Shown: piece after piece, positions 1-45,575 of the stretch | How positions within the stretch are numbered: position 1 is the stretch's first letter | How the letters are laid out: each line of letters starts with the position of its first letter | Origin: a virus | DNA: 45,575 nucleotides | Virus record (IMG/VR): IMGVR_UViG_3300050140_000059 | Span: 1 to 45,575 of that record | Strand: one strand, 5' to 3' | Notes under the pieces: model-generated | The model's database searches: none | What the model saw: only the letters and a program-made list of their open reading frames with translations | Told to the model about the DNA's origin: nothing | Position numbers and translations under genes: made by a program

Positions 1-381
1 TCACCTCAATTCAGCTTTTCGTTTTTTTCTATGACAAGAATAACATAGAAATTTTATTTCTAAGGGGTTTGAATATTTAGGATGGTGCCTATGTACTGCG
101 AGAGTTTTGCCGCATTCTTCGCAAAGTTGACCTTTAGGAATTTTAATCTGATGTGCTAAAATTTCCGCCTTAACTTTTTCTGGATTTTGAATATGCCATT
201 GTTTCTGGTAATTCTTTATTTCGTCATGTTTTTTGAGACGTCTTTGCTTTTGGTAATTTCTAAAATATTCTCTACGTTCAAGATTTCTTTTATCTTTTGT
301 TAAAGGATATTTTTTGCGTTGGTATTTTCTATCACTTTCTAAGTGATGTTGTCTTCTATCTTCAGGTGATAATTTTCTCAT
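1..381 (-). CDS. Free-standing small HNH endonuclease
   Basis: A 126-residue protein with a very basic N-terminal half rich in Arg, Lys and Gln, followed by an HNH/zinc module near residues 85-120. The module holds CEEC, then RHHPKY, then CYSC followed by His and a basic tail. CxxC...HH...CxxCH is the layout of small phage HNH nucleases, which cut DNA and often act as homing endonucleases. The stop codon is the first three bases of the window. The start lies 4 nt after a perfect hairpin that contains GAGGT, so its translation may be controlled. It is the last gene of the tail operon as drawn. A packaging-associated HNH nuclease is the alternative, but the terminase is 34 kb away. Confidence 0.8.
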   Translation of the reverse strand: MRKLSPEDRRQHHLESDRKYQRKKYPLTKDKRNLERREYFRNYQKQRRLKKHDEIKNYQKQWHIQNPEKVKAEILAHQIKIPKGQLCEECGKTLAVHRHHPKYSNPLEIKFLCYSCHRKKRKAELR

Positions 382-385
382 AGTT

Positions 386-403
386 GAGGTAAATACTTAC
401 CTC
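386..403 (-). promoter_or_regulatory. Hairpin in the leader of the HNH gene
   Basis: On the minus strand GAGGTAA is followed by GTAT and TTACCTC, giving a perfect 7-bp stem with a 4-nt loop. It ends 4 nt before the ATG at 381. The 5' arm contains a Shine-Dalgarno-like GAGGT and the 3' arm an anti-Shine-Dalgarno-like ACCTC. More GAGGT copies lie just upstream. Sequestration of the ribosome site is inferred; hairpins with this role are known for some phage T4 homing endonuclease genes. Confidence 0.5.
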
Positions 404-447
404 GACTAATAAACCTACCTCACCTCGATTTATTCAGTTTTTTCAAT

Positions 448-468
448 AAAAAAACGTGATCTGTTCAC
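448..468 (-). terminator. Possible terminator after the tail operon
   Basis: On the minus strand a short GTGA/TCAC stem with a 5-nt loop is followed by C/G and seven T residues. It lies about 25 nt after the stop of the gene at 492. Archaeal termination often needs only the T-run. The stem is short, so this is tentative. Confidence 0.35.
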
Positions 469-491
469 TTGAAAAATTACGCGCCTTTCAC

Positions 492-854
492 TTACGTTAC
501 TTGCTGAACCGTTACCGAGAACCTTCTCACAAGGATTTCTCCGTCGTTCGCCGCGGATACATTAACATTTAATATTTTTACGTTTATGCTGGAAATAACC
601 CGTTGCGGCAGGTCACTTGACAAAACCTCTACTGTATCTGCAGCGGCTTTGAAAACTGGAACCAAACTTGCAGCCCACGCGACATTTCTCTCGACGCAGC
701 CGAAAATCCAAGTGAAAGCTTTTCCTAATACATTGGTTTTGCGCTTGTAGCCTTGGGATAGGTTGTCCCATGCGTCGCTTTCCGTTAGTATTGCGCTGCA
801 GTCTTCATCTATGGACTCCACTGGTAACACATGACCGCCAAGTGTAAGAGTCAT
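492..854 (-). CDS. Distal tail/virion protein, paralogue B
   Basis: A 120-residue protein clearly related to its upstream neighbour at 854-1210. Both open with MT..LGG..LP followed by an acidic ED, and both have a central CVE.NVAWA.S motif and a Val/Thr-rich beta C-terminus. Its start overlaps the neighbour's stop as ATGA, so the two are translationally coupled. Position after the fibre genes suggests a small virion component at the tail tip or a fibre partner, but no named family is recognised. It is the last gene before the probable terminator. Confidence 0.75.
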   Translation of the reverse strand: MTLTLGGHVLPVESIDEDCSAILTESDAWDNLSQGYKRKTNVLGKAFTWIFGCVERNVAWAASLVPVFKAAADTVEVLSSDLPQRVISSINVKILNVNVSAANDGEILVRRFSVTVQQVT

Positions 855-1210
855 CAGGTAGTCACCGCCGTTAACGTAATGTCCCGCTGTAAACTCGTCA
901 TGTTAAAGACTCGGCTCTGAACCCGTGTGACTTTGACGTTGACTGTGCCAACTGGAATGCGCTGATCTGTAGTCTGTATAAATGTTAGTACAGAACCCAT
1001 GCTATTTTCAAGCGCTACCGCAACCGAAGAAGCCCATGCAACATTGTTTTCCACGCAAGTTATAGTGTAAACTTGATAGGTGCCATAGACCTTGACGAAT
1101 GGTGAGCAGACGCCGTTTTTCCACTGCGGCTTGTTGGACCCGACGAATTTAGTGTCCTCAGTCAGGCTACTCATAGGAAGTAAGGTGCCTCCGAGAGAAA
1201 TACTTGTCAT
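854..1210 (-). CDS. Distal tail/virion protein, paralogue A
   Basis: A 118-residue beta-rich protein paralogous to the gene at 492-854 (shared LGG.LLP.SSL.ED opening and CVENNVAWASS core). A GGAG site lies 9 nt before the ATG. It follows the 481-residue fibre-like protein and is coupled by ATGA to its paralogue. The pair probably arose by tandem duplication and may form a hetero-oligomer or alternative tail-tip parts. Function is inferred only from position. Confidence 0.75.
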   Translation of the reverse strand: MTSISLGGTLLPMSSLTEDTKFVGSNKPQWKNGVCSPFVKVYGTYQVYTITCVENNVAWASSVAVALENSMGSVLTFIQTTDQRIPVGTVNVKVTRVQSRVFNMTSLQRDITLTAVTT

Positions 1211-1242
1211 CTGATGTCGCTCCTATTTGTTCACTTGCATGG

Positions 1243-2688
1243 TTACGCTGCCCCCGTAATGGAGATACTGAAGCTAAACGGTGTATCACCCTTAGTGCTT
1301 GCTGCCGCAGTCAAAATTAAGGTTGCAGTTGTAGTGGCATTCGGGTTTAAAACCGTGTTCTCCCTGTTCCATGTACACGTTAGGAGAGGTTGCGCCTGTG
1401 CAAGACCCCATGTGGTAACGGTCATGTGGAGAGTTTGAGGAACCGTACTTCTATTAATTATTTGAACCAGTATAGTTTTTAATGCGCCAGGCACGATGAC
1501 GCCCCAGTCGATGCTTGTAGGCGAGATTTGGATGCCGACGCCTGCAAGTACGCCCGTGTTCGCGATTGATTGCTGGGTGATTATGGCTAAAGGCGCGGGT
1601 GGCGTGGGCGGTATTATTGGCAGGGGGGCATAAATTATCTGCATGTTTGCGGTGGATGTAGTCTCACTTACCGCTGATGAAGGGTCAGTGAAAACGCCAA
1701 AAGCCTGATAAATATAATATTGCGTTCCGCTTAAGGCATAGTAGTATCCAGGGTTACTGTCTGATTGAACACAAATGTAATATGTTACGCCTTGAGTGAT
1801 TGCTACGTTACCTGGAATAGAAAGGTTATTCCAACCAGCAATAGCCGATATTGAATTTGATTGACCGAGCAAACCGCTGAATACGCCGCCGCTGTAAGTG
1901 CTGTAGATTGCTACTCGCAAGTTTCCAATCGCGTTAGGAACGTTGATTCCGACGGAAGCTAAAGTGCCTGAGGCGGTTGCAGTAACAGGGTAACCTATCA
2001 TCACTCCATATAAACTGCCATTGTTGTAGCTCATATCGCCTATTACGTCAGTTACAGTTCTTACTTCGTTGCCACCTGAAGGATTAATATATAGCACTGG
2101 GTCAGCAAACCAGCAGTAAGCATTATCGGTTACAGCACGGGCGTCAAGCCAAACAGTCATTGAGTTAATCTGCACTGGATCACACGAATAAACTTGGGTG
2201 ACTCCGCCAACAGTCGTGTAAACATAAGTAAAATAATCTGTTGGAATATGTAAATCCCAAACCAGTAAAGTCCAATCGTTTCCCCAAGGTAAACGTATAG
2301 GACCACCGCCTTCACTGTCATACCCCGAAATCATTTCAGCTTCACTCGGTTTTGCCGCTTCATGTCCAGCCGCATCATAACACGGTACGCCATAACCCAG
2401 AGAACTGCTAGCGTAAAAGTCCATTCCGATTCTGGCCGCTGGATAAGGCTCACTGCTTGAGAGAAAAGTAGTTTTTACCCAAACAGCAAAATATATGTGG
2501 TCGCCTGGGTTAACGCTTTGCCATGCTCCGTCAACTTCTCTTGTTCCCCTAACATAGTCTGGACCAACACGAATGCTTACATTCCCGTTATGCAATGTAT
2601 CATAATCAAGAGAAGCATAATTTGCAAACGCTATCGTATCATTTAAAAATGCACTGAGGGGTTCCACGTTTGTTCCTATATAAGGCAT
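1243..2688 (-). CDS. Multi-domain tail fibre / adhesin
   Basis: A 481-residue protein with three visible parts. Residues 1-200 look like a carbohydrate-binding-module-type beta sandwich rich in aromatics and Asp. Residues 215-355 form a second beta domain of the type seen in archaeal surface proteins. A Pro-rich linker (PLPIIPPTPPAP) then leads to a C-terminal Ig-like domain of about 100 residues. That domain has the same pattern as the anchored protein at 36027-36425 (SP.SI..G.I..G....N...IN). A GGAG site precedes the ATG. It lies after the tape-measure region, where fibre genes sit, so binding of host glycans or S-layer is the likely role. Confidence 0.6.
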   Translation of the reverse strand: MPYIGTNVEPLSAFLNDTIAFANYASLDYDTLHNGNVSIRVGPDYVRGTREVDGAWQSVNPGDHIYFAVWVKTTFLSSSEPYPAARIGMDFYASSSLGYGVPCYDAAGHEAAKPSEAEMISGYDSEGGGPIRLPWGNDWTLLVWDLHIPTDYFTYVYTTVGGVTQVYSCDPVQINSMTVWLDARAVTDNAYCWFADPVLYINPSGGNEVRTVTDVIGDMSYNNGSLYGVMIGYPVTATASGTLASVGINVPNAIGNLRVAIYSTYSGGVFSGLLGQSNSISAIAGWNNLSIPGNVAITQGVTYYICVQSDSNPGYYYALSGTQYYIYQAFGVFTDPSSAVSETTSTANMQIIYAPLPIIPPTPPAPLAIITQQSIANTGVLAGVGIQISPTSIDWGVIVPGALKTILVQIINRSTVPQTLHMTVTTWGLAQAQPLLTCTWNRENTVLNPNATTTATLILTAAASTKGDTPFSFSISITGAA

Positions 2689-2690
2689 GT

Positions 2691-2810
2691 TTAATCATCC
2701 TCTCCAACTAAAACTAAGTTTTGTATGTTCATTTTTGGTTCTACTCCGAATTTTTGATTATCATTATTTTGTGTCCACGCCCACTTGATTGATGCAGCCG
2801 CCCCAGCCAT
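2691..2810 (-). CDS. Small ORF overlapping the end of the tail gene
   Basis: A 39-codon frame starts inside the last 47 nt of the upstream gene and ends 2 nt before the next ATG. It fills an otherwise unexplained gap. The sequence is protein-like, with a short Ala-rich start, a KWAWTQNN segment and an acidic end (VGEDD). There is no clear Shine-Dalgarno before its ATG. An alternative is that it is a frameshifted extension of the 365-residue protein. Its last codons also contain the GGAG site for the gene at 2688. Confidence 0.4.
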   Translation of the reverse strand: MAGAAASIKWAWTQNNDNQKFGVEPKMNIQNLVLVGEDD

Positions 2811-3861
2811 ACGCGAATACACTTACGCTGGCGACGTCTGGAATCTCAAACGTGAAGGTGCACGCGAGAATACCCGTTCCAGATGGGTAATAATAGTAGT
2901 CTGACGCGTCGCCGAAGCTGACGGCTCGTTTTTTGCCGACGAGAAAATATTTGGTTGCGTCAATGAATAACGGTTCAAGATTGCAATACAACGTGCTTCC
3001 TTGTGAAAAAGTCAAGGGAGAAACTGGAAAATACGTAGAGCCTAAGGTTCCGCCAATAGGCAGAATCCACGGACAAAAAACCACGGAGATATTAACTACA
3101 GTGTTCGCGTTTGCTTTAGTTATTGTTATGGTGTAACTGGAACCTGAAACTACGGAAACAGCGGGTTTCTGAACTATGTAGGTGCCGCATGCACCGTTTC
3201 CGCTTGAATCTTCATCCTGCGCGACAGTGCTCCAATTCTCCTGGACTCCATCAATAAAAAGGTTCACGCCATTAGTCAACGAGTCCCCGATATCATTCAT
3301 GTGAGTAACCGCGCCCGCCGTCGCTGCGGTAGCGGAAATAATCATGGTTCCATAAGCGATTTTTCCAAGCGGCGTCAAACGTTGACTTGACAAGTCCACA
3401 ACTAAGCCTGTAGTGTAAGGAGCCGCTGACGCTTTCGAAACATCGACGAAGCCGCATAAGCCGATGCTGAAATTCTGAACGTACACGGTGACGGCGGATG
3501 CTAAGCCATCTAAAACAACCGCGTATGATCCAGCAGCTAAAGATAACACGCCGCCAAAAGTGAGGGTTTCGCCTGCTTGTATAGTGACGGACCCGCCTGC
3601 ACCGCCCGTAATAAAAAAAGGGTTGCCGCCAAATTTAAGGCGTGCCTTAAAGTCTTTAGGCACTGACTCGGGGTTCACCACTTGAAACGTGTATGCTACC
3701 AACTGCGTAGCACCCACGGTGATGACGTCGTCGGGCCAGTCTGGAGCCGTGGCTGAATCCAAAAGATCCGTTAAAGTAACCGCGAAGTTAATCGGGGTTG
3801 GAAAACTGTAAACGTTACTTTCGTCTATGGAACTTCTTTCCTGCTCAATCAACAAAACCAT
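2764..3861 (-). CDS. Distal tail / baseplate-like protein
   Basis: A 365-residue beta-rich protein immediately downstream of the tape measure gene (stop at 3864, start at 3861). That position commonly encodes the distal tail or hub protein. Gly, Ser, Thr and Val are abundant and there is no signal peptide or membrane segment. Four to five Cys residues are scattered, including GLCGF, GACGT and WGGCIN. I do not recognise a family from sequence alone. A virion role is inferred from gene order and composition. Confidence 0.6.
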   Translation of the reverse strand: MVLLIEQERSSIDESNVYSFPTPINFAVTLTDLLDSATAPDWPDDVITVGATQLVAYTFQVVNPESVPKDFKARLKFGGNPFFITGGAGGSVTIQAGETLTFGGVLSLAAGSYAVVLDGLASAVTVYVQNFSIGLCGFVDVSKASAAPYTTGLVVDLSSQRLTPLGKIAYGTMIISATAATAGAVTHMNDIGDSLTNGVNLFIDGVQENWSTVAQDEDSSGNGACGTYIVQKPAVSVVSGSSYTITITKANANTVVNISVVFCPWILPIGGTLGSTYFPVSPLTFSQGSTLYCNLEPLFIDATKYFLVGKKRAVSFGDASDYYYYPSGTGILACTFTFEIPDVASVSVFAYGWGGCINQVGVDTK

Positions 3862-3863
3862 TT

Positions 3864-6188
3864 TTAGAACACACTTCCTTGAATGATTCTTTTCTGTGTC
3901 GCTGGAGCGCCTTGGCTTGTAGCTTCAACAACTACGGTCTTCAACATTTTCTGGAGAACTGCAAGAGTCTTCTGATCCACGTTTCCCTCGATTGTTACTG
4001 AAAAGCCTGAAAAGTCGTAGTTATTGATAACTGAACCGTAATCTCTGCCTCTGCCAAGCGGAATAACGGCTTCAGGGCCTGATTCGCCGAGGAGTGCTAA
4101 CGTTGGCTCATAGGCGATTCCGCCTACAGCGAACGTGGGAATCATAGCCTTCAGTGAACTGATGTTTTGTGCTGTCCACCCCTTATTTGCGCCTAATCCC
4201 GCGATCACATTCAACGCGTCATTGTATAGGCCGTTGTTTGACCTTGTTAAAGCTACGATTGCTGCTGCAAGCGCTGTTGGGCTCGAATATGTCGAATAGC
4301 TAGCCAATATCGCGCTCAGCACCGTCGCCACTACAGTGGTCTGTGCACCCGGCGCTGATCCGCCCGGCAACGTCGGCGCGGTACCTCCCCCGTATTGTGT
4401 TGGAAGAATTGTTGGTACCGTTACTGAATATGTTGGTGTTATCGTCGCCAACTTCGCTGCTGTTGCTACTGCATCCTGTATCAACCTAGCCTGGTACGCT
4501 TGCTCAATTACCAATGACTCAGCGTCTGCAAGCGCTAAATCCGCATTCCCTTGTATTTTAATGGCTAGAAGGGTTGCTTCCAACTCATTCGCCAGCGTTG
4601 TCAACGTAGTATTCAGTGCTTGTTGCCCAGTCGTCGTTATTGATGCATACGTGGCTTGAGCAGCCAGTAAATCATCGTTCTTTTGATATTCAATTTTTGC
4701 GATGGCGTTTGCTTGGTCTTGCTCAATCGGTACCGCTGCTGCGGTTTGTTCTTTTTCTGCTTGAAGTTCTTGCAGGCGATAGTTGTCGTTCATTTCGCTA
4801 CGTGAAGTGTTGTATTTTTGGTTTAAATCGTTAAGTTGTGTTTGGTAGTCTTTATCGCTGATTTCACCGTGGTTATGCGCGTCTTCAAGCGCGGTTTTCT
4901 GCAGTAGATAGTTGAGTTCAAGGTTATCATTTTCCCTGTCTCGCTGGGCGCGAAGATTATTCAACCCAGTCATTGACGCTGTGATAAGGTCGTTGTAGAA
5001 AGCGTTTGTGTCGCTGATTTGCTGGTTGTAGTGACTTTCGATTTCGCTGTCCACCGTTGTTAACTCAGCAGTTTGGATTCCAAGTCTCTGGCTCCAGTAG
5101 CTTTTGAAGTCTGTCAGTTGCTGAACGTATGCAGCGTTTGCCACGTCAACGTCCTTTTGGTACGCTGTTTGAGCAAGCGTTTCCTCGTCAGTGTAGTAAG
5201 CGGTTATTAGTCCTTCAATCGTTTCCAAAGCAGTCTTCGTTAAACCCAGTTTTGTATTCCATGACGCCGTAAGATTAGCGAGGTCTGTTTGGTAAAGGGT
5301 GTTTTCCACCGCTACAAACGTTGCAGTCGCATCTGTAACAGATGTGAGACTTCCTGAGTACGCGTCGACAGCTGAACTTGCACCTTGCAAAGCTACGGTG
5401 ACGCCTGCAACTGCAGCGCCGACACCTATTAAAATACCTGGTACAGCCATACCCCAACTGAGGGCACCGTAGAAAGCAGCGATAGCAACGGTAGCGGCTA
5501 TTGCCACGCCTGTGATAATTGCGATAACAGCCGCTGTTTCCCGCATCGGCTCAGGTATCGTTTCAAGTATGGCATAGGTAGCGGCGAAAGCACCTACAGC
5601 CGCAACCGTAGATATAGCTAAGGTTTTCATGCTGATGTCGAGGCTGGCAAGTTTACTAGTTACATTAGCTATAGTTTCTGGAAGTTTCTGATATACGCTG
5701 CCAAGACCGCCAATGACTGCGATGGCTGAAGGCACAACACTTAACGCCGCGTAAATCATGCTGCTATTTAAATTACGTTGAGCCATGTCAGCGCGTTCTT
5801 GACTAACCGTTAAAGCGTCTTGCGCCGTGTTCAACTTGGCAAGTGCATCAGTAATCTTCTGCGGGTCACCGCTCGCTAACGCCTTGTTATACGCTTCCGT
5901 CGCACTCTGCAGGCTGTTAGTGCTTTTCTGAACGTTCAAGTTAGCCCGATCCAGCGCGACCTCGCTGTTTTCTACCCTTTCGAAACTCATAAAAAGTGTT
6001 GCTCCAGCCAACGCGAGGCTGTTTACCTGCAGGACTTGGCTACTGAAACTCTGCGTTGCCGTCTTAACTTTCGCATCAACTTGGTCAAAACCTTCGCCAA
6101 GCCCCGCAACAGCGCTTTTCACGCCGTTTGCAGCGGAACTTACCTGATCGTTAAGAGTGAATGTAAATTGAACTGGAAACTCAGCCAT
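3864..6188 (-). CDS. Tail tape measure protein
   Basis: A 774-residue protein, the longest in the tail module. Residues 40-180 are coiled-coil-prone (Gln, Ala, Asn, Lys heptads). Residues 150-270 are hydrophobic and Gly/Ala-rich with several membrane-like stretches. Residues 320-570 form a long helical region. The C-terminal part carries FAVGGIAYEPTLALLGESGP, the typical tape-measure motif preceding EAVIPL. Tape measure proteins set tail length and are ejected into the host. A GGAG site 9 nt before the ATG at 6188 supports this start over an in-frame ATG 15 nt upstream. Confidence 0.9.
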   Translation of the reverse strand: MAEFPVQFTFTLNDQVSSAANGVKSAVAGLGEGFDQVDAKVKTATQSFSSQVLQVNSLALAGATLFMSFERVENSEVALDRANLNVQKSTNSLQSATEAYNKALASGDPQKITDALAKLNTAQDALTVSQERADMAQRNLNSSMIYAALSVVPSAIAVIGGLGSVYQKLPETIANVTSKLASLDISMKTLAISTVAAVGAFAATYAILETIPEPMRETAAVIAIITGVAIAATVAIAAFYGALSWGMAVPGILIGVGAAVAGVTVALQGASSAVDAYSGSLTSVTDATATFVAVENTLYQTDLANLTASWNTKLGLTKTALETIEGLITAYYTDEETLAQTAYQKDVDVANAAYVQQLTDFKSYWSQRLGIQTAELTTVDSEIESHYNQQISDTNAFYNDLITASMTGLNNLRAQRDRENDNLELNYLLQKTALEDAHNHGEISDKDYQTQLNDLNQKYNTSRSEMNDNYRLQELQAEKEQTAAAVPIEQDQANAIAKIEYQKNDDLLAAQATYASITTTGQQALNTTLTTLANELEATLLAIKIQGNADLALADAESLVIEQAYQARLIQDAVATAAKLATITPTYSVTVPTILPTQYGGGTAPTLPGGSAPGAQTTVVATVLSAILASYSTYSSPTALAAAIVALTRSNNGLYNDALNVIAGLGANKGWTAQNISSLKAMIPTFAVGGIAYEPTLALLGESGPEAVIPLGRGRDYGSVINNYDFSGFSVTIEGNVDQKTLAVLQKMLKTVVVEATSQGAPATQKRIIQGSVF

Positions 6189-6190
6189 GC

Positions 6191-6550
6191 TTAAAGACTC
6201 CATTCAACGGTTGCTTCGTCAATAACGCTGAAGACAGCGGAGCGAACTCTCGGTTCAACAAGATAGTATGCTGGGCTGAGATATGGCTGCGCCATCTGAA
6301 AACGGGTTCCATACTCGACATAGCCAGCGTAGTAAATGATGGAGCCAACCTGCCAGTCAGCTAATCCGCGGTGAACAACCCTGATGCTTCGCTGCAACGT
6401 TCCCGTCCTCACTGGAACGAGTCGTTGAGCTTCAGAAAGCATCATTTCCGCGCCTACACCCATAATGTCATCGGCGCTTTTCTTAATGATATTCGGCAAG
6501 TTCTCTATGAATGCTTGAAGTTTATCGAATCCGACAACGGTAACTGGCAT
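6191..6550 (-). CDS. HK97 gp10-like tail completion protein
   Basis: A 119-residue protein matching the HK97-gp10-like family. It has an N-terminal helix, then EAQRLVPVRTGTLQRSI, a VGS...YAGYVEYGTRF strand-turn and a P.L.PA C-terminal element. In HK97-like phages this protein acts at the head-tail or tail-terminator interface. Here it sits between the tail chaperones and the tape measure rather than before the tail tube gene, which is unusual. Its end carries the GGAG for the tape measure gene. Confidence 0.85.
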   Translation of the reverse strand: MPVTVVGFDKLQAFIENLPNIIKKSADDIMGVGAEMMLSEAQRLVPVRTGTLQRSIRVVHRGLADWQVGSIIYYAGYVEYGTRFQMAQPYLSPAYYLVEPRVRSAVFSVIDEATVEWSL

Positions 6551-6553
6551 TTT

Positions 6554-7214
6554 CTACCTCTTCTCTAAAGCCTTATTGACACGTTTATTTTCTTCACTTA
6601 ACCCTGCATAGTGGAAAGTGTACACGTCTAGTCTTTCATCTCTAAGTTTTCCCAAGTCCTGAATCGTCATTCCCAGCGTTTGGCACAGTTGAAACAGGAA
6701 TATCCCCTCGTTGCTTTTCGCGAAACAAAGTTGCGTTCTTAACTGCCTCGCTCTGGTGGTCAATGACGTAACGGATAATGTAGAACGGCAAGTCCGGAGT
6801 GTACATTCCTTCACCCCAATATTTCCGCGTTAACGCAGGCTCTAAACATATTCCAGTGGGGTAACCGAGCAGGTCCTTCGCTGTTTCCATGCCTTTAACG
6901 TATCTTCCAAGAATTTTCTTTGGATTCGCCTTACCTGGGTTATTCTGCAGTGCAACTAAAGTTACAAACTCGTTTAATATCTCGAAAACGGTTGCTTGCT
7001 CTTTAACAGTGAACCCGCGACATCTAATCGTGAAATCGCCGTTTTCATCCTTCATTGGCACATCGACGATTAGCAGTTTGCTGCGGTTCATTAAACGGTC
7101 TCGGATGTCTCCGCACTTAACATTTTCTTCTTTTTGTTGTTTCTGGTCTTTCTTGAACGCTCTAACGAAGGCTGGTTCCTTCTCAACTTTAACTTCCTTA
7201 TTGTTATTTGACAA
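6554..7214 (-). CDS. Tail assembly chaperone, frameshifted long form (gpGT-like)
   Basis: A second frame overlaps the end of the gene at 6642-7214 and continues to 6554. Switching at CGA GGG GAT by +1, with Gly-tRNA moving from GGG to the overlapping GGG, joins ...REKQRG to IFLFQLCQTLGMTIQDL and then about 35 more residues. The joined sequence reads as one helical domain. In many tailed viruses a frameshift product of the gene before the tape measure coats the tape measure during tail assembly. The direction here is +1 (or -2), whereas lambda uses -1. An assembly indel is the alternative. Confidence 0.65.
6642..7214 (-). CDS. Tail assembly chaperone, short form (gpG-like)
   Basis: A 190-residue protein between the tail tube and tape measure genes, the standard place for the tail chaperone. 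It has a Lys/Glu-rich N-terminus, a central helical region (FTVKEQATVFEILNEFVTL) and a low-complexity hydrophilic tail after the slip site at 6704. The start is TTG at 7214, with GAGGTGG 6 nt upstream. It probably binds the tape measure protein during assembly. Confidence 0.7.
   Translation of the reverse strand: MSNNNKEVKVEKEPAFVRAFKKDQKQQKEENVKCGDIRDRLMNRSKLLIVDVPMKDENGDFTIRCRGFTVKEQATVFEILNEFVTLVALQNNPGKANPKKILGRYVKGMETAKDLLGYPTGICLEPALTRKYWGEGMYTPDLPFYIIRYVIDHQSEAVKNATLFREKQRGDIPVSTVPNAGNDDSGLGKT
6704..6707 (-). promoter_or_regulatory. Candidate +1 ribosomal slip site (GGGG)
   Basis: The zero frame reads CGA GGG GAT. A P-site tRNA on GGG can re-pair on the next GGG after a +1 shift and continue as ATA TTC CTG. 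The preceding CGA is a slowly decoded codon in many organisms. The site sits where the two chaperone frames overlap. Inference from sequence only. Confidence 0.5.
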
Positions 7215-7303
7215 TATTTTCCACCTCTAATTTTCCATTAATTCAACAAAATTTATCTAATAAAGTTTGAAACAAAAAATAAAATAGGGAAAAACAGCAT
7301 TTC

Positions 7304-7693
7304 TTACGCTGGAACTTGAGTTACGTTGTAGAATATGAAGTCTTGATCTAACAGCACTGCTGCTTCTGAATCCTGCTTTATGTTTGTAAGTTTGCCTGCA
7401 GTGAAAACCATTGTGCCCGCTAAAGTAGTTCCTGTTCCGCCAATCGGGTAAAGTGTGCCAATCAATTGTGATCCGCCAGTAAAAAACGACTTGTACGCCC
7501 AATCAGTGAAGCCCATTTTGACGTTTCCCTTATGCTTTTTTACTCCAAGCAAAACGTCACTTGTCGCTGTCTCACCCATGCTTGCCCACTCCGTCGCACT
7601 TCTGCTCCAGCTAAGATCTACTGATGCCAGCAACGCAATTACTGTTCCGTTATAAGCTAAGCTTCCGCTCATTCCCTCAGTTACATTCACCAT
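7304..7693 (-). CDS. Major tail tube protein (probable)
   Basis: A 129-residue beta-rich protein rich in Gly, Thr, Val and Ser, with the pattern GMSGSLAYNGTVIALLASVDLSW typical in feel of tail tube N-termini (split here: GMSGSLAYNG then VIALLASVDL). It lies between the tail completion genes and the chaperone pair. It starts at an ATG preceded by AAGGTGA. Tail tube proteins stack as hexameric rings around the tape measure. The family is assigned from position and composition, not from a diagnostic motif. Confidence 0.65.
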   Translation of the reverse strand: MVNVTEGMSGSLAYNGTVIALLASVDLSWSRSATEWASMGETATSDVLLGVKKHKGNVKMGFTDWAYKSFFTGGSQLIGTLYPIGGTGTTLAGTMVFTAGKLTNIKQDSEAAVLLDQDFIFYNVTQVPA

Positions 7694-7752
7694 TTAATTT
7701 ATCACCTTCTTTTACCTTTTTCTTAACTCAGTTCCAAGTTACTTTTTCTAGA

Positions 7753-8187
7753 TTACTTTTCTAATGCGCCCTTCAACGTGATTTGGTACCGCAGAATCCT
7801 AGGGGTTGCACCGTCTATTTCATGCAGTGGCACGCCGTTATCGGTTGGCACGATGTTTATGAAGGGCGAAATTGAACCGTGGTTAGCCATAATTATTCTT
7901 GAAACCTCGTACTTCATTGCTTCAGCGTTTTCTGTTTCGGTTGTTCCGCTGCTGCCTCTTGGAATCTGCACCCAAACGTTAACGTGAAACCTTGCGTAAC
8001 TATGCTTTATTGATCCGCCGAAGTAGTTACCGATTGGTTCTGCCGCGTCGGATACTAAAACTTGAGGTTTAAGTTTGGTTCCGTCGTACCATTTGTTGAA
8101 GCCAAAAATTGTGTTTGCTGGGGAAACGTTACCTGTTAAACTCCATTGAGCCTGAAGAACCGCCGAGATAGTTCCGCTTAAAGTAAT
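7753..8187 (-). CDS. Tail completion/terminator protein with ATT start
   Basis: The open frame runs from an in-frame TAA at 8188-8190 to the stop at 7753, giving 144 residues. No ATG, TTG or GTG occurs until codon 73 (GTG at 7971), which would delete half the protein. An ATT directly follows the in-frame TAA and lies 8 nt after AGGGGG, an excellent Shine-Dalgarno spacing. The coding character is continuous across the upstream half (AQWSLTGNVSPANTIFGFNK, SYARFHVNVW). Gene order between connector and tail tube suggests a tail terminator or completion role. No family is recognised with certainty. Confidence 0.7.
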   Translation of the reverse strand: MTLSGTISAVLQAQWSLTGNVSPANTIFGFNKWYDGTKLKPQVLVSDAAEPIGNYFGGSIKHSYARFHVNVWVQIPRGSSGTTETENAEAMKYEVSRIIMANHGSISPFINIVPTDNGVPLHEIDGATPRILRYQITLKGALEK

Positions 8188-8200
8188 TTAAATTTCCCCC

Positions 8201-8446
8201 TCATTTTGGATGTTTTCCTTCTATGTTACCCTGCTTCTTCTCGTTCAGGTCGTTCCAATGCACCACGTACAATGGCATGTTACTGATTGTGTGGTACACG
8301 CAACCAGGATAATCTCTTTCTAACTGGTCTCGCAACATGATAAGTGAACCGTATGGAGCCGTGATTATCATGCCGAATTTCTGGTTTACCTCCATGTCGC
8401 CTGGACGCATCTTCGCCATTATCTGTTGAAACTGTCCATCTTCCAT
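8201..8446 (-). CDS. Small neck-region protein
   Basis: An 81-residue soluble protein with no cysteine motif or membrane segment except one Cys (YPGCVYHT). AGAGGTGAAG precedes the ATG. It sits between the connector gene and the tail completion gene, so it may belong to the head-tail neck, for example as a head-closure protein. That is inferred from position. Its stop TGA is immediately followed by the G-run that serves the next gene's ATT start. Confidence 0.55.
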   Translation of the reverse strand: MEDGQFQQIMAKMRPGDMEVNQKFGMIITAPYGSLIMLRDQLERDYPGCVYHTISNMPLYVVHWNDLNEKKQGNIEGKHPK

Positions 8447-8466
8447 TAATCTTCACCTCTCAAAAC

Positions 8467-9048
8467 TTAACCAGTATCTAAATCTTTCAGTACGTAGCCT
8501 TCAAGTGACTCTTTAATTTCCTTCGTGAAAGTAACGGGCGAAACCATAATCATGCTGACATCTTCTTTCTGGAAAAAATCAGGCAATACGCGTTTTCGCA
8601 CCATATCGTTCAGAATGTTCGCGCAGGTCATTGCTGACGCGTTTTCTATGTCGCTTGGCAATGATACGTAGCCGTAGCTTCCTGCTAACGTCACGTTCTT
8701 TTTGCCCTTAGTGAACACGCTACCTTCCCAGTCAACGTACTGGTCATGCACTTTAATGTTCGAAACCGCAATCGCAACATTACCCACTGTGCCAGCGCTT
8801 AAACCAAGCAATGGACAGCGTTCAGTTGGCATGAACAAAGCTGATTTGCCTGACCCGTCTAAGGTCCACGTGCCGATTGTAGGCGTTCCGAAGCTGTGGT
8901 TGCAATAGGAATCAATCTTCTTGTCAGACGCAGGAATCAAGTAGAGCGTTATGAACTCTTCTAAATCCCCATCACTGCTGAAGCCCAGTTGCTCATAGTT
9001 TACCTGCGCAAGCATCCGCACTTCATAGCTAGTACAATAATTTGCCAT
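8467..9048 (-). CDS. Head-tail connector (gp6/gp15-like adaptor)
   Basis: A 193-residue protein that resembles head-completion adaptors: an N-terminal helical segment (YCTSYEVRMLAQVNYEQLGF) and LEEFITLYLIPASDKKIDSY. A beta middle with LDGSG follows, then LPSDIENASAMTCANILNDM and a basic patch. Adaptors of this kind bind below the portal and start the neck. AAGAAGGA lies upstream of the ATG. The position, before completion, tube and tape measure genes, fits this role. Confidence 0.65.
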   Translation of the reverse strand: MANYCTSYEVRMLAQVNYEQLGFSSDGDLEEFITLYLIPASDKKIDSYCNHSFGTPTIGTWTLDGSGKSALFMPTERCPLLGLSAGTVGNVAIAVSNIKVHDQYVDWEGSVFTKGKKNVTLAGSYGYVSLPSDIENASAMTCANILNDMVRKRVLPDFFQKEDVSMIMVSPVTFTKEIKESLEGYVLKDLDTG

Positions 9049-9052
9049 TTTC

Positions 9053-9154
9053 TTATCCTTCTTTCTCTTTTTTTACTCCTCTGTTTCTTGTTGAACGCAG
9101 AAAAGCGTCATCTAAAACCTTAGAAAGCGCCTGCAAAAATTTTCTTATGCACAT
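9053..9154 (-). CDS. 33-residue basic microprotein
   Basis: A short frame begins 1 nt after the stop of the upstream gene, with GAAGGA 10 nt before its ATG, and ends 4 nt before the connector ATG. It is rich in Lys and Arg (LRSTRNRGVKKEKEG). Tight packing and ribosome site support translation. No function is visible. Confidence 0.45.
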   Translation of the reverse strand: MCIRKFLQALSKVLDDAFLRSTRNRGVKKEKEG

Positions 9155-9155
9155 T

Positions 9156-9497
9156 TTAGTATGTTCCTTCTGGCAGTTCGCCGCGTACATGGATGGTTAA
9201 GCCTCTTGCCGTGGTTACTTTGGTGCCCCAGTTAGTTTCAACTTCGCAACTGTAAATTTGTTCTGCGTCAGTGAAGTCTGCGGAGCCAACTATGTACCTG
9301 ACGCTTCCGCCAGATGTTGATGTAACATTGCATGTGCCTATAACTTTGCTAGTTGATGCATTGGGCAAAGCACAGAAAAGCGTGACGGTGCCTGCGCCTG
9401 TTAAGTCAACGGGGTTGCCGTCTACATCTTGAAGTTTCATGTCAAGGTTATAGCCGAAGTCGTTTTGGACGACATCAATTTTTGTTTTGTAACTCAA
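9156..9497 (-). CDS. Baseplate upper protein-like (BppU N-terminal type)
   Basis: A 113-residue beta protein with the pattern NDFGYNLDMKLQDVDGNPVDLTG, here read as DFGYNL, KLQDVDG and PVDLTGAGTV. It is followed by an immunoglobulin-like run ending in a short C-terminal strand. This matches the N-terminal domain of lactococcal-type baseplate upper proteins, which attach receptor-binding proteins. The start is TTG with AAGGTGA 7 nt upstream. It may link the adhesins encoded upstream to the virion. Confidence 0.5.
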   Translation of the reverse strand: MSYKTKIDVVQNDFGYNLDMKLQDVDGNPVDLTGAGTVTLFCALPNASTSKVIGTCNVTSTSGGSVRYIVGSADFTDAEQIYSCEVETNWGTKVTTARGLTIHVRGELPEGTY

Positions 9498-9509
9498 TTT
9501 AGTTTCACC

Positions 9510-9725
9510 TTAGTTTTTCGCCTTCAAAACCTTCATTAATTCAGCGCCATATAACTTCAAAGCCAAACTGTCTGAAGTCACTAGGCATTGTCCAATGTCT
9601 AAACCGTAAATTTTAAGTCCAGGTTCTTTCCCGTTTAAAACGTTTGCTGGGTCAACACCGTATAGAAATGCGCTGGCGCGGTAGAATACGCTGGGCACTA
9701 CCGTTGGAACCCACGTACCAGTCAT
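9510..9725 (-). CDS. Small protein between adhesin genes
   Basis: A 71-residue protein with an N-terminal hydrophobic/aromatic half (WVPTVVPSVFYRASAFLYGV) and a basic C-terminus. No family is recognised. It lies 11 nt after the 250-residue beta protein and before the BppU-like gene, so it is probably co-transcribed with virion surface genes. Confidence 0.5.
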   Translation of the reverse strand: MTGTWVPTVVPSVFYRASAFLYGVDPANVLNGKEPGLKIYGLDIGQCLVTSDSLALKLYGAELMKVLKAKN

Positions 9726-9736
9726 CCAATCGTGAA

Positions 9737-10489
9737 TTACAATGGCAGCGGGCGCTTGAACATTCCTCCTAGCATTCTTGGCTTAAACTTTGGTGTCCGC
9801 GATTGTAAGCCGACACCTACCATACATCGGTGTGAAGCAATTCGGGCAGTGGTTGATGTTGCTTCTTTGAAAGTGGCGATGCACCCAGCAAAACCATAAC
9901 CATTAGCAGTTGCCGTATTTGTTCCAGCTTGATAGGTTCCAGTAGAACTAACAATTTGCTCCAAATAAGCATTAGAAACCATGTTATATTGAACACCATC
10001 ATATAATGTAAATCCATTTATGGCAGATGATTGAGTTGCTAAAAGCTGAACTGTAACACCTATCAAAAGCTCATTATTATTTGTCGTTGTCACGGAGCCA
10101 GTAACAATGTTTGCTCCATTTCCACCAGAAGTATAATTAGTTTGGTCTAAGAAGCTAGTAGTTGCAATTCCACTATACTCATAAATATCAACAACCGAAT
10201 TAATTGAACCAGCTGCATGTGTTACAGTAACAGTTTTAGATGCACCCGCACCAACAACACCTAACCAAATTTCTACTTGAAAATGATATGTACTGGCAGT
10301 ATATTGAATCTGGGGTGTCCATGTCACACCAGTTTCAGTTATTGATGTTACAGCCTCTTCATACCAAGAGGTATATGTTGCTATAAGTACATTTCCACTC
10401 ACAGGGGTTAATGCCATAGTTACAGTTATGGGGCCAACCCCAGAATCTGAGCCATTTCCAGATTGCCCAGCAACATGCGTTATAGTCAT
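9737..10489 (-). CDS. Beta-sandwich virion surface protein
   Basis: A 250-residue protein rich in Thr, Ser, Val and Gly, with the pattern of an extracellular beta-sandwich (concanavalin-like or adhesin repeat). There is no signal peptide. The last 35 residues switch to a basic, Met/Arg-rich tail (PRMLGGMFKRPLPL), perhaps a virion docking peptide. TAGGAG precedes the ATG. It follows the beta-helix gene, so a capsid decoration or fibre head is plausible. No enzyme motif is seen. Confidence 0.55.
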   Translation of the reverse strand: MTITHVAGQSGNGSDSGVGPITVTMALTPVSGNVLIATYTSWYEEAVTSITETGVTWTPQIQYTASTYHFQVEIWLGVVGAGASKTVTVTHAAGSINSVVDIYEYSGIATTSFLDQTNYTSGGNGANIVTGSVTTTNNNELLIGVTVQLLATQSSAINGFTLYDGVQYNMVSNAYLEQIVSSTGTYQAGTNTATANGYGFAGCIATFKEATSTTARIASHRCMVGVGLQSRTPKFKPRMLGGMFKRPLPL

Positions 10490-10582
10490 TCTAAGTTGCT
10501 CCTAAAATTTGTTTAAAGACACCTTTAATGTTACATTCCTCATTTTATTTCACTTTACCGTAAATTTTTTAAAGAAAACTAA

Positions 10583-12430
10583 TCACGGGATTGCAGTAAT
10601 AGTTGTTTGTATATAAGGATCCCAATTATTGAATGCATAAGTGTTAGTAGAACCCCAATTTACAATATTTCCACTTGGATTCTGCCACATGAAATTACTG
10701 TTTATTGTAGTATTTATAACTCCAGCACTATTTAATAAAATGCCACCTAAACCTACACAATTAAAAATATGGTTATTAGTTATCATTGTTTGATTTGTCA
10801 AATACATTTGAATACCAACTGCTGTGATACCGCTTATATAGTTATTATCAATAGATACCCCTGTCGTAGCCGCCAAAGAAATACCGCATGATAAGCTTTG
10901 TGAAATCGTGTTTTCTTTAACTGTGTCATTAATGCAACTGTTAAACTCTATAGAATTGTCACCGCAGTTAGTTATAGTATTGTGGAATATGTTTGTGGTA
11001 ATAGCACTGTCAAAAAGTCCTTTAGCGCTCATATTTACAATAATGTTATTTGAAAAAACAGTATTTTGAACACCAGTCCCAAACCATACACCATTAGAAC
11101 CATTTGAAATTTGATTAGCGTCAACGATGTTAAATCCACAGTAAGTTGCAATATCAACACCATGATTGCTACTTACTGTATATCCAGAAACAAAATTGTT
11201 ACTAAATGTGTTGCTGCAACTATACCATTCAGCTTTTAACCCGATCGCATTAGCGGGAGATGTAATAGAGCCTGCAACAAAGTTGTCCGTAACTAAATTA
11301 TTGCTGGCATAATCAAAAAGGATGATTCCAGCTTGAGTAGTATAAGCAAGACCTTGCATCCCAATATTATTTAGATGATTATTTTTAATGACGTTATCTG
11401 TCGCTGGAATTGTTGGAGTTGCCCCGTAATTAATATCACTTCCATCACACAGTATTCCATGCATGATAGTGTTACTAATAGTTACGCCGTCTATTGTGCT
11501 GTTTGAAACTCCTGCGAACGAAATTCCGTTTCCTAACTCGAATGGACTAACAATTAAAGATTGATACGCTTTATTTCCATTTAAAGAACCTCCTAAAATA
11601 GTGATTTGGGTATTTCCAATTGTCCAATTTGCGTTAGAAATAATGTTAGAGTTTGCGCTGTTAGCCAAAGTTAGAGATGCTTGTTTTAAATCAAGTATAG
11701 TATAGGAAGGAACTAATATTTGATTTGTTAATAAGAAGTTGCCGACTAAAGAAACGGTTTGTTGATAAACTCTTCCAGCCGTCAAAGCACCTAAAGCCGT
11801 GTTTATTACATAAGTTGCATTTGTTGAGGAATAATACACGGTGCCGTTTGAGGCTTTCGCCGTGTAGTTAGCGCCATCAGGATAAATCATGAAGCTATAA
11901 GACTGTGAAGGTTGAGATGAAGCAACATTACCAAAATAAATTATTGAACCTTGATACTGTTGAACGACTAAAACGTTTGAGGGAACAGTCACTGAGGCAT
12001 TATGCTGAATTTCCTTAAGCAAAACGGAACCGCCGCCAACCGTTAAGTTTCCGATGCAGAGTTGCTCTATTCGCGTGCCGTTAGTACTCCAATAATCGAA
12101 TGCTCCTGTCGTGCCGTTTTGCATTCCAGTAATAGCTAAGTCACCTAACGGATGACCAATAACGTAACTGTACGGTTGCTGCAAACCATAAAACGAGCTG
12201 CCAACTTCAACGCTTAACGCGGTTTGCACCTGAGTGTAAGATAAGTTTAAGTCGCGGCTTATCTGCGTAATAAGTTGGTCGCTTAACCCCGTGATTTGGG
12301 TGCCTTGCTGCGGACTAAGAACTCCCGCGCCAACAAGACTGGCAACAATTAAACTAACGATTATGGCAACAGTAGAAAGAATATTTTGAGCATTCAATTT
12401 TTTGTTTTGGTTTGTTGTTTGGTCACTCAT
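10583..12430 (-). CDS. Membrane-anchored right-handed beta-helix protein
   Basis: A 615-residue protein. Residues 1-18 are hydrophilic, residues 20-42 form one transmembrane helix (STVAIIVSLIVASLVGAGVL) and residues 45-80 a helical stalk. From about residue 225 to the end there are many short repeats with N, I and V ladders (NVIKNNHLNNIG, NLVTDNFVAG, NTVFSNNIIV). This is the signature of pectate-lyase-like parallel beta-helices, as in NosD-type proteins and tailspikes. Catalytic residues cannot be assigned. The membrane anchor is unusual for a tailspike and suggests display on the host envelope or a membrane-associated virion stage. Confidence 0.75.
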   Translation of the reverse strand: MSDQTTNQNKKLNAQNILSTVAIIVSLIVASLVGAGVLSPQQGTQITGLSDQLITQISRDLNLSYTQVQTALSVEVGSSFYGLQQPYSYVIGHPLGDLAITGMQNGTTGAFDYWSTNGTRIEQLCIGNLTVGGGSVLLKEIQHNASVTVPSNVLVVQQYQGSIIYFGNVASSQPSQSYSFMIYPDGANYTAKASNGTVYYSSTNATYVINTALGALTAGRVYQQTVSLVGNFLLTNQILVPSYTILDLKQASLTLANSANSNIISNANWTIGNTQITILGGSLNGNKAYQSLIVSPFELGNGISFAGVSNSTIDGVTISNTIMHGILCDGSDINYGATPTIPATDNVIKNNHLNNIGMQGLAYTTQAGIILFDYASNNLVTDNFVAGSITSPANAIGLKAEWYSCSNTFSNNFVSGYTVSSNHGVDIATYCGFNIVDANQISNGSNGVWFGTGVQNTVFSNNIIVNMSAKGLFDSAITTNIFHNTITNCGDNSIEFNSCINDTVKENTISQSLSCGISLAATTGVSIDNNYISGITAVGIQMYLTNQTMITNNHIFNCVGLGGILLNSAGVINTTINSNFMWQNPSGNIVNWGSTNTYAFNNWDPYIQTTITAIP

Positions 12431-12431
12431 T

Positions 12432-12635
12432 TTATATTACTACTCCTGTTAATTCAGCAAATTTCCATGAACCGTTAACTACAGCAAAAAGAAAAATTGA
12501 GTTCAAGGTACTATTGAAAACAAGAACTATTCTGCCATCTGTCGTAGTGCCTATCGGGTTAACTAAATCACCAGATTGCGATTGAAATTCAACGCCGCCA
12601 GAGGGCAATCCACCAAACTGAAGATTAAGTGTCAT
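12432..12635 (-). CDS. Small beta protein between adhesins
   Basis: A 67-residue Gly/Ser/Val-rich protein (LQFGGLPSGGVEFQSQSGD) that reads like two beta hairpins. It has a good GGAG site 9 nt before its ATG. It is sandwiched between the giant repeat protein and the beta-helix protein with only 1-12 nt spacing. It may be a cap or trimerisation element for one of them. That role is inferred. Confidence 0.5.
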   Translation of the reverse strand: MTLNLQFGGLPSGGVEFQSQSGDLVNPIGTTTDGRIVLVFNSTLNSIFLFAVVNGSWKFAELTGVVI

Positions 12636-12647
12636 GATATTTTTCTC

Positions 12648-15600
12648 CTAACTTGCATCCCCATCCGAGTAAACTAAACTAAGCCTAACCGTCCCGTTGC
12701 AGGGTATGCTTGGCCAAGTGCCCATAACTAAAGCTGAACCAACCGTAGACGTTTTGAACAGGTAGCCTGGATAAGAAACGAATGGTTTCACGACGCCTTC
12801 ACGTTGTTGGAAATACCATCCTGTATCTACTGTTCCGCCGTTTGGTTTAGTATCTGCGAAATGGAAGCCGAAGGTGCCGTCTGCCTGAACGCTATAATGA
12901 TGTACCTTGATGATTTTGCTTGCGGTCTGCACAAGTGTTCCCTGATCCGTTACAAGTGTACCTAAGATTTTGTATGTGTTTAAATCATGTTTTGCATAGA
13001 CGGTTGCTGAACCCACCGTCGTGATTGTGCCAGCGTTCAGTGTGTTTAATGTGCCTGCCTGTAAGGTGCTTATTGTGCCTGCAGAGAGCCATTTTATGTC
13101 GTAAAGAGTACCCATGTTCGTGGCGTAATATAGCGTGCCCATGGTGCCAAGCGTATTCAAGTTAGCAACTTGAGAAACATAATTTAATGTCCCCATGGTT
13201 CCGAGAGTGTTTAGATTGGTAACGTTTGAAACGGTCGTTAGAAGACTGAGCGTGCCCATCGTGCCTAAAGTGTTAATTCCTGTGACAAGACTTACAGTAT
13301 TAAGGGTTCCCTGGTTGACCCCTATTGTTCCGAGGCCTGCTTCAATAGTGTTGACGTTACTAGTGATTTTATAGAGAGTTCCCAAATTATTAGTGTAATA
13401 AAGTGTCCCCATTGTGCCCAGAGTATTGAGGTTAGCTACTTGGCTGACATAATTCAGCGTACCCATAGTGCCGAGAGTATTCAGGTTCGTCACGTTAGTA
13501 ACAGTTGTAACAGTGTTAAGGGTGCCCTGATTAATCCCAACCGTTCCTGCACCGACACCAGCAAGATAGTATAATGTTCCCATTGTGCCCAGAGTCGGAA
13601 GGTTCGTTACGTTCGTAACGGTTGTAACAGTATTCAAAGTGCCTTGGTTTATTCCAATGGTTCCAGACCCAACACCGCTTAAGTAGTATAACGTGCCCAT
13701 TGTCCCTAACGTAGGCAAGTTAGTGACGTTCGTAACTGTTGAAACCGTTGTAACCGAGTTTAAAGTGCCTTGGTTAACACCAATTGTTCCTGCTCCGACG
13801 CCTGCCAAGTAATAGAGGGTTCCCATTGTTCCTAATGTGGGTAGATTTGTAATGTTTGTTACTGTTGCAAGTGTCGGTAGGGTTCCGATGCTTCCGATAT
13901 ATTGGAGAGTGCCACTATTCAAAGTCTGGATTGTTCCTGAGCCTATAACGACATTGGGAAGTGTACCAACGTTTCCAAGGTATTGTAGTGATCCAGCATT
14001 CAAAGTTTGAATGGTGCCAGAACCAACGATTATGTTAGGCAAGGTTCCTATTTGGGTTACAGTGTTTAGTGTTCCTGCACTTGGATTTGAAGCAGACAAT
14101 GTTCCGCCTGTAAGTTGCACGTTTAACGTGCCAGTTGGAACAGTAGTGAAATCTATGTTAAGCGTGCCGCTTGCAAGGACAGTGCCGCTTGCGTTTAACG
14201 TACCGCCTGCAATCGTGATGTTTGGTAAGGTACCAATTTGTGTAATGACGTTTATTGTGCCACCTGTCGGGTTAGCTCCTGTAAGGGTACCTGTGACATT
14301 TACGGTTCCGCCGCCGATTGTAACGTTAGGTAAAGTTCCTATATTTCCTATGTACTGCAAGGTTCCAGAATTAAGCGTCTGCAATGTGCCACTTTGAGGA
14401 ATAGTGGCGATTGTAGTATTTGAAACGTTTACAGTACCAAGAACGGGCATTGGCGAATATGTGCCTGCGCCTACATCTGCAAAAACGCCGGGTGCACCTG
14501 ATAATCTAACTTGTTGCCGCGCATAAACAGGTGCAGAGAGTGTTCCAAGAGAATAAAGTGTACCTACATTGTTCGCGTAGTAAAGCGTACCCATCGTTCC
14601 AAGTGTAGGCAAATTAGTTACATTAGTGAGGGTTGTAACTGTATTTAAGGTGCCCTGGTTAATCCCGACGGTTCCAGCGCCGACTCCTGCTAGATAGTAG
14701 AGGGTTCCCATGGTTCCTAGTGTAGGCAGATTAGTAATGTTGGTAACTGTTGAGACAGTTGTAACAGAGTTTAATGTTCCTTGATTGATGCCTACTGTGC
14801 CAGCTCCAACACCCGCTAAATAATAGAGTGTACCCATTGTTCCAAGAGTCGGCAGTGTACCAACCTGTGTTAACGTCTGAAGCGTACCCATTGACACGCC
14901 GATAGTGCCTAAGTCAACTCTAACAGTACCAAGTCCTGCGGGAATTATGGTTCCTGCAGAAACGCCGACGGTTCCAAAGCCTAAACCCGCAACGTAATAT
15001 AGCGTGCCCATAGTGCCAAGGGTTGGCAGGTTAGTGACGTTGGTAACTGTTGAAACAGTTGTAACCATCTGCAACGTTCCCATACTAACGCCAAGTGTTC
15101 CGCTACTCACCAGAATGTTTGGCAGGGTACCGATGTTTCCGACGTATTGTAGTGACCCAGCATTCAAAGTTTGGAGGGTGCCACTCTGAACGATGACGGG
15201 GACGTTACCGCTAATAGCCTGCAACGTACCTGAGCCAACCACAACATTTGGTAAAGTCCCTATGTTTCCAAGGTACTGCAGAGAACCGCCATTTAATGTT
15301 TGAACGGTTCCAGAACCAACAACGATGTTAGGAAGGTTGTTTAAGGTTCCGCCTGAAACCTGCAGGGTTCCTGAGCCGATTGTTACTGCATTAGTGATTG
15401 CTGTTACTGCGTTTAAAGTGCCTGAGCCTACAACAAGGTTAGGTAAGGTGCCGACGTTACCGAGATATTGTAGGCTACCGCCGTTGACAGTTTGGATTGT
15501 TCCTGAGTTAACAACTATGTTTGGTAGCGTTCCGATTTGTCCAATAACTGGAATAAGTGTAACTTGTTGAAGTGTTCCAGAACCCACAATAACATTTGGT

Positions 15601-16082
15601 AAAGTTCCAACATTGCCAAGGTACTGTAGGCTTCCTGAATTAACTGTTTGAATTGTTCCTGAACCAACCACAATGTTAGGAAGACTTGTTAGGGTGCCGT
15701 CGCTAATTTTAACAGTTCCAGTAGAAACGCTGATTGTACCCATGTCAACTCTTACGGTGCCGAGTCCTGCTGGAATAAATGTACCTGCCGAAACGTTAAC
15801 GGTGCCACCGCCAATTATCACATTTGGTAAGGTGCCGACTTGCCCAACAACTGGAATAAATGTTACTTGCTGGAGTGTTCCTGACTGAGAGATAGAATTA
15901 ACTGTTCCAGCTAAAACTGAAACTGTACCAGATTCACTTAGCGGGATAAGTAGGTTTCCGAAGCCGTCTTCCAACACCATGACTTCGCTGTCAACAAGAG
16001 TTCCGCCAACCGTACTTTCCCGCGTGCGCAGTTTAACACCCACAGAATTCGCGGGTACTTGAACGTAATTTTCACTTGACAT
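12648..16082 (-). CDS. Giant GT[LVI]-repeat surface/adhesin protein
   Basis: An 1144-residue protein built almost entirely of short beta-repeats ending in GTL, GTV or GTI. Residues 1-60 are a distinct N-terminal cap. Two repeat modules alternate. One is TLGTMGTLYY..G.G.GT.G.NQGTL (about 12 copies of TLGTMGTL). The other is GSLQYLGNVGTLPNVVVGSG (about 7 copies). A non-repetitive island lies near residues 500-560. The last 110 residues form a globular head homologous to the 139-residue protein at 30297-30716. The periodicity suggests a beta-solenoid fibre. It is next to the sugar cassette, so host contact or a glycosylated surface fibre is likely. No signal peptide is seen. Confidence 0.7.
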   Translation of the reverse strand: MSSENYVQVPANSVGVKLRTRESTVGGTLVDSEVMVLEDGFGNLLIPLSESGTVSVLAGTVNSISQSGTLQQVTFIPVVGQVGTLPNVIIGGGTVNVSAGTFIPAGLGTVRVDMGTISVSTGTVKISDGTLTSLPNIVVGSGTIQTVNSGSLQYLGNVGTLPNVIVGSGTLQQVTLIPVIGQIGTLPNIVVNSGTIQTVNGGSLQYLGNVGTLPNLVVGSGTLNAVTAITNAVTIGSGTLQVSGGTLNNLPNIVVGSGTVQTLNGGSLQYLGNIGTLPNVVVGSGTLQAISGNVPVIVQSGTLQTLNAGSLQYVGNIGTLPNILVSSGTLGVSMGTLQMVTTVSTVTNVTNLPTLGTMGTLYYVAGLGFGTVGVSAGTIIPAGLGTVRVDLGTIGVSMGTLQTLTQVGTLPTLGTMGTLYYLAGVGAGTVGINQGTLNSVTTVSTVTNITNLPTLGTMGTLYYLAGVGAGTVGINQGTLNTVTTLTNVTNLPTLGTMGTLYYANNVGTLYSLGTLSAPVYARQQVRLSGAPGVFADVGAGTYSPMPVLGTVNVSNTTIATIPQSGTLQTLNSGTLQYIGNIGTLPNVTIGGGTVNVTGTLTGANPTGGTINVITQIGTLPNITIAGGTLNASGTVLASGTLNIDFTTVPTGTLNVQLTGGTLSASNPSAGTLNTVTQIGTLPNIIVGSGTIQTLNAGSLQYLGNVGTLPNVVIGSGTIQTLNSGTLQYIGSIGTLPTLATVTNITNLPTLGTMGTLYYLAGVGAGTIGVNQGTLNSVTTVSTVTNVTNLPTLGTMGTLYYLSGVGSGTIGINQGTLNTVTTVTNVTNLPTLGTMGTLYYLAGVGAGTVGINQGTLNTVTTVTNVTNLNTLGTMGTLNYVSQVANLNTLGTMGTLYYTNNLGTLYKITSNVNTIEAGLGTIGVNQGTLNTVSLVTGINTLGTMGTLSLLTTVSNVTNLNTLGTMGTLNYVSQVANLNTLGTMGTLYYATNMGTLYDIKWLSAGTISTLQAGTLNTLNAGTITTVGSATVYAKHDLNTYKILGTLVTDQGTLVQTASKIIKVHHYSVQADGTFGFHFADTKPNGGTVDTGWYFQQREGVVKPFVSYPGYLFKTSTVGSALVMGTWPSIPCNGTVRLSLVYSDGDAS
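13020..15880 (-). repeat. Protein-level repeat tract of the giant adhesin
   Basis: The DNA shows a repeating pattern with many near copies of GGAACCATGGGAACC-like stretches, but synonymous codons differ between copies that encode identical peptides such as TLGTMGTLYY. The repeats are therefore conserved as protein and have drifted as DNA, which should limit recombination between them. Confidence 0.7.
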
Positions 16083-16998
16083 TTTCTTTCAACATCTCAA
16101 CTGTACGTTTTAACCCAGTCTCCAAGTCTACTTTAGATTCCCAATTTAGCAACGTCTTTGCTTTGCTGCCGTCTCCAATCAAACATTGAATATCCAGCGG
16201 TCGTGTTGGGATTGTGTTCCAAACAATTTTTCCCTGATAATTCAGTAACTCTCCAATTTTACAAACTAAATCTGCAATAGAAACTCCGATTCCAGTGCAA
16301 AAATTGAATGTTTCGCCAACCGCTTCTTTCCTACCTAAAACGCTCAGGTAAGCTGACACATGGTCATCCATAAACATCAAGTCACGCACAGGCTCAGGAT
16401 CACCCAAATAAATGGTGTCTTTACTGAGCATCTGCGTAATTATCCGTTCAACAATGAAATGCGCATCCCTTGCTCGCCCGTACGTGTTGAAGCATCGCAT
16501 AACAGTTATGGGAAAACCGTAAGCCTCAAACATATAATGCAAGTATTTGTCGGCGGCTACTTTCGAAACTGCATATGGACTATTAGGATATAGTTCAGCC
16601 GTTTCCTTTATAGGAAATTCCTTTTGGTTTCCGTAAGTCTCGCTGGTTGAGGCGAAAATGAACTGTTGAAAGTTCGTATTCTCACGCATGCAACACTCAG
16701 CTAAATTAGCGGTTGCCACAAAGTTAGTTTCAAGATACTCCATTGGATTCGAATACGAAAATGCAACAGGACTCAAAGCCGCAAGATGAAAGACAACTTC
16801 AGGTTTAAGCAATCTCACTATTTGCTGAATTGCAAAATGGTCATTTAAGTTTGCAAACGCTGTTTTAAAGTTAGCGTCATATGGCGCTCGCCCTGTAACA
16901 TATCTTTGCAGAGCCGTTACATCGTGCCCTTGCTTTTGCAGTTCAGAAGCCACTTTTCCACCGATGAATCCTGAAACTCCCGTACAAAGAATTCGCAT
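16072..16998 (-). CDS. NAD-dependent epimerase/dehydratase (extended SDR)
   Basis: A 308-residue enzyme. TGVSGFIGGKVASEL at residues 6-20 is the NAD(P)-binding Gly motif, S117-S119 is the active-site Ser/Thr region, and Y142-K146 (YAVSK) is the catalytic pair. It resembles GDP-mannose 4,6-dehydratase and UDP-glucose 4-epimerase relatives acting on nucleotide sugars. GGAG lies 9 nt before the ATG and its end overlaps the giant repeat gene by 11 nt, tying sugar making to the adhesin. Substrate cannot be told from sequence. Confidence 0.88.
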   Translation of the reverse strand: MRILCTGVSGFIGGKVASELQKQGHDVTALQRYVTGRAPYDANFKTAFANLNDHFAIQQIVRLLKPEVVFHLAALSPVAFSYSNPMEYLETNFVATANLAECCMRENTNFQQFIFASTSETYGNQKEFPIKETAELYPNSPYAVSKVAADKYLHYMFEAYGFPITVMRCFNTYGRARDAHFIVERIITQMLSKDTIYLGDPEPVRDLMFMDDHVSAYLSVLGRKEAVGETFNFCTGIGVSIADLVCKIGELLNYQGKIVWNTIPTRPLDIQCLIGDGSKAKTLLNWESKVDLETGLKRTVEMLKENVK

Positions 16999-17020
16999 TT
17001 ACATAAACTCCAAAGTTTCT

Positions 17021-17212
17021 CTAAAATATTTTACCAAATAGTCTCGTTATGGGTATTGTTCCATATTCTCCATCAGAGAAATAGAACTGCTTGCCATCAG
17101 CAAACTTAAGCACCAGAAACTGTGCGCCACTGGTAACTATGGTTGACACAACAGCATGATTATCCAGTTTTAATTGCTCAATGAATTCTTTTTGTAATTC
17201 TTCTTGATTCAT
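17021..17212 (-). CDS. 63-residue protein in the sugar cassette
   Basis: A small soluble protein with an acidic helical N-terminus (NQEELQKEFIEQLKLD) and a beta C-terminus (FLVLKFADGKQFYFSDGEYG). No cysteine or membrane segment. The family is not recognised. It is embedded between a methyltransferase and the SDR enzyme and is probably co-translated. Confidence 0.6.
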   Translation of the reverse strand: MNQEELQKEFIEQLKLDNHAVVSTIVTSGAQFLVLKFADGKQFYFSDGEYGTIPITRLFGKIF

Positions 17213-17242
17213 CTATAGTTAGTCACTCCAAAGTTACATTAA

Positions 17243-17722
17243 TTATTTTTTGATTGCGATAACGTGCAAGCCAAAGCCGTGACACGTAGACTTCACACTC
17301 GCAACAGTAAAGCCAATATCCGTGAGAATCCGCGTTAAACTCTCTGCACTGTAAGCCCATCGAATAAGGTTCTCTTCGTAATTGGTAGTACCCTCTCCAC
17401 TGCTTCCATACATCCACCTGAGGCATTCTTCATTATCTGAGTGTGACAAGATGCCTGCGAGAAACCGTAGGTTAGGCGTATGAATCCACAACGCGCCATT
17501 CGGCTTTAACCAACCGTAACATTTCCGTAGAACTTGTCTTGCCTCAACATATTTGATGTGTGCGAGAACGTCAGAGCATAAGATTTCACTGAAACTTTCA
17601 GGCGGAAACTCGACGGTGCGGATATCAGCAACTATGTCCGCGCCAACATTCAGGCGAACGTCCACATTAACGCAATCGGGTAAATAACTTTTCCCAGAAC
17701 CCAGATTGAGTCGGTCTTTCAT
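17243..17722 (-). CDS. SAM-dependent methyltransferase (short class I)
   Basis: A 159-residue protein with RLNLGSGKSYLPDCVNVDV at the N-terminus: LNLGSG is motif I and the Asp after it binds SAM ribose. EILCSDVLAHI is the central acidic strand and LKPNGALWIHTPN is the strand/turn typical of methyltransferase type-11 proteins from glycan clusters. The start overlaps the upstream stop as ATGA. It probably methylates a sugar or glycan of the virion. Substrate is not visible. Confidence 0.8.
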   Translation of the reverse strand: MKDRLNLGSGKSYLPDCVNVDVRLNVGADIVADIRTVEFPPESFSEILCSDVLAHIKYVEARQVLRKCYGWLKPNGALWIHTPNLRFLAGILSHSDNEECLRWMYGSSGEGTTNYEENLIRWAYSAESLTRILTDIGFTVASVKSTCHGFGLHVIAIKK

Positions 17723-18183
17723 TTCTTCAGCACTACTGTTTCATTGGTGTTTTCTATAACTTTGAAAAGTGTGATTGCTTCACGGTAATTTTCGCGTTCT
17801 GAATCATGCAGAATCACAACGCCGTTTTCACTTAACATTTTAAGTGCTGTGCGTAAGCATTCTGGGCGCTGGTCATCTTTGCCATCTACAAACACTAGGT
17901 CAAAGGTGCCGCCGAATGCTAACGGATAACTGGAATAGCCATCTTTAATTGGAACATGGTAAATGTGAACTTTCGCAGTGCCTGCGCCTAAGCCTTTCCA
18001 CTCGTCAAAGTAAACCTGAGAATCCTCAATACTTAACACTTCAGCATCGGGGCACAACTGCAGTATAATCCTTGTTGATTCACCTGGACCCCACTCCAGA
18101 ATGCGCTTCGGATTCAATGTTCGCAGATAACGCGCCAACGTTGGAATGTAACTGTAAAACGTGGGAATATAATTGATCGCCAT
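17719..18183 (-). CDS. Class I SAM-dependent methyltransferase
   Basis: A 154-residue protein with ILEWGPGESTRIILQ as motif I, SIEDSQVYFDEW holding the SAM-binding acidic residue, FDLVFVDGKDDQRPECL as motif IV and NGVVILHDSERE following. This is the family 24-like small methyltransferase of glycan clusters. The ATG at 18183 has GGGAGAG upstream and is preferred over an in-frame TTG. It is coupled by ATGA to the next methyltransferase, so the two may work in sequence. Confidence 0.8.
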   Translation of the reverse strand: MAINYIPTFYSYIPTLARYLRTLNPKRILEWGPGESTRIILQLCPDAEVLSIEDSQVYFDEWKGLGAGTAKVHIYHVPIKDGYSSYPLAFGGTFDLVFVDGKDDQRPECLRTALKMLSENGVVILHDSERENYREAITLFKVIENTNETVVLKK

Positions 18184-18185
18184 TA

Positions 18186-18419
18186 TTATCTCTCCCAAAC
18201 GGTTCTGCCATTTTCATCAACATCAAGCCATCCTCTGCCGTACCAATAATGCTTTTTACCACAACTACATCGATAGTCAGAACCAAACTCCGTCCAATGA
18301 TAACATTTTCCGCAGTTAGGACAAATCATACTAAAATAGTGGTCAGCATCATTTATTCCACAAGCAGGGCATTTTCGCCCTCCACTTAATTGCCAAATTA
18401 TTGCTATCTCATTATCCAT
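18186..18419 (-). CDS. Zinc-ribbon protein in the sugar cassette
   Basis: A 77-residue protein with three Cys pairs: CPAC at 17-20, CPNCGKC at 33-39 and CSC at 51-53. These suggest one or two zinc sites, followed by an aromatic basic segment (KKHYWYGRGWLD). The ATG directly follows the aminotransferase stop. Function is unknown. It is one of about twenty CxxC microproteins in the window. Confidence 0.7.
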   Translation of the reverse strand: MDNEIAIIWQLSGGRKCPACGINDADHYFSMICPNCGKCYHWTEFGSDYRCSCGKKHYWYGRGWLDVDENGRTVWER

Positions 18420-19553
18420 TTAGTTTTGCCTCGCGTGCTTATGGATGCATTTGCAAACATACTCGATTTCCCCCAGCTTCAAGTTGGACCCGCTTGGCAA
18501 GTTTAATCCGCGTCGGCTGATGTCGTCTGCAACAGGAAACTTTTGACCATTAGCATATTTCTTGTACGGCGGTTGTTTATGCACGGGTACAAAGAAGGTG
18601 CGTGTTTCAACGCCGTCTTTAGCCAATGCCTCGATTAGTTCGTCGCGTGCCATGCCATAGGAATCGTTGATGAGGATGCTGTACATCCAGTAAACGTTTT
18701 TGTAGCCTTCGCGTTCCACGGGCAAAGATATTTTGCCGCCACTTGCCAAATCTGCTAACAGTTCATTGTAGAATTGCGCGTTGCCTCTTTTGCATTCAAC
18801 GAAGTCGTCAAGTTTATTCAGTTGTGATATGCCGAGTGCTGCTTGCATGCCACTCATACAAACCGTTGATCCGATGGCTTCATGCACGAAATGGTTTAAG
18901 CCCTGACCGAAAGCGTTTGCTTTAAGCCACTGCGCCCGACGCGCCAACTCCTTGTCATCTGTAACTATCATTCCGCCTTCGCCAGTAGTCATATTCTTAT
19001 TGGCGAAGAAACTGTAGCAAGCTGCCTCACTTCGTCTTCCAGCTTTTTCACCGAGTAACTCTGCGCCATGAACCTCAGCCGCGTCTTCTACTAAATAAAT
19101 TTCTCTACCGTCGTCTTTCAAGTCGTCAATATTGTTATTTATGTTTTGGAGGTCACACATGTGTCCGTAAATGTGAACGGGTAAAACTACTTTTGTTTTC
19201 GCCGTAACCTTATCCATGAAGTTAACAGGATTCATACACCATGTGTCTGGTTCGCAGTCAACCAACACGGGTTTTGCGCCGACATGCGAGACTGCATTAG
19301 GCGTCGCTATCATGGTGAATGTGGGGATGATTACTTCGTCGCCTTTGCCAACGCCTAAACTCTGCAGAGTTAAGTCAAGCGCTGTGCTGCAACTGCATGT
19401 TGAAACGCCATATTTGCAACCGCAATAAGCCGCGAATTTGCGTTCAAACTCCGCTACTACAGGCGCGTATCTACTAACCCAGCCAGACCGAACACACTTC
19501 GCGACGGCTTCAACGTCTAAGTCATCGATATTTGTGCTACAGACAGGTATCAT
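18420..19553 (-). CDS. DegT/DnrJ/EryC1/StrS sugar aminotransferase
   Basis: A 377-residue PLP enzyme. VEDAAEVHG holds the Asp that binds the PLP nitrogen (D157) and FFANKNMTTGEGG holds the Schiff-base lysine (K186). HVEWR-like substrate elements are present as FVPVHKQPPYKK. Such enzymes move an amino group from glutamate to a 3- or 4-keto nucleotide sugar. The ATG at 19553 overlaps the upstream stop (ATGA) with GGAG 9 nt before it. It is therefore preferred over the in-frame start 39 nt upstream. Confidence 0.93.
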   Translation of the reverse strand: MIPVCSTNIDDLDVEAVAKCVRSGWVSRYAPVVAEFERKFAAYCGCKYGVSTCSCSTALDLTLQSLGVGKGDEVIIPTFTMIATPNAVSHVGAKPVLVDCEPDTWCMNPVNFMDKVTAKTKVVLPVHIYGHMCDLQNINNNIDDLKDDGREIYLVEDAAEVHGAELLGEKAGRRSEAACYSFFANKNMTTGEGGMIVTDDKELARRAQWLKANAFGQGLNHFVHEAIGSTVCMSGMQAALGISQLNKLDDFVECKRGNAQFYNELLADLASGGKISLPVEREGYKNVYWMYSILINDSYGMARDELIEALAKDGVETRTFFVPVHKQPPYKKYANGQKFPVADDISRRGLNLPSGSNLKLGEIEYVCKCIHKHARQN

Positions 19554-21133
19554 GCGAGAGTCTCCTTTTCGCTTAGTCGGTAGGTGTCGCACTCGTAGTT
19601 TTTGCCACCGCGTGGACCCCGCGTAAACACCATGATTTCGCTGTTACGCAAAGCCTTCAAAGCATGCCGCTCATTAGGCCCTGTAAATATAAGGTCGCCT
19701 GGCACAGCGATTTGTTTCTTAACGGGTTCCCACGGGTAACGTCTGTAAACTTCTATTTCGCCTTTTAAGATGTAGTCGTAGTGTATGCTTTTTTTGTGGT
19801 AGTGGTTTCCTCGGACTGCTCCTTTCTTGAATGTTATGTGATTAATGTGTTCAATTTGCTCGTCAGTTAAAACGTCGGTGATTACTCCACGCTTATCTTT
19901 GACTTCTGTGACTTCGTTGACGACGTGGAATTCTGGAACTGGAATGATGAAGCCGCCCTTGTAGCCGCGTCTACGCCACTTCGCCATTATAGTGTCTGCG
20001 AAGTTCCATGACAATATTAAAGCGTAATCGGGCAAGTCAGTAGCTACGGTGGATTCATGCATTATGGGGATGTGTGTGCCTGGCGTGTAGGTGCCGATTT
20101 TAAGCGGGTTCAACTCAGCAATGTAATCAAGTGTTTCTGTGCCAACTCCGCAGAAATTCAGTAGTGTAGATGCTTTCATGGGTGCGCCGACGCCGACAAT
20201 GCGTTTGCCCTTGTCCTTTAATTTCTTGAGGTAACTGACGAGTTTCTCCGCGTTTTGTCTTGTTTGGTTAGCGAATTCAATGTATGTTTCAAGTTTCCCA
20301 TATTTTTCTTCAGATTCTAAAATGCTGTTTAAGTTGAATGTTGACGAATTTTTGATGGTTGATGCGTATATGAGGATTGAGCCGCCGTAGACATCGTTGA
20401 CTGTTGCGTCATAAATGTATAAGTCATGCAGTTCAAACAAGTGTTTTAGCGTGGTTAACGTGTAATAGCGCAGGTGCTCATGGTAAATCGTGTCGTACTC
20501 AAGCTTCTCAATCAACGCGGGCAAATAGTGACTTTGACTAATAAAGACGGAATCATCCTGCATCAAACCTCGCACATCTTCAAGGAATGCGTGAATATCA
20601 TCTACATGTGCTAATACGTTCATGGCAGAAATAACTTTTAAAGAATCATGCATGAACAGATTCATCTTAGTGTGTGCAAGTTGAAAGCCATTAAAGAATC
20701 TCTCAATTACAGAAATACCTTTACTACGGCATACTTGCGCTGGAAACGGTGTTGGTTCAATACCTAACACGGCGATACCCTTATTTTTAAAACCTTCAAG
20801 GAAAGTGCCGTCATTGCATCCGATGTCTATAACTAAATCTTTTTCGCCAAGGCCTAAACTGTTAATTATTTTTGATGCGAGATTCTGAAAGTATTCAATA
20901 AGTTCAGGCGATGAACCTGTTAGGTAATTGTAGTTTTTGTTGAAGACAGTTTCTTTCGGAACTGAGCCGTCAAGTTGCATTAAGAAGCATTTTGTGCAAA
21001 CATACACTTTCAAAGGGTAAACTGATTCTAGCTTTGTTAGTTGCTGGGTGGTTAAGACTGCGTTGCAGATTGGTTGGTTGCCTAAGTCGAGAATTTCTAC
21101 AAGTTCGGTTGCGCCGCAAAGTTGGCAATTCAC
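19550..21133 (-). CDS. Sugar C-methyltransferase fused to a cupin
   Basis: A 527-residue two-part enzyme. Residues 1-410 match the C-methyltransferase family of TylCIII/NovU. They have an N-terminal zinc site (CQLCG...CTKC), SAM motif VIDIGCNDGTFLEGF and a C-terminal half with RIVGVGAPMKASTLLNF. Residues 430-527 are a cupin (RGNHYHKKSIHYDYILKGEI ... GDLIFTGPNERHAL) as in dTDP-keto-sugar isomerases and epimerases. This would make a branched, C-methylated deoxysugar. It is coupled by ATGA on both sides. The fusion of both steps in one chain is unusual. Confidence 0.85.
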   Translation of the reverse strand: MNCQLCGATELVEILDLGNQPICNAVLTTQQLTKLESVYPLKVYVCTKCFLMQLDGSVPKETVFNKNYNYLTGSSPELIEYFQNLASKIINSLGLGEKDLVIDIGCNDGTFLEGFKNKGIAVLGIEPTPFPAQVCRSKGISVIERFFNGFQLAHTKMNLFMHDSLKVISAMNVLAHVDDIHAFLEDVRGLMQDDSVFISQSHYLPALIEKLEYDTIYHEHLRYYTLTTLKHLFELHDLYIYDATVNDVYGGSILIYASTIKNSSTFNLNSILESEEKYGKLETYIEFANQTRQNAEKLVSYLKKLKDKGKRIVGVGAPMKASTLLNFCGVGTETLDYIAELNPLKIGTYTPGTHIPIMHESTVATDLPDYALILSWNFADTIMAKWRRRGYKGGFIIPVPEFHVVNEVTEVKDKRGVITDVLTDEQIEHINHITFKKGAVRGNHYHKKSIHYDYILKGEIEVYRRYPWEPVKKQIAVPGDLIFTGPNERHALKALRNSEIMVFTRGPRGGKNYECDTYRLSEKETLA

Positions 21134-21351
21134 GGTTGCTCACCGTGCCATCTTATAATCCATTTTCGCATTTCTTGGACGTCGTCATCGTCGTAATATT
21201 CTATAATAGTCATTTGCCGTGGGATTTCTTTTTTTGCCTCATCCAAAATCTGACAAAACTCAGCAATTTTTCCGGCAGAAACATGAAATTCTAAGCTGTC
21301 TACCCATTTGCCGAAAGCGTTTCGCAGTTTATTTTTATTATCTTCGCTCAT
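21130..21351 (-). CDS. 73-residue helical protein in the sugar cassette
   Basis: A charged, probably all-helical protein (LRNAFGKWVDSLEF, IAEFCQILDEAKKEIP) with an acidic EYYDDDDVQE stretch. It overlaps its neighbours by ATGA at both ends. No family recognised; perhaps a partner of the methyltransferase-cupin or the glycosyltransferase. Confidence 0.6.
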   Translation of the reverse strand: MSEDNKNKLRNAFGKWVDSLEFHVSAGKIAEFCQILDEAKKEIPRQMTIIEYYDDDDVQEMRKWIIRWHGEQP

Positions 21352-23126
21352 TGAGGCATCACCTCGAATTTGAATTGTGGCTTAGTCTCAGTGATTTTAA
21401 TGCGTCTCTCGTTTCGCCATGGGTGACTATCCAGAATCACAGGCAAAGTACTGGTGTATTCTTCAAGCATAAACTCCGCGGGCAATACACCAGTAAACCA
21501 AAAGTCCGCTTCAACAGGAGTTGGGTTTCTGTCGCGTATACGTTCAAACAACAGTTTAGCTTTCATTTCATCCGGCTTTTTAGCGTTGCCAAAATGGTAA
21601 ACCGTCACGTCATCCAGAAGTTTCTGTTTATCTGTGTAGGCTGGGTCTCCGCCGAGCATCCTGTCAAAATGCACATAGTAGCCTAAGCCATTACGTGGTA
21701 ACGTGTGGAATGCATGGAAGTTTAAGCCGGGGATGCTGCGCCAAATCAGAAACGGATGCGGTAGTCCATACTGGTACCACGGGCTTGTCGGAATCAGTGA
21801 GTAAGCTATATGTTGGAAGTCATGGAAGAAATTAAGGAACCGTGCAGGTCTCGCGTAGACTGCTTCGCCATGCTGGTTTGCCAAGCAGAACTTGCGCATT
21901 GCATCTGCGCCGCTTTTGCTTAAAACTTCGTCTGCGTCAATGTAAAGCATCCATTTGCCCGTGCATAACTCTAAGAGTTTAGCTTGAATTTCCTCTTTGC
22001 TTGCCCATGCGCCACGAACAAGCTTAATCTTATGGTCTGGATCAGGGAACGCTTGTATCTTTGCCACGGTGTCGTCGGTGCTTTCGCCCTTGCTGTTTGC
22101 TCGATGCGCCGCTTGCCTGCAGGCGCCTTCAACAATGTCTATGCGATCCACAAACGGGTAGATGCTGCCTAAACAGTATTCTATGAAGTCTGCGTCGTTT
22201 AAAACTTTGATTGAAGCCGTAATTAATGGGCGACTATCGAGAAATTTTTGAACTTGAAGATAATTTGGATTAACCAAGATTTTTGCATAATCGCCAGCGT
22301 TGTCAACGACCACTTCAGCATGACGGAAGTCTTGCTCGTAATCCTCTATTGTTTGCTGGAGTCTTTGGGCGCCTATTACCTGTCCGGGTAATTTTTCGCC
22401 TTTGTCAGTTATGAAAGGTACTTGACTGTACGGGTGGTTAAGGGCTTGATGCATGATGCCGAAGCGTTCCAAGTCAATGTGCCAAACGCTACTTGCTGGG
22501 TCAACCCAAACCATAAAGCCCTTCTGCCGCAATGTCGCGCAGAACGGAATCGGCGGATAAGGATTACTATACACACCTGCTAACTCCACTTTACGCTTCG
22601 CCAGGTAGCAGGTGCTTACTGAATCCACAGTGAAGGGTTCAGTCTGGTTTAATCCAGGCGGATTGTAGGGGTGAAACATGCAGTCTGTTAAACGGTAAAT
22701 GTAGATGTCGAAGAAGGTTTTGTGTCTGCGTCCTTCAGTCCAAACCATCGATGCGATTAAGTCTTTGTCACGCGCCATCAACCGCGTAATCGTGTCGGGC
22801 GGTATGACGACCAGATCGCTGTCAATGTTAAAGTAATAGTCTTCGTCTCCTTCTTTCAAGAGGCGTTGCATGTCCTGTTTGACGCGGGCTAAACTGTGTC
22901 CGAAGCGTTCTTCAGGCGGTAAGTAAGGCTCTTTGTAAATTTCAATTTTATGCTTAGATGTTTCTTGCCAATACTTCAGATAAGCGTATGACTTATCAGT
23001 TGATTCGCCGTATAAAACTGCGATGCGGCTTATGTTTCCTTCTAAGTTCTCAACTTGCTGAATAAACCTAGGCAACCAGAGCTCGCCGTTTTTGACTTTG
23101 GTTCCGACTAAGACTTTATCTGTCAT
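21348..23126 (-). CDS. Two-domain glycosyltransferase (GT2-like)
   Basis: A 592-residue protein with two tandem GT-A-like domains. The first carries YYFNIDSDLVVIPPDT (DSD metal site near residue 100) and an MVWTEGRR region. The second begins near residue 300 (ITASIKVLNDADFIEYCLGS) and carries KWMLYIDADEVL (DAD near residue 390), then an aromatic-rich acceptor region. It likely transfers two sugars or makes a disaccharide on the virion glycan. The ATG at 23126 overlaps the upstream TAA as TAATG and has GGAAG 9 nt before it, so it is preferred over a TTG 15 nt upstream. Confidence 0.85.
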   Translation of the reverse strand: MTDKVLVGTKVKNGELWLPRFIQQVENLEGNISRIAVLYGESTDKSYAYLKYWQETSKHKIEIYKEPYLPPEERFGHSLARVKQDMQRLLKEGDEDYYFNIDSDLVVIPPDTITRLMARDKDLIASMVWTEGRRHKTFFDIYIYRLTDCMFHPYNPPGLNQTEPFTVDSVSTCYLAKRKVELAGVYSNPYPPIPFCATLRQKGFMVWVDPASSVWHIDLERFGIMHQALNHPYSQVPFITDKGEKLPGQVIGAQRLQQTIEDYEQDFRHAEVVVDNAGDYAKILVNPNYLQVQKFLDSRPLITASIKVLNDADFIEYCLGSIYPFVDRIDIVEGACRQAAHRANSKGESTDDTVAKIQAFPDPDHKIKLVRGAWASKEEIQAKLLELCTGKWMLYIDADEVLSKSGADAMRKFCLANQHGEAVYARPARFLNFFHDFQHIAYSLIPTSPWYQYGLPHPFLIWRSIPGLNFHAFHTLPRNGLGYYVHFDRMLGGDPAYTDKQKLLDDVTVYHFGNAKKPDEMKAKLLFERIRDRNPTPVEADFWFTGVLPAEFMLEEYTSTLPVILDSHPWRNERRIKITETKPQFKFEVMPQ

Positions 23127-23380
23127 TACTGTATCTTCCAAGTTGGTGCAGCAAATTCCTTAGTCATTGTATAACCGCATTCTTCGCATTGGAAAACGCT
23201 CTGAATGTAGGTTACAAAGTCGCTACCCGCGAAAACAACAGTATACTGTTGAGGTGCTTGTTGCTTTTCGACGTACTCCTTTAATGGAATATCCTTTGAT
23301 TCGCTTGAACCAATTTTTCTAACTTTCGAGAATTTTATTTTTGCGTTGCCACAATTTGGGCATATTGGGTTTTCTTTCAT
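23126..23380 (-). CDS. Zinc-ribbon protein
   Basis: An 84-residue protein with CPNCG at residues 7-11 and CEECGY at about 65-70. It resembles a split zinc ribbon with a 50-residue insert containing a beta segment (QYTVVFAGSDFVTYIQSVF). It overlaps the dehydrogenase by ATGA. The role in the sugar cassette is unknown. Confidence 0.7.
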   Translation of the reverse strand: MKENPICPNCGNAKIKFSKVRKIGSSESKDIPLKEYVEKQQAPQQYTVVFAGSDFVTYIQSVFQCEECGYTMTKEFAAPTWKIQ

Positions 23381-24159
23381 TTTTCTATTCCACGCTCCAT
23401 GATATTTTTTAGTAATGGGCTTTCATACCCGTTACTTTCCAAACTTTTAATTAATGCTAAGATGTCTTTTGGTAGGCAAGGGCTGTTCTTTTTAAGAGGG
23501 CCTAGACGCGGGTCAAGATGCGAATAGCCAATGCGTTTATCCAATGCTATGCCTTCGTACACGATGCCTGAGTATGCACCGTAAACCTTGCAGACCTTCG
23601 CGATTTCACAGGCAAACGCCACTTTAGCCGTTAAGAAAGCGTTAGATAGGTACTTGATGACTTCGGCTTCTGTTGGGGTGCAAAGGATTGTTTTGCAGTT
23701 CCACCGTTCATAAACCTTAGCTAAAGTCTCCATGTCCTTTACGTTGGATGCGCCTAACACGATTCTGTCAGGAACCATCATGTCTTCGTAAGCGCTGTTT
23801 TGCCTTAGAAACTCTGGGTTACAAGCAAACCGCCAAAAAGGATAAGCCCTCTGCAACTGCAAAGTGGTTGTGGGTGGAACGGTGCTTTTTAAAACAATCA
23901 ACGGTTTATTACCTGTGTTTGGGACACCCATTTTATCCAACACATTTTTAATGAAGCTTAAGTTTGCTGAACCGTCTGGAAGTGACGGTGTCGGTACACA
24001 TATGAATATTGCATCACAGTTATTCTTTAGGTTCTCAAGCGAACAATTCTTTTCAGGCGCAATATCTCTGACGTCGTTAACGTAGACTTCATGGTACTGC
24101 TTGAAAGCTTCAGCGCAGGCCTTGCCAACAACGCCATATCCCACAATTCCCAGTTTTAT
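23377..24159 (-). CDS. Short UDP-sugar dehydrogenase with ATA start
   Basis: A 260-residue member of the UDP-glucose/UDP-ManNAc dehydrogenase family. IKLGIVGYGVVGKA is the NAD-binding Rossmann start; CVPTP, LKSTVPP and CNPEFLRQ follow. K169 in KYLSNAFL and the catalytic C228 in NSPCLPKD are present. The protein stops soon after, so the usual C-terminal UDP-binding domain (family length about 430) is missing. A GTG at 24144 would remove the first beta strand. The ATA at 24159 overlaps the upstream TAA and lies 10 nt after GGAGG, so it is my preferred start. CTG at 24153 is the alternative. Confidence 0.8.
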   Translation of the reverse strand: MKLGIVGYGVVGKACAEAFKQYHEVYVNDVRDIAPEKNCSLENLKNNCDAIFICVPTPSLPDGSANLSFIKNVLDKMGVPNTGNKPLIVLKSTVPPTTTLQLQRAYPFWRFACNPEFLRQNSAYEDMMVPDRIVLGASNVKDMETLAKVYERWNCKTILCTPTEAEVIKYLSNAFLTAKVAFACEIAKVCKVYGAYSGIVYEGIALDKRIGYSHLDPRLGPLKKNSPCLPKDILALIKSLESNGYESPLLKNIMERGIEK

Positions 24160-25415
24160 AGGCGTCGTGCCTCCAAACTTGTGTATTCACGCGAAGCACG
24201 GATACGCTCAAACAGGCTAAACCACCGTTCATTCATAAGGTCATGGCTAAAATGCAAACTGAACTCGCGCCCTAACCGCCCAAACTCTTTGCGTTTTTCA
24301 GGATGCAAATACGCATCCACAATCGCGTCAGCCGCAATGTTTTCGTCAACTTTAACTTGACACGCATCCAGCGGACTCATATATTTTATGCGGGGTGGAA
24401 TAGGCCAACCGTTGCCCCTGACGAATTCGCTCATGCCAATAAAGTCGCTGCCAATAATCGGCAGACCACACGATAATGCTTCAAGCATGGGAATCTCGAA
24501 GCCGCCGCCCTCGCTTAAATGCAGAAACACGTCGGCTGCGCCAAAATACTTTGCCATCACGTAGTCAGGTGTTCCGCATAGGTTATGGAAGTCGCCTGTG
24601 CCACGGCAAAACCCGTCAACGCCCAGCATCTTAGCGCAATGCGGAATATCACGGGCTTGCTTCATCCAACTATGCACGTAAACGCGTAGGTGACTCGCCA
24701 TTTCGGGGCACTGGTTAAGCGCCAATTGAATCGAGGCAAACATGCCGGGGAAGTTTTTGCGGTACGGATCCTTGTTAGCGCCAGCAACCATTATCAGGAA
24801 GCTGTCTTCGTCTATGCTGGTGCGGTTATTCATGTTAAACGGTACCGCTTGCTCATTAACCATGGCGCGACATTCTTTTTTCTGCTCTGCGGATTCAACA
24901 GGCTTGTAGACGCTGTTGTTTACGCCAAGCGGAATATACTCGGAGTCTACGCCGTTCGCTGCGAATTGATCGTAGCAATACTTTGTCGGACTAATCACGC
25001 GGTAAGCGTGCCTTGCGCACAGTAACGTTGCTTCAGGAATTGGCTCGTGATCCGCCATGACAATTGGTAGCCAAAATGGGTGTATACCTACGAGTTCGCC
25101 GTTTTCCTCGCGGTTGTACGCGCCCATCCAAATATCATAAAGCGTAACGAAGACATCGGGTCGCCAGTTTTGAAATATGATTTGCGCAGTTCGCCCGCCG
25201 TTATCGTCTCCTGGCAAGCACGGGTAAACGGTGATGCCGTTAAGGTTGAGCATTCTGCCTTGGATGCCGTAGTTGCACAGTTGCTTCACCGTGTAATGTT
25301 CGTTCCAGTATGGCAGGGTTAATGCGGATTGGACACCGTAGCCACTAGCTATGAACAAGGCGTTTGATAACTGTAGGATTTTGAAGTCTTTACTATTCGG
25401 TTTAATATCTGCCAT
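24156..25415 (-). CDS. GT4-family glycosyltransferase
   Basis: A 419-residue GT-B enzyme. The N-terminal half binds acceptor (GYGVQSALTLPYW near residue 25). The C-terminal half has the GT4 signature EGGGFEIPMLEALSCGLPII near residues 305-325, whose two Glu residues (E-x7-E pattern) bind the donor nucleotide sugar. It is the first gene of the cassette after the capsid gene, with a 103-nt gap upstream, and so may have its own promoter. Its last codons overlap the ATA start of the dehydrogenase. Confidence 0.9.
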   Translation of the reverse strand: MADIKPNSKDFKILQLSNALFIASGYGVQSALTLPYWNEHYTVKQLCNYGIQGRMLNLNGITVYPCLPGDDNGGRTAQIIFQNWRPDVFVTLYDIWMGAYNREENGELVGIHPFWLPIVMADHEPIPEATLLCARHAYRVISPTKYCYDQFAANGVDSEYIPLGVNNSVYKPVESAEQKKECRAMVNEQAVPFNMNNRTSIDEDSFLIMVAGANKDPYRKNFPGMFASIQLALNQCPEMASHLRVYVHSWMKQARDIPHCAKMLGVDGFCRGTGDFHNLCGTPDYVMAKYFGAADVFLHLSEGGGFEIPMLEALSCGLPIIGSDFIGMSEFVRGNGWPIPPRIKYMSPLDACQVKVDENIAADAIVDAYLHPEKRKEFGRLGREFSLHFSHDLMNERWFSLFERIRASREYTSLEARRL

Positions 25416-25518
25416 TTTCCAAATCTATCCTGTATATTTTCCAAATTTAAAATGATTAAATTATCATAAAGAAAGAAAAAAGGGGTTTATGAAAGACTGT
25501 AAATACACTGGTTTATGT

Positions 25519-26631
25519 TTAAGCGTATGTTATGCCAGTTCGGAGTTTCCATGCGCCAGGCTTATTCACCATAGCTGCACCGAAACGGACTGAAGCATAA
25601 ACATACTTTTTCTGTGTCTGCACTAGATACTGTGATTCAACCACTGGCGGACGTTTCATTGCGCCGTGCACTGCACCCTTCGCAAGAATGTAGCTTTCAT
25701 AAGCTGTTCCGCCGCCGAGTGCTAAGCTGCCGCAGGGTACAACTACGAAGGGAACGCCAAGGTAGTTTGTTATGTGTCCGCCTGTGATTACGTCGCGTGC
25801 GCCGAAGGTGGCTGCGTTAACGAATTGCGAGTCGCGCATAAGTTGCGCTTCAACGACTGGGTGCATTACGCCTGAGATTGGCTCTTCTGTGCCTGCTCTC
25901 ATGCTTCCGATGGCTTCTGCGATTCTTGCGGGGGTTACGGGGAATGTGCCCGTGTTTACTGTTCCGCCGCAGACTGGCGAGATGACGCCTGCGAAGTAGT
26001 TGTCTATGCCTGCGTCTAAGCAACGTGTTAAGCCTTCGTTCATTGCGTCAACGGTTTCTGGAACCATGTCTTCAAGGTTAATGCGACAGATGCTATAGCT
26101 ACATTGCCATTCAGTTAACGCTATGTTCAGGGCTGAAACGGTGGGTGCGGTACCTCCTGGCTCTGCGCATCCAGCGGTGCCAGCAACAGGTTGCAATACG
26201 GTTATAACGTTGATGTTGTCGCCTGCTTTACCAGATATGTCTTCGTGCCAAGTGATAGCGGGGTTCTTTAGGAACGCGCTAGCGGGGTAAGCTTGCAGTA
26301 TTTGAAGTTCTGTACTCCAGATAGTTGGTGTTGCTGAACCGATGGCTGCTACGCCGATGGTTTCAAAGAAGGTTTTGTCTTCTTTAGCGATGTCTTCTTT
26401 AGCGAAACTTTTTGGTTCCCAGCGAAAATCATCTTTGGGGCTTGTGCTTTTCAGCATTTCAACCAGTTTAACTTTGTAGTCTTGCTTAGGTGGCTCTGTA
26501 GATTCTGTGAGTGCAACTGTTTTTTCTGCTGGCGTGGCTTTGCTTATGAAGTCTTTAACCATTTTGTTAGTGCTGTTTATGGTTTCAGTTAGTTCTTTCA
26601 AATTGATTGTTTGGGTTTCTTTTTCACTCAT
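25519..26631 (-). CDS. Major capsid protein (HK97 fold, probable)
   Basis: A 370-residue protein after the protease/scaffold gene, the expected place of the major capsid protein. Residues 1-75 are a charged helical N-arm, as in HK97 delta domains that are cleaved in maturation. The rest has TPTIWSTELQILQAYPASAF, an LEDMVPETVDAMNEGL spine-helix-like stretch and a PFVVVPCGSLALGGG A-domain-like loop. The C-terminus (YASVRFGAAMVNKPGAWKLR) is typical of these capsids. AGAGGAATAAAAC precedes the ATG. Family is inferred from order and pattern. Confidence 0.85.
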   Translation of the reverse strand: MSEKETQTINLKELTETINSTNKMVKDFISKATPAEKTVALTESTEPPKQDYKVKLVEMLKSTSPKDDFRWEPKSFAKEDIAKEDKTFFETIGVAAIGSATPTIWSTELQILQAYPASAFLKNPAITWHEDISGKAGDNINVITVLQPVAGTAGCAEPGGTAPTVSALNIALTEWQCSYSICRINLEDMVPETVDAMNEGLTRCLDAGIDNYFAGVISPVCGGTVNTGTFPVTPARIAEAIGSMRAGTEEPISGVMHPVVEAQLMRDSQFVNAATFGARDVITGGHITNYLGVPFVVVPCGSLALGGGTAYESYILAKGAVHGAMKRPPVVESQYLVQTQKKYVYASVRFGAAMVNKPGAWKLRTGITYA

Positions 26632-26778
26632 GTTTTATTCCTCTGTGTTTTGTGGGCGTGTTAGCCGATTAGGGCTTAACCCCTGCATACCCTAAGTTGT
26701 GTCAAGGGACACCGTTTCATCCGACGGTGTAAGCGTCAATCCAAAGTAAATGTCACGATTACAATTTGTGACTATGAT
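26632..26778 (-). promoter_or_regulatory. Structured leader of the capsid gene
   Basis: No good ORF lies here. On the minus strand ACACCGT and ACGGTGT (26709-26730) pair as a 7-bp stem with an 8-nt loop, and a GGGTTAAGCCC dyad follows. They lie in the leader of the most abundantly needed virion protein. They could stabilise the mRNA or end upstream transcripts. Inference from dyads only. Confidence 0.4.
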
Positions 26779-26907
26779 TTAGTCATGGAGGTAAACTGGG
26801 TTTTCAACCAGTCTGCCACATATGCATTTGTAAGCGCGTATTCTACGTTGGCAACTCCAACAGGTTGATTCAGCAACGTCTAAGCCGCAACTACATTTCA
26901 AAGTCAA
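26779..26907 (-). CDS. 42-residue Cys-rich zinc microprotein
   Basis: A short frame starts at TTG with AAGGTG 6 nt upstream. The six cysteines form pairs: CSC at 5-7, CWSC at 16-19 and CIC at 28-30. This suggests a double zinc-knuckle. It is separated from the scaffold gene by about 160 nt that contain TGTAAG/CTTACA and AGGTA/TACCT dyads. The function is unknown. Confidence 0.6.
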   Translation of the reverse strand: MTLKCSCGLDVAESTCWSCQRRIRAYKCICGRLVENPVYLHD

Positions 26908-27068
26908 AAGAAACACCTTAATATTTCATTGAGTTTGTAGGAGGCTTTGTTTCATGAACCGAAAACTAGGTACGTAAATTACCTGTAAGGTCGTTGTAAG
27001 TTTTCCTTACACACCATATGCCTTTTCCCAACTCCATAAATAACAAATATTTTAAATAAAGGGAGATT

Positions 27069-28865
27069 TTAAGCGTCTGCAGGATTCTTGAATCCGTCTT
27101 TAGTTACTTCAGCGATTCCGTATTGTTCAAATATTTTGTGGTCTTTTTTATTGCTTAATTTTAAGCGTTCTATCACAGAACTTTGAAGCGTTATTTCGTC
27201 TTTAAGTTTCTGAGTTTCACCCATGCTTTCATTGTATTTGATTTCTAATTCAAGTTTACGTTTTGCGTTAACGCTAAGTTGGTCACTTAACACGCTTTCC
27301 TTCTTGATGTATCCTGCCTGTTGGTCAAGTAACTCTGCGTTTTCAAGTTTTACTCTACTACTTTCTTTCGTTTCATTCAACGCTTTCTGCTCTGCGCTAG
27401 CTCGCTTAGTGGATTCCTCGTTTAAGTCGCGCCGTAACTTTTCGTTTTCAACCTCGAATTTGCCAAGGGCTTCTTCGAGCTTAACTGTCTGCGTATGGTC
27501 CTTGTTTATGTTGATTTCAAGCTTTGTGATCTCTGCGCTTTTTGCTTCAACCTTGCCCATAGTTTCGTTGAGTTCAGATTTAGTTGCTGTCAGTGAATCA
27601 ATTAAGGTTTTGTTTTGTGTTTCAAGAACGGGGATTTTAAGGGTTTCACGTATTAAGGCAGCTTTTTCCTCTTTTAACTTGGCGTTTTCGCCGTCTTTAT
27701 TTATGCTCTCAGTTTTAAGGTCCGTATTCTCTTTGGTTTTTGCTGTTAACTGCATAGTTACATCAGCTTTTTCACGGCGTTCCTGCGCTATGGTTTCCTG
27801 TAAACCCAAAGTTTCTTTTTGGTTTTCTTTCGCTAAAATGTTTTCTAACGTTTTTTGTATCGCCTCCTTTTTGTCGCTCGGAATTCCAGTAGTCTGATTT
27901 AATCTTGCTAACGCATTTCTAACATGCGGCAAATCCACAGTTCCATCCGCGTTCTTATAGGGTAATTTACGTTCGCTTTTGTTGCCGTCCGCACCCTTCG
28001 CGCTATCAGGAACAAACGCGAAGCAACTGTCAGGGAAACTTGCGTCTCCAAACGCTTCCTCTATTTTATCTTCTATTTTGTCTTTCAAATTTTGTTTCAC
28101 CTCATTCATGCTTTCTTGGTTTTTACATTCACAAACTATCTCCCCGTTAATCATTTTACAAACTGCTTTCCCAATTGACTCGTTAAACATCAACGGCGTA
28201 ATCTCCGTAAGTGGATCGCCAGGTAAATCTTCGCCTGCCACTACAAGCGCCATCGCAGTGAATTGGTAGCCGCCATCCAAGTTCGCTCTTGCCTCAATAG
28301 ACGGATGCAAGATTTTGCCGGAGTCAAGCATATCCTGCAACGCATGGTCTTTGTTGTCTACGCGCAATGTTGCTTCTACGCTGAAGTCGTCTGCTTTAGT
28401 AAAGTCTACGCGGGTGCGCGGGTAACTGAACCATGTTGAGTGGTCATGGTTTAAGTTGACGGGTCGCCAGCTCAGGGTTTCCGCGGCTTTCTGCATCTTC
28501 ACGTAATCGCTCCAGTCAGTGTTCTTCATAGATATGTTTGCGGTTAAGGCCCTGACAAGGTAGTATTTGGCTTCGCTGTCCTGCCTGTACTTGGTGATAA
28601 GTGGCTCTACCCAACTGAAGCTTTCAGCGAACTGTGCAGACGGATGATACTGTTTAGAAACATCTACCTTGTTCTTCTGAACGAAAGCTGAGAATTTAGC
28701 TGCGCCCTCTGACTCGCCATAGCGGTTAATGAACAGGCCTAGTACACGTTCAAAGTCCGGGTGCATGCTTTCCTTCTTATTCCATTGGTTATAGCAGATT
28801 GCGGCGGTTTGTTTTACTGGTCGGTTATTGTCTATTTTGTGCAGGGTATGGATGCACCTTGTCAT
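27069..28865 (-). CDS. Prohead protease-scaffold fusion
   Basis: A 598-residue protein. Residues 125-230 look like a phage prohead protease core: NLNHDHSTWFSY, SIEARANLDGGYQF and AGEDLPGDP. Residues 275-345 carry the FVPDSAKG...RKLPYKNADGTV module that is often attached to capsid maturation proteins. Residues 350-590 are a long coiled coil typical of scaffolds. It precedes the capsid gene, so it likely cuts the capsid N-arm and templates the shell. The start is uncertain. ATG 28865 keeps a Cys-containing N-terminal motif (AAICYNQW), while ATG 28766 has a better Shine-Dalgarno (AAGGA). Confidence 0.75.
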   Translation of the reverse strand: MTRCIHTLHKIDNNRPVKQTAAICYNQWNKKESMHPDFERVLGLFINRYGESEGAAKFSAFVQKNKVDVSKQYHPSAQFAESFSWVEPLITKYRQDSEAKYYLVRALTANISMKNTDWSDYVKMQKAAETLSWRPVNLNHDHSTWFSYPRTRVDFTKADDFSVEATLRVDNKDHALQDMLDSGKILHPSIEARANLDGGYQFTAMALVVAGEDLPGDPLTEITPLMFNESIGKAVCKMINGEIVCECKNQESMNEVKQNLKDKIEDKIEEAFGDASFPDSCFAFVPDSAKGADGNKSERKLPYKNADGTVDLPHVRNALARLNQTTGIPSDKKEAIQKTLENILAKENQKETLGLQETIAQERREKADVTMQLTAKTKENTDLKTESINKDGENAKLKEEKAALIRETLKIPVLETQNKTLIDSLTATKSELNETMGKVEAKSAEITKLEININKDHTQTVKLEEALGKFEVENEKLRRDLNEESTKRASAEQKALNETKESSRVKLENAELLDQQAGYIKKESVLSDQLSVNAKRKLELEIKYNESMGETQKLKDEITLQSSVIERLKLSNKKDHKIFEQYGIAEVTKDGFKNPADA

Positions 28866-28887
28866 GAACGCGGATTCTTCTTCTCCG

Positions 28888-29058
28888 CTATTTGGCGTTG
28901 GGATTGGTATTCTTTTTCACCTTCAAATTTTCCTTTTGAACTTGACTTAACTCTTTCTCCAAATTTTCCTTTTGCTTCTCCAAGTCATTGATTTTAAGCA
29001 GTAAACCTTGTACATATGCGGTTTTGGAGTTTCCCATACCGTCATAAAAATTTTCCAT
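28888..29058 (-). CDS. 56-residue coiled-coil protein
   Basis: A frame from ATG 29058 encodes a strongly heptad protein (LLLKINDLEKQKENLEKEL) ending in a basic Asn-rich tail. It was chosen over an overlapping 61-codon frame at 28947-29132, which has irregular composition. GGGAG lies about 13 nt upstream. Placement between minor head and protease/scaffold genes suggests a head assembly helper. Confidence 0.65.
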   Translation of the reverse strand: MENFYDGMGNSKTAYVQGLLLKINDLEKQKENLEKELSQVQKENLKVKKNTNPNAK

Positions 29059-29092
29059 TCTGTTTTTTCATCTCCCGCGTTTGTGACTCTCA

Positions 29093-29380
29093 TTATTCTC
29101 CTTTTGATACTAATTCCCAACTGCACGAACAATAGTTATGTGCTGGCAAACGGGGTAAGAATTGCCCTTTATTAAAGATTAGACCGATGATATGTTCAGA
29201 ACAGTAAATGCAGTGTTTGGTGCTTCCTCCAATGCCTAAGAACCCAGCCACATCGTTTGCGCCGCCGTAAACTTGCAGTGAATTGTTAACTACGTTGTAA
29301 CTGAAGTCTTCGCTGAACATTGCAAGGCGACGGTCTATACCCTCAGGGCTTGTCCAGAAATCGTTTGAAACGTTGACCAT
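29093..29380 (-). CDS. Mu F-like minor head module
   Basis: A 95-residue protein whose C-terminal half matches the zinc-like end of phage Mu F/SPP1 gp7 minor head proteins. It has CIYCSEHIIGLIF, then LPRLPAHNYCSCSWEL, equivalent to CxxC...lPP.HpnCrC. The family is usually much longer, with an N-terminal helical region, so only the C-terminal module is present here. ATG 29380 is used; a TTG lies 6 nt upstream. It probably attaches inside the portal vertex. Confidence 0.65.
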   Translation of the reverse strand: MVNVSNDFWTSPEGIDRRLAMFSEDFSYNVVNNSLQVYGGANDVAGFLGIGGSTKHCIYCSEHIIGLIFNKGQFLPRLPAHNYCSCSWELVSKGE

Positions 29381-29386
29381 CGTCAA

Positions 29387-29506
29387 TTATCTCTTTTTGC
29401 TCGTGTGAAGGTCAGGCGCTTTAATGGTGCATGGAAGCTTTTTGTCTGTGCAACCTTTCCTGATTAAGCAGGAGTTGCAACCGTTAATTTTTATTTGATA
29501 CCTCAT
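29387..29506 (-). CDS. 39-residue Cys-rich protein
   Basis: A small basic protein with four cysteines (CNSC at 10-13, then C19 and C26), suggesting one zinc site. Its ATG overlaps the upstream stop (ATGA) and it ends next to the minor head gene. No function is visible. Confidence 0.6.
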   Translation of the reverse strand: MRYQIKINGCNSCLIRKGCTDKKLPCTIKAPDLHTSKKR

Positions 29507-29655
29507 TTCTTCGTTTCTTCCTTCACTTTTCTGAAAAGGTCAAGCGCTTTATCTGATGTTTGAGCAGTAACTTGGATAGTGGTTATGCCGCCCTCGTAAG
29601 CGCTAACTGTTAAAGTTGTCGTGTCTGCGAGAGCTGCTTTTTTAAGCCATTTCAT
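29503..29655 (-). CDS. 50-residue small protein
   Basis: Begins MKWLKKAALAD, has a beta segment rich in Thr and Val, and ends in a charged helix (DKALDLFRKVKEETKK). It overlaps the downstream gene by ATGA and the upstream gene by 14 nt. GGTGA lies 9 nt before the ATG. No family recognised. Confidence 0.55.
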   Translation of the reverse strand: MKWLKKAALADTTTLTVSAYEGGITTIQVTAQTSDKALDLFRKVKEETKK

Positions 29656-29782
29656 TTTGCTTATTCACCGTTACCGTGACGTTGAGAAATTCGGGAACTT
29701 TAGGACAGAGTAATAAACCCCAGCATTTTTCGCAGGATTCAATTCCATGAACGTATTCCGCGATGTAGCAGGGTTTAGTCAC
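29642..29782 (-). CDS. 46-residue Cys-rich protein
   Basis: GTG start with GAGG about 10 nt upstream. Cysteines at 5, 17, 20 and 26 (CEKC in the middle) make a compact zinc site, followed by a Val/Thr-rich C-terminal strand. It belongs to the series of zinc microproteins between portal and scaffold genes. Confidence 0.55.
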   Translation of the reverse strand: MTKPCYIAEYVHGIESCEKCWGLLLCPKVPEFLNVTVTVNKQNEMA

Positions 29783-29806
29783 TCGGAAACAGCCTCTTCA
29801 AACATT

Positions 29807-30097
29807 TTAAACGTCAGCAATAATCTTTTGGAAGTCTGCAATTTTCTCGTTAACCATCCGATTTTTGAAGTCTTCCTTCTCTTTCAGCGTTAAATCTTTA
29901 GGTTTTTTGAGTTGCAACTTTACGCGGCTGTTCCACGTGTACAATAAGAGTTTATCTGCGTATTCGCTTAATGCCTCCGTCGCTATTTGAGTGGCTTTCT
30001 GTTTGTCTCCTCTGCGTGCAAGACCTAAAGCAACCGTTAACCGCACGTTTAGTTTTTGTGCGTATAAAGAAACTTGGGGGTAACTACGATGACTCAT
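29807..30097 (-). CDS. 96-residue helical protein
   Basis: An all-helical, basic protein (YAQKLNVRLTVALGLARRG, ATQIATEALSEYADKLL) that reads like a tetratricopeptide-type helix pair. AGGG lies 9 nt before the ATG at 30097; another ATG is 9 nt upstream. It shows weak resemblance in layout to the protein at 42506-42925. A TATA-like element lies 46-56 nt upstream, so it may begin a transcript. Function unknown. Confidence 0.6.
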   Translation of the reverse strand: MSHRSYPQVSLYAQKLNVRLTVALGLARRGDKQKATQIATEALSEYADKLLLYTWNSRVKLQLKKPKDLTLKEKEDFKNRMVNEKIADFQKIIADV

Positions 30098-30142
30098 TTT
30101 GCCCATCCCTAATGACGTTGTTGTTCACTTTATTGCAGCATA

Positions 30143-30153
30143 ATTTTTATATG
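30143..30153 (-). promoter_or_regulatory. Candidate archaeal TATA box
   Basis: On the minus strand CATATAAAAAT occurs in a 199-nt gap (30098-30296), about 46 nt upstream of the likely ATG at 30097. Transcription would start about 25 nt downstream. The rest of the gap holds a weak 20-codon frame and a GGGC/GCCC dyad, nothing else I can support. Confidence 0.45.
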
Positions 30154-30296
30154 CGGGTATACGGCTGTTATATTGTTGGGCACACCGTTAAGACAACGAC
30201 ACGCCGCCCTTATGGTACTTACCTTATCTCACTGGAACTTCATGGGTTGCGGTGAAATGGTGGGCTTTGTCTGTGGTGATTGCCATTTTTCTTAAT

Positions 30297-30716
30297 TTAG
30301 GTTATGTCGCCGTCTGTGTAGACTGCTTGGAAATACACTGTGCCCAAAGTCGGCGCTGTCACGTATGTTCCTAAACAAAGTGCGGAACCCACCGTTGTTG
30401 TTTTGCAAAGGTAACCTGGGTAAGGAATAAAGGGCTTAACGATTGTAGGTGCATAAGCGCCTGAAACGTTTGACGATACGATTCCGCCGAAGTCAATGGT
30501 GCCGCCTGTAGGTTTTGTGTCGTTAAACGAGTAAACAAGTGAGCCTTGAGCGCTGATAGTGTACTGGTGAACTTTAATGATGTTCGCTGTACCTGATGGC
30601 TGCAGTAAAGTACCAGCTGCCGTTAGGAACGTGCCCGCCGTCTTGTATCGTCCGTTATCCACGAAGATGTCGTAGAGTGCTGCTGTCTCAGGACTTGTTT
30701 CTTTAGGTCTTGTCAT
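30297..30716 (-). CDS. Virion surface protein sharing the adhesin head domain
   Basis: A 139-residue protein. Its last 95 residues match the C-terminal head of the giant repeat protein at 12648: IKVH.Y...A.G...F.DTKP.GGT, then VKPF..YPGYL.KT.TVGSAL..GT and a final VYSDGD/VYTDGD. The two are paralogues from domain duplication. It lies next to the portal gene, so it may be a capsid-side or vertex version of the same host-binding or assembly domain. There is no signal peptide or Cys motif. Confidence 0.7.
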   Translation of the reverse strand: MTRPKETSPETAALYDIFVDNGRYKTAGTFLTAAGTLLQPSGTANIIKVHQYTISAQGSLVYSFNDTKPTGGTIDFGGIVSSNVSGAYAPTIVKPFIPYPGYLCKTTTVGSALCLGTYVTAPTLGTVYFQAVYTDGDIT

Positions 30717-30718
30717 GT

Positions 30719-30874
30719 TTAGTCACCTGCTTCTCTGCTTTTCGTTGTAATCACCGATGTCTTATCTACCAGTGTACCCTTAATTAAGGCGGGTAAAGTT
30801 GCGCTTGCGATGCTAATTTGATGAGATTCAGCCATACTTTTCAATAGGCTAACCGTTATTGATTTTATTGGCAT
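30719..30874 (-). CDS. 51-residue small protein next to portal
   Basis: Has an excellent AAAGGAGGA Shine-Dalgarno and starts 25 nt after the portal stop. The protein begins PIKSITVSLLKSMAESH and is otherwise hydrophilic without cysteines. It ends 3 nt before the next gene. It may be a minor head or portal-associated factor. Confidence 0.6.
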   Translation of the reverse strand: MPIKSITVSLLKSMAESHQISIASATLPALIKGTLVDKTSVITTKSREAGD

Positions 30875-30898
30875 TTTTTTGTTTATCCTCCTTTAATT

Positions 30899-32236
30899 TT
30901 ATTTTGGTTTTTGCTTCACGTTATCCATTTTTCCCGTTTGGTCTTGTGTTGGTTGATTTTGATTTTGCCCGTCTTGCTGTTGGTCTTGGTCTTGCTGGTT
31001 TTCCGCGTTAGCGTCCTGTTGGTCTTGCTGTGTTTGTGCATCTGCTTCTTCAACAGCTTCCTCTTCTTCCTCATCAGGAAGTTTAACTCCGATCTGTTGC
31101 ATTATTGCATCGAATCGTTTTTGCCTAATAAAGCCAAGGTCTAAACCTTTTGTGATGATGACGGCGGGTTCAATGTCTCCGACGCCTGTAGGTTCCTTAC
31201 CGAAGTTGATTCTTGGCACTTCAGTTTCAGAGTCGAAGTTAGCGAGGATAAGCGGTTTATACCAGTATCTTTCAACTGCCCGTTTAAGCTCGCGTTGAAT
31301 GCTTGAGACGTGTCTGCCGATGATTTGCTCCAGCGCTGTGTCACTTGCGAGCGTAGCGTCTCTTTCATACCATAAGTTTGAAGCTCGCATGTAAGCGAAA
31401 ATCTGCGATTTCATATCTTGAATGTACTCCCAAAAAGGCACGCGGGGATCTATGCTTATGAACTCAACGTTTTTAGCCGTCATTTCTTCAGATGTTTGTC
31501 TACCTAAGAAAATGTCTTCGCCTGCACCCCGGTTAAGCACAGCGGCTTTTAACACTTCAGCCGCTTGCCTTGTCTTCCAGATGCCAATCGGCGCGATATA
31601 CCTCTCTAAGATTAAGCTGACGTTATCGTTAGCTTTGTTAAGGCTGTTCAACAAGGGCAGGATGCCGCGTACAAGTGAAACGCCGCGTGGGTCATTGCCC
31701 ATTTTGCCGTAGGTGAACCATGCCAAGTTTGCGCCATTAATTGTGGCTTCTTTATTGTCTACCACTTGCTTAATGCTAAGTACGTCACCTGTTGCAGGGT
31801 CGGTTTTGATGTCTTTAACTGTAAGCGGATGCACAATTTTCAATGCGCATTTCTCAATGTCTTGGACGATACGGGTTTCCACAGGGCAATACCCAGCAAT
31901 GATTGCGAGCCGCAGAACATTAGGCAAAAAACCGTCAAGGTTAAATTTTTCGCCGAAACTATCTGCTAAGTCGCGAGGCTTGCTTTTCTCAAAAACCTTT
32001 GTGACTTTCTCAACCGTATTATAATGTCCAAGACCGCAGGCTGATTCGACCAAATCGTCTATTGGCGCCCGTATTAAATCGCTGAATTTATATGCTGCGA
32101 AACAGTCTTCTATGCTTTCAGGTTTCCAACTTGTGCCAGCGCCAGCGCTGAAGACTCCTTTGGCAGTGCCGAAGTCAAGCGCTTGCATGCTCTCGTTGTA
32201 CCAGGGCCAATGTAAAGTGGATTTGCCAATTTTCAT
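30899..32236 (-). CDS. Portal protein
   Basis: A 445-residue protein with the order and pattern of portal proteins: an N-terminal wing, FGEKFNLDGFLPNVLRLAIIAGYC, a clip region, and the stem helices (NSLNKANDNVSLILERYIAP and SSIQRELKRAVERYWYKPLI). The last 60 residues are low-complexity, first Glu-rich, then Gln/Asp/Asn repeats. Portal dodecamers form the DNA gate and bind terminase. It follows the terminase genes, as in most tailed viruses. The poly-Gln/Asp tail is unusual. Confidence 0.85.
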   Translation of the reverse strand: MKIGKSTLHWPWYNESMQALDFGTAKGVFSAGAGTSWKPESIEDCFAAYKFSDLIRAPIDDLVESACGLGHYNTVEKVTKVFEKSKPRDLADSFGEKFNLDGFLPNVLRLAIIAGYCPVETRIVQDIEKCALKIVHPLTVKDIKTDPATGDVLSIKQVVDNKEATINGANLAWFTYGKMGNDPRGVSLVRGILPLLNSLNKANDNVSLILERYIAPIGIWKTRQAAEVLKAAVLNRGAGEDIFLGRQTSEEMTAKNVEFISIDPRVPFWEYIQDMKSQIFAYMRASNLWYERDATLASDTALEQIIGRHVSSIQRELKRAVERYWYKPLILANFDSETEVPRINFGKEPTGVGDIEPAVIITKGLDLGFIRQKRFDAIMQQIGVKLPDEEEEEAVEEADAQTQQDQQDANAENQQDQDQQQDGQNQNQPTQDQTGKMDNVKQKPK

Positions 32237-32261
32237 TTTAACCTAATCGTCCTCGCATATT

Positions 32262-32411
32262 TCAATCTACAGAAACAATTTTCACGGTTGTTTCATGCTC
32301 ATAATCTGCCTCGTACCAGCCGCCGCATCGGCGGCACTCGTGAATCTGAGTCGGTGGGCAATGTGTACATTCACGCTTAAACAAGACTAAGCTACAGTAA
32401 GGACACCTAAT
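32262..32411 (-). CDS. Zinc-ribbon protein with probable ATT start
   Basis: An open frame with clear zinc motifs: RCPYC, CTHC and CRRC followed by GGWYEADYEHET. No ATG, GTG or TTG lies between the in-frame TGA at 32427 and the first CxxC. ATT at 32411 is 7 nt after GGCGGG, a usable ribosome site. Readthrough from the upstream frame (same phase, separated by TGA) is the alternative. The motifs make real coding likely; the start is inferred. Confidence 0.55.
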   Translation of the reverse strand: MRCPYCSLVLFKRECTHCPPTQIHECRRCGGWYEADYEHETTVKIVSVD

Positions 32412-32426
32412 TTTTAATCCCGCCTT

Positions 32427-32540
32427 TCACTTTTCAACTTTAGTTTTTTCAAGGTCGAAAGCAACAGTTTTGTGAATGCGAATAAACTCTTCTAACGCAA
32501 TTATGAAACCTTTACTAAACCGTTTACGCCATTGAAACAA
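32427..32540 (-). pseudogene. 3' half of a split KGEHF-family gene
   Basis: The minus strand encodes LFQWRKRFSKGFIIALEE and 20 more residues to a TGA, with no start. This is the C-terminal half of the KGEHF family, whose N-terminal half lies at 33254-33346, beyond the HNH gene. The same stretch is echoed inside the HNH protein's C-terminus (KGEHFIISCLERHKKISKG). Its first codons overlap the last 17 nt of the HNH gene in another frame. Confidence 0.65.
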
Positions 32541-33228
32541 TCAAAGGTTTTTCAGGATTAGTAATAATGAAAGCATTTTTCTTTTTCTCAATAAGAAACC
32601 ACTCTAAAAACTCTAAAAGCCCTTTGCTAATTTTTTTATGTCTCTCAAGGCAACTTATGATAAAATGTTCTCCTTTTGTTAAAACAACGCCGTTCTCAAT
32701 ATCCCAAAGGGCTGAACAGTTTAAGGCGTCTTCAAAGGTCTGAAGGTTAAATTCCCTGATAATATCTACGACTCTTTTTTTATGATGCACTTGAATGTTT
32801 AAAGGCAAATTTGGGTACGAGGGGATACAAGTTTTTAGAACTTCTTTTCGCCAACACCCATATTCTTTTGACTCACGGATTTCTGACAAGAGAGGAAACC
32901 GATATTTTACGTTCTTTCTGCCGCCTTTCCATGCCCAATGATTTTCTCTAGTATATTTTCCCCTAAGAGCTTTGCTGAGGTTTTCAGCGTGTTCTTTTGT
33001 CACTATTACTTTTTTGTTTTTCTCAGATTTACTTATTTTTAACTTCTGCTCTTTGGACATTTTTACTCCAAAACGAGGGTTTCCTTTCCCGCAATATTCG
33101 CCTCTTACACCTCTGCATGAAGCACAATTACAACTGGCGCCATGATTAATACCTTTCCGCATTTTTACAGCATTAAGACGCAATTGCCCCAGATGTTGTG
33201 GGGTTCTTTTATAGTATCCTGAAGGCAT
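32524..33228 (-). CDS. HNH homing-type endonuclease inserted in a gene
   Basis: A 234-residue protein. An N-terminal Cys-rich finger (CNCASCRG) precedes a NUMOD3-like segment (NPRFGVKMSKEQKLKISKSE), then NHWAWKGG and the nuclease core: IQVHHKKRVVDIIREF, ALNCSALWDIENGVVL. The core ends with a copy of the KGEHF domain rather than the usual C..CH. The ORF sits between the two halves of a KGEHF-family gene, with 27 nt before it and none after. A mobile homing endonuclease is the best reading. A catalytic intron is less likely because there is almost no non-coding flank. Confidence 0.85.
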   Translation of the reverse strand: MPSGYYKRTPQHLGQLRLNAVKMRKGINHGASCNCASCRGVRGEYCGKGNPRFGVKMSKEQKLKISKSEKNKKVIVTKEHAENLSKALRGKYTRENHWAWKGGRKNVKYRFPLLSEIRESKEYGCWRKEVLKTCIPSYPNLPLNIQVHHKKRVVDIIREFNLQTFEDALNCSALWDIENGVVLTKGEHFIISCLERHKKISKGLLEFLEWFLIEKKKNAFIITNPEKPLIVSMA

Positions 33229-33253
33229 ATCTTTACTAAGGCCTGATTTGCTT

Positions 33254-33346
33254 TTAAAAGTGTTCGCCTTTGTAGATTGTCACGGTCCAAGGCGGATCAT
33301 AAGTTATGTGGTGAATTTGAATAACCGTTTTACGTTTCGGCTTTAT
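33254..33346 (-). pseudogene. 5' half of a split KGEHF-family gene
   Basis: Codes KPKRKTVIQIHHITYDPPWT then VTIYKGEHF and a stop. ATA at 33346 is the only plausible start: GAAGG lies 8 nt upstream and TAA is in frame just before it. The KGEHF motif should be followed by a helical half. That half appears 700 nt away at 32427-32540, separated by the HNH gene. As it stands the gene is broken unless the RNA is spliced. Confidence 0.6.
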
Positions 33347-33393
33347 AGTTTAGGCCTTCTCTAATCTTAGCAAGTACACCGCATTTCTGTTCC

Positions 33394-33570
33394 CTAATAC
33401 TCAATTTTTGGAATTACATTATAGTGATTAGACTTTAAGCTAACGCCAAAATGACAAATCCTTTTAGTGCCTTTCTGTTTATGCGATTTTTCTTTTGCGC
33501 AACATGATAAACAAAGTTTGCTTTTGTTTTGGCGGTTTCTATGTTTACCACATTTTAAACAAGTAGCCAT
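33394..33570 (-). CDS. 58-residue zinc-finger protein
   Basis: CLKCGKHR at 4-11 and CLSCCAKEK at 20-28 form a C4-type zinc finger, followed by a basic tail. The ATG overlaps the upstream TAA as TAATG. This is a typical DNA- or RNA-binding microprotein layout. The gap from 33347 to 33393 holds no further gene. Confidence 0.65.
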   Translation of the reverse strand: MATCLKCGKHRNRQNKSKLCLSCCAKEKSHKQKGTKRICHFGVSLKSNHYNVIPKIEY

Positions 33571-33818
33571 TAGTAAGGTGTGTCTCCAATCCCATCAAAC
33601 CCCATGGCTTCCCGTCGTGTGGGTTCTGTCGTGTGGAATATGTTGCCGCAGAAGTTGCATCTGACCATCGTGTTTATGCTCTGCGTATAAACCTGAGCTG
33701 TCCACGTAGGCGCGGCACCCTTTAACCGTTTAGTGCGAAGCCGCAGGGCAGGACCAACCCTGAGTAAATCTGAAATCTCACCGCATCGTGGACATTTCGT
33801 CCAAGTTAAATCAGTCAA
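33570..33818 (-). CDS. 82-residue zinc-ribbon protein
   Basis: CPRCGEI near the N-terminus and CNFCGNIFHTTE near residue 60 make a split zinc ribbon with a basic middle (RLRTKRLKG). TTG at 33818 gives a TTGA overlap with the upstream stop and has GGAG 9 nt before it. A TTG 15 nt further upstream is less likely. It follows the terminase block. Confidence 0.7.
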   Translation of the reverse strand: MTDLTWTKCPRCGEISDLLRVGPALRLRTKRLKGAAPTWTAQVYTQSINTMVRCNFCGNIFHTTEPTRREAMGFDGIGDTPY

Positions 33819-34009
33819 AGCGTACAACTCCAACTATTGCCGTAACCGTCATATCTGCATCCATTTTCTGAAGACGCGTATGTGTGCACTTTGGATTCAT
33901 CGATTTTCTGCTTCATGTCTAAACTCCAAAACTCAACGGAGTTGTCGAAGTGAAGTTCATAATGGTCTTCTCTTTTAATCACTAATCTTAACTGATTTAT
34001 GTTACTCAC
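33815..34009 (-). CDS. 64-residue small protein
   Basis: GTG start overlapping the terminase stop (GTGA). A charged N-terminal half (LRLVIKREDHYELHFDN) reads as beta-strands, and a Tyr/Gly/Ser-rich C-terminus follows. No motif is recognised. Confidence 0.6.
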   Translation of the reverse strand: MSNINQLRLVIKREDHYELHFDNSVEFWSLDMKQKIDESKVHTYASSENGCRYDGYGNSWSCTL

Positions 34010-35334
34010 CTCGGGCGTACTCCAAACGTTACTTCTGTTGGTCCACTATTACGCAGTTGCCAAGCTGCTAAAGCCAAAGCGATCACGCAGTCGTCATGTA
34101 GGCCTTCTGGCGCATTGTAACTTATCAGGCCTGACGGCGTTAAATCGTAAGTGAAGCTTTCAAGTTCAGACTTTAAAACTGGGAAATCAGTGTCTAAAGT
34201 TGTGCTGAACTCTTTTGTTTCAGAGTCGCCGGGAAACCAGATTGCACCGTTGTCAAGCATGATGCTTAAGTTTTCTATTAACGCTTTTTTTGTTGAGTTA
34301 GTTAATTTGTAGCCTTGTGCATCACTGTATTCTTGAGTTAACTCATCATAAACGGGGTCGCCTACGCCTGTGCTGTCAATAAGTAAAGATGCATTGTTGA
34401 GGCGTCTACAAAACTCTACTGAACGCTTCCGCATTAGGGGCCAGTCAAGTTGATGGTAACGTTCAAACCCTACAACTTCACCGTTTAATCGTAGGGCAAT
34501 GTTAACGTAGAAATCTACGCTTTTAGCTAAGTCACTGCCAACAGTTATAACTTCGCCTTCCTGAATAGGCGCAATATCGTCTCGTATGCGATCAGTTATA
34601 TGGCGGAAAACTACGCCTTCGCCCTGTAAGGTTTCTCCCAAGATTTCTTGGCGCTGCGTTAACTCAGGCAGTTGCGCCGCGATAAAATCTATGTCACTTT
34701 TATTTAAGAATCCGCCTTGCTCCGTGCTGTTGCCATAAGAGCCGAACATCCAGCTTTTATATTCAGTATTTTTTGGGTCTTGCCCTTTCTGGTAGTATTC
34801 ATCAAACCAGTTAACGCCTTTAGGAGTGCCTATAGCGAATAGCCAGCCGTGAAAATCAATTAGGCTGGGCAATAATTCTTCGGTGACGCGGTTGCGCTTC
34901 ATTGATCCTGCTTCATCGATTATTACACCGTGAAGGCCTGATCCTCTTAGGGTGTCTTCTTTATCTGCACTGTGAAAAAAACATTCAGCACCATTTGTTA
35001 AGCGGACGAATCTGATTACTTCACTACTTTCTAACTGCTTAGATATTGCTTCTCTTGGCGTTAACTTGCGGATTTTAGCAGTTGCAGGAATCAACTCTTT
35101 ATAGTAGGGTGCAACCCACCAGATTAAACAGTTAGGGTTATTACCCATATATGTGAGGCATTTTATCCATGCGAGTTCGGTTTTACCCCATCGTCTTCCA
35201 GCTTTTACGATTTGGAAGCGGTGATTGTCATGGTAAACTTTAAGTTGTTGGGGATGTAGGTGAAACTTCTGGGTCTTTACTGTTGTCAACGATTTCAAAT
35301 TTAATTGTTTCTCCACCCTCAATTTTCTGCTCAA
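34006..35334 (-). CDS. terL: Terminase large subunit
   Basis: A 442-residue DNA-packaging motor. Walker A is KAGRRWGKTE (K51), Walker B GVIIDEAG (D140-E141), and the coupling motif AIGTPKG lies near 168. The C-terminal RNase-H-like nuclease has VGSDLAKS (D268), LLIDSTGVGD (D320) and GLHDDCVIA (D414/D415). Both activities therefore look intact. The frame opens at TTG 35334 and overlaps the small subunit by 95 nt. The real start may be one of several TTG or GTG codons up to residue 16, because conserved sequence begins near FHLHPQQ. Confidence 0.95.
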   Translation of the reverse strand: MSRKLRVEKQLNLKSLTTVKTQKFHLHPQQLKVYHDNHRFQIVKAGRRWGKTELAWIKCLTYMGNNPNCLIWWVAPYYKELIPATAKIRKLTPREAISKQLESSEVIRFVRLTNGAECFFHSADKEDTLRGSGLHGVIIDEAGSMKRNRVTEELLPSLIDFHGWLFAIGTPKGVNWFDEYYQKGQDPKNTEYKSWMFGSYGNSTEQGGFLNKSDIDFIAAQLPELTQRQEILGETLQGEGVVFRHITDRIRDDIAPIQEGEVITVGSDLAKSVDFYVNIALRLNGEVVGFERYHQLDWPLMRKRSVEFCRRLNNASLLIDSTGVGDPVYDELTQEYSDAQGYKLTNSTKKALIENLSIMLDNGAIWFPGDSETKEFSTTLDTDFPVLKSELESFTYDLTPSGLISYNAPEGLHDDCVIALALAAWQLRNSGPTEVTFGVRPR

Positions 35335-35599
35335 CTCTCTGCGGCATCAACTTTGCAAGTAAAAGGTCACGATATTTCATGCGCAAAGCGGGGTTATCGG
35401 CTTTAACTATGTCACGTTGCTGTTGCCGCAGTAATTCGTCTACAAGCATTTGTGCGGTTAAGCCGTTGCGGTGGGTGTAGATTGTGTTTAGGCAGGGTGA
35501 TATGCCTACAGTGTCTTCTAAGTGTTTACGGGTTTCTTCTGCTGATGCGCCTTTAGCCCAATCGGCTAAGATGATGGTTGTTACTTCTTTGCTGTACAT
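35240..35599 (-). CDS. terS: Terminase small subunit (probable)
   Basis: A 119-residue protein just upstream of terL. Residues 8-45 look like a helix-turn-helix (WAKGASAEETRKHLEDTVG). A helical centre (MLVDELLRQQQRDI) suggests oligomerisation, and an acidic tail would contact the large subunit. Small terminases recognise the packaging site on viral DNA. Family level is inferred from order and fold pattern. Confidence 0.75.
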   Translation of the reverse strand: MYSKEVTTIILADWAKGASAEETRKHLEDTVGISPCLNTIYTHRNGLTAQMLVDELLRQQQRDIVKADNPALRMKYRDLLLAKLMPQRVEQKIEGGETIKFEIVDNSKDPEVSPTSPTT

Positions 35600-35603
35600 G
35601 GTT

Positions 35604-35681
35604 TTAACCAGACTTTACTAGTTTTACTCGTTTTTGCCCCGTGTACTTTTCCCATCTTTGGCAGATGATTTCTTGGGTCAT
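35604..35681 (-). CDS. 25-residue basic microprotein
   Basis: A 25-codon frame (ICQRWEKYTGQKRVKL) starts at ATG 35681 and ends 4 nt before terS. It resembles short phage proteins with a Cys-x-x-Trp...TG motif. No strong Shine-Dalgarno is visible. Low-confidence gene. Confidence 0.4.
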   Translation of the reverse strand: MTQEIICQRWEKYTGQKRVKLVKSG

Positions 35682-35698
35682 GTTTTCACTTTCAAAGG

Positions 35699-35875
35699 TT
35701 ATGTAGTGTAGCTTAACGGTTTATTTTTAGGTGCTTCATCTACGCATGAAATTTTAGTTAACAGATTGATTAGTTCTGCTTGTGTTTCTTCGATGGTTTT
35801 AAGGTGTTTGCAGATAATGAGGAAGAGTTCTTTTAGTTCCTGCGGGGAAGGTTCAGTTAATGAAGGGGCACTCAT
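35699..35875 (-). CDS. 58-residue helical protein
   Basis: Hydrophilic N-terminus then a strong amphipathic helix (QELKELFLIICKHLKTIEET). It starts at ATG 35875 and ends 17 nt before the next frame. It lies upstream of terS. Unknown function; perhaps a packaging or assembly helper. Confidence 0.55.
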   Translation of the reverse strand: MSAPSLTEPSPQELKELFLIICKHLKTIEETQAELINLLTKISCVDEAPKNKPLSYTT

Positions 35876-35907
35876 TTTTTCACTTATCGGTTATATCTTT
35901 CTACGCC

Positions 35908-36027
35908 TTACTGAAAATGGAAGCGGCAGCGATTGCAACGCACAGGACGTGTACCTTCAATTAGCGGAGTAGTGTTGACGTAACCGCATTTAGGGCAAGT
36001 AACATCTTTCACAGTCAGTTGAACCAT
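35908..36027 (-). CDS. 39-residue zinc-ribbon microprotein
   Basis: CPKCGYVNTT at 11-20 and CNRCRFHFQ at the C-terminus make a minimal zinc ribbon, like Com-type or ribosomal zinc ribbons. Its ATG overlaps the upstream TAA. It is probably a nucleic-acid or protein-binding factor. Confidence 0.65.
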   Translation of the reverse strand: MVQLTVKDVTCPKCGYVNTTPLIEGTRPVRCNRCRFHFQ

Positions 36028-36425
36028 TAGGTTTCCGTCCCCGTTACCGTTACATTGAAGTTGAATGCTCCCAGAGGCGCAGACGATGAAGCTGTTAAAG
36101 TGAACTTTGCGGTCTGCGGGGTCTGCGGTGTAATAAGCGTGCCTGTGCAGTTCCAGCTAAGCGTCAGATACGCTGGCAAACCCGTCGTCGCCATCGTTAA
36201 GGTTTCATTCAGGTTTCCCGTGTTCGTGATTACAACGTTAGTGCTGGTTACGCTTCCCTGGGAGATGCTGCCCACGGTGATGGAAGATGGATTCACTGAA
36301 ACGCCGACTCCGACAATGTTCCCAGTGATACTCACTAGGAATGAGGTGCTAAGCAAAGCGGCTACAGTGATGCCTATAGTAAGGCAAACAACTAAGAATG
36401 CAAGAATCAACCGTGTTTTACTCAA
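36027..36425 (-). CDS. Membrane-anchored Ig-like protein
   Basis: A 132-residue protein. Residues 5-30 are a hydrophobic signal or anchor (LILAFLVVCLTIGITVAALL). The rest is an archaeal-type Ig-like beta-sandwich (VNPSSITVGSISQGS ... NTGNLNETLTM ... WNCTG). The domain matches the C-terminal domain of the fibre at 1243-2688. TTG start with GAGG 9 nt upstream. It may sit in the host envelope during assembly or on the virion surface. Confidence 0.7.
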   Translation of the reverse strand: MSKTRLILAFLVVCLTIGITVAALLSTSFLVSITGNIVGVGVSVNPSSITVGSISQGSVTSTNVVITNTGNLNETLTMATTGLPAYLTLSWNCTGTLITPQTPQTAKFTLTASSSAPLGAFNFNVTVTGTET

Positions 36426-36570
36426 GTTTTTTAACCTCTACACATTCTATTTTTTTGTTATGTTTAGGCTAGCGTGTTTTGCGCGGTGTTCCGCCTCTGA
36501 TATGAAAGGAAGAGAGAAATGAAAATTGAAAGTTGCTCAGAAGAGAACGCCTGTGCGCACACGCCCAGCT

Positions 36571-36864
36571 TTAATACATTAGGATAAAATAGGTGACGGC
36601 TGAAGCGACGACCGCGCTTGCGATTCCTGTGATTAATGGTTTAAACATGTTTACCCAGCTTGACTCAACTCGTCGGCTTTGTTGCAGCTGCGCTATTGCG
36701 TGTACGATACCCTCAGTTAAGCCCATACCGTCAACGCCAAGCAACGCAACGTAAATTTTATCGATTTTACGGTTCAAGTCAGGACAAATCGGGCAATCCA
36801 TATAAGAAAAACTTGCGCCTCGCTCACCTTTCTCGCCTCGCTCGCCTCGTTCGCCTCGACTCAT
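36571..36864 (-). CDS. Collagen-like membrane protein (holin candidate)
   Basis: A 97-residue protein. The N-terminus is a short collagen-like GER/GEK repeat (RGERGERGEKGERG), then CPIC, a helical middle, and one C-terminal transmembrane helix (PLITGIASAVVASAVTYFIL). The layout of soluble coil plus C-terminal membrane helix resembles XhlA-type haemolysin/holin accessory proteins. Role inferred. The DNA of the repeats is itself a 9-nt periodic tract. Confidence 0.6.
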   Translation of the reverse strand: MSRGERGERGEKGERGASFSYMDCPICPDLNRKIDKIYVALLGVDGMGLTEGIVHAIAQLQQSRRVESSWVNMFKPLITGIASAVVASAVTYFILMY

Positions 36865-36868
36865 TTTT

Positions 36869-37111
36869 TTAGACTCCGAAATGATTCAATACCTCACCAT
36901 ATTCGTGATTTACTGCGTGCTGAGGTACAGCGCCGTTAAACGCGGCTTTCAACTCAGCATTAATAATTACTTCAGAGTCAACAGTGTAAACTTTATCAGC
37001 TCTGATTGGGTCGTAAAATGCGTAGTCAAGGGTGATTCTATGAGCGATTAAGATTTCAACTCGTCTTTTTCTGCGTCTTTCACGCGATTCAGGACTTTTG
37101 ATTTTACTCAT
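36869..37111 (-). CDS. 80-residue basic protein, first of the head operon
   Basis: A strongly basic N-terminus (SPESRERRRKRRVEIL) followed by a folded acidic-hydrophobic part. GGAG lies upstream of the ATG. It is the first gene after a 232-nt gap that probably carries the promoter of the structural operon. Function unknown; it could bind DNA or be a virion-associated factor. Confidence 0.6.
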   Translation of the reverse strand: MSKIKSPESRERRRKRRVEILIAHRITLDYAFYDPIRADKVYTVDSEVIINAELKAAFNGAVPQHAVNHEYGEVLNHFGV

Positions 37112-37343
37112 TCAACGTGTTTTCTCCTCAAATAGTTAGATGCTAAAAGCTGCAGTGCCCCTCTTTTTTTGCCCTGAAGGCAGAATAAGGGAGTTGCAGA
37201 ACTAATGATTTATTAAGGGCTGCGATTTACATTTAAGCGTATTCTTTTTTCCGTAAATTAAAAGGTGTTTTGATGCGGAAAACGTATAGTTTAAGCTAAT
37301 TTACCGTTTTGTTTTTGAACTGCTTGAGCTATCAAAATAACAT
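37112..37343 (-). promoter_or_regulatory. Intergenic region, probable head-operon promoter
   Basis: A 232-nt gap without a convincing ORF separates the early block from the head genes. It is AT-rich in the middle (TTTAATTTACGG, GCTTAAATGTAAAT). On the minus strand GCCCT and AGGGC can pair about 40 nt apart, and a 7-A run precedes GAGGGGC. A late promoter and leader is the simplest reading. Confidence 0.45.
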
Positions 37344-37448
37344 CTAAAATCTTTCAATGTAACCACAGACAAGACACTCCCAATAATCACCGTTAGCAGT
37401 AGTCATTGGCACAACCGCTTTTCTATCGCATTTTGAGCAAGTTTGCAT
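37344..37448 (-). CDS. 34-residue zinc-ribbon microprotein
   Basis: CSKCDRKA at 4-11 and CLVCGYIE at 25-32 make a minimal zinc ribbon. GGAG is 9 nt before the ATG, inside the end of the preceding 25-codon frame. It is the last gene of the early block. Confidence 0.65.
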   Translation of the reverse strand: MQTCSKCDRKAVVPMTTANGDYWECLVCGYIERF

Positions 37449-37460
37449 ATTCTTTTGCTC

Positions 37461-37538
37461 CTATAAAGTACCGCGTAAATCGCTGTAGTATTTCTTTTTC
37501 ATATTAGTGTAGGGAATTACGGTTAAATATTTTTTCAT
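37461..37538 (-). CDS. 25-residue microprotein
   Basis: A short basic frame (MKKYLTVIPYTNMKKKYYSD) whose ATG overlaps the upstream stop (ATGA). Its stop leads into the GGAG of the next gene. Coupled placement is the only support. Confidence 0.4.
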   Translation of the reverse strand: MKKYLTVIPYTNMKKKYYSDLRGTL

Positions 37539-37741
37539 GGTTTCTCATTTCTCTGTTCTGATAAAGAATAAGAAGCTTGGTCTTTTCTGCTATCATAGAT
37601 TAACGGTTTCACCTTTTCTTTTTCGCAATTTAGCATAAGTTGACTCAAAGCGGAACGCATAGCATAATATCCGGTTAACGTGATTTCTTTGGCATCATAA
37701 AGTTCTTCTAATAATTGTATAGTTTCTTGTTTGGTTGTCAT
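37535..37741 (-). CDS. 68-residue helical protein
   Basis: An acidic N-terminal helix pair (ETIQLLEELYDAKEITLTGY) with a hydrophilic C-terminus. ATGA overlaps on both sides. No family recognised. Confidence 0.6.
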   Translation of the reverse strand: MTTKQETIQLLEELYDAKEITLTGYYAMRSALSQLMLNCEKEKVKPLIYDSRKDQASYSLSEQRNEKP

Positions 37742-38007
37742 GTTTTGGTTTCTCCTGTTTCTTTTCGCGGGGATAGAACATCACGCAAACGGTCAAGTCT
37801 TTCAGCGTTAAAAGTTGCTAACTCGTCATAAGTGCAACCTGGTTTATCTTCATCAAGGATTTTGTTGACGTTACCAAGCTGTCCTCCATACTTCCATTTT
37901 TCGCTTTGGTATTGGTCGCGTTCTCGTTTGGCTCGCTCCAACTCTTCTCTCAGATTTATAATCATAGAGATTAATTCAGATTGGCTTGCTCCGTCTAAAT
38001 CCGTCAT
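37738..38007 (-). CDS. 89-residue coiled-coil protein
   Basis: A heptad-rich N-terminal half (LISMIINLREELERAKRERD) followed by a charged, partly helical end. It overlaps neighbours by ATGA at both ends. It may be an assembly or DNA-binding partner. No family recognised. Confidence 0.65.
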   Translation of the reverse strand: MTDLDGASQSELISMIINLREELERAKRERDQYQSEKWKYGGQLGNVNKILDEDKPGCTYDELATFNAERLDRLRDVLSPRKETGETKT

Positions 38008-38426
38008 GGTTGCTTCTCCTGTTCTTGACTTTGGATTAGAAGACCATATTTTTCGTTCAATTCGACTAGTTCTTTGTGATAGTTATTAAAATCCTCAATG
38101 GATTTGAACCAACCCTGCCCCATTGCTTTGGCAGATATCAACAAATAACCATGATTCATTTTGTACATCTTAGCTATTTTGTCAGACCAGTTTTCTTTAA
38201 GATATTTTTTGGCTTCATCACGGTTTTCTTCCTTCACCATGTCAGCGTAAGAAAGAGGTTTTTGCCTGATTTCTATTTTAGCGTATTGTGGATTGTATGC
38301 CTTAGCAATCCAGTAAGGAAGCTCTATGAAGTAATTGAACGCAGGTTTACCATTATGATCTACAAAAGGTTCATGTGGTTTTCTATCTACATGCAACCAT
38401 TTTATAATTTTCTCTGGGCGTTTCAC
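38004..38426 (-). CDS. 140-residue protein, unknown
   Basis: GTG start with GGTG 7 nt upstream. Aromatic and charged throughout (IKWLHVDRKPHEPFVDHNG, FNYFIELPYWIAKAY), with a helical C-terminal half. No cysteine cluster or membrane segment. It is coupled by ATGA to the coiled-coil gene. Function unknown. Confidence 0.6.
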   Translation of the reverse strand: MKRPEKIIKWLHVDRKPHEPFVDHNGKPAFNYFIELPYWIAKAYNPQYAKIEIRQKPLSYADMVKEENRDEAKKYLKENWSDKIAKMYKMNHGYLLISAKAMGQGWFKSIEDFNNYHKELVELNEKYGLLIQSQEQEKQP

Positions 38427-38470
38427 TCTTTTACACCGTTTTCTTTATTTTTGAAATGAAATGAGAGGAT

Positions 38471-38818
38471 TTATTCCTGCCATCCATTTTTACCGATCCG
38501 TTCTAGTTCTTCAGGTGTGGCTTTGTGTTCTTCTAGAGTTATCCAGCTTTCATCGTCAATTTCGTCTTTTGTACTATTCAACTCTATTGCTGGAGCGTAG
38601 TCTTTGTTTCCAAGAATCCAAGAACCCTCTGCTAACAGTTTCTTTAATCGCTTTTGATCTTCAGCACTGGGCCAGAACCATTCACGTAAAGGTCGAATAT
38701 AGAAACCAATACGCTCAACCTTTCGGTATTTTAGTTTTTGATAGATTCCTTTGTCCGTGATTGTTTCGGCTATATACCAAGTTTCACGGAGGACTAAACT
38801 TATTTCATGTTCATTCAT
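38471..38818 (-). CDS. 115-residue acidic protein, unknown
   Basis: A soluble protein beginning MNEHEISLVLRETWYIAET with an acidic Trp-containing C-terminal part. ATG 38818 is used; a TTG at 38830 sits only 1 nt after GGAG, too close for a normal site. No family is recognised. Confidence 0.55.
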   Translation of the reverse strand: MNEHEISLVLRETWYIAETITDKGIYQKLKYRKVERIGFYIRPLREWFWPSAEDQKRLKKLLAEGSWILGNKDYAPAIELNSTKDEIDDESWITLEEHKATPEELERIGKNGWQE

Positions 38819-38846
38819 TCTTTCTTTCAAACTCCTGTAACTTCCG

Positions 38847-39059
38847 TTACTTTGATTCTTTTGGATTATTAAGAAGCTCAGGGCAACCTACACAGAAAAC
38901 GCTAAGTTCCTCTTGTAGCGTTGTCTCATTAAACGGCGTAACCATGAGAGTTCTGTGTTGAGCAAAAGATAGGCATTTTATGCTGAATCCAGCACGCCAT
39001 TTCTTGACTCGGATCATTGCTGTTTTACAAGAACCCTCTTGTTTAATTGTGGTGCTCAC
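38847..39059 (-). CDS. 70-residue CxxC protein
   Basis: GTG start overlapping the upstream stop. CVGC near residue 56 plus isolated Cys at 11 and 29 suggest a zinc site. Basic in the middle. No family recognised. Confidence 0.6.
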   Translation of the reverse strand: MSTTIKQEGSCKTAMIRVKKWRAGFSIKCLSFAQHRTLMVTPFNETTLQEELSVFCVGCPELLNNPKESK

Positions 39060-39316
39060 GGTTTTGCCTCCGCTTGATTAGAAGTATCTTGAATAGATGG
39101 ATTCTCGCCTCTTTTCCGTCTCCATGCTTTAGGTAATTCAAAATAGCATTCGTTACAAAGTTCCAATCTTGCCTGTAAACTTATCATATGTGCATCACCA
39201 TTTCGATTACATCCTCGGCAAACATAATAGTTCCAATTTACCTTCTCAGGTTTAGGAGGATGCTCGCGCCAATGTTCTTTCCACGTCATTCTTTTGTATT
39301 CATCTTCAGCACTCAT
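39056..39316 (-). CDS. 86-residue zinc-finger protein
   Basis: CRGCNRNG at 33-40 and CNECYFELP at 54-62 form a C4 zinc finger between a Trp/Pro-rich basic N-terminus and a hydrophilic tail. ATGA overlap upstream and GTGA downstream. Likely nucleic-acid binding. Confidence 0.65.
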   Translation of the reverse strand: MSAEDEYKRMTWKEHWREHPPKPEKVNWNYYVCRGCNRNGDAHMISLQARLELCNECYFELPKAWRRKRGENPSIQDTSNQAEAKP

Positions 39317-39510
39317 TTTTGGTTTACCTCTTCATGAGAAATGGATTGAATTTGAAATCCTAAATTTTTGCTGAAACGGTCTAGCTGACGTTTAGATAAA
39401 GGATGACAGACTTTCAAAGCCTCTCCACATTGAGGGCATGTAAAGCCTAATGTTGCAGGTAGTTGCGGAAATGCTAAAGCATATTTATGACAGAATAACA
39501 CGGCCTTCAT
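39313..39510 (-). CDS. 65-residue zinc-binding protein
   Basis: C7-H8 and CPQCGEA near 25-31 plus C35-H36 suggest a mixed Cys/His zinc site. ATGA overlaps at both ends. Unknown function. Confidence 0.6.
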   Translation of the reverse strand: MKAVLFCHKYALAFPQLPATLGFTCPQCGEALKVCHPLSKRQLDRFSKNLGFQIQSISHEEVNQK

Positions 39511-39644
39511 TGCTTGGTTGCACCTTCCGTAGAAATGATTTGAACTTGGACTTTGTTAATTCTTGTTTGTCTTATGCAAGTTGTTTTCTGGTAGCAAGTT
39601 GCACAAAGTGTTTGGAAGGTTCCAAATTCACCGAAACAGTTCAT
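39507..39644 (-). CDS. 45-residue Cys-rich microprotein
   Basis: Opens MNCFGEFGTFQTLCATCYQK; Cys at 3, 14, 17 and 23 give CX10CX2CX5C, a common small zinc-site layout in archaeal proteins. Overlaps neighbours by ATGA at both ends, so translation is well supported. Confidence 0.65.
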   Translation of the reverse strand: MNCFGEFGTFQTLCATCYQKTTCIRQTRINKVQVQIISTEGATKQ

Positions 39645-39832
39645 TTAGTTCCACTTCCTTCCCTAAGTTTCTTCTCGCAAGTCACGCACTTGTAAGTATC
39701 CAAGTAAACGTTAGCTACTGGTTGCTCAAACTTCAAGCCCTTCCTACCGCAAAGAGTTCTACCTTCCTCTTCGCTGATTACAACATGCGCTTTCAAAGTG
39801 CCTCTGGCAAATAGCCAAGTATAGTCAACCAT
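39641..39832 (-). CDS. 63-residue zinc-binding protein
   Basis: H15, C28 (TLCG) and CVTC at 49-52 form a His/Cys zinc site; the rest is basic. This H...CG...CxxC layout recurs in many phage microproteins. GAGAGGG precedes its ATG. ATGA overlap downstream. Confidence 0.65.
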   Translation of the reverse strand: MVDYTWLFARGTLKAHVVISEEEGRTLCGRKGLKFEQPVANVYLDTYKCVTCEKKLREGSGTK

Positions 39833-39834
39833 AA

Positions 39835-39978
39835 CTAGGCCCTCTCCTTGTGCTCTTTGATTAATTCTTTAATAGCATCTGAGATAGAAACACGGCAACC
39901 TCTCTTAGCTTGGTATTCTCCTGCAACCTTGACAAGTTCAATCTGGACATCTTCCTCGATTTTTACTGACACTTTCAT
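39835..39978 (-). CDS. Ribbon-helix-helix transcription regulator
   Basis: A 47-residue CopG/Arc-type protein. VSVKIEEDV is the DNA-contacting strand, IELVKVAGEYQAKRG the first helix, and SISDAIKELIKEHKE the second. Such proteins bind DNA as dimers at short repeats. AAGGAG precedes the ATG. The 109-nt region upstream carries repeated GGTATTA and an inverted GGTAT/ATACC, a likely operator, so it probably represses its own operon. It overlaps no neighbour. Confidence 0.8.
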   Translation of the reverse strand: MKVSVKIEEDVQIELVKVAGEYQAKRGCRVSISDAIKELIKEHKERA

Positions 39979-40018
39979 GTTCTCCTTTTTGTGCTTTTGT
40001 TACATTTAACCCTTTGTT

Positions 40019-40055
40019 GGTATAATACCATTAATACCACTAAATAGTATTTATG
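40019..40055 (-). promoter_or_regulatory. Operator-like repeats and TATA element
   Basis: On the minus strand two GGTATTA direct repeats are 2 nt apart and the second forms an inverted GGTAT/ATACC. A TATA-like CATAAATAC lies just upstream. Transcription would start near the repeats, so a ribbon-helix-helix dimer bound there would block it. Inferred from sequence layout. Confidence 0.5.
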
Positions 40056-40087
40056 GTTTGTGGTTAATGTTTTGTACCACAAAAGAA

Positions 40088-40228
40088 TTAAGATTTAGCA
40101 AGTCTATCAAATACTTCTTGATTTTCAGAAACTATTTTCTTAGTGAAGTATTCTAGGTCATCTTCTCGCCAAGGAAAGATTAACCCTAATTTTCTTCTCA
40201 CATGAGTTATTGCTTCAACAAAGTTCAT
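40088..40228 (-). CDS. 46-residue helical protein
   Basis: ATG 40228 overlaps the upstream stop (ATGA) and is preferred over an in-frame ATG 63 nt upstream that would overlap the 28-codon gene. The protein is basic then acidic (FVEAITHVRRKLGLIFPW). Unknown function. Confidence 0.5.
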   Translation of the reverse strand: MNFVEAITHVRRKLGLIFPWREDDLEYFTKKIVSENQEVFDRLAKS

Positions 40229-40311
40229 GGGCTCTCTTCCTTCTTGTTTACCCAATTCCACCATGCCCAAAGCAACGGGTCTTCCTTCCAATCAACAAGT
40301 TCATACATCAT
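40225..40311 (-). CDS. 28-residue Trp-rich microprotein
   Basis: Codes a peptide with five tryptophans (DWKEDPLLWAWWNWVNKK). ATGA overlaps on both sides and AAGGAAG 5 nt before the start support translation. Amphipathic Trp-rich peptides can bind membranes or partners. Function unknown. Confidence 0.45.
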   Translation of the reverse strand: MMYELVDWKEDPLLWAWWNWVNKKEESP

Positions 40312-40487
40312 TTTTCTTCCTTCTTGAGTTGTGTTTTGAACGCATGTTTGTAGCCATGAATCATTGCCTCGACATACAAATAATGAATCATCTCAATAGG
40401 AAACTCGTTAATCTCAGTCATTTTATCAAGCAAATCGTTTATGAATTTCCAATGCTTTTCCGCTTCTTCTCTAAAGTCTTCAGACAT
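40308..40487 (-). CDS. 59-residue helical protein
   Basis: An acidic/basic helical protein (MSEDFREEAEKHWKFINDLL, then a Met/Ile-rich helix). The ATG directly follows the methyltransferase stop and the end overlaps the next start. No family recognised. Confidence 0.6.
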   Translation of the reverse strand: MSEDFREEAEKHWKFINDLLDKMTEINEFPIEMIHYLYVEAMIHGYKHAFKTQLKKEEK

Positions 40488-41219
40488 TTATTTCTTAATC
40501 TCCGAAATGAATAACTCTAATTTCTGAGGAATATTGTCTAGACGATTTTGAGCAATCTTTTGATACGCAGGATTGATGTCGATCCCGATAAATTGCCTAC
40601 CTAACTTTTTCGCAATAGCACAAGTTGTTCCGCTGCCAAAAAAGGGGTCCAAAACAACATCATTTTCATCCGTTAAGGCTTGAATTAAATAACCAACAAG
40701 CAACTCAGGTTTTTGGGTTGGATGCCCTGTGTCTTCTTTATGATGCGCCGTAATTTTTGGATGTTCCCAAATACTACCGATATTTCGAGTTTTACCGTAA
40801 TGCTTTGATGATGAAGGAACTTTAACAACATTGAATTTTCTTTTTACAAAGGGAAAATTTAAGATTGCAAAAACTTCATAGTTTCTCGAAAAACAATCTT
40901 CACTATGAGTTATCGAGTCTAATTTATGCCAAGTAACCCAATCTGAAAGCACAAAATACTTTTCAAGAGCCTTAACAAGGACATAATTTAAGAAAGGTGG
41001 TCTTCCGCAAAATACTATACTACCATTCAACGTTAAAACTCTTTTAGCTTCAGTTAACCATGAATCAAGCCAACTGATGTAAATGTCTGCAAAGACTTCT
41101 GCATCCATTGAAAGAGAATTATATGGTGGATCAGCAAAAATCATATTTACGCTTTGATTTGAGATTTGCTTCATAATGTCAGCGCAATCGCCTTGATATA
41201 TTCTGTTTAATTCAATCAT
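40488..41219 (-). CDS. DNA amino-methyltransferase (DPPY type)
   Basis: A 243-residue beta-class enzyme. The catalytic motif is ADPPYNSL (D30-Y33) near the N-terminus and the SAM-binding motif DPFFGSGTTCAIAK near residue 195, the order of beta-class adenine-N6 or cytosine-N4 methyltransferases. ATGA overlap with the C5 methyltransferase upstream means both are made together. Protection against a host restriction system is the usual role of such phage enzymes. Target sequence unknown; no target-recognition domain is obvious. Confidence 0.92.
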   Translation of the reverse strand: MIELNRIYQGDCADIMKQISNQSVNMIFADPPYNSLSMDAEVFADIYISWLDSWLTEAKRVLTLNGSIVFCGRPPFLNYVLVKALEKYFVLSDWVTWHKLDSITHSEDCFSRNYEVFAILNFPFVKRKFNVVKVPSSSKHYGKTRNIGSIWEHPKITAHHKEDTGHPTQKPELLVGYLIQALTDENDVVLDPFFGSGTTCAIAKKLGRQFIGIDINPAYQKIAQNRLDNIPQKLELFISEIKK

Positions 41220-41887
41220 GGGATCGCCTGCTTTTCCGACAAAATGAATGACACTTCTTTACTTTCTAATGCTTCTCTGCAAGCTTTAGCGAATGCTTGA
41301 CTACAAGTCAGAGGAATCTTAGCGTGAACCCATTTGCGTAATTTATTAGTTCTCATGGCTGGCTCCATGTAGCTATAATTCGGTTGGTCGCGCCCATTCT
41401 TGTTTTTAACCCGAATTTTTATTCTCATGTCACGTGGCATAAGGAAAAGGGGATAGTTCCCATAGAACACATGACGCTTACCATAAGTGATAAAGCCTAT
41501 AGACCTAGGCTTGATGCTATCGAAATATTTTGTTAGCAACGCCACATTCTCCATAATCCAATAAGTGGGTTTTGCATCTTCAACAAATTGCAGATATGCC
41601 CTAATTATGGAAATCCCATTTTCAGGGTTAGGTTTATCTTTCCATTTCTTACCATAAAGCAAGCTGATTTGCGAAAAGTCTCGGCATGGCGGGCTTCCCC
41701 AAATCACATCATAGCCCTTAAAGTCTTCACCTTTCAAATCTTTAATATCTGCTTTCAGGAACTTATGCTTGTAACCTTTGCTTGGCATATCCTCAATGTC
41801 TATACCGAGTACATCGAAGTCTTCTTTAGCGAATCCGTCTGACACGCCGCCTAAACCGCAAAAACAATCAAGCATCTTTAAGGTCAT
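41216..41887 (-). CDS. DNA cytosine-5 methyltransferase
   Basis: A 223-residue Dcm-type enzyme. Motif I is LDCFCGLGGVSDGF, the catalytic Cys is C68 in GSPPCRDF, and motif VI is MENVALL (E113-V115). It is short for the family, with a small recognition region. ATG 41887 overlaps the upstream stop (ATGA) with GAAGGT 6 nt before it, and is preferred over an in-frame start 39 nt upstream. Paired with the DPPY enzyme, it would modify viral DNA on two bases. Confidence 0.92.
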   Translation of the reverse strand: MTLKMLDCFCGLGGVSDGFAKEDFDVLGIDIEDMPSKGYKHKFLKADIKDLKGEDFKGYDVIWGSPPCRDFSQISLLYGKKWKDKPNPENGISIIRAYLQFVEDAKPTYWIMENVALLTKYFDSIKPRSIGFITYGKRHVFYGNYPLFLMPRDMRIKIRVKNKNGRDQPNYSYMEPAMRTNKLRKWVHAKIPLTCSQAFAKACREALESKEVSFILSEKQAIP

Positions 41888-42276
41888 GTTGTTACCTTCT
41901 TGTTGTTTAATTCTGACGAAATGCACTGAAGAGAAACATCTTTTTCTGAATTGTATTTTTTATATGCAAACTCGATTTCATAATAGTCTGGTGGAAGTGT
42001 ATTAACACTCCAAGCTATTTCTTGCCAGAAAGTTTTGAATCTTGAATTAGGAATTATTCTGCATCTGAGTAAATCCCAAATTGGACCTTGTTTTTTCTCT
42101 TTTAATGTTAACATTTGATCTACTTTTCGATGGAAAACAGGAGGAGCTTGACCCATAGGTGAAGTTCTACATATTGAATCCGTTTCCATTGATAGATAAT
42201 CAATTTTTTTCTGAATTGTGGCATATCTTTCTAAGAGTTTAAGAAGATTTTTATCCATTACTGGAATTGTTGTCAT
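41884..42276 (-). CDS. 130-residue protein, unknown
   Basis: A mostly helical charged protein (LKLLERYATIQKKIDYLSME) with PPVFHRK and PPDYYEIEF. ATG 42276 is used rather than TTG 42285, since it is the better codon with GGA about 11 nt upstream. It is coupled to the C5 methyltransferase by ATGA, so it may be its partner. No family recognised. Confidence 0.6.
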   Translation of the reverse strand: MTTIPVMDKNLLKLLERYATIQKKIDYLSMETDSICRTSPMGQAPPVFHRKVDQMLTLKEKKQGPIWDLLRCRIIPNSRFKTFWQEIAWSVNTLPPDYYEIEFAYKKYNSEKDVSLQCISSELNNKKVTT

Positions 42277-42278
42277 TG

Positions 42279-42509
42279 TTAACAAGTTCCTTTACTGCAT
42301 TTTGCCGTTAAAGAAGACGCTTTTTTCGGCTGAACAAACAGAGACAGCCAACATTTCAAGTGGTAAATGCGACTACGCAAACGCGTTTTCTGCACCCAAA
42401 TCCTATCGCCATCATGGAAAGGTTGCTGGCAACTTTGTCTGCGGCATTTAGTGTCTGGGTAGATATGGCGGTACCGTTCACGGTAGATGCCTTCGTGACT
42501 ATGCGTCAA
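42279..42509 (-). CDS. 76-residue zinc-finger-like protein
   Basis: C22, C27, H50 and C53 in the context CRRQSCQQPFHDGDRIWV ... YHLKCWLSL match the LIM/PARP-like C-x4-C...H-x2-C shape. TTG start overlapping the upstream stop (TTGA). Likely a nucleic-acid-end or protein-binding zinc finger. Confidence 0.6.
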   Translation of the reverse strand: MTHSHEGIYRERYRHIYPDTKCRRQSCQQPFHDGDRIWVQKTRLRSRIYHLKCWLSLFVQPKKASSLTAKCSKGTC

Positions 42510-42925
42510 GAAAAAGCCTCTTTTTTAACTGCTAAATCAAGAATCAGTTTCGCCTGCGGAACACGATTTTCATACTCCCTCGCTTTCTTAACCCATTTAC
42601 CTCGCCACTCAGCATTAGGATGCATGCTCCACTGTTCAATTACCATGCTGAAAGTTTTAGTCATGCCCTCAATCTCTCGTACTGTCTGCAAATTCACTTC
42701 AGGAACTAATTTTTGCTGTGAATCATCAACAAGTTTGACGCTGTAACGTTTCTTGAAAACCTGATAGTCTTCTTCACTTAGATATTTTAGGGTATGTAAC
42801 CCTTCGTTTAATGCGTAGAGACCCGCGTAGGAATTGCCCAGTTCCATGTTGGCTTGAAGTTTAATTAGGGCTAACCGCATTTTCGCGTTTAAAAGAAGAG
42901 GTAGATAATGATCTTGACTACGCAA
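42506..42925 (-). CDS. 139-residue helical protein
   Basis: TTG start with GGAGGT 9 nt upstream. Helical throughout with repeated Ala/Leu/Glu segments (RLALIKLQANMELG, AGLYALNEGLHTLKYL). The layout resembles the 96-residue helical protein at 29807-30097, perhaps a distant paralogue. No enzyme motif seen. Confidence 0.6.
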   Translation of the reverse strand: MRSQDHYLPLLLNAKMRLALIKLQANMELGNSYAGLYALNEGLHTLKYLSEEDYQVFKKRYSVKLVDDSQQKLVPEVNLQTVREIEGMTKTFSMVIEQWSMHPNAEWRGKWVKKAREYENRVPQAKLILDLAVKKEAFS

Positions 42926-42927
42926 AA

Positions 42928-43062
42928 CTAGTTGACCTCCACACTGAATATATCTTTTTTAGATAGTATAGTGTTCGCTTGACTACTTTCCTCAGACGTA
43001 CGTAAGTACATACTGTTACTCTTTTTTTTATTATCTGTTTTTTGTTCTTTCTGACAGTTCAT
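42928..43062 (-). CDS. 44-residue hydrophilic protein
   Basis: ATG overlaps the nuclease stop (ATGA) and GGAG lies 10 nt upstream. Rich in Lys, Ser, Asn and Glu, probably disordered. Its last codons contain the Shine-Dalgarno for the gene at 42925. Unknown function. Confidence 0.5.
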   Translation of the reverse strand: MNCQKEQKTDNKKKSNSMYLRTSEESSQANTILSKKDIFSVEVN

Positions 43063-43400
43063 TCTGTTTTCTCTCCGATGAATGTTTGAATTTGATTTGT
43101 TATTTCCGTGAGTTTCTCTTTAGTTAATGGCGCATCATATGGAATTCTGAGTACGTTCCAGCCTTGAATTTCCAGTAGGTTATCAATTTCCTCGTCCTTT
43201 TCCTGGCGTTTCCGATGAACCTGACCGTCCAAGTAAACAGATTTGCGTTTTTCTTTCCACATGAAATCTGGAATAGTCGCCTTCAAAATTATCGGTTGTT
43301 GCGTAACCATCCCCTTTGTTAAGTCGCGTCGGCTAAGTTCTTTGAACACCTCTAATTCAGCATTCGATACTGAGGGGTGAAGTCTTTTTTTATAACTCAT
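43059..43400 (-). CDS. Vsr/DUF559-like endonuclease
   Basis: A 113-residue protein with the fold pattern of very-short-patch-repair/DUF559 nucleases: an early Glu (NAELEVF), TIPDFMWKE (D45), VYLDGQVHR (D58, metal/catalytic) and GWNVLRIPYDAPL at the end. ATG 43400 is preferred over the longer frame from 43457, which overlaps the zinc gene at 43403. GGAG is about 11 nt upstream. A nickase-like or recombination nuclease; target unknown. Confidence 0.75.
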   Translation of the reverse strand: MSYKKRLHPSVSNAELEVFKELSRRDLTKGMVTQQPIILKATIPDFMWKEKRKSVYLDGQVHRKRQEKDEEIDNLLEIQGWNVLRIPYDAPLTKEKLTEITNQIQTFIGEKTE

Positions 43401-43402
43401 TT

Positions 43403-43534
43403 TCAAAAGCACTCCAATGTTTTCGTTGATGAAGCGTACTTGTCGAAGTCGTAGCATTCACGGCAAAACTGAGACTTATGCAGAATGCAGGTGTCACACG
43501 TTTTTTGTCGGCGAGATTTATCTTTAGCCTTCAT
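43403..43534 (-). CDS. 43-residue CxxC zinc protein
   Basis: CDTC at 13-16 and CREC at 24-27, plus a last Cys at 42, with basic flanks (KAKDKSRRQK). The ATG directly follows the upstream TAG. Probably a nucleic-acid-binding zinc knuckle. It was masked by a longer frame of the nuclease. Confidence 0.6.
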   Translation of the reverse strand: MKAKDKSRRQKTCDTCILHKSQFCRECYDFDKYASSTKTLECF

Positions 43535-43720
43535 CTAAGATGACCCCTTCTTTTCTTGAAGGCTTAAAAGCCACGTTTCAAGCTGCTTTTCTTTTCCCGC
43601 GTCTGCTTCCACATAGCAATCGCAGTCCACCACATTCGGGTAATCTTGAGCTGATGTGAAAACCATCGCCAAAACCTTCCTGTTCCTGAAGCCTATGAAC
43701 AACTTGACTTTAGCCTTCAC
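43535..43720 (-). CDS. 61-residue protein, unknown
   Basis: GTG start overlapping the upstream stop (GTGA). A beta-like hydrophobic N-terminus (KVKLFIGFRNRKVLAMVF), CDCY, and a helical basic end. No family recognised. Confidence 0.55.
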   Translation of the reverse strand: MKAKVKLFIGFRNRKVLAMVFTSAQDYPNVVDCDCYVEADAGKEKQLETWLLSLQEKKGSS

Positions 43721-43854
43721 CGCTTAGGCCTCCGTATAACAAACAAGATTTCATAAAGTAGATACATGTAGCAGACGAGGCAGTTCGGTTCGCTCCAGCA
43801 ACGCAGACTGTCCGAACCATGATAGAACATTCTTAGAAATTCAGGCGCCCTCAT
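43717..43854 (-). CDS. 45-residue Cys-containing protein
   Basis: C19, C25 and C28 (CWSEPNCLVC) followed by a hydrophobic Tyr/Leu-rich stretch and a basic end. ATG preceded by GGAG 8 nt away and GTGA overlap downstream. Possibly zinc-binding or membrane-peripheral. Confidence 0.55.
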   Translation of the reverse strand: MRAPEFLRMFYHGSDSLRCWSEPNCLVCYMYLLYEILFVIRRPKR

Positions 43855-43856
43855 TT

Positions 43857-43985
43857 TTAGTCTCCTATCACGCTTGTCTGCTCAGGATTAAGCTGCCTGG
43901 ATAACTCGTTTAAGCCGATTCCAACGAGTACGCCAATGAGGAAGCCGCCTAAAAGAAAAAGAAGCGCGATTACAACATCCATCAT
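43857..43985 (-). CDS. 42-residue single-span membrane protein
   Basis: MMDVVIALLFLLGGFLIGVL continues as one transmembrane helix (residues 4-25), followed by a hydrophilic tail (NELSRQLNPEQTSV). GGAG is 8 nt before the ATG and the start overlaps the upstream stop (ATGA). A candidate holin, antiholin or envelope factor; function unknown. Confidence 0.65.
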   Translation of the reverse strand: MMDVVIALLFLLGGFLIGVLVGIGLNELSRQLNPEQTSVIGD

Positions 43986-44113
43986 TTTTCTATCTCCAAA
44001 AGTTTATCAACGTAAAAATGAAAACCTTCATTATCAACAATCAAGTCAACCTCAATGTTTCTTACGGAAAATCCGATTTGAAACTGCAGATTCTTTCGTT
44101 TGCCTTCGCTCAC
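43982..44113 (-). CDS. 43-residue small protein
   Basis: GTG start overlapping the upstream stop (GTGA) and ATGA overlap downstream. Alternating beta-like strands (LQFQIGFSVRNIEVDLIVD). No motif. Confidence 0.55.
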   Translation of the reverse strand: MSEGKRKNLQFQIGFSVRNIEVDLIVDNEGFHFYVDKLLEIEK

Positions 44114-44502
44114 GTTGAAACCTCCAAAGGTTTCTTCTCAAAAAGCGCGGGGTTAACGCAGTAGAGGCCTGCGGAGACAGCGACTATTTTTGGCACGCCA
44201 TCCACGCTGAAATCCTTGCTTGAAGCTTCATTGACTCTGCGGTCGACAGTGCGTTTGCTTCGGTATTCCTTCCAGGGCCACTCGTCGTCTGCTCGCAACT
44301 TGCCTATTTTTTCGGTTACTATCCTGTAGATGTCAGCGAGGTCGGCGGGTCTGTGCTCCGTAAAGGCGATTTTGTAGACGGCTTCAACCGCGAGTTTGCG
44401 GATGGCTGCGCATTCTGATTCTGTGGCGGGCACAAGTTGAGGCTTCCAACACGGTAACTTGAGCGTGGTACTGCTGCGCGGAAAAACGTCCAGTTGAGTC
44501 AT
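44110..44502 (-). CDS. Winged-helix-like DNA-binding protein (possible)
   Basis: A 130-residue protein. Residues 30-105 contain a helix-turn-helix-like arrangement: AVEAVYKIAFTEHRPADLAD, IYRIVTEKIGKL, then KRTVDRRVNEAS as a candidate recognition helix, and a beta wing after it. ATGA upstream and GTGA downstream overlaps. GAGGA is 9 nt before the ATG. An early regulator is possible; no named family is assigned. Confidence 0.55.
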   Translation of the reverse strand: MTQLDVFPRSSTTLKLPCWKPQLVPATESECAAIRKLAVEAVYKIAFTEHRPADLADIYRIVTEKIGKLRADDEWPWKEYRSKRTVDRRVNEASSKDFSVDGVPKIVAVSAGLYCVNPALFEKKPLEVST

Positions 44503-44633
44503 TTTTGGAGTTCCTCTTTATTTGGATAAGGTTTTGTTGCGCATCCTCTCGATTGGTATTTGCATTTATTTTCTGATGTATCGCATTTCAGTGTATATTT
44601 TTCACATCTTACAAATGGTGAAAAGCAGGTCAT
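44499..44633 (-). CDS. 44-residue protein with evenly spaced cysteines
   Basis: Cysteines at 3, 10, 17, 24 and 31, exactly seven residues apart (C-x6-C repeated). GAGGA is 9 nt before the ATG and ATGA overlaps occur at both ends. The regular spacing could place all five on one face of a helix, or make a metal-binding strip. Unknown function. Confidence 0.6.
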   Translation of the reverse strand: MTCFSPFVRCEKYTLKCDTSENKCKYQSRGCATKPYPNKEELQK

Positions 44634-44905
44634 TGTTTTAGTTCCTCTAAAAGTTTGGATTTTGCACTCCTCCGAATCATTCGGCGCCTTCGTTGATAAT
44701 CTTTCTGATAAGCTTTGTAATGTGGACTTTGCTGGTAAGTTCTCGCGTAGGATGCGCGGCGGACTTTGAGTTCCGCTGTAGTCTGCTTGGTGAGTTTCTC
44801 ACGAATAATTTGTTCGTAATGTTTTGATTCTGCTTGCTGAAACTCGCTCCAGCTTCCAACCCAGGCTTCCCAGCGCTTGGCGCGTTCAACCACGTTAACC
44901 GTCAT
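44630..44905 (-). CDS. 91-residue very basic protein
   Basis: ATG 44905 has GGAG 9 nt upstream and is preferred over ATG 44920. The N-terminal half is helical with Trp residues. The C-terminal half is extremely basic (AYQKDYQRRRRMIRRSAKSK) with Tyr-Gln repeats like those of HNH gene N-termini. It probably binds DNA or RNA. Confidence 0.6.
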   Translation of the reverse strand: MTVNVVERAKRWEAWVGSWSEFQQAESKHYEQIIREKLTKQTTAELKVRRASYARTYQQSPHYKAYQKDYQRRRRMIRRSAKSKLLEELKQ

Positions 44906-44925
44906 GCTTTTATTCTCCATCTAAA

Positions 44926-45285
44926 TCATTTAGGAATTTGCCACCTTGATTCGCGTCCGTCTTTTATCCATTTTCCGTCGAGCATGTTAGCGATTTCGTT
45001 CATCTGCTCCCATTTTTCAACGCTTACAAACCTAGTTTTAACATTATAATGCTCAGTGGCTTCGGTGACGGTTAGGAACTGTCTGAGGTCAGGCGGAAAA
45101 GTTTGGCGTAGGTCTTCAGCGTTCTTGAATTTGGCTTGCGGCTTTTCAAGTTCAGGCGGCTTGGCTTTGTCGTATTTCAAGACGTCAGGAACAATAGAGG
45201 GTTCAGTGCCGAGGGCTTCGTTTGCCATCATGAGGAGTTCTAGGGCTTGTTTAATCATTTTCTTGGCAGATGCAACGTCAGTCAT
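44926..45285 (-). CDS. 119-residue protein, unknown
   Basis: A helical N-terminus (AKKMIKQALELLMMANEAL) is followed by a Pro/Lys linker (PPELEKPQAKFKNAED). The C-terminal part is folded (FVSVEKWEQMNEIANMLDGK, then WIKDGRESRW). ATGA overlap with the zinc gene upstream. No family recognised. Confidence 0.6.
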   Translation of the reverse strand: MTDVASAKKMIKQALELLMMANEALGTEPSIVPDVLKYDKAKPPELEKPQAKFKNAEDLRQTFPPDLRQFLTVTEATEHYNVKTRFVSVEKWEQMNEIANMLDGKWIKDGRESRWQIPK

Positions 45286-45575
45286 GTTTTCGCCTCCTCT
45301 GCGGGTTTCTCGTAGAGCGTCATGCGAATCGCTTTTGCGTAGCGGTCTAGCACAACGTAGCCTTTTTCAAGCGCGTCTTTGACGCCTGTGACTTCGCATT
45401 CAATCATGTCCAGCATTTTCGGCTCGGTTTTTGGCTCTTCAATGTACTCAGTAAAATCAAGGCTTCGGCAGTAAGGGCAAACATGGCTTTCTAAAATGCC
45501 GACCTTTTCAATGGCTTCTTGAAGTTTTGCGGGGTAAACAAATGTTTTCTTGCAACTTTGGCAAATAAATTTCAT
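45282..45575 (-). CDS. 97-residue zinc-ribbon protein, first gene of the window
   Basis: C6-x2-C9 (CQSC) and CPYC near residue 33 form a zinc ribbon, followed by a helical acidic half (DMIECEVTGVKDALEKGYVV). The ATG is the last base of the window, so its upstream region cannot be seen. If the map is circular, its leader is the end of the HNH gene, where GAGGTGA abuts the ATG with no spacer. ATGA overlap downstream. Confidence 0.7.
   Translation of the reverse strand: MKFICQSCKKTFVYPAKLQEAIEKVGILESHVCPYCRSLDFTEYIEEPKTEPKMLDMIECEVTGVKDALEKGYVVLDRYAKAIRMTLYEKPAEEAKT

Follow-up and report, generated by a model that had tools for sequence, protein, structure and literature searches.

A small gene of the KGEHF family is split into two halves by an HNH-type homing-endonuclease-like gene in the IMG/VR virus record analysed here (45,575 bp, hereafter the window), in which the terminase, portal and capsid genes lie on the minus strand. 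We consider it probable that a free-standing HNH-type homing-endonuclease gene (HEG) was inserted at the KGEHF motif, that about 9 nt were lost, and that the small gene was inactivated. In this mechanism, the HEG would have entered a gene of the KGEHF family in a tailed bathyarchaeal virus and landed directly 3' of the codons for the invariant Glu-His of KGEHF. Repair of a break at or near this conserved site may have brought it there, with about 9 nt of the target gone at the insertion. The two halves would then not be translated into a working protein.

The genes follow one another on the minus strand in the order terminase and zinc ribbon, N-terminal half, spacer, 234-aa open reading frame (ORF), C-terminal half, and portal. 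A preliminary description of this DNA had already located the two halves on either side of the HNH ORF, and its coordinates are exact to the base. The features are as follows.

34006..35334, minus strand: large terminase subunit, upstream neighbour (Pfam Terminase_6N and 6C; relatives at 63-67% identity)
33570..33833, minus strand: zinc-ribbon gene, 87 aa, the flank common to the relatives L004 and L074
33346-33257, minus strand: N-terminal half of the KGEHF-family gene, encoding IKPKRKTVIQIHHITYDPPWTVTIYKGEHF, then TAA at 33256-33254
33229..33256, minus strand: spacer of 28 nt (TAA included) between the N-terminal half and the inserted ORF, holding a copy of TTAGTAAAG at 33231-33239
33228-32524, minus strand: inserted ORF of 234 aa (705 nt), HNH-type and homing-endonuclease-like
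32572..32697, minus strand: C-terminal part of the inserted ORF, residues 178-219, a KGEHF-family homologue by the family profile
32540-32430, minus strand: C-terminal half of the KGEHF-family gene, encoding LFQWRKRFSKGFIIALEEFIRIHKTVAFDLEKTKVEK, then TGA at 32429-32427
30899..32236, minus strand: portal protein, downstream neighbour (PHROG portal, 1.1e-7; relative L074 at 46%)

The halves are 716 nt apart, and the 705-nt ORF takes up nearly all of the gap. The ORF overlaps the C-terminal half by 17 nt, and the N-terminal half, the ORF and the C-terminal half are in three different reading frames. The G+C content is 0.369 in the HNH ORF and 0.387 and 0.333 in the halves, compared with 0.431 in the window. 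However, low G+C is not confined to the insert, as the whole of 32,380-33,560 is low. For this reason, the split gene may have come in already split.

The KGEHF family and the two halves

KGEHF is an undescribed, widespread family of small proteins of archaeal viruses. Ordinary single-sequence searches of phages, plasmids and IMG/VR with the joined halves returned nothing, and none of Pfam, PHROGs and NCBIfam gave a convincing match to the family. It was first reached in IMG/VR with the degenerate DNA pattern HH..Y..P...(K/R)(G/A)EH, which gave 23 stretches, all but one of them (L026) with clear family members. An alignment-based scan added a few more. Intact members are encoded without interruption and are roughly 60-90 residues long, with Q, HH, Y, P, E and H invariant; their genes are accessory and occupy many genome positions. 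The family core, Q.HH..Y.P.........EH, is followed by a helix and an SKG-like stretch, and the two halves together contain this whole arrangement. A family model predicted from a 20-sequence alignment (pLDDT 88.7) consists of two strands forming a beta-hairpin, a helix at 27-38 and a helix at 44-60. Variants of the family were also seen. The protein encoded at L048:2989-3258 begins with MAIIQIHHITYNPPWEVELGMLMHRC, a family N-terminus joined to a different C-terminus. Longer relatives with open frames of up to 137 aa are found in Bathyarchaeia-class genomes (L060-L063), where RSEH replaces KGEH and the C-terminal tails are charged; they possibly form a cellular or proviral subfamily.

The family resembles an HNH finger that has been stripped of its zinc cysteines. 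Since Foldseek searches of PDB and BFVD with the family model gave no significant match, this relationship is drawn from sequence intermediates and not from the fold. Two relatives, L049 and L050, carry a zinc-binding variant, CxxC...HHITYDPPITVKICKKCH, and match the KGEHF profile at E of about 1e-8. The pattern CxxC...HHITYDPP...CKKCH links the family to HNH endonucleases, and L049 matches PHROG 2340, annotated as endonuclease, at 0.0013. L049 and L050 had been considered as further split genes and were rejected, both being complete zinc-type relatives. KGEHF proteins may accordingly have nuclease activity.

That the halves come from one gene, as the preliminary description proposed, is borne out by the uninterrupted relatives. 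Intact KGEHF genes, free of the insertion, are present in IMG/VR and in one Bathyarchaeota MAG. A family profile built from 20 intact relatives, with the window excluded, gave 51.7 bits for the N-terminal half, 32.7 bits for the C-terminal half and 37.5 bits for the tail of the HNH protein, compared with a best score of 8.4 among 1000 shuffled sequences. The degenerate DNA pattern HH..Y..P...GEH occurs once in the window and in none of 100 shuffles. For the N-terminal and the C-terminal half alike, the two closest of the 20 intact relatives are L023 and L029, which shows that both halves derive from one gene of that subgroup. The halves have the PPW and QWRK.FSKGF signatures of this subgroup and are complementary, without overlap.

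The N-terminal half retains all of its family-invariant residues (Q, HH, Y, P and EH), and the halves jointly have all seven. Neither has internal stops. Since a long-dead gene would lose its open frames and conserved residues, either the split happened recently or the halves must still be in use. The split gene nevertheless departs from a single uninterrupted frame with a start codon in its 716-nt split, in its start and in its residues. The N-terminal half has no in-frame ATG, GTG or TTG after the upstream TAA, with ATA at the expected start position, and for the C-terminal half the first codon, TTG, is the sole early start candidate. From GEH to the SKG-type motif, all 20 intact members compared have at least three residues more than the split gene. 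In the model of the L029 protein (pLDDT 88.7), the interruption maps within the first helix (residues 27-38). Judged from its sequence, the split gene appears to be a broken member of the family. No virus was found that has the same neighbourhood with an uninterrupted KGEHF copy.

The inserted reading frame

The 234-aa ORF contains a NUMOD3-like stretch (residues 47-66), HWAWKGG, VHH and a tail with LWDIENGVVLTKGEHF. Its matches to known profiles are faint: NUMOD3 is below the cut-off (E=0.062), and PHROGs 314 and 655, both annotated as homing endonuclease, are matched weakly (E=0.019 and 0.039). No HNH model of Pfam or NCBIfam matches it, no relatives of its first ~170 residues were found, and single-sequence searches of phages, plasmids and IMG/VR with the HNH ORF returned nothing. 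Structure prediction from the single sequence was uninformative (pLDDT 34). The ORF may be, or may once have been, an active endonuclease. It is part of an insertion that is missing from relatives, both from the intact KGEHF genes elsewhere and from the terminase-zinc ribbon relatives, which are without the cargo.

The end of the HNH protein does resemble the KGEHF domain, as had been noticed from the sequence. Residues 178-219 match the family profile with E=1.5e-10, and the match includes the SKG stretch beyond the HNH motif. The tail is unbroken across the point where the split gene is interrupted. The further suggestion that the insert carried a piece of its target is not supported. When the split gene and the intact members are ranked by similarity to the tail, the split gene comes 17th of 21, its missing residues depressing its score somewhat, and a recent capture of target sequence was rejected on this rank. 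Common HNH-type ancestry would be a simpler account of the likeness. A wider role for the inserted gene as a chimera, in which it took its tail from a KGEHF gene and now recombines into such genes through homology, is very unlikely. The strength and extent of the profile match would suit it, and IMG/VR had no match to a stricter HNH-KGEH DNA pattern. However, the split gene does not stand out among the members in its similarity to the tail, and a looser pattern led to L054, another endonuclease-like protein, with NGICLTKGEHF. The motif therefore arises also within HNH proteins generally.

A doubtful extension of the favoured insertion is that selfish genes are nested here: the KGEHF genes of archaeal viruses would themselves be mobile nucleases of the HNH type, small and free of zinc, and the inserted HNH-KGEHF protein would be their larger relative, directed against the conserved motif codons of these smaller kin.

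Borders and competing explanations

The 9-nt TTAGTAAAG had been reported on both sides of the insert. Both copies are real, the second lying at 32510-32518 within the C-terminal half, but they are not a border duplication. They lie inward of the borders by about 15-20 nt, their positions are not equivalent, and the border duplication was rejected on these grounds. A shared 9-mer has a chance probability of about 0.01-0.03, and the region holds nine repeated 9-mers, against 3.6 in shuffles.

The preliminary description offered a compact intron as an alternative. This could be an archaeal bulge-helix-bulge (BHB) intron or a self-splicing one of an unrecognised kind, with the endonuclease ORF inside it and the KGEHF gene restored in RNA. 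Such a reading would fit the position of the insert at the most conserved motif of a gene, with an open frame on either side, and spliced-out introns bearing HNH HEGs are documented in phage ICP1 (PMC10448857). It is nevertheless unlikely. Covariance models from Rfam, which would reveal the catalytic core of a group I or group II intron, gave no intron at E<=10 in 32200-33600 or at gathering score in the whole window. A scan for BHB motifs (3-nt bulges around a 4-bp helix) found none with 3-bp outer helices; two looser candidates were at chance level, and their products were broken by stops. The reading frames argue in the same direction. TAA stands right after the F of the N-terminal half, TGA (32543-32541) stands directly before the first codon (L) of the C-terminal half, LFQWRKRFSKGF...KTKVEK, and the two ways of joining partial codons to gain a residue (T+GA and TA+A) give stops themselves. 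Therefore, every join is short of the three residues found in all 20 intact members compared, and the first exon would also be without a canonical start. An intein was rejected as well, given the three frames, the stops at both borders and the lack of a continuous in-frame fusion. It appears that the insert disrupts the gene instead of being hidden by splicing.

A gene that is split but alive, its halves being translated separately and assembling as in the split NrdA of phage Aeh1, is improbable to a similar degree. Phage precedents exist (PMC2988022), and the preserved residues and open frames of both halves would agree with continued use. The 30-residue N-terminal half, however, has no ATG, GTG or TTG, the C-terminal half is limited to its TTG first codon for an early start, and three residues of the first helix are absent. 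Highly improbable is the proposal that two separate KGEHF copies left remnants around an unrelated ORF. The accessory nature of the family and its many genome positions would permit it, but the two halves share their nearest relatives and subgroup signatures and complement each other without overlap. The insertion of a free-standing HEG into a single KGEHF gene is thus the reading that we retain.

Genomic setting and comparison with known systems

The KGEHF gene, together with its insert, is accessory cargo, since two relatives, L004 (terminase 63%) and L074 (portal 46%), have the terminase and the zinc ribbon and then other genes, with no KGEHF or HNH gene. Among 84,980 species genomes scanned for the family, one match was confirmed, in a Bathyarchaeota MAG. 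Five KGEHF carriers were found among the 257 genomes of the class of this MAG, and one of the same 257 genomes has relatives of the window's terminase at 66-67%. Because these related genes occur in Bathyarchaeia genomes, the host is likely to belong to Bathyarchaeia. Two terminases (L072 and L073) about 66% identical to that of the window share one contig in a Bathyarchaeia-class genome (G089:C70), and cellular-looking genes come after the first of them, as at the edge of a provirus. Recoding of in-frame TAG in the G089 terminases was considered and rejected, the TAGs being upstream of the probable start.

Several other genes of the window were noted, all on the minus strand. A sugar-modification block at 16072-25415, between capsid and tail genes, encodes a GDP-mannose dehydratase/epimerase, three methyltransferase-domain proteins, a DegT aminotransferase, a UDP-glucose dehydrogenase and two glycosyltransferases, and may decorate the virion or the host surface. 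A 1144-aa protein with repeated GTL/LPNVVVGSGT motifs, possibly a fibre, is encoded at 12648-16082; its gene contains tandem DNA repeats of about 117-126 bp at 13458-13867, and a similar protein start is found at the end of L004. N6/N4 and C5-cytosine DNA methylase genes lie side by side at 40488-41926. A second HNH-type gene, at the contig end (1-381), has zinc cysteines (CEECGK...HRHHPKYSNPLEIKFLCYSCH) and matches PHROG 2340 at E=1.8e-11.

The splitting of genes by free-standing homing endonucleases is best known in T4-group phages. The locus described here probably adds a case from a tailed virus of Bathyarchaeia, for which few viruses have been described; in the main text of a paper on Bathyarchaeia viruses, HNH or homing genes are not mentioned (PMC10848311). 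The locus also reveals an undescribed small family that resembles an HNH finger without zinc ligands. If KGEHF proteins are nucleases, one nuclease gene interrupts another here, and if the nested reading is true, one homing gene parasitises another. The intact KGEHF relatives are ready substrates for cut-site tests.

NUMOD3-HNH homing endonucleases have a NUMOD3-like stretch, WKGG, HH and LWD..NG..L.KGEH in this order. The 234-aa ORF shares this order of parts with them (NUMOD3, PF07460; PHROGs 314 and 655), but its profile matches are weak or below cut-off, and the zinc cysteines of the common HNH finger are absent. The small zinc HNH-type endonucleases of PHROG 2340 include the ORF at 1-381 and an HNH gene of L029, and more weakly L049 and L050. 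Their HH..Y..P...(C/E)H core is seen also in KGEHF proteins, which differ in having none of the four cysteines, a length of about 60-90 aa, and a C-terminal helix after the SKG stretch.

Two phage genes split by HEG insertions are nrdA of Aeromonas phage Aeh1, by mobE, and gene 60 of T4, by mobA; the halves are coded separately in these cases, and those of nrdA have been shown to make up a working enzyme (PMC2988022). HEGs also cluster near terminase genes, sometimes within spliced introns, and in ICP1 the tape measure and terminase genes have introns with HNH-3 HEGs that are spliced out (PMC10448857). As in ICP1, the HEG lies inside a coding gene in the window, but no workable splice logic is present. 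The likeness to mobE/nrdA and mobA/gene 60 consists in a free-standing HNH HEG within a phage gene, a compact insertion and the two ORFs left by it. In the window, by contrast, the gene that is hit is small and accessory, it has lost three residues, and its N-terminal half lacks a canonical start; the endonuclease belongs to another, divergent subtype, and the virus is probably archaeal. Unlike in the T4-group cases, there is probably no rescue of the split gene. Events of this kind are known, but both the host group and the target gene are new.
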